This document shows, in pieces, positions 1 to 64,000 of a stretch of 64,000 nucleotides of DNA. The number at the start of each line of letters is the position of its first letter. Position 1 is the first letter of the stretch. Both the position numbers and the translations under genes were made by a program. This DNA comes from Pomacea canaliculata (Eukaryota > Mollusca > Gastropoda > Architaenioglossa > Ampullariidae), in contig NC_037593.1 in the NCBI RefSeq assembly GCF_003073045.1, positions 9,167,525-9,231,524 on the forward strand, read 5' to 3'. The notes beneath the pieces are model-generated. The model was given only the letters and a program-made list of their open reading frames with translations, was not told the origin of the DNA and searched no databases.

Positions 1-3000
1 GCTAATTCTGAGTAGCAAACTTCTATCAATTATCACATGTTCTTTGCTTATTTAAAAGCTGCATGTTTAAATGCATTCGAGTATTTCTTATAATCCGAAC
101 TAAAAAGTTTGAAGTTAATTTATGATCACTTTGTTTCAGCTTCAACGATCTTAGACTTGCCAAAACTGGTTTCAAAATGGAACATTTTGCCTGCTAGTAC
201 GTCTGACTTTTAAAAAATCCCAAGAAAGCCTGAATGTGTTTATTCATCACTTGTTAACTACCAGATTTTGCCAACAAAAAGTAATCAACAGAGGAATAAG
301 AGTCTTTTTAGAATTTGCCTTTTCATACTTTGTTGTTTGGGATTAGAAGCTCTGTAAACAGAAGCGAAATTCACTGTATACAGTTATAAAATCCAGTCTG
401 GAAAACAGTGCCAAATTTTCTTGCTTTGTCTATGGTCAGAGCAGATGCTTTATATGTTTCAATATAAACTCTTTACCAAGCTTATTGTGCAATTTGAAGG
501 AAAAAACCCTCCACACTCTGGAGACCAGTCACAAAATTTTAAAGATGTGTCTACAATGAGCACTTTCATTTGCATAAAACAGATTAAACAAGTCAGTATA
601 AGACTATGACAGAGACATTCTTTCTAAATTTAACATTAGGAGGGATGAAAGTAAAGATAAATACTAGTAGCCAAGTCTTCAGCTTTACAGAGGCAAGATA
701 GCAAGAAGAAAAAGTTTGCTATTGGCAGGGTGACAACAGAAACAAAAAACAAAACCAAACAAAAAAAAGCAGACCGAATGTAATTTTTTCTTGTTGAAAT
801 AAAAATTACAATTAAAGAGCCTACTGCATAATAACTAATTTGCACTGAAATCTTGCTGCAATTATTGTTAGTCTGTTAGTTTTAACAGATAGGAACCATT
901 TTTTGTGGTATAAAATATTTACAGATGCAAATGACTAACTGAAATTAGTTTTAAAAATTCAGAAGTACTAAATGCAACAAAGTATTTATGCAAATGCAAC
1001 AAACATGCAATACACAGCAAAATCTGCAAGAAAACAACTTATATCTAGGAAGAAGTCGGTCCCTGCAGAACACTCCACAGAAAATTGTCACAAAGCATCA
1101 ATGATTACACCCCAAGATTACTAAACAATGTGGTAACCACAGGCATTAACATTATGACCTTCAACCTAAAGAATGTAGCACTGTTTCTTGATGAAAACTT
1201 CTTCCAATCCTAGGCAGACTGGACATAAAAGCATGTTGTTTTTTTTAAGTGAATTAATTTCTCTCTTTCTAGCTATTAACGAAATGCACCATTCTTGAAC
1301 ATGTGAAATGGTAACAAGTGAAGCAAGCATGCATTCGTCATCGACATGTACAGAAGTGTCCCACTCTATTATCACAAGGTTTGTCAATGAGAGGCTGTGA
1401 AAAAGAATATGATAGTGGTCCCTTTAACTGAATTCTCAAGTTTCACTGAAACATGAGCAAATTTATAAAGAGCGAAAAGATATACATTCTACTTATTACG
1501 TCACAAATATCTCACAAACACACAAGCTCTAATGATGAAAGTTACACAGCTCGCTAAAGAATACATCTTTTCACATGCATGTTCTACAGGTCTTGAAACC
1601 TTAATACATATAAATCACCAAAAATATAACCCCTAGTTATATGGCCAGATAATGATAATGATTCTCACTGACACTCTTATCTAATGCATACCTGCACACC
1701 ACCAGAATGCAACATTATGTTATGAGTAGCAAAGAAAATACAATTTTTCAACAACTGCAGAGAAAATGATAACTCTCCAACGGCCCACTGTTTTATACCC
1801 CACCCCCAAATTATACATAAACGCAAAATGTTAATTTGCATTGTTCTAATATTAAATGCAACAAAATGTTTTGTGCACCATGACCAGTGGATAACCAAAC
1901 CCTTCAAGCAGCAATTTTTTCAAGAATTCTTTTTGTTCCAAAGAGTGGCAAAAATGAAAACAACATCTAACATCACATCCACCATATCATAGACCTAATA
2001 ATAAATTTTTGATGGACGGTTACCACAAGTTTATAGGGGTTGGGGAGGATAGGATATAGCCTAAGAAAACAAGTTCCACTGTCAGTGACATTTTGGTTGA
2101 CAGATTAAAGGACACATTGCCAGCCCTGAATACACGATCACCAATCTCTCAAGCAACAGGGGCCTGTAAATAACAAATGCCCCATAATTTATATCCCTTA
2201 AGGACTCCATCTTCTTTAAGTAATTTTACTTTCCAGCATCTGCATCTGCGATTTAGCATAAGCAATTAGCACAAGCCTTTGCATCATAAAAGAAAAAAAT
2301 TAAAAAGGACAAAACATTCTACTGTGGTATTTTTACATTTCTCTTAAATGCATGTCCTGGGGCATTGTTAGTACAGCCTGTAAGCTATTTAAAGAATTAA
2401 AAGCTAGTGATTTCATACTTTTAAACAGAAACGATGCTTACTTTGAATAGGTTTTTACAATCATTATGAATGCTTCATAAGTGGCCAGTCACCAGTAAAA
2501 GTAAAAGACAATGGCCTTTCAAAAAAGAATAAGCAGAATGTGGTACTTGTGAACTGAATAGTTTGCTACTAAGACAGAATCATCTCTCACTTATCTTCCC
2601 CCTCCCAACATATCATATTCTCCCACTTATGCATAATCATGCACATGCATGCATGCTTACACACATATAGCCAAAAATGTAATAAGGGATATCAGCATGT
2701 ACATCTCTATTTAAGACAACACATCAACTCTGTAAAAGTTATACACAGCTTCTATTTGCTATGATTTCTATACAATGTAAACAGATTAATAACAGATTAA
2801 TGTAGCCAACAACCTGGAGATACGAAGTTGATAGGAATAGAGTACCTTAAAGTAGCTGTGTCTATAAGAACTATTTTCTTAGCAGTCCATTTTTTAAAGA
2901 CTGGAATATGCCTTTATAAACTCTTTCTAAAAATGATATAAATTGAAGATTAGGCGATTAGGAAAAACTAGGAACATTAAGTGCTCTCAAAATAGCCATT

Positions 3001-3445
3001 TCAGGAAAGTGTATGCATATGGGCTTGTATTATGTATTTGCATGCTTCTGAATGCATATCTTAAGTACAATTTAAAAAGTCTTAATAGGACAGTAAAACT
3101 GTATTGTATGTAGACTATCATTGCATACACTTTGGAAATCCTTCACAGCTCAAGGATGATTTTATTGTCTATTCCAAGCAATGCTTACACTGTTCCAATC
3201 TATTAACAGTTTAATCAATGACCACAGAGTAATCATAAAAATTAACACATTAAACATGTTTGCAGAGAATGTTTCTCTCCCACAAGACTAGTGCACGACT
3301 CAGTGGCTATAAAGACAAAATCTTGAGCAGGAGGGGGCTTAGTCCAGTTTATGTCTGTATTATTCACAAAGTACCTGCTTGGAAATGTCAGTGGTAAAGA
3401 ATGTAAAACAAAAGTAGAAATGCAAGCATCTAAACTATACAGTTA
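1..3445. other. 3' flank and probable 3' UTR of Rab35; no gene seen
   Basis: AT-rich sequence downstream of the Rab35 stop on the minus strand. I see no ORF with recognisable protein features on either strand. The part nearest the gene is probably Rab35 3' UTR, because a minus-strand AATAAA lies at 3161-3166. The remainder could be more UTR or intergenic DNA. Confidence 0.5.
3161..3166 (-). other. candidate polyadenylation signal of Rab35
   Basis: The plus-strand hexamer TTTATT reads AATAAA on the minus strand, about 280 nt after the Rab35 stop codon. It is chosen on motif and distance only; other hexamers further downstream may be used. Confidence 0.35.
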
Positions 3446-10512
<7,067 letters not shown>

Positions 10513-10715
10513 TGCCTTCTATCGGCAAATTATACAAACGCACTCCAGGAAGTCAAGCAGAGGAGGCGACCGGAACTTGTCAAACCTTCGTCACCACTGT
10601 TCTTGCGCGCTTGATCAATGCTGCCACGCATGCGCACAGATAACCTCGAAGTGATGCATAGGTCGTCGTCTGCTACGACGATTAAAGTTTGATCTGGTTT
10701 CCATTATCAAACGTA
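10513..10715. promoter_or_regulatory. bidirectional promoter interval between Rab35 and ABHD11
   Basis: Only 203 bp separate the two start codons, which point away from each other. The stretch is richer in CpG (for example gaggcgaccgg, tgcgcgcttg, cgtcgtctgctacgacg) than the flanking AT-rich DNA and shows no TATA box, as expected of a housekeeping bidirectional promoter. It must also hold both 5' UTRs unless non-coding exons exist elsewhere. Confidence 0.65.
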
Positions 10716-13700
10716 ATGATATTTAGAAGATTTATTTTACGTTCTCAGAACATATCGCAGGTGCAGATCATCTGGCGAAATCTTTCTGATTATCAAAGGT
10801 AACCTGTGAGGTATTTGAGATCTGCAGTATTTCGCAACCACATGTCCTTTGCGTGGGACAAAAGAGATAATGGCATGCTTCGTTGGTTTTCGGCTTGCTT
10901 CGCGCAACCATAGACATGGACACATATCAATGATTTCTCTGTTTTGATCAAGTCTTTCGGCCGCTATATGGTCTGTCTGTCGCTCTCTCTCCCTCACTTC
11001 TTACCTCTCTTAGGTGAATAAGGAATGCAAGGGAGCATTAAACTAGATCGACTGTGATCCGAGCCTATTAAAGCAGCATCAGAAATATAATGCGGACATC
11101 GTAACATCTTTCTTCAGACGTAGCCTGAAGGGAAACTGCAAAATAGATAAATCAAACAAATGGGAAAACATCGAATATATATGCCTTGTGAGGCCCAAAT
11201 GTAGATTTTTCACTAAATGAAATGGCAGATATGTTCGTCACACACAAAAAAACTTTTTCACAAAGACCAACATTAGATTTGAGTGCCCAGTTTTTCTTCT
11301 GAATCTAGATATTAACACATTACAATATGTTTTAGAATCTTTAGCTGCAATATTTTATGTCCATTGCAACGTCATGTCAAAGCTGCAACATTTAATACCA
11401 TGCACTTTTTACTTTTCAGAAATGTGAATATAGCTTACACCATTTATCCCGAGGGAAATTTAGTGAAAAATCAACCCACACCTGTTTTTGTGCTCCATGG
11501 ACTGTTTGGCAGTAAATCTAACTGGCGCAGCCTTGCTAAACGAATTGCTTTAGAAACTAAAAGACAGGTAATTAAAAATGCACTTCTTAAATGCCAGTGT
11601 CCTTAATGCAAACTTAAAGTTTTATCAAAATATAAGCTCTTTGTTTTGGTTCATACCTACATTCCATAGCTTTTTAGAGGTCATTGTGAAGCATAAATAG
11701 TAGATCTACTCAGAAAAGTTTAATAAAGAGCAAAACTTCTGTTGCTGCTTGCGCTGCACAAAGGATTAATTACATTTTACACATCAGTATTATCTTCTAA
11801 CAGAATCAAGCTTATACAATATTTTCAAAGGCCTTTATGGCATTAAGATGAACTAAAGAAATCTTAAATTGAAGGGAGCCTAATTATTAAGTAAATTAAT
11901 TTATCTTTGAATGTACTCTTTGAAGTTGTTATGATGGAATGTCTTAATTTTCAGGTTGTCACATTAGATGCCCGAAATCATGGAGAGAGTGGCCATGACC
12001 CTAAAATAAACTACTTACTTATGCGAGATGACCTTCTGAGAATGATGGATGCAATGGGTGTTGAGAAAGCAATACTTCTTGGTCATAGCATGGGTGGAAA
12101 AACGGTTATGTGTTTTGCTCTTTCCAAGGTAAGTTTTGAGGATAAAAAAAGAGGATAGTTACAATGAAAATGATTTATTTGGCTATACTAATATAGGAGA
12201 GCAATTATTAGTAAACAATAGCAAAATGTAACAGAGCAGTAGCATGAAAAAAAGAGGGAGTAGAAGCACGATACATTCAGTGGAAAGATATACATAAACA
12301 TAGTGCACCTTTTACAGCGCTTGAGATTACTTCAGCCTTAGCTGATGGTCTGTATCCTGCCCTGTGAGGACATGGGGAACTGGTTCCTTTGACTAGACTT
12401 GCGAATACTCTTCTTCACAGAAACTTTTACTGTCTCTTGCACACAAAACTTTATTCCTCAACCTATGCTGGCAAGATGTCATATGGCACAAAGATACTTT
12501 ATATCCATATATGTTTATATCCATTGAGAGATGAAAGCCTATTCCACATGTATTAGAAACTCATCCAGTAAAGCATAGAACCACTTTTGAAAGAACCGTT
12601 TCGCATCATCTCAACCATAAATTACTTGTTGTGCATCAAAGGTTCTTGTATGCACTCTTTATCAGTGATGTACTGGCCTCCCCCATGATGTCAGCACTAA
12701 ACTGCTTAACATTTATAGCCATTTTGTTGCATTCTCTCTCAACAAATCAACAACCTGGAAATATACCACTTTTTTTTTTTAAAAAAAGCACTTGTAAGGA
12801 AGGTACCACATATCACTTCATTTAATACCAAGGCCTGCTGACTTGTAATCGTCATTGCTAAATTCCTCAGGCTTTGCATAGCAGATTGAGCAGTTACTTC
12901 TTTTCTGCTACAAATGCAAAGTTCTGCATATAAGGAGAGGAAGCAGTGAACATGAAAATGCCAAGTGCTTAAAGACAGCTGTAAACACTGCTCATGGTAG
13001 CCCTCAAAAGTGTCATAAGAATAAGCTTAAGAAACAGCTATCATTGAACAAGATACCACTTGTTGAAAAACTGCGGCAGCGGTGGCTGATACAAAAGCAT
13101 GGGCAAGATACAAGCTTGAGATTTAAATAAGGGAAAAACTACCAGTTTTAAGTCATAAGCACCAATACCTCAAGCCTTCAAGAGCCATGAAAGTACTGAG
13201 ATCTGTAATTTAATATTCCAATAAAGAAACTAAGTGACAATCATATGCAAGAGTACTTAAACAATACAAACATCTGTTTCTTACAAATTCTTGTTGTTAG
13301 AGGTCAGTAAGGTACATGAGGGGAATAATAATATGATATACACTATTTTGACTTGTCTTTTACATATGTGCAGTGTGCTGTGTTTCTACTCGATCATCTG
13401 TTGCTGCTGTGTTTTTTTTCCACTAGCCAGAGAGAGTGAGTAGCCTAATTGTTGTGGATACTGCACCAGTGATCAGCCCTGGAGGTAAGATGTTCAAACT
13501 TTATGCTGAGGAAATGAAAAATGCTGACATCTCATCCATCTCTTCCCTGACAGAGGCAAGAAATAAAGTTGGAAATGCACTAAAAGCTGTTGTTTCTGTA
13601 AGTAGTTCAATAAAAATTTTGGTGTTGTTATAATAAGATTATAAACGTCAATTTGCTGTGTCTTTTCTTCACATATCAGTATATGCAAATATACATTTAG

Positions 13701-14562
13701 CTAGAGCTAAAAAAAATATAATTGGTCAGTATGTTGCTTTTAAAATTTATGTTGCAATGTGGAAAAAAAGATATGTTAAATATAATTTTTTTTTCACCAG
13801 TTGTGAAACTAGTTCAAAAGTTATTATATGTGGGTCCAGGATATTGCTTATCCTCACCTGTTGTTATGAGTTTTAAAAGAATTGTGATTAATATTTAGAC
13901 ATAAATAATGGCCCTTTTTCTTCTTTTCTGTTTCATAATCAGGATGTTGGAATCCAACAATTCCTTCTCACTAATCTGACACAGTCAGAGAACAAGACCA
14001 TAGCCTGGAGAGTCAATTTAGATGCCATCATTGACAATGTTGATGACATTTGTTCCTTTCCAGAATTTGCATCCACATATGACAGGAAAGTTCTTTTCAT
14101 TGGAGGATCAGATTCAGAGCATATACAGTGAGTGTGTTTAATAAGTAGTGACAAAATACATAATTTAAACAAATAATAATAACACAATGAGCTCATCTCT
14201 CTCTTGGAGTGATAATTCAGACACAATTTTTTTTTTATCCCAAGTGTTGTGAGTTCCATCATTTAACGTTTGATATCTTTTGGCCCTCGGGTTGTGTATA
14301 TGTACTGTTAACATCAGCATTTTTGCATTGTTATTGTGATGGTGGGTGCAAGAATAAATAAAATATGTTTTAATTTCATTTTGTAGGTGATACATTAATT
14401 CTCTGTTGCAGTGAGTCAGCTAAGCCAATCATCAGAAAGCTTTTTCCAACAGCAGCAATTGAATATATCTCAAATGCAGGTCATTGGGTACATGCTGACA
14501 AGCCAGAAGAGTTTTTACAAAAAGTGAAAGAATTTATTCATAGTACACATGGAGAAAGCTAA
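10716..14562 (+). CDS. ABHD11: ABHD11-type mitochondrial alpha/beta hydrolase, six exons
   Basis: ABHD11 is a mitochondrial serine hydrolase linked in mammals to protection of the 2-oxoglutarate dehydrogenase complex. Exons are 10716-10798, 11420-11567, 11955-12128, 13427-13597, 13943-14127 and 14412-14562. All have GT-AG borders and the 912 nt encode 303 residues. Exon 1 is short and was found by joining a CAAAG|gtaacc donor in frame to exon 2; its product MIFRRFILRSQNISQ is Arg-rich without acids, like a mitochondrial presequence. Family landmarks are FVLHGLFGSKSNWRSLA, DARNHGES, nucleophile GHSMGG (Ser122), LIVVDTAPV, LLTNL, WRVNLDAI and NAGHWVHAD (His278). The TAA stop follows STHGES. Length and motif order match the vertebrate protein. 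Exons 2-6 are certain and exon 1 is likely. Confidence 0.93.
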
Positions 14563-16110
14563 TTTGTTTGAAGAATTGTGATAGGATAAATTTATTTAAA
14601 TATGCTGATTCCAGAAATTCAGCTGAAGTTACCCACACTTCATTTCAAAAGAATTTTACACAAAGTGTTGTTGACCTTTCATACTTTGCAGTTTGCCACT
14701 GTTTCATATTACTTGGTCTCTGGCCATTTTAATAGCTCTGCATTTTCTGTATAATTCAGAGCCACAAACGTTTCAAACGTTTTCAGGCAAAGCCATGCAG
14801 CAGCAAATGTAGATTTTGTGAATTTCACCAGAGTTCATATTCTTTATGTAGGCAGCAAGATATTTACGCCATGCCTTCTCCCTTGAAGCATAAACAAACA
14901 ACTTTCCCAGCACAGGGCAGTCATGCAGAAACTGAACTTTTTTGATAATTTTATCCTTTGAAAGTATATATATATAAAAACAGACAAATGTAATGAAATC
15001 ATTCAATGCTAGGATAACCTGTTGCAGTCTGTATATGCTATTATAGTGAATCCCATAACATACTCAGACCCTACAGAAGTATGACTCTTGTATGTTAGTG
15101 CTATTTTTCATTCTTGCCAAGCCCTCTCAACATATGGCACTTACGTTATGTCACTGACTTGATTCAAGTTACCTTACCCTGCACGCTATAGTGTTTATTA
15201 TAATTCAGTGTGTACATTCATACTTCTAGTATTTCTGTACTACCAATGTAAATTTGTCTGGAAGGAGATAAACAGGTTGAATATATTAGTGACTTGTTCA
15301 AGAATTACTTTCTGATCAGGCATATATACCTATCAGTCGAATGAACACCTTTATTGATATTATCTTTTTTTCAGTTCTTACTTTGAGATCTATGTATAAT
15401 TTTACCACTTAATAATTAGAATTCAACATGGTTAAACTCAGAAACTCACCTTTGTAATATATGATCATTGATGTTCAAAATATACATAAATTTGTCATCT
15501 AAAATTATTTGTTAAACATGACTGACTGCAGGACTGGAGTACAATGTCAATGCTTAATAGTTAGTCCTGGGCAATATGTCCAATGATAAAATATTGCACG
15601 CATTAATAACTCAAAAGTATATTTTCAGTAAAACTTCACCTCAGATTACCAGCACGGTATGGTTTTGATGATAAAGTCTGGATATTTACCTTTGCTATCA
15701 CTGCTGATTTTTTAACAGGACTGCCACTATCTTGAATACGTAACAAGCAATCGCCACCCTGAAAGCACACAAAAAAACCCAACAAATTTTGAGCAAAATA
15801 AGATATACAAAACAAGCCAAGCCACGTTTACCATACATGTCGATTTTATATCAGCAAGAGATCAAGGTGATGCATACGAACACTTCAGAGATAATCCACA
15901 CCGATCAACTGCCCTTACACTTACTATATTCTCTTTGTCAGTGTGTATGAGAGACAAAAAAGTGTTTTTCTGAAGCACTTCAAATTTTGTTGCGAATTCG
16001 TAAATTACGCATTTTAGTTCTCAAAAAGTCTTATTTCTTCTTATAATTCGACACTAAGATTTCCTTTGAAAACTTCTTGTAAATTACAGATTTCCCTAAT
16101 CATGGATGTA
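14563..16110. other. ABHD11 3' UTR and intergenic sequence; no gene seen
   Basis: AT-rich sequence after the ABHD11 stop. I find neither a clear AATAAA near the stop nor any ORF with recognisable domains. The first few hundred bases are probably ABHD11 3' UTR. Confidence 0.4.
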
Positions 16111-16111
16111 T

Positions 16112-16335
16112 ATAAGGGGCGCCCAGTTGTGTAGTAGTTTAAACACTCGCTTATCACCACTGCAGTCAGCGGCCCAGGGTTCAGATCTCGTCTCGGGACA
16201 CTCTATGTATGTGACACCTTGTCCACAAGGCTGAGCGTTGGGACTTTTCTCCGGTTTCTTCCCTAGCTTTCCTCCCACTTTACAGTGCGAAATGCAGCAA
16301 CGTGGAAGCACGTATTTCCTACTGAATAAACCAAC
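16112..16335 (+). mobile_element. tRNA-derived SINE, near full length
   Basis: It starts GGGGCGCCCAGTTGTGTAG and has A-box-like (TGTAGTAGTTTAA) and B-box-like (GGTTCAGATCTCG) segments about 50 bp apart, i.e. an RNA polymerase III promoter. The body contains TTTTCTCCGGTTTCTTCC and ACAGTGCGAAATGCAGCAA, followed by an AACCAACCAACTA tail. This head, body and tail order is typical of tRNA-derived SINEs that I recall from mollusc genomes. Confidence 0.75.
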
Positions 16336-16384
16336 CAACTATGGATGTATATCTATGCGTCTATAAGGATATACGATGCATTTT

Positions 16385-16550
16385 CGTAATTAAAACACTC
16401 GCATGTCGTCACCTGTTTGTAGGGCTGGTTCTCCGGGTGCTCAGGTTTCCGTCTCCGACAGTGCGAAATCCCCTCAATTAAGGTGGAAGCAAAGATGATG
16501 AATTAGTACTTCCTATAAAAGCACTTAAATCAACCAAACTATAACCTCTA
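16385..16550 (+). mobile_element. second, 5'-truncated copy of the same SINE type
   Basis: It shares the body motifs TCTCCGGGTGCTCAGG and ACAGTGCGAAATCCCC, a GGTGGAAGCA segment and a final AAATCAACCAAAC tail with the SINE 50 bp upstream. The tRNA-like head is mostly missing. Same orientation as the first copy. Confidence 0.65.
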
Positions 16551-16776
16551 CATGTATATATAGGTGACCTGAACGAATGTTCTGACATTTCCGCTTCAGT
16601 GATAAGAACCATTCACGTGTATAATGTGAATTGGAGACATATAAGTGGGCGTGCAGACTGCATGGATAAGAGGAATCTAAGCATATACTTTTATCTATGG
16701 CCGTCTAACAGCCGAGAAATAACAAACAGTAACAGCATTGAATGATGCCATTGACATAACGTACGTGTTTTAATCC

Positions 16777-16788
16777 GAAAGCGAAAGT
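16777..16788 (+). promoter_or_regulatory. IRF/ISRE-like motif upstream of helicase/RBR gene A
   Basis: The sequence GAAAGCGAAAGT matches the IRF core GAAANNGAAA. It lies 134 bp before a candidate splice donor (ACTGAG|gtaata, exon end 16922) and about 4 kb upstream of the gene A start codon. GAAANNGAAA is expected by chance about twice in 64 kb on two strands, so alone this is weak; it is listed because gene B has a similar arrangement. Confidence 0.3.
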
Positions 16789-16922
16789 ACAATTTCTTCC
16801 GTGAACTCTACGCACAACAAACTTCCCTCCGGCGCTTGACGTGTACGTACCATCAGGAGAGAGGATCCCTTAAACTAGTGACAGTGTCGTCAAGTTGAAA
16901 CGACCAAGGAACACAAACTGAG
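16789..16922 (+). other. candidate 5' UTR exon region of gene A
   Basis: A GC-richer stretch downstream of the IRF-like motif ends in the donor ACTGAG|gtaatatt at 16922. It could be spliced to the acceptor TTTTTTACAG at 20545, giving a 3.6-kb 5' UTR intron. A shorter choice is the acceptor GTGTGGCACAG near 20748. The exon start is unknown and the link to gene A is inference. Confidence 0.25.
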
Positions 16923-17642
16923 GTAATATTAAGTTTTTGCTCATTTAGACATGTTTTGTAGAGTTACGTGGCAGCGCATGTGTAGATACAAATTAATTCT
17001 TCTGGCACTAAGGCAAATAAGGGTTCATTGCCACGGCCGTCTCGCAAGTGACTCTTCTCTATGGCCAGTATCTATTAAACTGAGAACAAATATTGAGGTT
17101 GGCCAAGTTGAGCAATGTGTATATAGGGTTATATAAATAGTTCGTTAAACCTGGTCAAGCGTAGATGTCCCGTTATAAAAGACTGACCTGAGCAGGATGC
17201 AGGATAACCCAGACCACCTCGAAGCTCTGAAAGTATGGTGGGAAAAAAAGCATTCCAAGAAATCTACATGTGTATACAGATATTTAAGCACGGGCTTTAC
17301 ACTTTATATACCTGCTATAGTTGAATCTACGAACACTGCAAACGTCATGACACTATATCTACCCATACGGATCGAGTGACCCAACAAATCGAGTATTAAT
17401 TATATCCTGTCTACAGATGAAACATACAAACAGCAAAAATGTGTAGTTTTAGCCTAGCCTGCTGACCTAGAATGGTATAACCATAGCCCTGTAAGTTCAT
17501 TTCGTGAATGCCGTTTAATTGTCATTTATTACTGTATTTTCTAAACAGCATACGAACAGCGGCACAGCTTCTCTACAGAGCGACATCGATCGCCGGCCAT
17601 TACAAAACAAAAATACAATCACCAGTAGGCGGAGCTTAAATT
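16923..17642. other. no gene recognised
   Basis: Short ORFs only, none with recognisable features. If the 5' UTR model of gene A is right, this is part of its first intron. Confidence 0.3.
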
Positions 17643-17759
17643 TGACGTCACTTTGCACCTGCAATGTCGTCTGCTTACCCCAGTCGGTACCGGACACGAT
17701 GTCCAGAAAAGCACAGATCGACTTATCCTCCTCAGACGATTTAACAAGTTTATTAAACG
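17643..17759 (+). other. possible orphan first coding exon with CRE-like site
   Basis: A perfect TGACGTCA (CRE/ATF palindrome) at 17643-17650 is followed by ATG at 17699. The reading frame MSRKAQIDLSSSDDLTSLLN runs straight into a strong donor AAACG|gtaagt at 17759. The surroundings are CpG-rich. I cannot find a second exon or recognise the peptide; joining to the acceptor at 20546 reaches a stop after 22 codons. It may be the start of an unrecognised gene, a decayed gene, or chance. Confidence 0.25.
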
Positions 17760-18229
17760 GTAAGTCCGCTGTCACATGTTGAAAGATTCTGTCTGTGTTG
17801 AACAACCTGAAGAAAATATGCAGCTTCACATACTGCCAATCATCTTCAATAGTATTTCTCTGCTTTGTTATTATTAGATTACACGCGACAAACGGGTCAC
17901 ACTTTGCCACCAGACTCATAAGAAATAACCTAACCACATTTTCCTCTGCTGAAAATGTCTTTCAACTAAGCGTTACTAATTGTTCCACAGCCTTCAACTT
18001 CTCAACAGTCGTATACAGCTGTAAGCGCCATTTTCTCGTCTGCTAGTGAAATATAGTCACGGGACTCAACGTCACACACAAGGTATAGCCAATCACGAGC
18101 TGCACCCTTCCGAATCACGTCGTCTGCTTCAGCCATTCGCTTCCCAATGCGAGAAACTAAAATATCCATATCACCCAATTCATTAAAGGCCATTTATTAA
18201 CGACAGACAACTCCACGCCCTGGCAGTTA
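17760..18229. other. CpG-containing stretch, no gene assigned
   Basis: The minus strand has a 63-codon ORF at 18002-18193 (MAFNELGDMDILVSRIGKR at its start) with protein-like composition but no recognised family. No other feature is visible. Confidence 0.25.
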
Positions 18230-19745
18230 CATCAGCCGAAGCAAAATAATATAAAATAGTCACATCATCTGCAGCGCTGCTACCGTCCTTCCAGAGCATG
18301 CCGTTCCAGTTCCTGAAGCTCTCTAGCTCCTCGAGCTGTGCACCTGCCCGATGGTGTTCGCCCTGATTTCATTCTTGTCTGTGCTGATCTCCATCCCTAA
18401 TTCGCTAGCGCAACTTGTTTGTGAGACCATGCAACTCGCTGTTAACTCCTGCCATCGGTGTCATCTGCAAAGCGTAGGTGACATAGTGGCCTCCGTCAGA
18501 CAGATACAGAGGTGTGATGGTCTTGGAGTGTATCGCGCTTGATATTATCTAAAGATGCTGAACAGCACTGTTGCGAATACATGCCGTCGTCGGGAAGAGC
18601 TCTCCAAGCTGGTTCTGAAAGAGAAGTGAGCTCCTGAAACCCTTGTAGAATGATGATGATGATGATGATGATGATGATGTAGTTTTATAGCGCGCCAGTA
18701 TCCGCATCACAAAGATGCGCTCAATGCGCGGTGATCCCAGCAAATATATACACAAGCGTGAAAAACAGCTGGGGGAATTCTCTCGGGAGGTAAAATGGGC
18801 GAAGCGAAATTGTGAGAAGTTCAAGGTCACAAGTACACATCTTTTCACGAAGAATAACCGTTGTACAGTACCTGTTGTTGACATAGAAACACACTCCGCC
18901 GCCACGCGCCTTGCCAGTAACTGCAGCAGATCTATCAGATCTAAACGGGCCAGAGAAGCCAGCGATGTCTAGATCAGCGTCACCGTCGTGTAGCCATGTT
19001 TCCGTAAACGCCAACAAACAAGTATCCCTGTGCAATCGAAAGTTGTGTATCCACACCTCAAGCTCATCAATCTTGCCACGAATCGACTGGACATTGGAGA
19101 GCAGGATAGAAGGAAGAGGTGGAGATCTGCGTCGATCGTCCAGACGAAACTTCTTGAGTCTCCGCTTCACACCGCCTCTGCGTCCTCTCCTTCTTGATCT
19201 GCGAAGTGGAGGGAGCCATGCGATGTCGACTTGCAGCGCCCAAAAACTCCGGGTAACAGAGGGAGATGAACGAAGACGGAGCAAGAGCTCGCGGGAGTAG
19301 AGAAGCCGTGGACCAGCATGAAATAAGCTGACCGCCATCTTAATAATGTCGGCTAGTGGTAACGGCCACAGCCATCCAAAATGATAAACGCATGCCTAAC
19401 ACGATGAACGTAAAAATCATCATCACTAGACACAGACGCAACACCCTAAGTCTATAACTTGACAACTAACCTACACAGGGTGAGACGAAAGCGATGAAAA
19501 ATTGAAATAAATTTGAATCAGAAGTGAGAGCTGCAGACGTCGCACAGCTAGGAGCGGCCATCTTAGTTCAGCACAGTAATGCCTCAAGGGTTTGGAAGAG
19601 ACCCTTATCAATGTTGAATTTTCGCATCACATGGCAAAGCCTCATTCCAAACTCCGCCAAAAACCTTTTTGAAGTCGATAAAGTTATGAAAAAGATCCTA
19701 ACCAGATAGATGCTTTTCAATCAGGACACGACAGATAAAGATTCT
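18230..19745 (-). mobile_element. RTE-type LINE reverse-transcriptase relic, split by another insertion
   Basis: On the minus strand, scattered over several frames, are RTE-like reverse-transcriptase blocks in the correct order. From 19700 to 19560 there are RLQKGFWRSL, CHVMRKFNIDKGLFQ and TLEALLC. After an interruption come SSLLFQNQLGELFPTT (about 18620-18570), LQDHHTSVSV, HLRFADDTDG (the catalytic FADD block) and GMEISTDK (down to about 18370). These match the usual DFKKAFDRVW, LGEFF, DHHTSI, LRFADDID and YGMEI series. The relic has many stops and shifts and is a long-dead copy. Confidence 0.75.
18640..19545 (-). mobile_element. second LINE inserted into the RTE relic: endonuclease part joined to 3' tail
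   Basis: The minus-strand ORF from 19338 contains an apurinic-endonuclease (EEP) start typical of CR1/Rex1-like LINEs: an Arg-rich lead, ILLSNVQSIRGKIDELEVW, CLLAFTETWLHDGDADLD, GGVCFYVNNRYC. The reading ends near 18721 and runs directly into a LINE-like terminus (GCGCATTGAGCGCATCTTTG, then GCGCTATAAAACTA) and a (CAT)n tail at 18650-18680. The whole reverse transcriptase is missing, so the copy is internally deleted or a template switch. It interrupts the RTE relic between its LEALLC and LLFQNQLG blocks. Confidence 0.7.
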
Positions 19746-20545
19746 TTCGGCAGTAGGGGTTTACTCCTTTAGCCTCTATCTTTCCGGAGATTGCTCACAA
19801 TACAGTGGGGTTTTCTTGCTTGTAGGCGTTTGCTTTCGTAGCCGTGTTATCTACCCAGATGACCCAGTAAGACGATTTACCCACGGATTTACCATCTGAA
19901 CTGCTGGCTGTCTGCCGAGACCAACTCGTAGCCTCTCTTTCAGTTGTAGGCTGTCGGGTCTCGCCGAAGCAATTTAACAGTTTGATATCGGGAACCATGA
20001 TAAAATTCCTAAAGTCAGCAATCGACTCGCAATTAAGGTACTAGTGAAGTATTTCCTCTTTCTTTCATTTTGGCAAAAGTCCTTGACCTCCACTTCCAAC
20101 GAGTTGTATACTTCCATCAACACTGGAGTTCGCATCATTTGCTCTTTCTCTTGATGTTAATAGTTAAGCCGGAAGCGAATTTGTGCTTTGGTTTCATTCT
20201 AGAAGTTAGCGCGCAAAATTCGTCTGCAAGCAGTCCAGAGATAAACATTCGCGCTAACATACAGTATGCCGCTTGTAACAATGGAGACACCTAGGCTAGC
20301 AGGTTATAATAAATCTCAGTTTTAAGTAATACTTTGCTCTCTGGTTATTTTTAGCCCAAGGTTGTTGTTTTTTTTTGTTTTTTTGTTGTTGTTTTTTTTG
20401 AAAAAGTATTGATCGTATACTGTATTATGTTTCTCGAGGTTTTTTTTTTTTTGTTTTTTGTTGTTTTTTTTTGATAGTAAAAGTGAATTTTGGAGCAGCT
20501 TTAATGCAGTATTTATTATAAATATTTCTTTCTGATTTTTTACAG
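19746..20545. other. intergenic or intronic, with a T-rich tract; no gene seen
   Basis: No recognisable coding sequence. From 20352 to 20475 there are long T runs broken by G (TTTTTTTTTGTTTTTTGTTG type), a simple repeat that may be an old poly(A) tail in antisense. The segment ends in the acceptor-like TTTTTTACAG at 20545. Confidence 0.4.
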
Positions 20546-20770
20546 CGATGCCCCCAAAGTCATCAAGAAAAAGTACTTTGTTTGGCTTGGTACTACACCC
20601 TAAATTTACTTGAAGGAACTATCAGACAAAAAGATTGCAGAAAATTTATGACAGCTTAACTGATCTCATGTTTTGGAGATTGACAGTTTAACACGGAATA
20701 CTATGAGTATTGAACATTCTGAAATACATCTACTGTGTGGCACAGGTACTAGGGATTACGAGAACCGAGA
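20546..20770 (+). other. probable 5' UTR of gene A with a short upstream ORF
   Basis: It follows a good acceptor (polypyrimidine plus TACAG). An upstream ORF of 21 codons starts at 20548 (MPPKSSRKSTLFGLV...) and ends at 20613, which could dampen translation. An in-frame TAG lies 24 nt before the gene A start codon, so the ORF does not extend upstream in this exon. Confidence 0.4.
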
Positions 20771-23700
20771 ATGATGAAAGAAACAGATTACTGCAATCAT
20801 GTTTTTGAAAATCACAATCATTTGAGCTCCAGTGAGAATGAAAATTGTTCATCAGACTGGCGAGAACATTTAAAACATGTTGAGGATTTACTACTGAAGC
20901 CAGAAGTAGTAAACACCAGGAAGAAAAGAGAATCATTCCAGGTACCACGATGTGATAACCAGTCCTCAGATTTTAGAGGAACCCGGGCCAACAATTTTGA
21001 ATATAACAAGAAGACACGTCATCAAAACAATTTTACTCCAAGTGAGATAAAATTTGTCGGACGTCATCAGAAACGTCATGTGATGGAAATGTCGTCACAA
21101 CCTGATGCAAAAGCTTGTGGTAAGACCCTTGACGTAGCTTCCGGTAAAGCTGAGATTTTACAAGATTTCTATGGGCAGCCTCAATTGAGTAATAAGGAAA
21201 ATGGTCGAGCCCGCCATAGAGGAAAGGAGAAAAAAATAAGGAATGAAGAGAAAGAAATAGGGCGTGAGGCGTCTCAAGATCTCTCAGGTCACCCTGAGGT
21301 AAATTATAGATATCAGAAAACAGTCGTCACAGGAACCAGAGGCGGCTTTGTGCATGTGTCAGGGAGTGACGGAGAGTTTAGAGGTACAAAGAAACACAGT
21401 TCACCTACTCCAGATGATCAGACCCAGAAGACTACATGCTCAGAACCAACAAGTAAGGACCCCCAGAAAACCAAGAGCAAGAAGCCACGTAGAAAACACA
21501 AAAAAGTTAGCATTGATGGAAAAGAAACAGAGCAAGGCATGTCTCAAACTCTAAGTGGCCCTGATGAGGACTTCAAACGTCCAACAGTCAAAACAGGAGG
21601 TAGAGAAGGTTTTGTTCCAATACCAGATAGTGGTAGAGAGTTCAGAAGCACAGACAGTTTCCACTCTACAGACGATCAGAGTCCCTCTCCTGAGTCTGCA
21701 ATACCAAAATCAACTACCAAGAACTCAGAGAAAACCGATCGTAAAAACTCTTCCAAGCGGAAAATAGAAAATCTGAAACGTTCTAAATTTTACCAAGAAA
21801 AAATATCAGGAGACAGAACTAAATTATTACAAGAAAACGAGTCCCTTCGTGTGGACATTCCTTTGTACGTTAAGATCCATGCACTATTTGATGGTATCGG
21901 CAAAGTTGAGGAGGTTCTGAACAAGAAATTAAAACCTGAAGGAGTCAGTGTTCGACCAGATGAAACAAACGTGAAGAAATTTAATTCGTGCACTTACTGC
22001 ACAATATACTGTCTAAACAAATATCTTGCCAAAAAGCTGGAAGAGTTCCTGTTAAAGGACAAGGATAAATTTACGCCCGCCATTGATTGCAGTTTTGTGG
22101 AATATGAAGAAACAAGCTGTAGACAAAGACGACTGGAAACAGGAAAAACAGAAAGGAACTTTCTAATAGCGCAAACACGATGCGAGTTGAATGCAAAAGC
22201 CGATGCAGTTCTTGCCAAACATGACCAGAACATGACAGCAATGAAAGAGAGCCTGAATAGTGCAAAGAAAAAACTTTCAAAAGATGTTAACTGCAAGCAA
22301 AAAGAAAGCGAAGTAGCTGTCTTGGAGGAAAGAATAGTAGAAATGGAAAGACAGAAGGCTGAGTTTATGAATTCTCGGACTGCTTTCGCCAAAAATTTGG
22401 AAAGTCTTCTTGAAGGAGATACATTTGAGAAAGAGAGGCGAGACCTACTGAAACAGTATGGCGTGGAATGCTGCCGACTGGAGAAGCCTCTTCCCATGTA
22501 TGCAAGGCGGAGAGACATTGTGGATCTAGTTGCCAATAACCAGGTATCCGTTATCCTGGGGGAGACTGGATCAGGCAAAAGTACGCAGATGGTCCAATAC
22601 CTCATGGAAGCAGGGTTCGCAAAGACAGGCTTCATAGCTTCCACGCAGCCTCGCAAGATTGCCGCCATCTCGCTCGCCATCCGCGTGGCAGAAGAACTTG
22701 CCTCCCAAACTGGAAAAGTGGTCGGCTACAAAGTAGGCAGCAAGTCTCGACATTGCAGCGATACCAAAATTATCTTCATGACGGACCTGACCTTGCTTAA
22801 CGAGTGTCTTAAAGATCCAGAATTTTCGCAGTATTCTTGCATATTAGTGGACGAGGCTCACGAGAGAAGCCTGTACACTGACCTCTTGCTGACCATGATT
22901 AAGAGATGCCTACCCCGGAGACCTGATTTACGGGTTGTTATTACTTCGGCAACCATTGACCCGGAGGTGTTTGTCGCTTTTTTTGGAAACTGCCCAGTTC
23001 TGACAGTCTCTGGGCGCACATACCCTGTGGAGGTCATCTGGCAAGATGACGTCGTAGAGGAGTACGCGTTTGACAATTATGTTGAAGAAGCTGCCAAGAA
23101 AGCCGTAGACATTCATCTGGGAAAGGAACCCGGCGACATTCTGGTGTTTCTCACGTCAATGGTGGAGACGGAGAAGTGCTGTAGGTTCTTTCAGCAGAAA
23201 ATGGGTCAAAGAAATGATTATAAGTGCTTTCAGCTACACGGAAAATTGCCACCAGACGAGCAGCGGGTAGTGTTTCAACCTCTTGGCAAGGACCAGAGAA
23301 AAATTATCTTTGCCACTAACTTTGCAGAAACATCCATCACCATTGATGGTATAAGGTTTGTAGTTGATACCGGGGTTGCCAAAGAGATGTCTTTTGATCC
23401 AAAAAAGAACATGAACTGTCTTGTTGTCAGTCCAGTCAGCAAAAGTTCCGCAGAGCAACGGAAAGGTCGCGCTGGTCGAACGGCTCCTGGTAAGTGCTAC
23501 AGGCTATATTCTAAACGCAGCTTCAGGGCCATGAAGCCAGCTAGCTTGCCAGAAATCCTAAGAACTCATGTAGGCCAGGCCATTTTGAAGCTGGCAGACT
23601 TTGGCATAGGTCCAGATATGTACGACTTTGTGGAGTCGCCAAGCGAAGATGCAATCACTCAGGCCCAGACTTCTCTCGTGCGCCTAGGTGCCTTGGCAAA

Positions 23701-25387
23701 AGATGGCACGATCACGGAAGAAGGCAAGTGGATTGCTAGGTTACCGTTTGATCCAAAACTGGGACTGCTGACGTCACTGGGCAAAAAATCCAACCTTCTG
23801 TTCGACTCTGTTGTTTTGTCTGCAGTCATGAACGCTGATGGCAACGTCTTCTATCGAGGAACGACTGCCGAGAAACAGGCAAAGCATGACAAAGCAAAGG
23901 TCAAGTTCAGTGAAAGTGGTGGTGATTGTTTAACCGCTTTAAGCGTGCTTAAGAAATGGTGGAGCATCCCCAAGAATCAGAAGAGTAAATGGTGCATGGA
24001 CAACAGCCTCAACAGCAAAGTCCTGAATGGCGTCAGCGAAACCGTTGCTGAAATCTTGCATACTTTAAAGAAGGAGGTAAACATTGAGGTTAGGCAGACA
24101 TTTTCAAATTCAGAGAACGCAGAAGATTTGCTAAGGAGAATGCTTTTCAAATGTTACTCTTCAAACCTTTGCCATTACCTTGGACTAGAGAGAGCAGGCT
24201 ACTTTGCAGCAGAGCTTTCAAGACAAGTTCATGTACATCCATCATCATGCATGAATGTTCTGGCTATGTCTCCAGAATGGGTTGTCTACAATCAGGTTTT
24301 AAAAACATCGAGGGACTTCATCACAGGTTTGACAGTAGTCGAGGAATCATGGCTTTATGACGACGACAACAGCCTCGGCTTTGAAGTGGAGGAAATCCGC
24401 AAGAAGAAAGTGACGAACATTTTCACACAGGCGGCGGGATCTCATGTTTTCTTCTCCCTGATAGGTCCTCACTATTGCAAGCTTGCAGAATACGAAGAAA
24501 TGGCTTCTTCAGAAGCCTCTACCGTTGTCGTTGTGGAAGCATCCAGGGAGAAAGGAGAGGTCAAAGTGTATTCAACAGGAGGCGATGTTTGCACTCTCGT
24601 CAATAGGCTGAAAGAGACTGCTGAAAAGTCCGCGCAAGAACTGGTCGACGAAGACATGGAACTTACTGTTGGAAAAGAGACATCCGGTCTACGTGTGATA
24701 CTTGGGCGTGGCGGAGAAGTCAAGGACCTGATGATGCCAGAAGAGAGCAGGAAAGTTTTCATCAGCAAGCCCTCAGATACAACATCAGAGGATAGTCTTA
24801 GAGCCAAATTTAGCGAAGTTGGAGAAATTAAATTTTGCAAAAAGTTCGACAGAGGAAAAAATTGGGGATTGTTGATTTTCCGAACGAGAGAAGAGGCCAA
24901 GATGGCGGAAGAGATGTCAAAGAACGACAAGTACGATGTCGCTAGAGTCGAATGGCGACCTGCAGTGAAATATCAAGCCAACCTGAAAGCTCGTCTAAAA
25001 TGGTGTCGCAGACCACTTAGTGGCACAGGATGTATCAGCGTGTCGCCGGCATACCTGGCCGATGTTTGTCGCCTGAAGTCATTTTATGTAGAAAATGATC
25101 TTGTGAAGATCAGACTAGACAAAAAAAAGGATGACTCTTTTTATATTTCTGACCTTAAGCCAAGCGCAACCAAGGAACTGGTAGAAGGCTGCTTGCTGCA
25201 TGCATTGGGTTTACCGCCTGACAAGAAAGGCATCGTGGAGGACACGTTTTTACATCGAAGGAATGTTGAAAAGACTAGCGAGAGGGAACGAAACAGGCTT
25301 CGGACAGAAATAAAGAACGCGTTTCAAGACCACTTGAAATTTTCAGACGTCGAGGTTAAAGTTAAGCCACCAAATGACAAAGACTAA
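20771..25387 (+). CDS. gene A: DEAH-box RNA helicase half of a helicase/RBR protein, ends at an in-frame TAA
   Basis: The 1538-codon ORF has no intron. Residues about 1-350 are polar and Lys-rich and hold two tandem degenerate repeats (about 167-247 and 258-335: GTRGGFVHVSGSDGEFRG against GGREGFVPIPDSGREFRS). Next come a conserved region with YVKIH and CTYC (about 365-450) and a coiled coil (about 460-550). The helicase core follows: P-loop GETGSGKSTQM (about 597), TQPRKIAA, DEAH (about 694), SATIDP (about 726), QRKGRAGRTAPGK (about 896), then the HA2 region LPEILRTHVGQAILKL. An RRM-like segment starts at KVFISKPSDTTSED (about 1327). This order is that of DEAH11/12-type helicase-RBR proteins, known in plants and, as I recall, many molluscs. 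Relative to gene B the ORF stops exactly before FTDPIEG. Two ATGs begin the ORF, and an in-frame TAG precedes them. A predicted product would lack the ligase unless the stop is bypassed. Confidence 0.85.
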   Translation: MMKETDYCNHVFENHNHLSSSENENCSSDWREHLKHVEDLLLKPEVVNTRKKRESFQVPRCDNQSSDFRGTRANNFEYNKKTRHQNNFTPSEIKFVGRHQKRHVMEMSSQPDAKACGKTLDVASGKAEILQDFYGQPQLSNKENGRARHRGKEKKIRNEEKEIGREASQDLSGHPEVNYRYQKTVVTGTRGGFVHVSGSDGEFRGTKKHSSPTPDDQTQKTTCSEPTSKDPQKTKSKKPRRKHKKVSIDGKETEQGMSQTLSGPDEDFKRPTVKTGGREGFVPIPDSGREFRSTDSFHSTDDQSPSPESAIPKSTTKNSEKTDRKNSSKRKIENLKRSKFYQEKISGDRTKLLQENESLRVDIPLYVKIHALFDGIGKVEEVLNKKLKPEGVSVRPDETNVKKFNSCTYCTIYCLNKYLAKKLEEFLLKDKDKFTPAIDCSFVEYEETSCRQRRLETGKTERNFLIAQTRCELNAKADAVLAKHDQNMTAMKESLNSAKKKLSKDVNCKQKESEVAVLEERIVEMERQKAEFMNSRTAFAKNLESLLEGDTFEKERRDLLKQYGVECCRLEKPLPMYARRRDIVDLVANNQVSVILGETGSGKSTQMVQYLMEAGFAKTGFIASTQPRKIAAISLAIRVAEELASQTGKVVGYKVGSKSRHCSDTKIIFMTDLTLLNECLKDPEFSQYSCILVDEAHERSLYTDLLLTMIKRCLPRRPDLRVVITSATIDPEVFVAFFGNCPVLTVSGRTYPVEVIWQDDVVEEYAFDNYVEEAAKKAVDIHLGKEPGDILVFLTSMVETEKCCRFFQQKMGQRNDYKCFQLHGKLPPDEQRVVFQPLGKDQRKIIFATNFAETSITIDGIRFVVDTGVAKEMSFDPKKNMNCLVVSPVSKSSAEQRKGRAGRTAPGKCYRLYSKRSFRAMKPASLPEILRTHVGQAILKLADFGIGPDMYDFVESPSEDAITQAQTSLVRLGALAKDGTITEEGKWIARLPFDPKLGLLTSLGKKSNLLFDSVVLSAVMNADGNVFYRGTTAEKQAKHDKAKVKFSESGGDCLTALSVLKKWWSIPKNQKSKWCMDNSLNSKVLNGVSETVAEILHTLKKEVNIEVRQTFSNSENAEDLLRRMLFKCYSSNLCHYLGLERAGYFAAELSRQVHVHPSSCMNVLAMSPEWVVYNQVLKTSRDFITGLTVVEESWLYDDDNSLGFEVEEIRKKKVTNIFTQAAGSHVFFSLIGPHYCKLAEYEEMASSEASTVVVVEASREKGEVKVYSTGGDVCTLVNRLKETAEKSAQELVDEDMELTVGKETSGLRVILGRGGEVKDLMMPEESRKVFISKPSDTTSEDSLRAKFSEVGEIKFCKKFDRGKNWGLLIFRTREEAKMAEEMSKNDKYDVARVEWRPAVKYQANLKARLKWCRRPLSGTGCISVSPAYLADVCRLKSFYVENDLVKIRLDKKKDDSFYISDLKPSATKELVEGCLLHALGLPPDKKGIVEDTFLHRRNVEKTSERERNRLRTEIKNAFQDHLKFSDVEVKVKPPNDKD

Positions 25388-26848
25388 TTTTTCTTTGCTG
25401 AAGCATTTTTTACGGATCCCATCGAAGGAGTCAGTGCGTGCACATCTTTAGGCAGACATTTTGAATTGATTGGTTCCCGTGTGGAGATTGTTCCGGACAT
25501 CTCTGCCAATCTTATCGTACAGAAGCGCATCGTAGATGTCTGTGGATCGGAAATAGATAAAGTGGTAGAAATGCTGTCAACCGATGAGATCAACGTTAAA
25601 CTGAGTCCACTGGGCAGCAGCAACATGGTGAAAGTGGCAGTGACAGCTTTCGACGTGGAGGGTGTGGTCCGAGCCAGGACCTGTCTGAACCAAGTCTTCA
25701 AAGGAGACGTGCTGCAGTGCTCGGCCACCCCCGTGCTGATGCACCTTCTGGCTCCAGCAGGCCGGGCGTTCCTGAGGCGGGCCGAGAAAGAAGTCGAGGC
25801 TTTTGTCAGCGTAGACAACAGACTTCGCACCGTCTCCGTGTATGGCAGCGAGTCTGCGTGCACGCGCATGAGGACAAAGATGAACGAGTACATTGAACAG
25901 CTGCTGACCGGAACTTCCGCCGAGGTGTGCCTGAAAGGCGCGGACAAGCCTCCAGGTCTCCTGAAGACCCTCATCATGCGGCACGGCGAGGACGCGGAAG
26001 GATTTCGCATTGTTGCTGGCTTGCGATCTGTCGTATTGGATTACAGGCGTCACGAGGTCAAGATGATCGGGTCAGTGGAGAGTGTGGAGACGGCCCAGAC
26101 CATGATCGACGAACTAGCAGAAGAAGTGCGTCAAAAGATGCGGCTTCCCAAACCAGAAGCAAGCTGCCCAGAGTGCGTAGCTTGCTTTTGCCCGATCGAG
26201 AAAGGCGATCTCTACCGGTTGGAGTACTGTGCACATCCCTACTGCCGCGACTGCATCAAGCGCCAGGTCAAAGTCGCTATTGCCGACCACAGCTTCCCCG
26301 TGCTGTGCAGCCAGGAGGGTTGTGAGCGGCCGCTGGTCTGGCGAGACTTCAAGAGCCTGGTTCACCGCGGAGCCTTCAGCTTCTCCACGCTCACTTCCGC
26401 CGCTCTCTCCTCTTTCACGATGATTCAGAGGAACGCTGTGCGGTTCTGCACGACCCCCGACTGCCCCATGGTGTACCGCGTGACCCCCGAGGAAGGAGCC
26501 GTGGTGTTCCAGTGTCCGGAGTGCAGTGTCCGGATCTGTAGCGCGTGCCACAGCCAGGCTCACGATGGCGTGACGTGCGCGATGCTGCGCAGCGCCAAGA
26601 ACCAGGAGGAGGACATAGAGAAGTGGGCCAGCCTCGACCCACACAGACGCAAGGCATGTCCCACTTGCAAGATGCCAATTGAGAAGATTGAAGGCTGCAA
26701 CAAGATGGTGTGTCAAGCATGCAAAACGATATTTTGCTGGCTCTGCAGGAAAGTTTATCCGTCTTATGAAACCTGCTACGCTCATCTCAAACGTAGGCAT
26801 GGAGGCTTTTGGAACAACGAGGCGGACCTCCTGTACAATGACAATTAG
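25388..26848 (+). CDS. gene A, second half: KH-like linker and RING-IBR-RING ligase in the same frame after the TAA
   Basis: Reading on in the same frame beyond TAA gives FFFAEAFFTDPIEGVSAC and then about 487 open codons. They align without gaps to the end of gene B. RING1 has CVACFCPIEKGDLYRLEYC, CAHPYC and CSQEGC; IBR has FCTTPDCPMVYR, CPECSVRICSACH; RING2 has CPTCKMPIEKIEGCNKMVC and CKTIFCWLC. The RING2 catalytic-type cysteine is present, but the following C-x-H histidine is Lys. The first in-frame ATG after the stop is in VVEMLSTDE near 25570, so independent translation would lose little. It may be read through, separately translated, or recently dead. The intact frame and codons argue that the break is young, or that this is a rare allele or sequencing error. 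Confidence 0.75.
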   Translation, partial: FFFAEAFFTDPIEGVSACTSLGRHFELIGSRVEIVPDISANLIVQKRIVDVCGSEIDKVVEMLSTDEINVKLSPLGSSNMVKVAVTAFDVEGVVRARTCLNQVFKGDVLQCSATPVLMHLLAPAGRAFLRRAEKEVEAFVSVDNRLRTVSVYGSESACTRMRTKMNEYIEQLLTGTSAEVCLKGADKPPGLLKTLIMRHGEDAEGFRIVAGLRSVVLDYRRHEVKMIGSVESVETAQTMIDELAEEVRQKMRLPKPEASCPECVACFCPIEKGDLYRLEYCAHPYCRDCIKRQVKVAIADHSFPVLCSQEGCERPLVWRDFKSLVHRGAFSFSTLTSAALSSFTMIQRNAVRFCTTPDCPMVYRVTPEEGAVVFQCPECSVRICSACHSQAHDGVTCAMLRSAKNQEEDIEKWASLDPHRRKACPTCKMPIEKIEGCNKMVCQACKTIFCWLCRKVYPSYETCYAHLKRRHGGFWNNEADLLYNDN

Positions 26849-27053
26849 ATTAATACATATCAACAGAGGAGGATTGAAATTTGAGGATAAAACTTGTCTC
26901 TGAAATGTTATTTCACATTTGAACACATACGCACGCAAACATAGTTTAAAAATTTTTTAAATTAGTTTTTTTATTTTGCTTTTCTTCGTCGCTTTGTGAT
27001 TCCTATTGATTGGCAAATTCGTATTGGGAGATAATGCTTTAATGTTTGAAACA

Positions 27054-27059
27054 AATAAA
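27054..27059 (+). other. candidate polyadenylation signal of gene A
   Basis: AATAAA, about 205 nt after the TAG that ends the RBR half. It supports the view that transcription of the locus covers both halves. Confidence 0.45.
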
Positions 27060-28717
27060 ATTAAGGACAAATCTGCTTCAAATCGACCGAGAGATCTCGA
27101 TGACTGCTTCACATTTGTTAGCTGGATTTATTTATTCTTAATTTCATTTTAATGATTTTCGAAATGTTTGGCATCTGCGATGATTTATTATTGTTTGCGA
27201 TCCCTGATCTCTTTTTGGTTGTGTACATTATATTAGACATTGGATTTTTTTTCCTAAAGTGGAATGCTTTTCTCCCTTGTTTTGAAACGTTGTTTATGAT
27301 GATTATTATTTTAATCTTATTGATGTTAGTATTACTGAGCAAAGTTTTTCGCTATTTTAGCATTCGTTACTTGCAGTGTTCCATATGCTGTAAATCCTAA
27401 TGCCAACAGGCAAACTTATTTCTGTAAACTGCTTAAGTGATGTCAAACAAACTAAATATGTTCATGTCATAAAATGTTTGTAACAATCAAATTTTAGAAA
27501 CAGCTGCCCACATAATAACAATAATAGCATTTGTATACAGTTTTTGTGTGCGATCCCTTTTCTAGGGATCAGACAAACAAATTAAAAATATGCAGGCACT
27601 TCCTTAAATTAATGCTTTGCAATCTCGTTTTCTTTCTTCCTGAAAGTGATCTAGTAATCATGATATTTTATTCTTTGGCCCAAAGGTGGGCACTGAAAAT
27701 TTAAAAAAGTCTGAAAAGATAATCCAGTGACGAGTAATCTATTATCTGTATTCATCATTAATAATTAAATGTCAATGTTCTTTGCTGACTTTCTCTGAAT
27801 TTTGTTTAATAGTCCTACCCGCTAACCTGAGTCTAACATGATACTGGCAAGTTAACGACAACAGAAACAAATGCCATGATAGTTTTTTCTAAACTATAAT
27901 TCGTAGTCAATTTAATTTTATTAAAGAAAAACACGCGTGTTGACCTCAGTTCTTACTATCGAGGCCAACGAAGGTCGCAGCCAATGTGAGAAAAACAGAA
28001 GAAATTTTAGTGATCAGCAAATATTCCTGCCACGTTTGGGAAGCATCGAACAAACGGTGAAAATATGCACAGGTCTCGCACAGAACAAAACACAAAATTA
28101 CCAGTTTGCCACACCCTCCTTTAATTTATAAGATAGGCTAACTCGAACGCAACTGATGACAGCAACAATATGCAGGAAGTAAATACAGTTTCTGGTAATA
28201 ATAATAATAATGTTTCTCCAGATACATTTAAGGTTTTAAACCCTAAACCATAACAGATTACAATGCATTTTTCAAAATAACCAACCATTAAAAACTTCCT
28301 TAGAATAAGCTTATTTAGCACATTTAACTATTCTATAGCTCTCGATCATCGTGTTTTCTATCCATAAAGTTTGTTAGTAATGATAATAAATCATAACAAA
28401 ATCATAAATAAATCGCATCTACCCATTATGTAAATTTTTATCCATATAAAATCAATTTCCACAGGTCTGCATGCTACATTTCAGTCGCTTAATGTAGTAT
28501 ATATGCAATGGAACATAACTATTTGTAAAACCAATCAATAACTTATAGTTTACAAAAACGTTGTAATTTAATAAGAAACCGACACCCATTCAGGAAGAAG
28601 TAAATATCTTCAGGAAGAAAACAGGTTTTACAAAGATAAAGAAAGAACATGTGACAGAGAAAAGGGACTAATAGTGTTAAAATTGTTAAAAGCCATGTTC
28701 AAAGACAGATATATCTA

Positions 28718-28768
28718 TGGTGTGTGTGTGATCGCGCGTGCGCACGTGCGTGCATGCACGATCGAGCG
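28718..28768. repeat. alternating purine-pyrimidine tract with small palindromes
   Basis: A (TG)n run passes into ATCGCGCGTGCGCACGTGCG and GTGCATGCAC. It contains the palindromes CGTGCGCACG and GTGCATGCAC and is nearly pure purine-pyrimidine alternation, a Z-DNA-prone sequence. Confidence 0.6.
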
Positions 28769-31103
28769 TAAGATGAAATCTGAAAAGGACTGAAAGTTTA
28801 AACAGGTTTACAAAAAACTTGCACGTACAGCAAAATTTTCTCTTATCAAAAACATTTTAAAATCATCATACTGTTTGATGAAACGATAGCATATTCTATG
28901 GATTACTCCCCCCTACTTCTGTCCAATGATGTTTTTCAAGCATGAGAAAAGCTCTACTCTTTATTAAACTGTTTAAAAAAGCGATAAACTTATATATATA
29001 TGATATTACGCACGGCCAAACTTATTTCACGTTACAGCTGAAGAATCTTTGGTATGTACAGAATAGCAAGGCAGGCTTACTTAATATTTGTTTTAGTCAA
29101 CATAAATAGCATTTTCCTTGACTATAAATTTGCCCACAATGATTATCTCTCTACCGATCCACCCATCTTATATAAAGGAACGACGTCTATTTTGTATATA
29201 TAGCATTTTCTGGAATTCAGATTTTTAGGCTTTGCAATTATCACCATGATTAATAAAACTGTTTGACAGTTTGTTGTCTTCGGAGTCGTTTCGCTCACAT
29301 TTCGTTAAGGTCAAAGTCATTCCCTACCAAACTGCATTCTTTAGGTCAGTTTTTACAGTAACCATAAAGGTAACAGGCATCAGAAAACTTGGCAGTACGC
29401 AGAACAAAATTATTGTTTCAGTTTGACAAGAAAATGATGTTTATTCTGAGGGCAGTAACTCTCTAAACCCACCTCTTAACGGAACAATTGCGGATCAACG
29501 TTTAACACAGTCTGGTAAATGTATATATAACCAGCATGTAAACATATTGACAAACTTGCTCACAGCATTTTATAAATAATAAAGAAAACTGTAATCAAGG
29601 CTGCAAATACTTGTATCCACAACCACTGTTTCAATCCTAGATAAAAACCATACAGGGGTGACTAATTTCTTTGCTGCTCGTGAAATGCTTCATATTAAAA
29701 AAAACCGACAAAAACCAATGTTTACAAACTATTGGAAGGTAAGCAATGCAAATACACCCATATTATATTTTCGACAAAAGTATAAATTTTTATCCTTCTT
29801 CATGCGTTGCAGATATATATATATTAACGTATGCTGTTTTGGTCTAGGTCTAGTGCTTTATGAATTGTCGAAACACGGCTATAATCTTTTGTAGAAAATT
29901 ATATCAATCTCTTGCATGAGCACCAAATCAATTCAACAGATCACAATAATCCAAAATGGCAACTGCACTGATGAAGCATCTTTTCATTGATTAAGATTTT
30001 TATGAGATACAGTTCGACAGCTCGTAGTTCTAGAGAAACATTAAAAAAACAAACAAACAAACAAAAGGCGTGTAGCTAGGGACGTCCATTCTCGATGCCA
30101 AAACTGAATGTTAAATATCTTTTCCAAAACTTCAAATAACTTTAAATTTTTTTTTTTTAACATTTTCCAAAATTTGCAAATAAACACATCTCATCTTATT
30201 TTAACATTAAGATGACAGATTCCAAAAATGATATAGAATAACTCAGAAAATTTAGACAGGAAGACAATGAAATTTGCGATCATTTTGGGACTGAAAACTG
30301 AATTTCAGAAAACAAGCTAAAACAGTCAACAACACACAAACAACAAATTATAATATATATTACACATACACTGACGTGCAAATGTAACATGTTCCAGCAA
30401 ATAGCTGTAAACAAACAAATAATATGACTTGATCTCAAGAGAGACGGTGCTTCCCAGTTAGTGAGTGTCTTTTATATGTACCTTACAAGTGCATCTTTAG
30501 AATTTTGGGGGGATAAAAACATTTGAGTCACCTATAGACAGCTGTGTCGTGTTAAAAAAGTAAACACGTCTACAAAAGCACATCACATGCATTTATAATG
30601 GAGTGGCCAAACCCCAATAACAACAAAATTGCATTAACACACAATAAAAGTGTTGTGGCACTATGCTCCTCGAGGAGTAACAAGAAATAAACAAAGCTAA
30701 ATAATAATAATAATAAAAAAAACTCATGTGTATGCAGAAGTACAAGAAACATAATTGCAGAGGGCCGGCAGGCCGGCGTTAGTAGTTAGTTCTTGGCGGG
30801 GCCCGCGGATGATTGTCGTTGGAGGGACCTGCTGAGCCATGGCGAAAGAGGATACTCGGCTGAGACGAAATGAGGGAAGAGACGTCGGCGGATGAGAGAG
30901 GGAGCACAGACTAGTGACAGAGAAGAGACAGCCCGGACTTTAATCGCTTCTGGCGATGCGACGCAACCGTGGCCATTGTACAAGCCCAGGTATTAAAGGG
31001 TCGCACACCTGCTGACTGTTACTGCCTTTGATCGAGTGTCGGAGGTTTGTTGTCGTCACACAACCCCCACCACACCGGCTTCTCGCTCAACGATCTATAC
31101 TTC

Positions 31104-34100
31104 TTAGAGTTCATTTTCACCAAAGATCCCCCCGTGTTCTATCGTAAGGTGCTCGTAACAGGCGCATTCTGACGCAAACTTTTTAGAACACATCCAACAA
31201 AAGGTGGTTTTGCACACGGTGCAGAACATCCTCCGGCATCCGCCAGTTTTCTCGATCGGCGTGTAACACCCAGGGCAAGGTTTACGTCGTGTCGGGTCCT
31301 GTCTGGCCCACAGTTCCACGTCCTGCCAGCCCTCCTTGTTGGCCCGCAAGATGGCGCACGTCATGCCGTCGTGCGCTTGCTGGTGGCAGGCGGTGCACAG
31401 TCGGACGCTGCAATCGGGGCAAACGAACACCTTGGCGTGCTCTTCGGCCGTCGTGCGGTACACCACGGGGCAGTCGGGCGTGACGCAGAATCGGGCGGCG
31501 CCTCCGCTACGCATCACGAACGCCGAGAGGGCAGCAGCGGTCAGCGCCGACATGTTGACGTCACCTCGACGGGTCAAGAAGGTCAGATCGCGTACGGCCA
31601 CCTCGCGCTCGCACCCCTCGCGTCCGCAGACAACAGGCAAGGAGCGAGTCGTGACGGCCACCGCCACCTGGTGCTTCAGGCAGTCCAGGCAGTAAGGATG
31701 AGCGCACAGCTCCAGGCGGTACAGCTCCTTGGCTTCAACGGGACACTGGCAGATCACGCAGTCGATGGTGTCTTCCTCATCATCTTTTCTCGACGACCTT
31801 TTCATCTTCTCGACAACTTTATTAACTATGTCGTGAGCTTTCTCGATACTTTCGGGTGATCCTGTCAGTCGCAGCTTGTGTTTTCGGTAGTCGACTGAGA
31901 CAACGAAGAGACCCGAGGAGGCTCGGAACCTGTCTAGATCCTCTCCGTACTCCATGAGAAGCGCCTTCAAGACACCTGCGGGCCTGTCTCCGCCCTTCAG
32001 TGTCATCTCTTCCACTGTACCACTCTGCACCAAGTCAAGGTAGTTGTTGACTTCAATGTAAACCTGGGTGCAGGCTGCCTCTGTGCCGTGTATAGCAATG
32101 GTTCCCAGACGACTGTCGACACTTATGTAAGTGCTCGTTTTATGTTGAGTTTCTCGCAGAAAACTAAGGCCCGCAGCATTCAATAGATGAGCAAGTGCAG
32201 GAGCTTTCCTGCAATCTAACACCTCGCCTTTGAAGATATCGCTGAGACATTTTCTTACTTTTACCATGTCCTCCACTTCAGAGGCCCTGATGTAGAAAAT
32301 GTGTTTGTCATTGTGCACCGGCTTTGACTTAATTTCTGCAAGACCAGAAAAGTGATTCAAGGCATCTTTCACCTTTGCGTCTGCTACTTTCAGTACCTGG
32401 TTTGGGACAGTCAGAGTAGCATATATTACAGGCACCACATCAACGGGCTGATCGTGAATGTAAAATTCTGTCTGAAGACGTTTGCACGCCTGTATTCCTT
32501 CAATGGGGTCGGTGAATACTGCTTCGCTCCCAAACATGACGGACGTCTCTTTGTGCGGCTTTTCGACAGAAACTTTCACCTGCGAAGTGCGAAGATAAGC
32601 TTGAAACGTTTTCTCGATTGTCATCTCGAGATCCCTGAGCTCAGCATCTGTCGTCTGGTATGGTTTCTGGCGAACGATTGTAACACGTTCGACAATCCCC
32701 TTCGTATTTTCATCATAGCCCAACTCGTGCAAAAGCGAACGTCTGAGCACGTCCTCGCTCAATGCTCTCGGTAATGAGGGGAAGTATAAGGAATTCTCCC
32801 GATTCCGTGCTGGCTTTATCGTGATGAGGTTACTGCCGACATAAAAGCAACTCTTCAGTAAGCACGTGGCATACTCAGCTGGCGAAATGGAGGCGTAGCC
32901 GAATCCGCTGGAAGGTCTGCGGCACCATTTGAGGCGAGCCTTGAAGTCTGCGTTCTGCTTCAGTGGACGTCGGCGTTCTAGCTCACCAGCATCAGCCTCG
33001 TTATCTCCGGTCTCTTTCGCGGCGTTGACAGCCTCTGCCACAGTTTTAAATATCAGGAAACCCCATTTCTCGCCCTCGACGAACTTTTTGCAAAGTCGGA
33101 TCTCGCCAAACTGCTGGAACTTTGCCAAGATATGTTCTTCCGTGCTGTTTTCTGTCACGCGATGAATGAAAACTTTTCGACTTTCATCAGGCATCAGTAG
33201 CTCAACCACCTTTCCTCCAGTCCCAAGAACAACTCGAAGATTAGATTCTTCTTTGCCGACCGGCTGCTCGGTGTCTTCACGTGCAAGCTCTCGTGCCGAC
33301 CGCTCCACTCTCTCCTTCACCAGTTTCACGAGACGCTCGTTCGCTTTTTCTGTAGAGAAAACTTTCACTTCTTTTACTTCACGACTAGCTTCTACCACCA
33401 CAACAGAGAAGTTGCCTTGGCTACTCCCCAAATCTTCATACTCTCTTAGCCGGCAAAAGCGAGGACCTACCATCGAGAAGAAGGCATGAGATCCTGCCGC
33501 CTGTGTGAACACATTCATCACTTTTTTCTTACGGATGTCTTCAACATCGAGGCCGACATTTTCTACAGCGACATCAGCAAGCCACGATTCGTCGACTGGC
33601 GTGACTCCTGTGATGAAATCTCTCGATGTTTTAATCAGCTGCTCGTAAACGACCCATTCAGGGTTGCTAGCTAAGGAGGTCAGACAAGACGAAGGATGCA
33701 CGTGAACTTGCCTTGAAACACGCGCGGCAAAGTATCCGGCCTTCTCCATGCCTAAATAGTGACACAGGTTGCCAATATAACACTCAAAAATCATATGTCT
33801 CAGGCAGTTTTCTGTTGTTTCTTTGTCAGAAAACTCATTGGCTACTTCCAGATTGTACTCTTTTTTAAGAGTCTTGATTATTTCATTTGCCATGTCCCTG
33901 GTGGATCTCATGGCTTTAGCATTGATGCTGTTGGCAACACACCATCTGTTTTTTTCTTTTTCAGGCACATGTTGCCATTCCTTGTACACGGCTAAGGAGG
34001 TCAGGCAATCTCCAGTGGTCTGGCTGAATCTGGTTTTAGATTTATCATGCTGCTCCTGTTCCTTGGTGGTGTTACCCCTGTAGAAAACACTCCCGAAGTT

Positions 34101-36197
34101 CGTTAAGGCAGCAAGGACAATAGAATCGAACAAAAGACCATTCGCTTTGCCTTTCAATGTCATCAGCCCCAACCGTGGGTCCAAGGGAAGTTTTGCAATC
34201 CAACGCCCCTCTTCCGTGATTCGGTGGTTTGTAGACAAAGCTCCCAGCTGCACCAGCGACTCCAAGGCAGCTTCAATGGCTTCTTGGCTAGGGGACTGAA
34301 CGAAGTCGTACATATCCGGTCCAACTCCCAACTCTGCAAGTTTAAGGAGAGCCTGTCCCAGATGAGTTCTAAGGATTTCCGGAAGAGTGATTTTGTCCAT
34401 GGCATTATAACTGTATTTAGAGTACAGACGATAGCATTTTCCCGGCGCAGTGCGACCTGCTCTCCCCTTCCTCTGTTCCGCCGAGCTCTGACTGACCACG
34501 GTCACGCTTAGGCAGTTGCTGTTTTTCTTGGCATCATATCGCATCTCCTTGGCAACACCGGTGTCTACCACATACTTGATCCCGTCAATCGTGATAGAAG
34601 TCTCAGCACAGTTCGTGGCAAACACTATCTTACGTTTGTTTTTACCCAGAGGCTCGAAAACCTTCTGCTGTTCATCAGCCTGAAGCTGGCCGTGTAGCTG
34701 AAAGCACTGGAAGTCGTTCCGTCCTGCCAAACTCTGCTGAAAAGCCTCACAGCATTTCTCTGTTTCCAAGGGCGACGTGAGAAACACAAGAATGTCTCCG
34801 AGCGCTTCCTTCAAATGGATCTCCTCCGCCTTCTTCACGGCCTTCTGCATGTAGTTTTCAAACTCGTCTTCTTCGTTATTGTCATCTAGCCAAACTACAT
34901 CCACTGGAAATGTGCGACCCGAAACTTTCAGGACCGGGCAGTTGCCGAAGAACTTTACAAATACTTCTGGGTCGATCGTTGCCGAGGTGATGATCACCCT
35001 GAGTTCCGGTCTCTTTTGCAGACACCGCTTGATCATGCCCAGCAACAGATCGGTGTACAGGCTTCTTTCGTGTGCTTCGTCTACAACTATGCAAGAAAAG
35101 GCTTTCAAGGTGGGGTCTGCAAGGCACTCGTTTAGCAGACAGTGATCGGTCATAAATATAACCTTGGTCAAATCCCCGGTCCTACATTTGCTGCCGACTT
35201 TGTACCCGACCTCTTTACCTACATTGGTCGCCAGTTCTGATGACACATGCGTCGCCAAGGAGATGGCGGCAACCTTGCGCGGTTGGGTGCACACGATAGC
35301 ACCCTTGTTGCAGAAGTCTGCCTCTAGAAGATACTGCACCATCTGAGTACTTTTCCCAGAACCTGTTTCACCGAGGATCACGGACACTTGGTTACTTCTC
35401 ACAAGATCGACGATGTCCCGACGTCTGGCATACATTGGGAGAGACTTTTCAAACCGACAGCATTCAATGCCAAACTGCTTGCGAGCTTCATTTACCGTTT
35501 TCTCAAAATTAGTGCCGTTTAGAGCAGTTGCCACACGTTTTCTAAACTCATCCACAGCACCACAAAACTCTTCCTTTTGTCTGATGTTCTCATCTACTTT
35601 AGCTTCCAGAGCTGAAATCTCAGCTTTAGTCTGTGTGGCTGTGTAAAGGTTGTTTAATTTACCTTTAGCCTGGTCAATCTGAAGCATAATAGCTTGCAAT
35701 TTCTCTTCATGGACTTTTAAAGCTCTTGTAGACTTTTTTTCCAGCTCAAACTGTGCTTGCTGTCTAAGTTCCTCTTTACGCTGTTCTGCTCGACTTTGTA
35801 AGACCTCGCTCTGGTCAAATCCTGTAAAGTTGCAGTCAATGAGAGGTGTAAACATGTGCCGATCCTTCAGCAGTAGATGTTTCAATCTCTTGGCAAGATC
35901 TTTACTTGGACAGATCACACTGCAGTATGTGCAGGTGTCTGATCTCATGACATCCTTTTTAAGAAGCGAAAGCTGAAATCCCTCCAGGTTTACCTTTGTT
36001 GTGAGGACTTGCTCCAGCAGTGCCACATCCTGAATTAAATCATGGATTTTGACATAAAGTTCAGTCGTTTTGGTCTTTGGTTTTTTCCACAACTCTTTCT
36101 GGCTGTCTCTATGGTCTGCTGACCTACTAACATGATTTCTTCTTGGTATTGGCTGACAAGATTGACCACAAGGATTCTGATTTACTTCTTCCTTCAT
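31104..36197 (-). CDS. gene B: intact DEAH-box helicase / RING-IBR-RING E3 ligase fusion, 1697 aa
   Basis: One uninterrupted ORF on the minus strand. Domains by residue: an N-terminal conserved module with LYVKIH and CTYC (about 46-125), a coiled coil (about 130-235), and the helicase core with P-loop GETGSGKSTQM (about 275), DEAH (about 372), SATIDP, and QRKGRAGRTAPGK (about 573). Then come HA2/OB-type segments, an RRM-like region (KVFIHRVTENSTEEH, about 1005), a KH-like linker, and RBR: RING1 CVICQCPVEAKELY (about 1478), IBR FCVTPDCPVVYR, RING2 CPGCYTPIEKTGGCRRMFC (about 1637-1668). It probably binds RNA, uses ATP and transfers ubiquitin through a RING2 cysteine thioester. The His usual two residues after that cysteine is Arg. 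It lacks the 320-residue N-terminal extension of gene A. The start is fixed by an in-frame TGA 12 nt upstream and an acceptor TATTTTCAG just before it. Confidence 0.93.
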   Translation of the reverse strand: MKEEVNQNPCGQSCQPIPRRNHVSRSADHRDSQKELWKKPKTKTTELYVKIHDLIQDVALLEQVLTTKVNLEGFQLSLLKKDVMRSDTCTYCSVICPSKDLAKRLKHLLLKDRHMFTPLIDCNFTGFDQSEVLQSRAEQRKEELRQQAQFELEKKSTRALKVHEEKLQAIMLQIDQAKGKLNNLYTATQTKAEISALEAKVDENIRQKEEFCGAVDEFRKRVATALNGTNFEKTVNEARKQFGIECCRFEKSLPMYARRRDIVDLVRSNQVSVILGETGSGKSTQMVQYLLEADFCNKGAIVCTQPRKVAAISLATHVSSELATNVGKEVGYKVGSKCRTGDLTKVIFMTDHCLLNECLADPTLKAFSCIVVDEAHERSLYTDLLLGMIKRCLQKRPELRVIITSATIDPEVFVKFFGNCPVLKVSGRTFPVDVVWLDDNNEEDEFENYMQKAVKKAEEIHLKEALGDILVFLTSPLETEKCCEAFQQSLAGRNDFQCFQLHGQLQADEQQKVFEPLGKNKRKIVFATNCAETSITIDGIKYVVDTGVAKEMRYDAKKNSNCLSVTVVSQSSAEQRKGRAGRTAPGKCYRLYSKYSYNAMDKITLPEILRTHLGQALLKLAELGVGPDMYDFVQSPSQEAIEAALESLVQLGALSTNHRITEEGRWIAKLPLDPRLGLMTLKGKANGLLFDSIVLAALTNFGSVFYRGNTTKEQEQHDKSKTRFSQTTGDCLTSLAVYKEWQHVPEKEKNRWCVANSINAKAMRSTRDMANEIIKTLKKEYNLEVANEFSDKETTENCLRHMIFECYIGNLCHYLGMEKAGYFAARVSRQVHVHPSSCLTSLASNPEWVVYEQLIKTSRDFITGVTPVDESWLADVAVENVGLDVEDIRKKKVMNVFTQAAGSHAFFSMVGPRFCRLREYEDLGSSQGNFSVVVVEASREVKEVKVFSTEKANERLVKLVKERVERSARELAREDTEQPVGKEESNLRVVLGTGGKVVELLMPDESRKVFIHRVTENSTEEHILAKFQQFGEIRLCKKFVEGEKWGFLIFKTVAEAVNAAKETGDNEADAGELERRRPLKQNADFKARLKWCRRPSSGFGYASISPAEYATCLLKSCFYVGSNLITIKPARNRENSLYFPSLPRALSEDVLRRSLLHELGYDENTKGIVERVTIVRQKPYQTTDAELRDLEMTIEKTFQAYLRTSQVKVSVEKPHKETSVMFGSEAVFTDPIEGIQACKRLQTEFYIHDQPVDVVPVIYATLTVPNQVLKVADAKVKDALNHFSGLAEIKSKPVHNDKHIFYIRASEVEDMVKVRKCLSDIFKGEVLDCRKAPALAHLLNAAGLSFLRETQHKTSTYISVDSRLGTIAIHGTEAACTQVYIEVNNYLDLVQSGTVEEMTLKGGDRPAGVLKALLMEYGEDLDRFRASSGLFVVSVDYRKHKLRLTGSPESIEKAHDIVNKVVEKMKRSSRKDDEEDTIDCVICQCPVEAKELYRLELCAHPYCLDCLKHQVAVAVTTRSLPVVCGREGCEREVAVRDLTFLTRRGDVNMSALTAAALSAFVMRSGGAARFCVTPDCPVVYRTTAEEHAKVFVCPDCSVRLCTACHQQAHDGMTCAILRANKEGWQDVELWARQDPTRRKPCPGCYTPIEKTGGCRRMFCTVCKTTFCWMCSKKFASECACYEHLTIEHGGIFGENEL

Positions 36198-38260
36198 CTT
36201 TTTTTGTCAGTCAAATCTGAAAATACAACACTAAGCTTACTTAAGTTTTTTAAAAAATAAATTAAAATCCCCCAAGTTGTTATGTGTTTACTGAGCCAAG
36301 GTTAAAAAAAATGATATTTTGCATGTTAATCTTACTGCTTTGTTTTAGGGTTAATCCTATGACTTCCTGAACAGCAAATGAAAAAGACATGACTTGTTAT
36401 TTGTATTTCAGTTGTGTAGGAAAAGGGATTTGGTGAACAACACCAAAACTAATTAATGATGTATGGCTAACTGAACAGAAAAATACTACTAACTTGTGAG
36501 TGTATTGTTTTTAAAAAGTGCTTGTATCTTGCTGGCTTAAGAAATAGTAAATGTGATCCTGGTGTGATTTACACTATCTATGAGAAGGAAATAAAGATAC
36601 TCAGTTGTGCACACAATTGCCAGCTTATATAGGATAGAGTGAGCTGATGATGTTTAAATGTGCCATCACTCATTACGATATAATAAATGGCAAGTTAAAA
36701 TGCAAATAAGGTACTAACTTAGCAAAATACACCATGTTTTTATAAAAACAGAATACCAAACAAGGAAAATGTAGAGAAAGAGACTGTGCATAATAACTGA
36801 TCCTTTTTGTTTCTCATAAAAAGTTAAACTGGTAAATCACACCCAAAATCTTATAGCTAGTTGAATTTACATCACAGGAAAGAAATTTAATTTGAAAAAG
36901 TACAAGGGGCACACACTGACAGTATTTGTGAAGATGATGCACAAGGTTAGTCTTTTGTACTGACAAGGGATGGAGAAAGGCAGATTGATAAATTGGTTCA
37001 GTCATGGGTTATTTTCATCAGAGTAAACAAACCTAATGTGCTACATTTAATAGACATTTGCATACAGGCATACATACCATTTGCAAAAAGGTATGTATAT
37101 ATGCTCATGTACACATATGCGTGCGCACGCACACACACATGCAACATCACTCCCCCCCTTCCCCGACAAGAGGCAGGGGGAAAGAAAACTTTTCTTGTTT
37201 ACACACACATGTATGCACATGTTCTTGTGCATGCACACTCTCAGATATATCCACACACAAACAAGGACACAAAAAATACACACAAATACAAACATGCATA
37301 CACACATATAATCTATAAAAATGTACTTACAATAAAACACAATTACATAAGTTTATATAAAGCTGTAATCCTCAGTCAAAAAAGATGCTCAGAGTGGTTT
37401 AATCCTACCAGCCTCTTCAGAGGCAAGCACAAAAATATTTTCAAAAAACATTTTAAAATCTAACAACATTACATGTAATTCTAACTTTAAATAAGCCTAA
37501 CCCACTAGAGATTACAGGTCTTGGTGTTTAGAAAAGGTTCTGCTACAAATATTTAGAAGATCTTAAAGTCATATGCTTATGCTCAGAAAATTGGGATAAA
37601 AATGAAGGTTCTAAAATATCATGAAAGGCATTCAAAGTCAGGCCACATGCTCTTTCATTGCACACTTCAGCAACAAGAATGAAAGGAGAAGAGCCAGGCT
37701 CTACAAGATAGTCAGCCATGGTAGGAAAAGTTCTATGCTGAAATTTTAAGGCATTATTCCATCTGCTCTTAAAGAAAACTATAGCCTAAAATGTCCCAGG
37801 GATTACTCCCACTTCCTATCACAATTCTTTCAGTGATTCTGGTCAGACAATACATTCATTGCCATAAAGAGAAGGTCAAAATGCATTACAAATAACTCAA
37901 TGCCATCTGCCATATGACTCGTCAACAACACTGTGCTAAAAAGTGCATAGGTATGTGTGTTTCTCTTTCAGGAAATAATTCAAAATTTATATTCTGTGTT
38001 GAACCCTCATTACTTTATATTTGCAGGGCCTTACGGTCAAAAACTTCTGGAAAGGAACATATATCTTTTTTTATACTGCATCATAATTATATGAGAATAC
38101 AGCTTAAGGAAAAATACTCTAAGATTTATTAGTATGTATTTAAAAAAACCTCAAAACCTTCCAATTATATCACGTATAAATTCAGTCAGCTCGGTGCGAC
38201 ACTTGCTTACCTGACAGTTGCTTGAGTAGAGACTGAATGGTTGTAGATTATTTGTTATGT
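36198..38260 (-). other. candidate 5' UTR exon and 2-kb intron of gene B
   Basis: Minus-strand reading has the acceptor TGTATTTTCAG 19 nt before the gene B ATG (exon start 36216). A strong donor ACTGTCAG|gtaagc at 38211/38210 could be its partner, giving a 1994-nt intron. Another good donor (CTAAG|gtgagt) lies at 38674. Which is used needs transcript data. Confidence 0.35.
37099..37312. repeat. CA/TA-rich low-complexity stretch
   Basis: Irregular (CA)n, ACACACATGCA and ACACAAA motifs interrupted by a G/C-rich centre near 37150-37190. ORFs here on both strands are composition artefacts. Confidence 0.6.
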
Positions 38261-38341
38261 CTGAGCGTACTCGTGGCTTTTTAAAGAAATCAATGACGAT
38301 TTTCTGAGAAATTTTCCTTAAAAATTACGCCCTGACAAGAA

Positions 38342-38366
38342 TTTTAACTTTCACTTTTGGTTTCGT
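38342..38366 (-). promoter_or_regulatory. IRF/ISRE-like motif upstream of gene B
   Basis: The minus strand reads GAAACCAAAAGTGAAAGTTA, with the block AAGTGAAAGT identical to the classical PRDI/IRF core (AANNGAAA) and a second GAAA eight bases before. It lies about 130 bp upstream of the donor at 38211, where a promoter would sit if that 5' exon is real. Confidence 0.3.
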
Positions 38367-38882
38367 TCGATTTGCTTATGGAGTTATCTCACATGAGGTG
38401 CGCGCGCACTACGAGGTCAGAGGCCATACGCTAAATGATCCCCGAGAAAATCTTTTCCAACGAAACATCCGAAAACACATTTTAAATAAATTTAAAGTGT
38501 TTAATATAACTGATTAATAACGCATAGGCTAAACTTTGTCTAGTAGCCTTCCTTTTAGACTTATAGATTTCTCTGCTCGCGCAAAACTGGAATTTTTAAA
38601 CGTATTTCTTTTAACGGTGCAGGCACCGGTCGCGGGGAACAAAATGACAGACACAGCGGCTGACGAGACTCACCTTAGTTAGGAACCAGGTAGCCTCGTA
38701 CACGGCTCACTTTGCGAAGATAACACCAAAGACTTTACAACGATACCACCCAGCTTGGGGAATTTCGTAAGCACGAGATCAGAGTTCAGTCCTTTGCTCC
38801 TTCGTTCTGTTTACGATCTGCTCAAGGCTAAGAGAGAAGGCGTGGCGGTCAAGGGACCGACTTCATACCTCAGCAAATCCAT

Positions 38883-38925
38883 GTTTGTTTGTTTGTTTGT
38901 TTGTTTGTTTGTTTGTTTGTTTGTT
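38883..38925. repeat. (TTTG)n microsatellite
   Basis: About eleven perfect tandem TTTG units. Confidence 0.95.
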
Positions 38926-41095
38926 CCCCCTCCCCTCTCTCCAGTGTGTGCGTGTGTGTGTGTCCTTTCGTTTCGTCATCTTTTAATCTACTTTTCTGAG
39001 TATTGCAGTAAACAAATATGAAAACTATATTAAGCTCACAAGAACAAAATAATGTAAAAATAAAAAAGAACAAAATTTGAATTTTAAAATGTGTCTGAAA
39101 TCATTTCGTTAATAAAGTAAAAATGTGTAGAAATATGTGGAAAAATGTGTAGAAAAGTATCAAACTACACCAAACAGAAATGGTACGTACATACCCAAGT
39201 AACGAACACAGTTAAATATACACTCTTGCATGGAACAGTACTTATAATTGTGATCTATGAAGACTAGTATAATAAATGTGCGACTCATCCACAGCCAAGT
39301 GAAGGGAGATATATAGCCGCTTGCCAGACTGAATGTTTAAAGAAGGCAATCGACCGACTGAGCGATCTTTCTGATATATCATCTTTGATAACACTTAGCG
39401 CGTGACCGTACATTAATTGTTGGTATAGTTATGGCGACCGTTAGCTGGCCACCTGCAGGTACTTGCTAGGAATATTTTTGGGTGGAGACTTGCAGTTTGC
39501 CCGATTAAAGGATGACGTAGTCGAATAGACTCTTGCCGTTGTCGCATCGGCCGGTGATGGCTGATGAAGGCACGACGTTGTTGTGTTCCAAAAGCCCAAG
39601 CTAGTGGGTGGATTTCTTTTTCTTGAGTATTTTTATAAACGCCCCAGTTACCCATATACATTTACTGATAAAGACATGAAGAAAATTCCAAGAATGTACT
39701 TATATACTTTTCCTTGAGTGTAAAGGTTTAGTTTTTCTCCTACCTTTGGTTATGTTTCTGTCTCAATATAATTTGTCAACAGATGGGAGAAGATACCGTT
39801 CTGTACGAAGCTTAGCAGCTATGCACAGAACACCTTGAACATTACTTTGTTTTGTTTTTAACGAATGATTATGATGTTATGCATAATTTTATTATCATGT
39901 TTTGTGTCCATTTGTGAACTTGTTCACATATGTGTGTGTGTGAGAGAGAGAGAGAGAGGATTGCAATTAACATAGATGTGCTATGTGTCCTTAACCAGTA
40001 TCACAACAGACATATTTTGACTGCCATTAAAAGCATCCATGAGAGGATACACCTTTTATATTATGTTATTGGGATTCTTCAGGGTAAAACACCTGCCAAT
40101 CATTACTTTAGCCAGTTGTTTCCAGACATCATTCTAAAAGTATGCTTTGTATACTACTAAATGTATGATACGTAGCTTACTGGGGACAGATTCTTATTGG
40201 AAACATTCTTAATTTACACATGGAGAAGGTCTGAGACAAGTATGAATTGAATGCTCTCCTGCTTAAAATCAGTGCGCGTTTATATTTACAAAGGACTAAA
40301 TTTAAAGATAAGACATGGGAGATAAAAAGAACACTTGTCCTATATCCAAAGGATCAAATAGATACTTTAATGTCGGTCACGTACAAGGACAGATAAACAG
40401 ACAGCCAAGGTGGCAATCAGAATTGATTATCAAACACTGTCATTTTAAAGGACGATGAAGCTCATTTGAAAATGAGAATCATTTCAGGAAATTCCTGTGT
40501 GATACTACATATATTCTTAATGACCTTGTGCACAATAAATTTTACTTTTGTTGCCTAATGTAACCAGTAGTCTAATCAATCTGTCCTCTCTGTGCCGTTG
40601 GCAGCGAGGCGACAACAAGGGATCTCCATCTGGTTCTGTCTGCTGCTGGTCTTGGGGCTGTCTCCACCGCCGTCACAGTTGCCTGGTCTGCTTCACTTCT
40701 TCTACCAGAGGAAGTTGTTTCTCTAGCTAGTTTTCTCTAGCTCGATTTGTAAAGAAACTTCCTAATGACAAATTAACACGTCTAACGTGTGAAATTCCTT
40801 ACTTTCACACTAAAGCAGTGGCAAACTTATCCAACCATATTTTTACCCGTTGCCCTCCCTCCTACAGACCACACCTAGCGTGTCAGTCACGTGATCAAGA
40901 CTAGTGGACTGTAACGATTCACTTTGCGTAATGGAAGGTTGGGCGGAAGATCTTGTTTTTGATATAACTGTTAGCATCTGGACCACCTGACTGCTGTGCC
41001 GAGCTTTCTAGTGCCACCTGCCTGACAGGTGGAGACGGTTTACGGTCTTGGCGGTTGTACGCTTCGGTACTTACGTTATCCGCAATCAAAGTTTC
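38926..41095. other. intergenic; no gene recognised
   Basis: It contains a (TG)n(AG)n microsatellite at 39932-39958. A short open reading segment at 40590-40740 (AVGSEATTRDLHLVLSAAGL) has no recognised family and is probably repeat-derived. Nothing else is supported. Confidence 0.4.
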
Positions 41096-41400
41096 TCTCA
41101 ATACAGATATAAACAATTAAATCAATAAACAGAAGAAGAAAATTGTTAGTCTCTCACTGTTTTAAATTGTTTATTTCAATGTGTCTGTTTTTGTTATCTT
41201 TAACAAGATGCATCCTGATGTAACTTTTACTACACAAATATATAACACAGGAAAAATAAAGAATGCACGAGGTGACTTTTTCTGTTCACTTAGTCTTCTA
41301 GTCTTTCCGTTTCCATTCTGAAGCTTTTCTATTGAAAGAAGAAGTTACTTTTACATCAAATATAATGATGTCTTTAATTGTAATTTTTTTTAATTTTCGA
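41096..41400 (-). repeat. copy of the 3' flank of the vWA gene at 49.3-49.6 kb
   Basis: By eye this aligns with 49308-49590. Shared blocks are ATACAGATATAAA, TTTAAATTGTTTATTT, TTGTTATCTTTA, CAAGATGCATC and ACACAAA(T/C)ATAT, with several short indels. Both carry a minus-strand AATAAA at the same relative place (41170-41175 here). It could be a relic of a third vWA gene end or a dispersed repeat. Confidence 0.55.
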
Positions 41401-41576
41401 TATCGACTCGGGCATTCGCAATGATTGTGAAAGGGATGACCGTCACTGACAACCCTGGTTTTCAAATGTAATGTATCCGCTGGCATCACCCTGACAATGA
41501 TGGCAGATGGCAGATAAGGGGAGGGGTGAGGGAGGAAGAGTAGGAGCTGGAGAATGGCCCAGCCCTGTCCACGCGG

Positions 41577-41645
41577 CGAGAAGCTGAAGGCGGGGTGGGG
41601 ATTCTGGCATTGCTTCACCACTGGGCAAGAGCACCACCACCTGAT
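41577..41645. repeat. single diverged unit of the 61-bp satellite
   Basis: It reads AAGGCGGGGTGGGGATTCTG, then TTCACCACTGGGCAAGAGCA and CCACCACCTG. It has the same block order as the 61-bp monomer (GGCGGGGTGGG, ACCACTGGG, GAGCACCACC) but many differences. It lies about 520 bp outside the array. Confidence 0.7.
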
Positions 41646-41684
41646 GGTTACCGACAAACCTAGGTTCTTAACTGTAATATATAA

Positions 41685-41721
41685 CAACACACACGCACAC
41701 ACACACACGCACGCACACACA
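41685..41721. repeat. (CA)n/(CGCA)n microsatellite
   Basis: Short run of CA with CG interruptions. Confidence 0.9.
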
Positions 41722-42165
41722 AAGAAGCACGCACTTATCACAGAAAGAAAAGACAGAAACGGGAAACAAACACAAGTTAAATAGACATGACATGATTTTG
41801 TTTCGCTAAAACCCTTATGAGGATACCACACAACAACAATTTTCTTTCAATGGGAAACAAAAGTGAATTAGGGATTGTTTACAAGTCCTTTATTTTACAA
41901 GAGCATAAGCTGTAATAATAAATCCAATATATATGATTTCATTGTAAGACATAAACTAACTGCTGCTACATGCTGCAAAAAGGTCCAGTCACTTTTCTAC
42001 AGCTTCAGCGGACATCTAAACAAATTATCTTCAGCTTACACAAAGTTCGTGTATTTCAGCCTCCACCTAAAAAAATCACTGGTGCAGAGGGGTTTCTCTT
42101 TCAACATATCCGCTGTCACGATGGCCCAGACCTGTTCAGACAGACGTGCCCCACGCTAATGGCGC

Positions 42166-43520
42166 AAAAGGCGGGGTGGGTGGGTCGGCACCAGCTTTAC
42201 CACTGGGATGGAGCACCACCCCGGCTGCAAGGCGGGGTGGGTGGGTCGGCACCAGCTTTACCACTGGGATGGAGCACCACCGGCTGCAAGGCGGGGTGGG
42301 TGGGTCGGCACCAGCTGGGATGGAGCACCACCCCGGCTGCAAGGCGGGGTGGGTGGGTCGGCACCAGCTTTACCACTGGGATGGAGCACCACCCCGGCTG
42401 CAAGGCGGGGTGGGTGGGTCGGCACCAGCTTTACCACTGGGATGGAGCACCACCCCGGCTGCAAGGCGGGGTGGGTGGGTCGGCACCAGCTTTACCACTG
42501 GGATGGAGCACCACCCCGGCTGCAAGGCGGGGTGGGTGGGTCGGCACCAGCTTTACCACTGGGATGGAGCACCACCCCGGCTGCAAGGCGGGGTGGGTGG
42601 GTCGGCACCAGCTTTACCACTGGGATGGAGCACCACCCGGCTGCAAGGCGGGGTGGGTGGGTCGGCACCAGCTTTACCACTGGGATGGAGCACCACCCCG
42701 GCTGCAAGGCGGGGTGGGTGGGTCGGCACCAGCTTTACCACTGGGATGGAGCACCACCCCGGCTGCAAGGCGGGGTGGGTGGGTCGGCACCAGCTTTACC
42801 ACTGGGATGGAGCACCACCCCGGCTGCAAGGCGGGGTGGGTGGGTCGGCACCAGCTTTACCACTGGGATGGAGCACCACCCCGGCTGCAAGGCGGGGTGG
42901 GTGGGTCGGCACCAGCTTTACCACTGGGATGGAGCACCACCCCGGCTGCAAGGCGGGGTGGGTGGGTCGGCACCAGCTTTACCACTGGGATGGAGCACCA
43001 CCCCGGCTGCAAGGCGGGGTGGGTGGGTCGGCACCAGCTTTACCACTGGGATGGAGCACCACCCCGGCTGCAAGGCGGGGTGGGTGGGTCGGCACCAGCT
43101 TTACCACTGGGATGGAGCACCACCCCGGCTGCAAGGCGGGGTGGGTGGGTCGGCACCAGCTTTACCACTGGGATGGAGCACCACCCCGGCTGCAAGGCGG
43201 GGTGGGTGGGTCGGCACCAGCTTTACCACTGGGATGGAGCACCACCCCGGCTGCAAGGCGGGTGGGTGGGTCGGCACCAGCTTTACCACTGGGATGGAGC
43301 ACCACCCCGGCTGCAAGGCGGGGTGGGTGGGTCGGCACCAGCTTTACCACTGGGATGGAGCACCACCCCGGCTGCAAGGCGGGTGGGTGGGTCGGCACCA
43401 GCTTTTGGGATGGAGCACCACCCCGGCTGCAAGGCGGGGTGGGTGGGTCGGCACCAGCTTTACCACTGGGATGGAGCACCACCCCGGCTGCAAGGCGGGG
43501 TGGGTGGGTCGGCACCAGCT
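42166..43520. repeat. 61-bp tandem satellite, about 22 units
   Basis: The unit contains GGCGGGGTGGGTGGGTCGGC, ACCAGCTTTACCACTGGGAT and GGAGCACCACCCCGGCTGCA in sequence. Most units are identical; variants are single-base losses in CCCC or GGGG and shortened units near 42310 and 43400 that lack TTTACCAC. The G-run cluster could form a G-quadruplex. Because 61 is not a multiple of three, each frame cycles through all phases without a stop, which creates long false ORFs. Confidence 0.97.
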
Positions 43521-45792
43521 TTGTTGGCTGTTGTTGGCTGTTGTTGGCTGTTGTTGGCTGTTGTTGGCTGTTGTTGGCTGTTGTTGGCTGTTGTTGGCTG
43601 TTGTTGGCTGTTGTTGGCTGTTGTTGGCTGTTGTTGGCTGTTGTTGGCTGTTGTTGGCTGTTGTTGGCTGTTGTTGGCTGTTGTTGGCTGTTGTTGGCTG
43701 TTGTTGCTGTTGTTGGCTGTTGTTGGCTGTTGTTGGCTGTTGTTGGCTGTTGTTGGCTGTTGTTGGCTGTTGTTGCTGTTGTTGGCTGTTGTTGGCTGTT
43801 GTTGGCTGTTGTTGGCTGTTGTTGGCTGTTGTTGGCTGTTGTTGTGTGTTGGCTGTTGTTGGCTGTTGTTGGCTGTTGTTGGCTGTTGTTGGCTGTTGTT
43901 GGCTGTTGTTGGCTGTTGTTGGCTGTTGTTGGCTGTTGTTGGCTGTTGTTGGCTGTTGTTGGCTGTTGTTGGCTGTTGTTGGCTGTTGTTGGCTGTTGTT
44001 GGCTGTTGTTGGCTGTTGTTGGCTGTTGTTGGCTGTTGTTGGCTGTTGTTGGCTGTTGTTGGCTGTTGTTGGCTGTTGTTGGCTGTTGTTGGCTGTTGTT
44101 GGCTGTTGTTGGCTGTTGTTGGCTGTTGTTGGCTGTTGTTGGCTGTTGTTGGCTGTTGTTGGCTGTTGTTGGCTGTTGTTGGCTGTTGTTGGCTGTTGTT
44201 GGCTGTTGTTGGCTGTTGTTGGCTGTTGTTGGCTGTTGTTGGCTGTTGTTGGCTGTTGTTGGCTGTTGTTGGCTGTTGTTGGCTGTTGTTGGCTGTTGTT
44301 GGCTGTTGTTGGCTGTTGTTGGCTGTTGTTGGCTGTTGTTGGCTGTTGTTGGCTGTTGTTGGCTGTTGTTGGCTGTTGTTGGCTGTTGTTGGCTGTTGTT
44401 GGCTGTTGTTGGCTGTTGTTGGCTGTTGTTGGCTGTTGTTGGCTGTTGTTGGCTGTTGTTGGCTGTTGTTGGCTGTTGTTGGCTGTTGTTGGCTGTTGTT
44501 GGCTGTTGTTGGCTGTTGTTGGCTGTTGTTGGCTGTTGTTGGCTGTTGTTGGCTGTTGTTGGCTGTTGTTGGCTGTTGTTGGCTGTTGTTGGCTGTTGTT
44601 GGCTGTTGTTGGCTGTTGTTGGCTGTTGTTGGCTGTTGTTGGCTGTTGTTGGCTGTTGTTGGCTGTTGTTGGCTGTTGTTGGCTGTTGTTGGCTGTTGTT
44701 GGCTGTTGTTGGCTGTTGTTGGCTGTTGTTGGCTGTTGTTGGCTGTTGTTGGCTGTTGTTGGCTGTTGTTGGCTGTTGTTGGCTGTTGTTGGCTGTTGTT
44801 GGCTGTTGTTGGCTGTTGTTGGCTGTTGTTGGCTGTTGTTGGCTGTTGTTGGCTGTTGTTGGCTGTTGTTGGCTGTTGTTGGCTGTTGTTGGCTGTTGTT
44901 GGCTGTTGTTGGCTGTTGTTGGCTGTTGTTGGCTGTTGTTGGCTGTTGTTGGCTGTTGTTGGCTGTTGTTGGCTGTTGTTGGCTGTTGTTTGGCTGTTGT
45001 TGGCTGTTGTTGGCTGTTGTTGGCTGTTGTTGGCTGTTGTTGGCTGTTGTTGGCTGTTGTTGGCTGTTGTTGGCTGTTGTTGGCTGTTGTTGGCTGTTGT
45101 TGGCTGTTGTTGGCTGTTGTTGGCTGTTGTTGGCTGTTGTTGGCTGTTGTTGGCTGTTGTTGGCTGTTGTTGGCTGTTGTTGGCTGTTGTTGGCTGTTGT
45201 TGGCTGTTGTTGGCTGTTGTTGGCTGTTGTTGGCTGTTGTTGGCTGTTGTTGGCTGTTGTTGGCTGTTGTTGGCTGTTGTTGGCTGTTGTTGGCTGTTGT
45301 TGGCTGTTGTTGGCTGTTGTTGGCTGTTGTTGGCTGTTGTTGGCTGTTGTTGGCTGTTGTTGGCTGTTGTTGGCTGTTGTTGGCTGTTGTTGGCTGTTGT
45401 TGGCTGTTGTTGGCTGTTGTTGGCTGTTGTTGGCTGTTGTTGGCTGTTGTTGGCTGTTGTTGGCTGTTGTTGGCTGTTGTTGGCTGTTGTTGGCTGTTGT
45501 TGGCTGTTGTTGGCTGTTGTTGGCTGTTGTTGGCTGTTGTTGGCTGTTGTTGGCTGTTGTTGGCTGTTGTTGGCTGTTGTTGGCTGTTGTTGGCTGTTGT
45601 TGGCTGTTGTTGGCTGTTGTTGGCTGTTGTTGGCTGTTGTTGGCTGTTGTTCGCTGTTGTTGGCTGTTGTTGGCTGTTGTTGCTGTTGTTGGCTGTTGGC
45701 TGTTGGCTGTTGGGCTGTTGTTGGCTGTTGTTGGCTGTTGGCTGTTGGCTGTTGGCTGTTGGCTGTTGGCTGTTGGCTGTTGCTGTTGGCGT
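43521..45792. repeat. 10-bp tandem array TTGTTGGCTG, about 220 units
   Basis: The array is nearly perfect over 2.2 kb, with rare slips (about 43705, 43775, 43845, 44990, one C at 45652). It changes to 7-bp GGCTGTT units at its right end (45690-45790). All three plus frames give the same cyclic peptide (LLAVVGCCWL) and the minus frame gives QQPTTANNS; these are not genes. It abuts the 61-bp array directly after CACCAGCTTT. Confidence 0.98.
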
Positions 45793-46449
45793 TCTGTTGT
45801 GTTTACAACAAGCTACTGCAACAACAAAGAACAACCAGCAACAACCAATTAACAATCCTCATCAACATTAACCAACAACCATCATCAATCAATACTCATT
45901 AACGTTTATCATCATCAATGATTAACAACAATCATCATCAATCATCAACATCCATCAACAACTATCAATAATTAGCATCAACAATAAATAACCGCCGCCA
46001 CCATCAATCAACAACACTCATCACTCATCACCTTTAATCATCAACATTCGTCAACAACGACCATCAACAATTTTTAATAACCACCAAGAACAACCACCAA
46101 ATAAACAAGCATCAACAGCAATCACTCATCAACATCAATTACCATCATAAACATTACTCATCATCATCATCATCATCGATTATCAACATCAACCATCAGC
46201 AACGACCATCAACAACTTTCAATAACCACCAACAACAACCACCATCAATCAACAGCAACCATCATCATCAACAACAACCATCAACAACTTTTAATAACCA
46301 CAAACAACCACCACCATCAATTAACAACACTCAACACTCATCACCATTAATCATCAACAACGATCAACAACTTTCAATAACCACCATCAACAACGACCAT
46401 CAACAACTTTCAATAACCACCAACAACAACCACCACCAATCAACAACTA

Positions 46450-46480
<31 letters not shown>

Positions 46481-46560
46481 CAATTATCAACATCAACCAT
46501 CAACAACAACCATCATCAACTCTCATCAACAACTATCAACAGCTTACAACAATTGACAAC
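45793..46560. repeat. CAA/CAT low-complexity tail of the satellite block
   Basis: Almost only A, C and T on the plus strand. It consists of scrambled ACCATCAACAAC, AATAACCACC and (CAT)n motifs with imperfect longer repeats such as CAACTTTCAATAACCACC. This is strong strand asymmetry (G-poor) over 750 bp. Confidence 0.9.
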
Positions 46561-47510
46561 ATTTATTAACAAGTAAAAATTCTATCAGCTTCCCCTTTCT
46601 TGACAATGTCTAAGCTGTCTGCTTGTTTCTTTGCTCTACTTTCCACATTTCTATCATAACGATCGACACTGTGCATTATGTATGTATGTAGTCAAAGACA
46701 AAGCTTTACCTTCTAATCCTATCATTTCGCCTTCTTTCTTACATGAGATCACATCACACACTAGTGGCGGTCCATGCTGCACACAAAGATAGCAAAAAAT
46801 AATAAAATAAAATCACCTAAAATTATCTCACAAATACAGTCGGGATAGAAATGTAATCACAGCATCAAAACTTGCCTTCACAATGATTCGCAAAATAAAA
46901 GAAGGAATAAAATTATGTAAGTCAACTACAGATGTAAACACAGGTGTAAGCCCTCGTTCAATCAAGGCTAGTCAGGAAACAACTATACTCAATCATAAAT
47001 CAAAGCAGTCAGTGTACACACATCTCAGTAAACACAAACAAGTCCACAATGGCAATTTCTCTCTAGAGATGCAATAAACACATAAGCAATCCTAACGAGC
47101 AAACAAAGAGCAATCCAGTTCTTTAAATGTAATAATGTGAACACTGCTCATCATCAAGATTTAAAGTTCAATATAGGTTTGAGGAACAGCCAACAATTTT
47201 TTTCTTAAAACAATAAAATGGAGTAGCTAATGGGGAGATAATCACACGCTCAGACACTACCAAGCTTCTTCCAATAAAAGCAACACTCAGGGGTAAGGTG
47301 AAGGTAGCAGGGAAAGAAAGACAGAATACAGTAGAGACAGAGGCCCTTACTAGACCTCTGGAGCTGGAGACAGGGAATAAAATGTTAAAATTAACCATAA
47401 ACATCAACAGGAAGACCACTAGACTCCTCAAAGGACAATCCTTCCACACAACAACTGTACAAGACAAACAGCCCCGCAATCTCTTCGGGGTCACCAATTG
47501 TCACGGACAA
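46561..47510. other. no gene recognised
   Basis: AT-rich sequence without recognisable coding or RNA features. An end of a repeat may lie near 47480-47510, but I cannot classify it. Confidence 0.35.
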
Positions 47511-47695
47511 TCGCAGATGATGGCAGATAGATGATGACATATAGATGACAGCAGATAGATGATGGCAGATGATAGCACTTGATGGTAGATGATGGCAGAT
47601 AGATGATGGTAGATGATGGCAGATAGATGATAGCAGATAGATGATGGCACATGATGATAGATGATGGTAGTTGATGGTAGACGATGGCAGATGGC
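47511..47695. repeat. AGATGATGGC-type minisatellite
   Basis: Degenerate tandem units of GATGGCAGATA/GATGATGGCA, 10-14 bp, in about 185 bp. Confidence 0.85.
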
Positions 47696-48392
47696 AAATG
47701 TATTTTTTAAGCTGGTTCAGGTCACATCCCAACAACACAAACCCTCTGCCCCAACACACGGTCAAATACCAAATAACTCTCGCACAGAGAAAACTCAAAG
47801 CTATCTATACCATCTCGCAATTCTTAGCTCCTCGCCAAAAATGTAAAGTTTCTTATATTTGTCCTCACGTCTGTCTACTTGCTGATAAGAAGAATGGGAT
47901 ATCGTCATGGAACTATGTCCGATGACTAGTGGTCAAATTAAATAATAAAAAAATAAAAAATCGAAAAATCGAAAAATTAGAGTAAGTCGAAGATAACACT
48001 TACCATTCCCGACATCTGCAGTCCCGATGTAGGATACTCTCACGAACCTCAGCGCCAGGAATGCTCTTCTCCCACCCTTTCACTGCCAGGCAGGTGCGCT
48101 GTCACACTAGCAACTACACGAACAAGCCACTGCACATATTTCCATGGAAACACAAATGCTGGTAGACACTTCCACACTCTTTGGTCTGGACATCAGTGGA
48201 AACGTTGACAGGATGTTCGATTCCTCGACGACCCACAAGGGAAGAAACTCCAGGGCTACCCGGATAAAATCGAGCCACCCAGTCCTCCCTCGGTTGACAG
48301 TCACCCCTGGGTGGGTCCGGTGTAGGAAGAAGGTTCTCAGGCCCTCCTGTAGTTAGGGATCTGTTTCAGCGGGTCTTCCATAACTGTTCCTC
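47696..48392. other. no gene recognised
   Basis: Mixed-composition sequence between two minisatellites; no domain or RNA signature seen. Confidence 0.3.
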
Positions 48393-48797
48393 CACATTAG
48401 TTCCTGTAACTTAATGATTAATGAGACTACCATTCACTGCTACTATTAGTCTCCCTGAGTTAAACTCATCACCACATTAGTTTCTGTAACTTAATGATTA
48501 ATGAGACTCTACCATTCACTGCTACTATTAGTCTCCCTGAGTTAAACTCATCACCACATTAGTTCCTGTAACTTAATTGGTAATGAGACTACCATTCACT
48601 GCTACTATTAGTCTCCCTGAGTTAAACTCATCACCGCATTAGTTTCTGTAACTTAATGACTAATGAGACTCTACTATTCACTGCTACTATTAGTCTCCCT
48701 GAGTTAAACTCATCAGCACATTAGTTTCTGTAACTTAATGATTAATGAGACTACCATTCACTGCTACTATTAGTCTCCCTGAGTTAAACTCATCACG
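48393..48797. repeat. five tandem units alternating 80 and 82 bp
   Basis: Each unit has CACATTAGTT(C/T)CTGTAAC, ACTTAATGATTAATGAGACT and CTCCCTGAGTTAAACTCATC. Odd units have GAGACTACC and even units GAGACTCTAC. The starts at 48393, 48473, 48555, 48635 and 48717 give periods 80, 82, 80, 82, so the real repeat is a dimer. Confidence 0.92.
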
Positions 48798-49382
48798 TGA
48801 TTTCTTATTGGACGTTAAGATTTTTTTCATGAAACAATTTAAGAATACTTTTGCCGTGAAATCAGAATTTAGAATTCAGGACAATATAAAACATATTTGT
48901 TTACCTTGATTGGGCAAGGAACTAAATGCACAGATTCCTCTGTCTGTATTCACACCTGTACAGGTAGGACCAAGCGTCTCGGCGGCTGCGGTGGGAATGT
49001 CACACACTGTTCACTGAGCGAAAAACGTGGAGGTGAGCTGTCGTCTCTAGTGTCACGTGCCATCAGTTGTGCTCCTGCACGGGTGTACGAATTACACGCT
49101 TTTTTATCTTTTATTCCTACGCGGTACACACACTCGCGAACTACGCTTACACGAGAAATAAGACACACAACATTATCCTTATCTTGTAATCATCTTGTCA
49201 CTAGCACTTGTTTGCTTAGTTTACTTTTTACTCTTTTGTTTAGTTTTGCATGTGAGCACACTTGTTAGTATCGTACAAGATGAACAGCGTTTAAGGTATG
49301 TTGTCATTCCAAAATACAGATATAAAAATTTAATATATTAAAACAGAAGAAAACATGGTTAGCCTCTAACTGCTTTAAATTG
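48798..49382. other. no gene recognised; 3' flank of the first vWA gene
   Basis: Sequence between the 80/82-bp repeat and the vWA gene 3' end. Part of it (49308 on) is shared with 41.1 kb. Confidence 0.4.
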
Positions 49383-49388
49383 TTTATT
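49383..49388 (-). other. candidate polyadenylation signal of vWA gene 1
   Basis: Minus-strand AATAAA about 300 nt after the proposed stop; the duplicated flank at 41.1 kb keeps the same hexamer. Confidence 0.4.
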
Positions 49389-49683
49389 TTAATTTGTCTG
49401 AATTTTTGTTATCTTTATCAAGATGCATCAAATAGAAAAGCAAGCCAATACACAAACATATCAACACTCAGTCAGCTGAAGGAGGAAATTCGTAAAACTG
49501 CAGACACGTGACTGTACATCTTTTTAATTTCTTTGACAACAGCACAAGAAAAAAAAAGTTTACATCAAAAGTACAATTTTTTTTTTTTTGCAGTTTTTCT
49601 TGAGCTGCATATGAAGCAATATACTTGTAGCTGTTTTCTCCATAAGGCTTTTCCCTGAGACAATCCCAAGAGCTGCACGACAG

Positions 49684-52600
49684 CTACCGATAGAAGACCA
49701 CGATGACCTGCTCACGATGACCAACGCTGAAGGCAATCAAGGTGCTTAACTCTGCAAAACAAAGAATGTAATAACTCACGTGGATTAAGCCCCTTTTACT
49801 TCCTACTAAATGGGAAGCTTATTATCAATGGGCTTTGTCAGGTTATTTTTTTTTTGAAACAGCCAACTAGCTCGCTCATTTTTGTTTTGTCCTTAAAAAT
49901 GTCAACATTGAAACTGGCCTAATCGTCCTGAAGAATTTCATGAAAGAGTTTTTCGAGAAAGATCATAGCTCATCACTAATGTTATGTATTTCTTTTCCCC
50001 CCACCAGAAAATGTTGCTCAGTCTTTCATCTCTTTACTACCGATCGTTCTAACCCTTGTAGTGACATAACTACCATCTCATAGCTATTATTCGTAAAAAA
50101 AAAGGAATGAGATATGCGCTATTATTGTTAGCTTTATCGCAATATGTTGTTTCTATTTCATAACCGAATAGCGGAAGTTGTTGAGGGCAGACCGCTCACC
50201 TCTTCTGGATTGCAGAGCAGGTTGACAAACTCAGTGGCCTGACTGAACGACGAGCCCTCGTCGAGGACACGAACCCCAGCTGGCAGGGAGGCGGGGATGC
50301 CGGGGTCGGTGCGTGACACAAATACCTTCACCCCTCCCTGCACCATCTCTCGCAAGTTCTCGACAAGTTGCCGCTGGTCCACCTGCAAGATTGGCAGTGA
50401 CAAAGGTCACTAGGGCTCTGGAGACTAAGAAACATCACATTTTGCCAACGTAATCCACCGAGAACAATTAAATGTTAATCTGTCTCTACCCAGTAGAGGA
50501 ATGTCAGTCACAGTCTATGCTTTCTATGGAGCCGCTAGTTCCTCCCATACGAGAAATTCACAGCAGATTAATTAGTGTCTCATCACACTGATCGAAGCGC
50601 CGTTAAGGCGTTGGAAAGCGACACCTATGAATCCAAAGTTCTGTTGCATCACTAATGAACAGTGTGGAATTGATGGAACCTGTTCCAAGGTAAGGTTCTT
50701 TTCCAGACAGTACTATGACTGGTTGTGTGTTCTGATCACAACGGCTTTTCGATGTTGATTGAGTGGAAAGGACCTGCCGGGTGGAGGGCTGACATCTGCA
50801 CTTTGAGGACAGGACTTGCAAGCTAGCCCCGTCTTCTTCTCCCTTTTTTTTTTTTTTTTGTTCTTTCCTCAAGTAAACTGTTAACAAATTTCCTCATTTA
50901 TTTTGTTATTGTTGCTTCTCTGTTTTTGGCGTGCTAATTAACTGACTGCAACCTTACTGGATAATTCTGTTTACTGTTGTGCTAACTTTCAATCCCTCTG
51001 CCAGTTCACCAGTGTAGGTCTACCACTTGGCTTTGACTCAAACCTTTCCCCTCTGTTTTTCTTTCTGAATCATTTAAATTACCTTGGATTTGCCCAGGAA
51101 TACGACTGCTACTTTTGAAGCGTTGGGACGGCCGCCATTTTGGGTTGAGTACCCCAAAGCAGTAGCCCGGGAAATGAGGTTGGGTAGGTTGTTGCGGTCG
51201 AAGCTGTCAAGGCGGGCTCGGATGTCTGCCACGTTGGAGTACTCGTTCAGAGGGAAGCCAGCATCGGCTGGACACGATCCACAGACCATGCCATACTGAC
51301 AAGCAGACAAAATGTCACTGGTGAGAAGACGAATTATTGGTGAGGTGGCACATTACTAGAGAGGGGGCACATTACTAGTGAAGGGGCACATTACTAATGA
51401 AGGGGCACATTATCAGTGAGGAGACAGAAAGTGCTGGTGAGCAGCTGAAAGGCATCCTCATGAATTGATGAAGGAACATGGATGAAACAATTACAATGCA
51501 ATAAATAAATATGTTAAAGGTTCGCCTGCTACAGTTCATGAGTTTTAAAAGTTATTATTTGTAAAAATTTCCTTTTGTATGGAGCATTTCAGCAAGTTTT
51601 ACATGATACAACAACCTGGAATCTAAATGAACAACTCTTTTTTTGCGAGATATGTCTGCACACATACAATGCACAGAAAGGAGTGACGTAGCGCACATCT
51701 ACAGTTAATATAATTAATATGCGATTCCAGCTCTCTGGTTGGCTGTAGCCTTGACGACTTGGATAAAACCTTACATAATTGCGTAGAAAACCACACCTGA
51801 AAACCACTCTCCAGCTCCTCGTTGGTGATGGTGTGGGAGATGAACTGGGTGACCCAGCCGGTGGCATCAATACCCAGGGCCGCCGGGCTGAAGATGAAGT
51901 TGATGTCGCTCGGATGTTTTACACTGCAGGCTGCAATTAACAAAATACATCGCCGTGATCAAGTCTCTCAGTTCTACCATTCATCGCATTGAGTAGTTCC
52001 ATCATCATTATATCACAGTGAGTAGTTCCTCAAATACACAACGCTATCATAGAAGTTTCATAAACAAACAACTACAAGATACTGAGTAGTTCCGCAATAC
52101 ATAATTACCTCAGACTGAGTTGTTCCGTATGTAGATAATTACATCGTACTGCGTAGTTCCGTAAACACGCGATTATATTACATTGACTGGAATACACGGA
52201 CTCATTATGGGGATTATTTTAATCAAAATTGTTCGCTTGTTGTCGCTTGATTGCATGTACTTACGTTGCGTCATGGGTGGTTGAGTTGTTTTCTCTTCAA
52301 CTGCAACAGATTTAAGGTTTAAAATTCAAGATTCTTTCATCCTCTCGGGGTATTGAAATATTTAACATTTAGTCTCCCGCGTTACATAAATGTTAAGCCT
52401 ATACAGCATAAGAAAACATATTAGGAAACTCGATAGTCAAGCCTATAAATGTCTACCTTTATTTGTTTACATTAACTGTCTATGTCTAATAACTACAGCT
52501 CAGCACTTTGTAGCTAGTGTTGCCAACAAAGCAACTACAAAATACACAAATATTTGCGACTATTTTGTAAAAGGTGGCGGCTGCATCTATTAAGCAGAGA

Positions 52601-54951
52601 GTGTTTGGATTTACTGGATTTACTGGGTGACACGTGACTAGGGCGACAGACGCATGCGCAGTGAGCCTGACTTACTGACGCACGTCTTGAAGGCCAACAA
52701 GTCCTTAAGGTCCAGCAGGGCGTCGTAGTTGTTGGCCTTCAGGACTCGGGTCTCGTCGCCGGCGATGTTGCGAAGCTCGAGGTCATTGACCTTAGGGCCC
52801 ACGCCCACAGCGTACATGGTGATGCCCCGTGAGCGAGCCTGCTCGGCCTCATAGGCAGTCCGCGTGGTGCTGCACACCAACATCACATGTGACACGTGAC
52901 TTCAAACAACAACACCAGCTCGCTTCAATCTTCAGGCCACAGTTGCTGAAGACAAGGCTAGAAATTCTACAAGAAATTGAAGTGTAAATAAAAGACACCA
53001 GAAAACTAATGTAACCAGCTGCGTAGTGCACAGATATTTTTGTCGCCATTAAGAAAATGAGATAACATTTTCAAGTCCATTCAAGAATGATCTGTCATTG
53101 TTTGCAGACTCTCTAATAACATGCTCCTTATGAGTATGCGCTATATAAATTTCGCATTTATTACTACTACTATTATTATTATTCTACAGAAGTTCGTGCA
53201 ATTCCCAGGTTGCCAGCCTCATCAAAATGGCGATGGCTTCACTCACTTTCGCGACTCGCCGTCCGTCACCACGATGCACACCTTGGGCACGCCCGGGCGC
53301 GTCACGACCATCTGCTTCTCCCTCATGTACTTGATGGCGTCGAAGGTGTCTGTGGTGGAGCCCGCCCTGTGCGGCATTTTGCGCACGGCTTCCAGGACAC
53401 TCTCCTTGTCCTGGTACGTGTTGAGGTTAAATGAATTTTCCTTGTAAACACCTTGGCCGAAAGTCACTGCAGCCACTCTCACCTGCCGAAATGACCAAGG
53501 AAGAAAATGGTGGGTCGGGGTAGACCCCTAGGATGCCAGCCTCACCTTTCTCTCTTCTTTCCGGAAGTCGGAAGAAGTTCTACACTTATGGATAGGAAAA
53601 ACTGCAGATGAGTTCGTTCAGGGACAACAACAATGACTTCATTTTGCCACGCGTGTTTCTTTTTTCTGATAACTTTTTTAAGATTAATATTTTTTTCACT
53701 TATGAACTTTGAACTAGAGGGCACTAATGTTACAATCGCATTTTCAGTTAATGAGAATATTAAAGTGTTTAAGAAACAAATATCAAGGTAGAGCCAGTTG
53801 AAATCAAATATGTCTATCATTTTATCAACTTTCAAATCAATTTATTTAATTCACTGTCACGAACCTGTTCTCTTCTTAGGACTGTGTACAGCGGTGACAC
53901 TACTGGGGATGGAGATTTCATTTATATTTAACTTTTTAAACTTTAATTTATAGTTTGTACTTACTGTTGTGATTCATGGTATTAAATATTTCCCTTTATG
54001 ATTTAAATATGGTATGACATTTATTATTATTCTCGATTCTCTCAGTATCTTAAAATGAACACGAACCTTTCCAGGTCCGATGTCGTAGCCGCTGAGGAAG
54101 TCGATCAAGAAATTCTGGCCCTTGCGGAAGTCTGAGGGATGGATGCTGGAACTGGAGTCAATCACGAAGGCAAACTCTACCGGCTGCTGCTGACAAGCTG
54201 AAACCAAACACCACTTTAAAACTTCATACATTCTGCACCGGAGCAGTGAATATAAGGCCACGGCTTCAGCTCCTGAGATGATAAACAATTCGATAAAGTT
54301 TACTCCGACTTCAGTGATCGAGACCGAACAGAGAAAAATAACTGACAGTTCGGTAGACTACTGACTGAAAAAAATGATTTACTGTTTTAAGATCATCACT
54401 CACTTTTGAGATAGTCTCCCATGTCCTCAACCGCCAAATCACGTTTCCCTGCAATGTAAGTCAGACTTCAGTCGTTGCATGAAAATTGCACAAAACATGG
54501 ATACCTCATTCCACTACAGACTAAATGTTCTGTCATTTAAAACTTCTGTGTAGGAAACGAATTTCCAGACTTTACCTTGTGAAGCTGTTCCCAAAGAAGC
54601 CGCATTCTGCAACAAAGGGGAAAATTTAAAAAAAGCTAAAATAAAACTAAAAATATGAATAAAACTCGGATATAGAATTAGGACCTTTCGCCAAATGTGC
54701 TGATACATTCGGTCACCCTTAATCATCTCAAGACATGTGGACCTCGATTTACCATTGTCACACTGTTGTAGATGCTAAATGTTGATACAAATCCGAAAGT
54801 ATGCATGTTTTTTAGGATCAAGTTTTAATGACACGGCCTCATAAGTAAATTAACGACAACGAGCAGCATCTGTGCTTAACGACATCACCGAGCAACGGCT
54901 ACTTACCTGTGACATCAGTGATAACAGCAGAACAAACATGAAAATCTCCAT
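49684..54951 (-). CDS. vWA gene 1: secreted protein with one vWA and one vWA-like domain, 11 exons
   Basis: Exons in transcript order: 54951-54907 (signal peptide MEIFMFVLLLSLMSQ), 54606-54576, 54448-54404, 54197-54067, 53482-53247, 52869-52676, 52300-52265, 51930-51797, 51295-51083, 50382-50200, and a less certain last exon 49749-49684. Phases agree throughout, giving about 422 residues. A dibasic GKRD near residue 28 may be a processing site. vWA1 is complete for metal binding: FVIDSSSSI (D-x-S-x-S), RAGSTTDTFDA (Thr) and VVTDGES (Asp). A short linker (EEKTTQPPMTQ) leads to a second vWA-like fold, DINFIFSPAALG...FVSRTDPGI, without D-x-S-x-S. The family resembles collagen-XII/matrilin-type extracellular adhesion proteins; in molluscs such proteins occur in shell matrix, mucus and haemolymph. 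No specific function is assigned. Its tandem paralogue lies 4.7 kb upstream. Confidence 0.85.
51339..51420. repeat. 19-bp tandem repeat, four units, inside vWA gene 1 intron
   Basis: Units of the type GTGAAGGGGCACATTACTA with small changes, in the intron between the exons at 51930-51797 and 51295-51083. Confidence 0.85.
53119..53184 (+). mobile_element. solo LINE 3' tail in vWA gene 1 intron
   Basis: ATGCTCCTTATGAGTATGCG, then CTATATAAATTTCGCATTTA and TTACTACTACTATTATTATT. It matches the terminal segment of the LINE at 7465-7516, with only about 65 bp retained. It is a very short 5'-truncated insertion ending in trinucleotide repeats, antisense to the host gene. Confidence 0.7.
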
Positions 54952-56923
54952 TTTGTGAAAATACGGCGAGTGTTGATTCTTCAACACTGGTTCTACAAAG
55001 AACTAGTACTTCGGGTGTCCTCTCCGAGGGTGGAAAACTTGTTTGGTTCTGTCCTCGGCGTTTTCTACAGAAAACTTCTGGTCTTTGTCAATCTTTCTCT
55101 CGGTCGGCGTGTGGGCTGAGGTCGCTCCAGGTTCACAAGTAATGCATTCAGCTGTCACCTGCTCTTTGAGGACACTGCAGGAACTGGTGACACCCCGGAG
55201 TAAATCTGCGAGTTTATATTAGTGATATTTTCCCACCCTCCCGCTACCGCCACTCCCCACCCAGTTAATTCTAAAATCACAGGCGTGTTCAGGAATGAAT
55301 GAAATATTGTTATCATTATCTTGTTATTTTACTTTTATCACGACAGTCGCCACCTCTTAATTACCCTGTTCCTAATTTAATGGGGTGGCTGATTGTGCTC
55401 CCGCTGGCAATTAGAAAAATTCTCTTCTGATTAGTAACAAATCCTAATTAACAAGCACCGGGGATGCAGGAGGGCTCGCGAAGCAAAGGAGATGGCATGG
55501 AAGAGAAGCATGTAACTTGAAAAGATGTCATTTGGACAATCAGTGTGACCTCGTGTGCTCGACTTTAGTGGCTAATCCGGTTAGAATTTCAAATTAATGT
55601 CATATACAAAGTTCATGATAAGGTTTGTATTAGACATTTTCTGATAAAAATATGCATAAAGGACTATTGAAAAAAAACTGACGAAAAGCTTTTAGGCGAA
55701 GCTGGAAAGGTGATTTACAGCAGGGGAAATTATTAATTTACAATAAAGTGAAGGGAATAGCACAGTAATTGGCCATTTTGTGTAGTGCCACCAGTGGACT
55801 GTAATTTATATGCTGGGGAGCAACACAGGCCCCACGCCATGCCTCTGTACGCTGAATACTTTTTTTCGTTTTGATCCTTCCGACGATAGGGCTGGGGTGG
55901 TTGGGGAGACGTGGAACAAAAAGAATAAAATTTGTAACTGAGTAAGCGAGGTTTTCTGATTACCTATTACATTTGCAAAGCAAAATGTCAGCGTTTCTTG
56001 CTGTGCGCAGGTAGTTGCGTGCGTGCGTGTGCGTGTGTTTGTTTGTGTGTTTTCGCTGTAAACAGAGACATTTGGTAATAAGTAACATCAGAAAGAGTGT
56101 TGACTGCTAGGTTTGTGCTGTAGAGTTGAAGCAAGAGAAGAGCTGTGTTCAGTCCCCTGACCTACAAATGTCGCTATGAGGACTTGATGAATGCACGAGC
56201 AGCCGAAAAGCGACAGTTGCTGTTTGTTAGCAAACAGATACAACAGCAGTTTGGGTTTCTTTTTACTATCAGCAACAAATCCATTCTGGGCTTATGTAGT
56301 GACCACCATCACTGCAACTTGGCCTTCAGCAGGTGTGGCTGTATCATCAGAAAGCAGGATGTTAGATGAGAGACTTGATCAGCTCTTGTTCAGTAGTAGT
56401 AATAAATAATCATACAGTAAGTGTAATAGGAGAGTAGATTCAATCAGCTGTATGCAAACAAAAACAGACATGTAAATACAAACACAAATTGCATAAAGCG
56501 TACATTCTGATATAAACCAAAGATATCAGTAAATATAGAGACTTGTTAACAGCAATGAATATGAAGCAAACAAGAATCACGCACAAACAACAAAAACAAC
56601 AACACCACCACAGCATCAAAGGTGTAACAGTATGACGTGAAATAAAGGTACAACATGGAATAAACTACATACAAAATGTGTCTGTGTGTGTGTGTAGTTG
56701 TGGGGGCAGGCTGTGTGTTTGTGTGTATGACGACACCTTCACTCGTGCTCCTGTGTGACGAGAACAAAGATTGAGATCCCGTAGGTGGGGCGGCTCAGTT
56801 TCAAGCGAATTTGACAGACAGGTAAAGCAGAACTGGAGGTAGCTATAGTACCTAGCCCCTGCTCTACTCAATGTTAGTCTTCACCCCAAAGAACTTCCAT
56901 CCACCCACCTATGCCATTCATAA
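54952..56923. other. upstream region of vWA gene 1; no gene seen
   Basis: The promoter of vWA gene 1 is expected just right of 54951; I see no clear TATA box. A (GTGC/GT)n microsatellite lies at about 56010-56055. The short ORFs here look like chance. Confidence 0.4.
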
Positions 56924-57085
56924 TTCATTTAATTCGCTGTCACGAACCTGGTCTCTCGTCAGGGCTGTGTACTGAGGATGGAGATGTGACACAAAAGTTT
57001 TGTACTTACTGTTGTGATTCATGCTCGTGAATATTTCACATTCTTATTTAATTGTGTAATTTATTAATATTCTCCATTAAATGTG
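56924..57085 (-). repeat. copy of vWA gene 1 intron sequence
   Basis: It aligns by eye with 53848-54035, which lies in the vWA gene 1 intron next to the first vWA exon. Shared blocks are TTTAATTC(G/A)CTGTCACGAA, GGCTGTGTAC/GACTGTGTAC, GATGGAGAT, GTACTTACTGTTGTGATTCA and TTTATTA(T/A)TATTCTC. The similarity stops where the exon would start. It is either a relic of a third vWA gene or a dispersed repeat. Confidence 0.6.
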
Positions 57086-59224
57086 TGTATTACGCTGAAT
57101 TTACTTGTCAAATTGTAGTGTTTATTTCGTTTGACTTTATTTTATTTATTGTTGTCACGTGTCAGCCATGTTTCTGTGCCTGCCTCTCAGCGCTGGGGAC
57201 ACCGGAAATAGAAAGGCTGACAGCAGACGACGTTTGACGTCATATTCCAGGCTATTTTTATCCGGGTCGCGTGGGGAAAGGTCGAGGCCTTCTTCCGCTG
57301 ACTGTAGCAACGCCTGACGTCATGTCCATACTACGTCACGTGTCGTCTGCTTGATGCTGAGTCTGCTGCTTGTTGTACCAATGGGGGGGTTCACTGTTCA
57401 TCACCCCTCCCAAACCTGTCCGCAGTTTTGGCGCCAAAAGCCTTCACGCGCTGTAGCGTCACGTGGGTGTTGTGGACGCTGGCCATTGGTTCCAGCCCCT
57501 GGGAGACAATGAAGCGAACCCCACAGCGTAGCGTCCCTCGAGGCATCCATCCTCAACGTCCTGTTAAAACCTCACTTTTCTGAGACAGAAAGACAGGCAG
57601 ACAGACAGACAAACAGGCAGGCAGGTAGGCAGGCAGACAGACAGACAGATCACGTTTCTTTGTTTCACAACTTCAAGCGAGAATCCACGAGATAGCATCT
57701 TTATTGATATGAAAATACATTAGCAGGGAGCCACGAAGCTTGGGTGTTTGGTTGGTCAGCCACTGCACACATTGAGGCCGGTTATGTTCATACCTCCTCA
57801 GTGTGCGACGTGTGTTCAGTCTGGGTAACACCCCGTTCTCTACATGGCTGTAATACATGTGGTTACAGTAGCTTCGCGAGATACATGAAACGGGTTCAGT
57901 GATAAATGTACATTTCGTCACCACAGTTCTTATATAAGATTTTAGGTGGACATATTAACCGTCGTTATGTTCGTTAAAATTATACATAAAAAATTAAACT
58001 CTAGCCTGACAAAAACTACGTTTTCCAAAGTTTTTAGTGCTCAAGCTGACACGAACTACTGTTTTTCGAATTAAAAAAAATTCACAGTCGCTTTTTTTGC
58101 CGGGTGATCTTAAATCTTAAGACACAGAGATTATATATTTAAAAAAACTGTAAATGCATTAAGGGGAGTGTAGTATTGCACTAAAATAGAGTAATAAAAA
58201 GCTTTACAGAGTTTCTCTAACATACACGACTGGGATCTCAGTTTAGTGATGCCAGTGTAATGGTGTAGGAATGGACGATACGGTCACGTGATGCGGGCTA
58301 CTCCTAGGACCTACGAGACACATGCTATTGTGCTCTGGACAACACATTTTGTATGCAACTACATTCACACAGATCTTTTTCTTAGTTCTTGTGACGAAGA
58401 TGGCGATGTTGTTGATATTTACTTCCAAGTCTCAGCAGTCTGGTTTTTTTTCTTCTTCATTTTCTGGTGAACTTTCTTTCTCCTTGAAAACGAAAACTTG
58501 ATGTTTAGTTCAAATCCTAAATGCTACAGGTCCTAGACCTTACCACTCCTGAAACGGAAGACAAAGAAGTGCACGTCACAAAACCAACGAAGCAACGACT
58601 GGGTTTGGGGGACAAGACACAGCAGTCGTTACATGTTTGTCTCACAGCCTCTGACTAGAGACATTACACAGCACCTGACGTGTAATATTACAAATATTTA
58701 CACACCTGAATACAGAGGTTGTACAACATCTGACTTCCAATATCACACAGTATTTACACACATTAGGTGGCACAAAACCTGATAATACAGATGTTAAAAT
58801 AACACGAAAGACAACATGTGCTACATATATCATTACAGACGCATTCAGCGACTACAAAAATGTGAACTTAGACTTTACGATGGTTACGATTTTACAAGTT
58901 TATGCAGCTTGATATGTTCTGCTCCGAACCGGTAGACAGAATCCATCCTAGTCCAATAGTGACTCCCCCTCCCATCTTTCTACAGTCATTAGGTAAGTAA
59001 TGTTTTTGTCTATACGCAGCATCAAAAGACAAACATCGTCTAACATATAATTTGGACATTAAGTGACTGTTGACTACAAACATTCTGCGATTGTTGATTT
59101 TAGACATTTATGGTTGTTGATTTTAGACATTATGTAACTTGTGATTACAGACTTATTTATTTTTCTTTGAACAAATAACAAAGTTCCCCGCATTTCGTTC
59201 GTAAAAAGGATTGAGGTACTAGAG
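57086..59224. other. intergenic between vWA genes; no gene seen
   Basis: It includes a CpG-rich stretch at 57220-57530 and the CAGA/CAGG microsatellite. The last exon and 3' UTR of vWA gene 2 should lie between here and 59685 but I could not identify the exon. Confidence 0.4.
57581..57650. repeat. (CAGA)n/(CAGG)n microsatellite
   Basis: About 17 tetranucleotide units mixing CAGA, CAGG and CAAA. Confidence 0.9.
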
Positions 59225-59412
59225 ACCTCGCTTTTCGCGGAGTAAGCCTTTAATTAGGGGTGGTGCCTGGCTCCTCTCCCTCGCTGCCTTAACTGCACCA
59301 GCACTCTATGGAGTCAGGCACCCGTTCTCAACAGCTAAGTCGCTGGGAGAAGCTACACGGGTATCGAACCATCAGACGCCAACGCTCTAACCACTCAGTT
59401 ATCCGCTTCGCT
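59225..59412 (-). mobile_element. tRNA-derived SINE on the minus strand
   Basis: Minus-strand reading starts GCGAAGCGGATAACTGAGTG, with an A-box-like GATAACTGAGTGGTTAGAGCG region and the B box GGTTCGATACC. The body has GAGAAGCTTCTCC-like and CAGCGAGGGAGAGG parts. The tRNA-like head differs from the SINE at 16.1 kb, so it is a different SINE family. Confidence 0.7.
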
Positions 59413-59685
59413 TGCGTTCATACGCCCCATGTATGTTTAGATAGAATGACTACAAAACCTTTTAGACAACGCTTGTTTAAGATTATATCTATTGTTAATC
59501 CAATCTGTTAATAGGAGTAACTTCAAGACTTATCCGTTGACTACGAAAACAGCACATGTGGCAGTTTTGTTGTATGTCAGCACCATCGTGGACATTCTCA
59601 ATATATTAAAATTAGTAGAGGGTTACTTGTGTTGGAGACTGAGTTTCTAAGACTCGAGTCTGGAGAGGGTGTAAGGTTTTCGTAC

Positions 59686-62600
59686 CTTGTCGTCCAGGTG
59701 ACAGATGTGCGATACCAGTTCCGTTGCCTGACTGATAGAGGAGCCCTCCTCCAGCAGACGCACAGAGGGGGGAAGGTTGACTCTGATGCCGGGGTCAGTG
59801 CGTGACACAAATACCTGCACACCTGAGGCCAGCAACTCCTGGATGGATGAGTCCAGGTATTTGGAGTCCACCTGATCACCATCAAAAGACAAACCTTCTT
59901 TGCAATGTACGTGCACACCGTCTGTCACCGTAGTTACATTATCACGGATGTCCTTTAATAACTAGGGCGGTATGCTAAGACCACTCCATGCAGTTAGCGT
60001 TAAAACATCCACAACGATTTTAAATAAAATTCCAGTATTATCAAATTCTGCCTATGTCTCCGTTAGCAAACTTTCATGGCCTTGTTGACGAACAGTGGTA
60101 CGTGTAACAAATGTTATTATTGACTGCGCATATAACTGCAGACAGTAGAAATTATGTTTTTTGACAAAACAATCATATTGTTCATGCAGAGTTTTACAAA
60201 ATTTCTGTGAGATCCAACAAACATTATGCATGTAAAGTGTGACAAAGCTTTTAAATATATCCTATTTGCACCAAAATGATAATATACTCATTTATTAGGA
60301 TAAGTCTATGATGAACTCTTTTTGCTCTGTGATAAACAGTAGTTTTATGTGCACAAAATACATTCGTCCCAGTCTCGGTAGATGAGAACCAAATGGACAT
60401 CGCCTTCCCCTGACCTTGGCGTTGCCGAGGAAGATGACCGCCACCTTCACAGCATCGGTCCGCCCACCATTACTTGCGGAGAATTTGTTGGAAGCACTTC
60501 TGATGAGGTTTGGAAGGTTGTTGCGGTCGTAGCGATCCAAGCGGGCTCGGATGGAAGGGATATCGGTGTACTGGTTCAGACGGAAGCCCTCATCGTCGGG
60601 ACAATCTCCGCTGACCACGCCGTACTGGTGGGCAGACACAGAGTTCACGAATTAGAATGTAGACACAACCAGTCTTAGGTATAACTAACCAAAGGTACGA
60701 AATTGTCACCAGAATTATAATAACAACAATTATTAACAATAATTAATTACAAATGAGCACCGTGTTACCTTGGAACTGTGGTATATTGTTGGAGTAGTTT
60801 GTGATAAGAATGTTCAGTTATCTGATTTGTTAAAAACTTTGCCAGACGAATTTTTGATGGCGTAAGGAAAAATATAAGAGAGACGCCAGACACGAAATGC
60901 GAGTTTGAGTTGTTTATCAATTAATCCTAGATTGACTACTCTCTGCAAAACTCCATTAAACTGCATCACACTGCACCTGAAAACTATTCTCCAGTTCCTC
61001 GTTGGTGATGGTGTGGGAGATGAACTGGGTGACCCAGCCTGTGGCATCAACACCCAGGGCCGCCGGGCTGAAGATGAAGTTGATGTCACTCGGGTATTTG
61101 ATACTGCAAGCTGCACACATGAAAGTTGTGTTCAAATGAAATCACGATTGTCTTTGAGTTGTGGGCTGGGCGTACAACACCAGGTCTATACGCCTTCGCC
61201 ATTCACGGCAGACAAAGAGGCCTAACCTACTTGTCTGGCAACTCGTTACCAGGCTACTGACTTGCTTGGCGTCCAAGCTTATGCCCAGTTTGTCCCAAGC
61301 AACAGGTGGTGCATCCAGTCCCAGATGAAGCAAGAAATGCTATATCTTATTCGGAGCAATCGACGCAGCCTGCAGTTTTTTTCTGTTTAAAAATCTTTCT
61401 TTGAAATGTTAAAATCTGAATGATGTCATGTAAAATATTACTAACGTTTTTTAGGGCAGTATTCCTTTTAATTAAAAATATTTCTTACATAAAATTTGTC
61501 CAAAACTACCAAATTAAGAAAGCGTTGAAATAGAAAAATAACAAGATTTTCTTACGTTCTTCCATTGGTGGGGGTGGGGTTGTGGTTGTAGTCGTCGTAG
61601 TAGTTGTTGTAGGCTTTGGTTTTGCTGAAATAATGAAATTTAGTATTAAAAACTATTTAATATCTTTGAAGAAAACACGTGTTTAATTTTATTTGCCGTC
61701 ATAGTAAACTGTCAAGACGATGTTCTTATATTGACTCTTTGTACTGCTTGTGCAAAACCTGCCTTAGTCATACTTTGCTAACAAAGAACAGAAAGTCCTA
61801 ACTGCGCATGCATGTAGATACCATTTGTATTGAACATTAAAAGCGATGAATAGATTTTCGTCTTTATGTTTTGTTTTGTTTTTTTTTTAGAAATAAAGTG
61901 TTGAGAGTTATTGCTTTTAACAGCTGAAGTAACTTAGTAACTCCCCATTGCCGCCAACCCACCCCCGGCCATGTTTGAACTCACAGACGCAGGTCTGCTT
62001 GGTCAGCTCCTTCCGTTTTTCCTCGTCCAGTTCGCTGTAGCTATCGGCACGCAGCACGCGACTTGGGTCGCCGGCGATGTTGAGCAGCTCCTGTTCCTTC
62101 ACCGCCTTGCCCACTCCCAAGGCGAACATCGTGATGTTCTCGGCACGCGCGAGGGCGGCCTGCTGCTTCGTGTACTCTGTCCTGCACAAGTTCAGAGATC
62201 ATAGGTCATGAGCATGAGCATCATTTACCAATGAGCATCACACCGGTAGAGGGAAGAGGTGGGTTTGTGGGTTCTGAATGCACAGCAACATAGAAGCCAT
62301 ACCTAGTCAGGTTGGGCTGAAATTCACTTCCGTAAACTCTACTGCATTCCAAGAAAACAAAGATGTAAAAAGCCCCAACAGTCATTTGTTGCAGGAGCAT
62401 CTGTAAACCACTTCACCTCTGAGAGTTGCCGTCCGTGAGGACCACGGCGAACTTGGGTGCCCAGGCCCGGGTCTTGACCATTTGCTTCTCGCGCATGAAT
62501 TTGATGGCATCTCCGGTATCCGTCCTCAGGCCAGCGCGGAAGGGCATGTTCTGGACCGCATTGAGCACTTCCTCCTTGGTCTTGAAGGAGTTAAGGTAGA

Positions 62601-63767
62601 AGGCGTCGTTCACATACACCTCGTACCCGAACGTCACCGCGGCCACTCGCACCTGCCCACAAGCAGGGTTAAGCGTCAGGCGGTAAACATCCCTCTAAGT
62701 GTTTGCTTTATCTATCTTGGTTGATTGATGATTAACAAAGCTGTATTCGCACTATTTATATACTGCTCATCAGGAACTACTGGATAACGGTTACCCACCT
62801 TACAGTCATGAATCACTGTGCATAGTACTTTTCATTCACACAATCTTCTCATATTCTTGACCTTTTACTCAACCCCTTCCCCGAGTTTAATGCAGTATGC
62901 ATGAATTTCTATATAATACTTCCAATACTTCTACTTCGTAACACCAGTATTATGTCTATAAATTAAAAAAAAAAAAGAAAATCTGGAAAAAGCCTGAATA
63001 TTGTCTATATTCAAATTCTTTCGGGAGGGCCATTTCATACACTCTTTCAAGTTATATACACTACTATTGACTAAACATCAACAAATTCGACATTAACCTA
63101 ATTTCTTTTCATTTACTGTGTGCCTAGAACAATAAATATTTTTTTAGAAAGTAATGGGAAAAGTAATACAGGATTGACAAAGACACCAAGGACTTAGGTT
63201 GTCTGATGAAGTAAAGCCTCGGGGAGACGACTCTCTGCTCACCGTCCACCTGTTATAAAGTTACAAATAACGACAACTGACTTTCACGGTCTAGTAAGTC
63301 ACCTGGTTTCTGCCTGGGCCGATGTCATACTGGTTCAAGAATTCGTGAAGAAACTGCTGCCCTAACTGAAAGTCCCTCGGGTGAATACTGCTGCTGGCGT
63401 CAATCACCAGGGCCAGCTCGATGGGTTCTTGTGTACACACTGCACATGACAAACAGATTCCCTCGTGTACAAACTATACAACGAGCATGAAGTTCGTTCC
63501 TTCCGTGCGACACCCAAGGTCTACTCAGGCAGCTGAACCACGGATATCCCATACAGACTACTCAGAAAGTAAACCTTCAGCGTGATTTTCTCGAAAAAGA
63601 ATCTTTGTGAAAAAGTTTATGCATTGACTCCTAGGACTGCACCATCGTGATGAAGACATGGCACAAAAAACCGACAATTTTTATAAGACAAGTCTGGAGT
63701 GAAGAGCTCATCACTTTACCTGTTATGAAATCGTCGTCATCTGTGTTTGCAAGCAAGAGACGCTTTT
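59686..63767 (-). CDS. vWA gene 2: tandem paralogue of vWA gene 1, incomplete at both ends as seen
   Basis: Exons in transcript order: 63767-63720, 63439-63303, 62652-62417, 62181-61985, 61624-61556, 61110-60977, 60624-60415 and 59871-59686. Phases agree throughout and exon sizes nearly equal those of gene 1 (236 and 134 nt are identical). The first seen exon begins with KRLLLANTDDDDFIT, keeping the KR dibasic site. vWA1 has LVIDASSSI, RAGLRTDTGDA and VLTDGNS, so the metal site is complete. The linker is a run of ten Thr and four Pro (KPKPTTTT...PPPPMEE), mucin-like and longer than in gene 1. The second vWA-like domain has DINFIFSPAALGVDATGW and VFVSRTDPGIRV. The signal-peptide exon is beyond or near the window edge, and the last exon left of 59686 was not found. 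Confidence 0.8.
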
Positions 63768-63771
63768 CTGA

Positions 63772-63811
63772 AAATCAATCAATCAATCAATCAATTAATC
63801 AATCAATCAGA
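63772..63811. repeat. (AATC)n microsatellite
   Basis: About ten AATC units with one AATT change, just upstream of the first seen exon of vWA gene 2. Confidence 0.9.
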
Positions 63812-64000
63812 ACATGGACAATATACACCTTTTACATTATGAAATTCACATTAATATGAACAGTTTTAATATTAAGTCTGATGACAGCGCCACGAAACAC
63901 TTGGTAAATCAGATTATCTTTGTGCCATGTTGAGCTTGGCAACATTTTTTTTCTTATTATTTTTCTAAGAAGAATTTTTGTTAAATATCTGCAGTTTTTT

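What the first reader, a model, noticed from the sequence alone, without database searches (positions are those of the whole stretch)
25370..25430. A single in-frame TAA separates the helicase and the ubiquitin-ligase halves of gene A
The frame is open for 1538 codons before and about 487 codons after the TAA, and alignment to gene B is gap-free across it (KPPNDKD*FFFAEAFFTDPIEG against KPHKETSV then MFGSEAVFTDPIEG). The stop replaces a Val codon. If every copy and transcript has it, A makes a ligase-free helicase that could compete with B, or the ligase half is translated from a later ATG, or the stop is recoded or edited. A recent null allele or sequencing error would look the same. No short intron fits: donors nearby would leave an intron of about 40 nt.
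Basis: partly seen in the sequence, partly recalled or inferred. Interest (0 to 1): 0.8.

Follow-up and report, generated by a model that had tools for sequence, protein, structure and literature searches.

The report
Nonsense codon in helicase-ligase gene copy
One of two neighbouring animal genes for a helicase fused to a ubiquitin ligase carries a single stop codon in the middle, most likely a recent loss-of-function mutation (or a base error in the assembly) rather than a new way of decoding genes.

Summary
Gene A (20771-26848, +) encodes a DEAH helicase joined to a KH/RBR ubiquitin ligase. It has one in-frame TAA at 25385-25387, with 1538 open codons before it and 486 after. Paralogue B (31104-36197, -) is uninterrupted there. 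Both halves of A keep the marks of selected protein: the ligase half has no second lesion and shares 28 Cys/His columns with B. A and B are saturated at synonymous sites, so this shows only that any loss is recent: in neutral simulations the ligase half stays lesion-free in 6.7% of runs at 0.06 substitutions per site. UAA followed by U is a poor readthrough context and no stable RNA structure follows. A single frameshift does not reach the ligase frame. A-to-I editing would need both adenosines. No frame-keeping GT-AG intron under 114 nt was found. The stop appears to cut an RRM-like unit just before a strand (weak models), against a tidy split into two proteins. Best reading: a young nonsense allele; next, an assembly error. 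No orthologue, read or transcript was available, so recoding, splicing or a functional split stays open.

The parts
20771..25387 (+). Gene A, helicase half: 1538-codon ORF ending in the TAA
   Evidence: Pfam Helicase_C, OB_NTP_bind, DEAD
22520..22963 (+). DEAD/DEAH domain of A; GETGSGKST at aa 597 and DEAH at aa 694 intact
   Evidence: (aa 584-731)
23111..23482 (+). Helicase_C domain of A; QRKGRAGR at aa 896 intact
   Evidence: (aa 781-904)
24131..24355 (+). OB_NTP_bind domain of A
   Evidence: aa 1121-1195
25118..25540 (+). RRM-like unit (approximate limits) that the stop interrupts, by homology to B; weak inference
   Evidence: order of secondary structure in low-confidence models of B; RRM/UHM titles in 28 of 50 Foldseek rows shown, best E 0.012; no Pfam hit on this unit
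25385..25387 (+). The in-frame TAA, followed by TTT
25382..25403 (+). Acceptor-like sequence (branch-like CTAAT containing the TAA, pyrimidine tract, AG)
   Evidence: only such site in A by my criteria, 0.73 expected by chance per A length
25388..26848 (+). Gene A, ligase half: 486 open codons with KH and RBR domains
25571..25573 (+). First in-frame ATG after the stop (61 codons downstream), context GTAGAAATGC
25625..25627 (+). Second in-frame ATG, strong Kozak-like context (A at -3, G at +4)
25922..26125 (+). KH_DEAH11 domain of A
   Evidence: P0002 aa 179-246
26174..26845 (+). RBR (RING1-IBR-RING2) region of A to the end of the protein
   Evidence: aligned to ARIH2; 28 Cys/His columns shared with B
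31104..36197 (-). Gene B, uninterrupted paralogue, 1697 aa

Best explanation
Gene A is a second, old copy of an animal helicase-RBR gene that acquired a nonsense codon recently, probably by a point substitution in a weakly conserved stretch. The helicase half can still be translated. The ligase half is no longer made, or the gene is at the start of decay. The stop may be polymorphic or fixed. Shown: the stop, the uninterrupted paralogue, the lack of other lesions, the ancient A-B split. Inferred: that the substitution is real, recent, and not bypassed.
For: One lesion only in 2024 sense codons. A and B are saturated at synonymous sites (ML dS about 5-6 where it is estimable), while neutral simulation leaves the ligase half lesion-free in 6.7% of runs at 0.06 substitutions per site without indels and in 3.7% at 0.02 with 0.1 indels per substitution; for the helicase half 2.3% at 0.02 without indels (the indel rates are assumed). 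Selection on the ligase half since the A-B split: lnL gain over omega=1 of 106.5. In A, the KH_DEAH11 score on like-for-like segments is 68.8 bits against 68.2 in B, and the RBR scores 58.4 bits against ARIH2 where B scores 52.6. Poor readthrough context (and passages of PMC4132726, and PMC5100048). The stop appears to cut a folded unit (weak). Base rate: PMC5100048 (passages) uses an estimate of 17 recent nonsense mutations in D. melanogaster that mimic readthrough, and excludes stops restricted to close relatives for this reason. Helicase RBR genes have been lost in multiple animal lineages and are called 'often dispensable' (PMC2904391, passages).
Against: No second allele, orthologue, read or transcript was seen, so 'recent' is a bound from lack of lesions, and continued selection on an expressed ligase half would give the same bound. 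A sequencing error predicts the same sequence. The helicase half is also intact, so if the whole gene is dead it died very recently.
Confidence: 0.62

Rival explanations
1. Assembly or sequencing error: the genome has a sense codon at 25385-25387 and gene A is a normal helicase-RBR gene.
For: A single isolated stop in an otherwise clean 6-kb frame. PMC5100048 (passage) subtracts sequencing errors as a source of such false signals.
Against: The frame is kept, so a single-base indel, the usual long-read error (recalled), cannot be the cause. A pair of compensating indels gains no support: the best frame excursion over the stop, scored against B, gains 6, which 205 of 404 control sites matched for local identity reach or exceed (584 of 1455 among all controls).
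Confidence: 0.15
2. Functional fission: A makes a stable ligase-free helicase, and the ligase half is translated on its own from ATG 25571 or 25625 (internal promoter, or a second transcript).
For: Both halves are lesion-free (bounds neutral decay). ATG 25625 has a strong Kozak-like context, and both KH domains and the RBR lie downstream of it. GC3 is higher in the ligase half than in the helicase half (0.67 against 0.48), although B shows the same trend (0.61 against 0.51).
Against: The most conserved of ten 20-codon blocks between codons 1440 and 1639 (12 of 20 identical to B) is 1540-1559, after the stop and before any in-frame ATG. Codons 1540-1600 favour omega below 1 (0.14; lnL gain 7.1 over omega=1). 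An old fission should have let this stretch decay. The stop appears to cut an RRM-like unit (weak). Reinitiation after a 1538-codon ORF is unlikely (recalled).
Confidence: 0.09
3. Recoding: ribosomes read through UAA, or the mRNA is edited, so that full-length A is made.
For: The frame continues at once in the same register with a conserved stretch.
Against: Passages of PMC4132726: the four genes with efficient readthrough have UGA-CUAG, and UAA in place of UGA lowered it about 6-fold in one of them (OPRL1). [quoted passage not shown] Here the context is UAA-U. The 101 nt from the stop fold less stably than shuffles (z +1.28, 187 of 200 shuffles at least as stable). One frameshift meets stops in the other frames within about 20 codons. 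A-to-I editing of one A leaves UGA or UAG. A change of the whole code is unlikely: A, B and the neighbouring gene fragments read by the standard code.
Confidence: 0.06
4. The TAA belongs to a 3' splice site (branch-like CTAAT, pyrimidine tract, AG at 25403) used by some transcripts, which would join an upstream part of A in frame to the ligase half.
For: It is the only site of that form in A by my criteria; none in B. A TAA placed at each of 1890 codons of A gives such a site within 30 nt in 5. The highest-scoring donor-like site of A (23490, 8 of 9 matches) is in frame with it, 1914 nt upstream.
Against: The criteria were set after seeing the sequence. 0.73 such acceptors and 2.33 such donors are expected per gene length by chance, and one donor in three is in frame. 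The nearest donors (43 and 49 nt) break the frame. A 1914-nt intron would remove the OB domain and sequence under purifying selection (codons 1231-1538: lnL gain 54.0).
Confidence: 0.05

Closest known systems
Helicase subfamily of RBR ubiquitin ligases (Plant I/Helicase of Marin 2010; plant DEAH11/DEAH12; animal genes annotated 'DEAH12')
   Same: DEAH helicase core with OB domain, KH_DEAH11 domain and RBR in one frame. Passages of PMC2904391 describe the subfamily, its presence in plants and animals and its repeated loss. Passages of PMC8765752 use a DEAH12 helicase gene as a single-copy nuclear marker in clams.
   Different: Here two old copies lie 4.3 kb apart, tail to tail, and copy A is interrupted by TAA.
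Recent nonsense mutation / young pseudogene allele
   Same: One stop, an otherwise intact frame, downstream coding signature; named in PMC5100048 as the main false positive in readthrough searches.
   Different: Allele frequency and age cannot be seen here.
Metazoan stop-codon readthrough genes (UGA-CUA type)
   Same: Open frame with a coding signature after the first stop.
   Different: UAA-U instead of UGA-C; no structure; no evidence that the stop is conserved; 486-codon second ORF with catalytic domains.

Membership tests
Helicase-RBR ubiquitin ligase (DEAH11/12-like) | DEAH helicase core with Helicase_C and OB_NTP_bind | tested here: met
   A and B pass Pfam cut-offs for DEAD, Helicase_C and OB_NTP_bind
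Helicase-RBR ubiquitin ligase (DEAH11/12-like) | KH_DEAH11 domain | tested here: met
   A ligase half 68.4 bits, B 63.1, cut-off 27
Helicase-RBR ubiquitin ligase (DEAH11/12-like) | RING1-IBR-RING2 with its Cys/His ligands | tested here: met
   IBR and IBR_1 in A; aligned to ARIH1/ARIH2 over RING1-IBR-RING2; 28 Cys/His columns shared, 4 in A only, 3 in B only. That the Cys of 'EGCNKM' is the catalytic one is recalled from ARIH1
Helicase-RBR ubiquitin ligase (DEAH11/12-like) | Helicase and RBR in one uninterrupted frame | tested here: not met
   A has TAA at 25385-25387; B meets it
Programmed stop-codon readthrough gene | Leaky stop context (UGA-C, UGA-CUAG, or CARYYA after the stop) | tested here: not met
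   UAA UUU UUC; passages of PMC4132726 and PMC5100048
Programmed stop-codon readthrough gene | Stop codon conserved in related species | not testable with these tools
   No relative found in two scans each of viral contigs and genome contigs; no eukaryote collection and no own genome held
Recent nonsense allele / young pseudogene | Open, selected frame after the stop, no or few further lesions | tested here: met
Recent nonsense allele / young pseudogene | Sense codon in other alleles or orthologues | not testable with these tools
   No reads or orthologues

The most novel reading that the evidence does not exclude
The UAA is a maintained feature of gene A. The gene yields a ligase-free helicase as the main product, and the KH-RBR half is made separately or by regulated bypass (downstream start, readthrough, or a spliced form using the acceptor-like site at 25403), so that the two activities of a helicase-ligase are set independently while B supplies the fused form.
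Probability: 0.12. Interest if true: 0.6.

Novelty: new member of a known kind. Interest (0 to 1): 0.25.

Why it matters
If the stop is a real allele, it is one more case of loss in a family already described as often lost in animals, and a natural ligase-minus form of a poorly studied helicase-ligase beside an uninterrupted copy, useful for asking whether the ligase is needed for the helicase's role. If the stop were conserved and bypassed, a UAA with 486 codons of catalytic protein behind it would be unusual for animal recoding. The evidence here favours the ordinary reading.

Tried and rejected
Search of the window's own genome: none held. Two scans of viral contigs and two of genome contigs with A-B alignments found no relative. 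PHROGs: no match for either half. dN/dS between A and B cannot date the stop because synonymous sites are saturated. Three of the likelihood gains in my first run (145.0, 33.7, 95.4) came from incomplete optimisation; the re-run with several starts gives 54.0, 7.1 and 66.8, and I use those. Compensating indels: no support. RNA structure after the stop: none. Single frameshift: closed in the other frames. Short introns: none that keeps the frame below 114 nt, for donors 25001-25385 and acceptors 25388-25700. Longer spliced forms: at chance level. B's RING2 scores better than A's against a parkin RING2 chain (30.1 against 19.3 bits, 9c5e_A), so A is not better than B everywhere. The RRM-like reading is therefore weak. 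Paper searches on bivalve stop polymorphisms and on helicase-RBR genes in molluscs gave listings from which nothing was used. No search was made for a printed report of this very gene: the species is unknown to me.
Full report
What is there. Gene A (+ strand) has an ATG at 20771 and 1538 open codons to a TAA at 25385-25387. The same frame goes on for 486 codons to the stop that ends at 26848. The first part is a DEAH helicase (DEAD, Helicase_C and OB_NTP_bind above Pfam's cut-offs); the second carries KH_DEAH11, IBR and IBR_1. On the other strand, gene B (31104-36197) encodes 1697 aa with both parts in one frame. tblastn found A and B as the only copies in the window. This is the Helicase subfamily of RBR ubiquitin ligases; passages of PMC2904391 describe it and say that it has been lost in multiple animal lineages. 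The window is a eukaryote's: it holds exons of a Ras-family gene and of vWA genes. No genome for it is held, and I could not name the species.

Alignment at the stop. My alignment pairs the TAA with Val of B and puts a one-codon gap 7 codons before it; MAFFT pairs it with the Ser before that Val and puts a gap just after. Val codons are at least two changes from TAA. So the claim of a replaced Val is not secure, though the frame and the homology on both sides are.

Both halves were selected until recently. With several starts, the codon model prefers omega below 1 over omega = 1 by 272.0 lnL units for the helicase half and 106.5 for the ligase half. Synonymous sites are saturated, so this speaks of the long A-B history and not of the time since the stop. 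The better clock is the lack of further lesions: in neutral simulation the ligase half stays clean in 6.7% of runs at 0.06 substitutions per site without indels, and in 3.7% at 0.02 with 0.1 indels per substitution; the helicase half stays clean in 2.3% at 0.02 without indels. The ligase half has either been free of selection for a short time only, or is still selected. In its RBR, 28 Cys/His columns are shared with B, 4 are in A only and 3 in B only. A scores higher than B against ARIH2 (58.4, 52.6 bits) and lower against a parkin RING2 chain (19.3, 30.1 bits).

Ways round the stop. Readthrough: the stop is UAA followed by U, and the RNA after it folds less well than shuffles (z +1.28). In passages of PMC4132726 efficient mammalian readthrough goes with UGA-CUAG, and UAA cut it about 6-fold in one gene; PMC5100048 finds readthrough more easily lost at TAA and TAG. 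Frameshift: the other frames close soon after the stop. Compensating indels: no better than control sites (205 of 404 matched controls reach the observed gain). Editing: A-to-I must change both A's. Splicing: no frame-keeping GT-AG intron under 114 nt in the range tested. The TAA does lie in an acceptor-like sequence, CTAAT-TTTTCTTTGCTGAAG, the only such site in A; a TAA placed at other codons gives one in 5 of 1890 cases. But I chose the criteria after seeing it, 0.73 such sites are expected per gene length, the nearest donors break the frame, and the best donor (23490) is one of 2.33 expected by chance and would cost the OB domain. A separate start: in-frame ATGs lie at 25571 and 25625, but the block most like B (12 of 20 codons, the highest of ten blocks) is right after the stop and before them.

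Where the stop falls in the protein. In the models of B the order of elements around the stop is strand, helix, strand, inserted helix and strand, then (stop position) strand, helix, strand, as in an RRM with an insertion. The Foldseek rows for the shorter model name RRM, RNA-binding or UHM domains in 28 of the 50 shown, but with no E-value at or below 0.001, and Pfam finds nothing on this unit while it finds RRM_1 just below its cut-off in the unit before it (19.9 bits, cut-off 20.7). If this weak inference holds, the stop cuts a fold, and neither half would be a clean protein.

Verdict. A young nonsense allele in an old second copy is the simplest account (0.62), an assembly error next (0.15). 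PMC5100048 (passages) treats exactly these two as the main false signals of readthrough in single genomes and uses an estimate of 17 recent nonsense mutations for D. melanogaster. A functional split (0.09), recoding (0.06) and a spliced form (0.05) remain open for lack of transcripts and orthologues. The correction of three likelihood gains weakened the case against the functional split slightly; it did not change the order of the explanations.

Noticed in passing
window 42168-45740: A 61-bp minisatellite (22.5 copies, 42168-43522) abuts a 10-bp TTGTTGGCTG satellite (222 copies, 43521-45740); the long ORFs listed at 41970-45902 are made of these repeats.
   Followed up: no
window 51077-62694, minus strand: A row of vWA-domain exons (5 of 6 tested ORFs hit Pfam VWA at E 0.01 or better, one of them below its cut-off), looking like one or more vWA-repeat genes; 142-bp copies at 51794-51935 and 60974-61115 are 92% alike.
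   Followed up: partly
window 5420-10518, minus strand: Exons of a small GTPase: Pfam Ras hit at 5420-5779, and a reading frame at 10159-10518 that starts [18 protein letters not shown], which recalls Rab35 (from memory; no Pfam hit).
   Followed up: partly
window 18721-19395, minus strand: ORF with the look of a non-LTR retrotransposon endonuclease ('LSNVQSIRGKIDELEVW', 'FTETWL', from memory), about 1.4 kb upstream of gene A; no Pfam hit.
   Followed up: no
window 20771-26848 and 31104-36197: In both A and B the ligase half has higher GC3 than the helicase half (0.67/0.48 and 0.61/0.51), and neither coding frame needs an intron over 5 to 6 kb.
   Followed up: no
window 20771-21862: A has about 364 N-terminal residues, rich in charged and Ser/Thr residues, without counterpart in B.
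   Followed up: no
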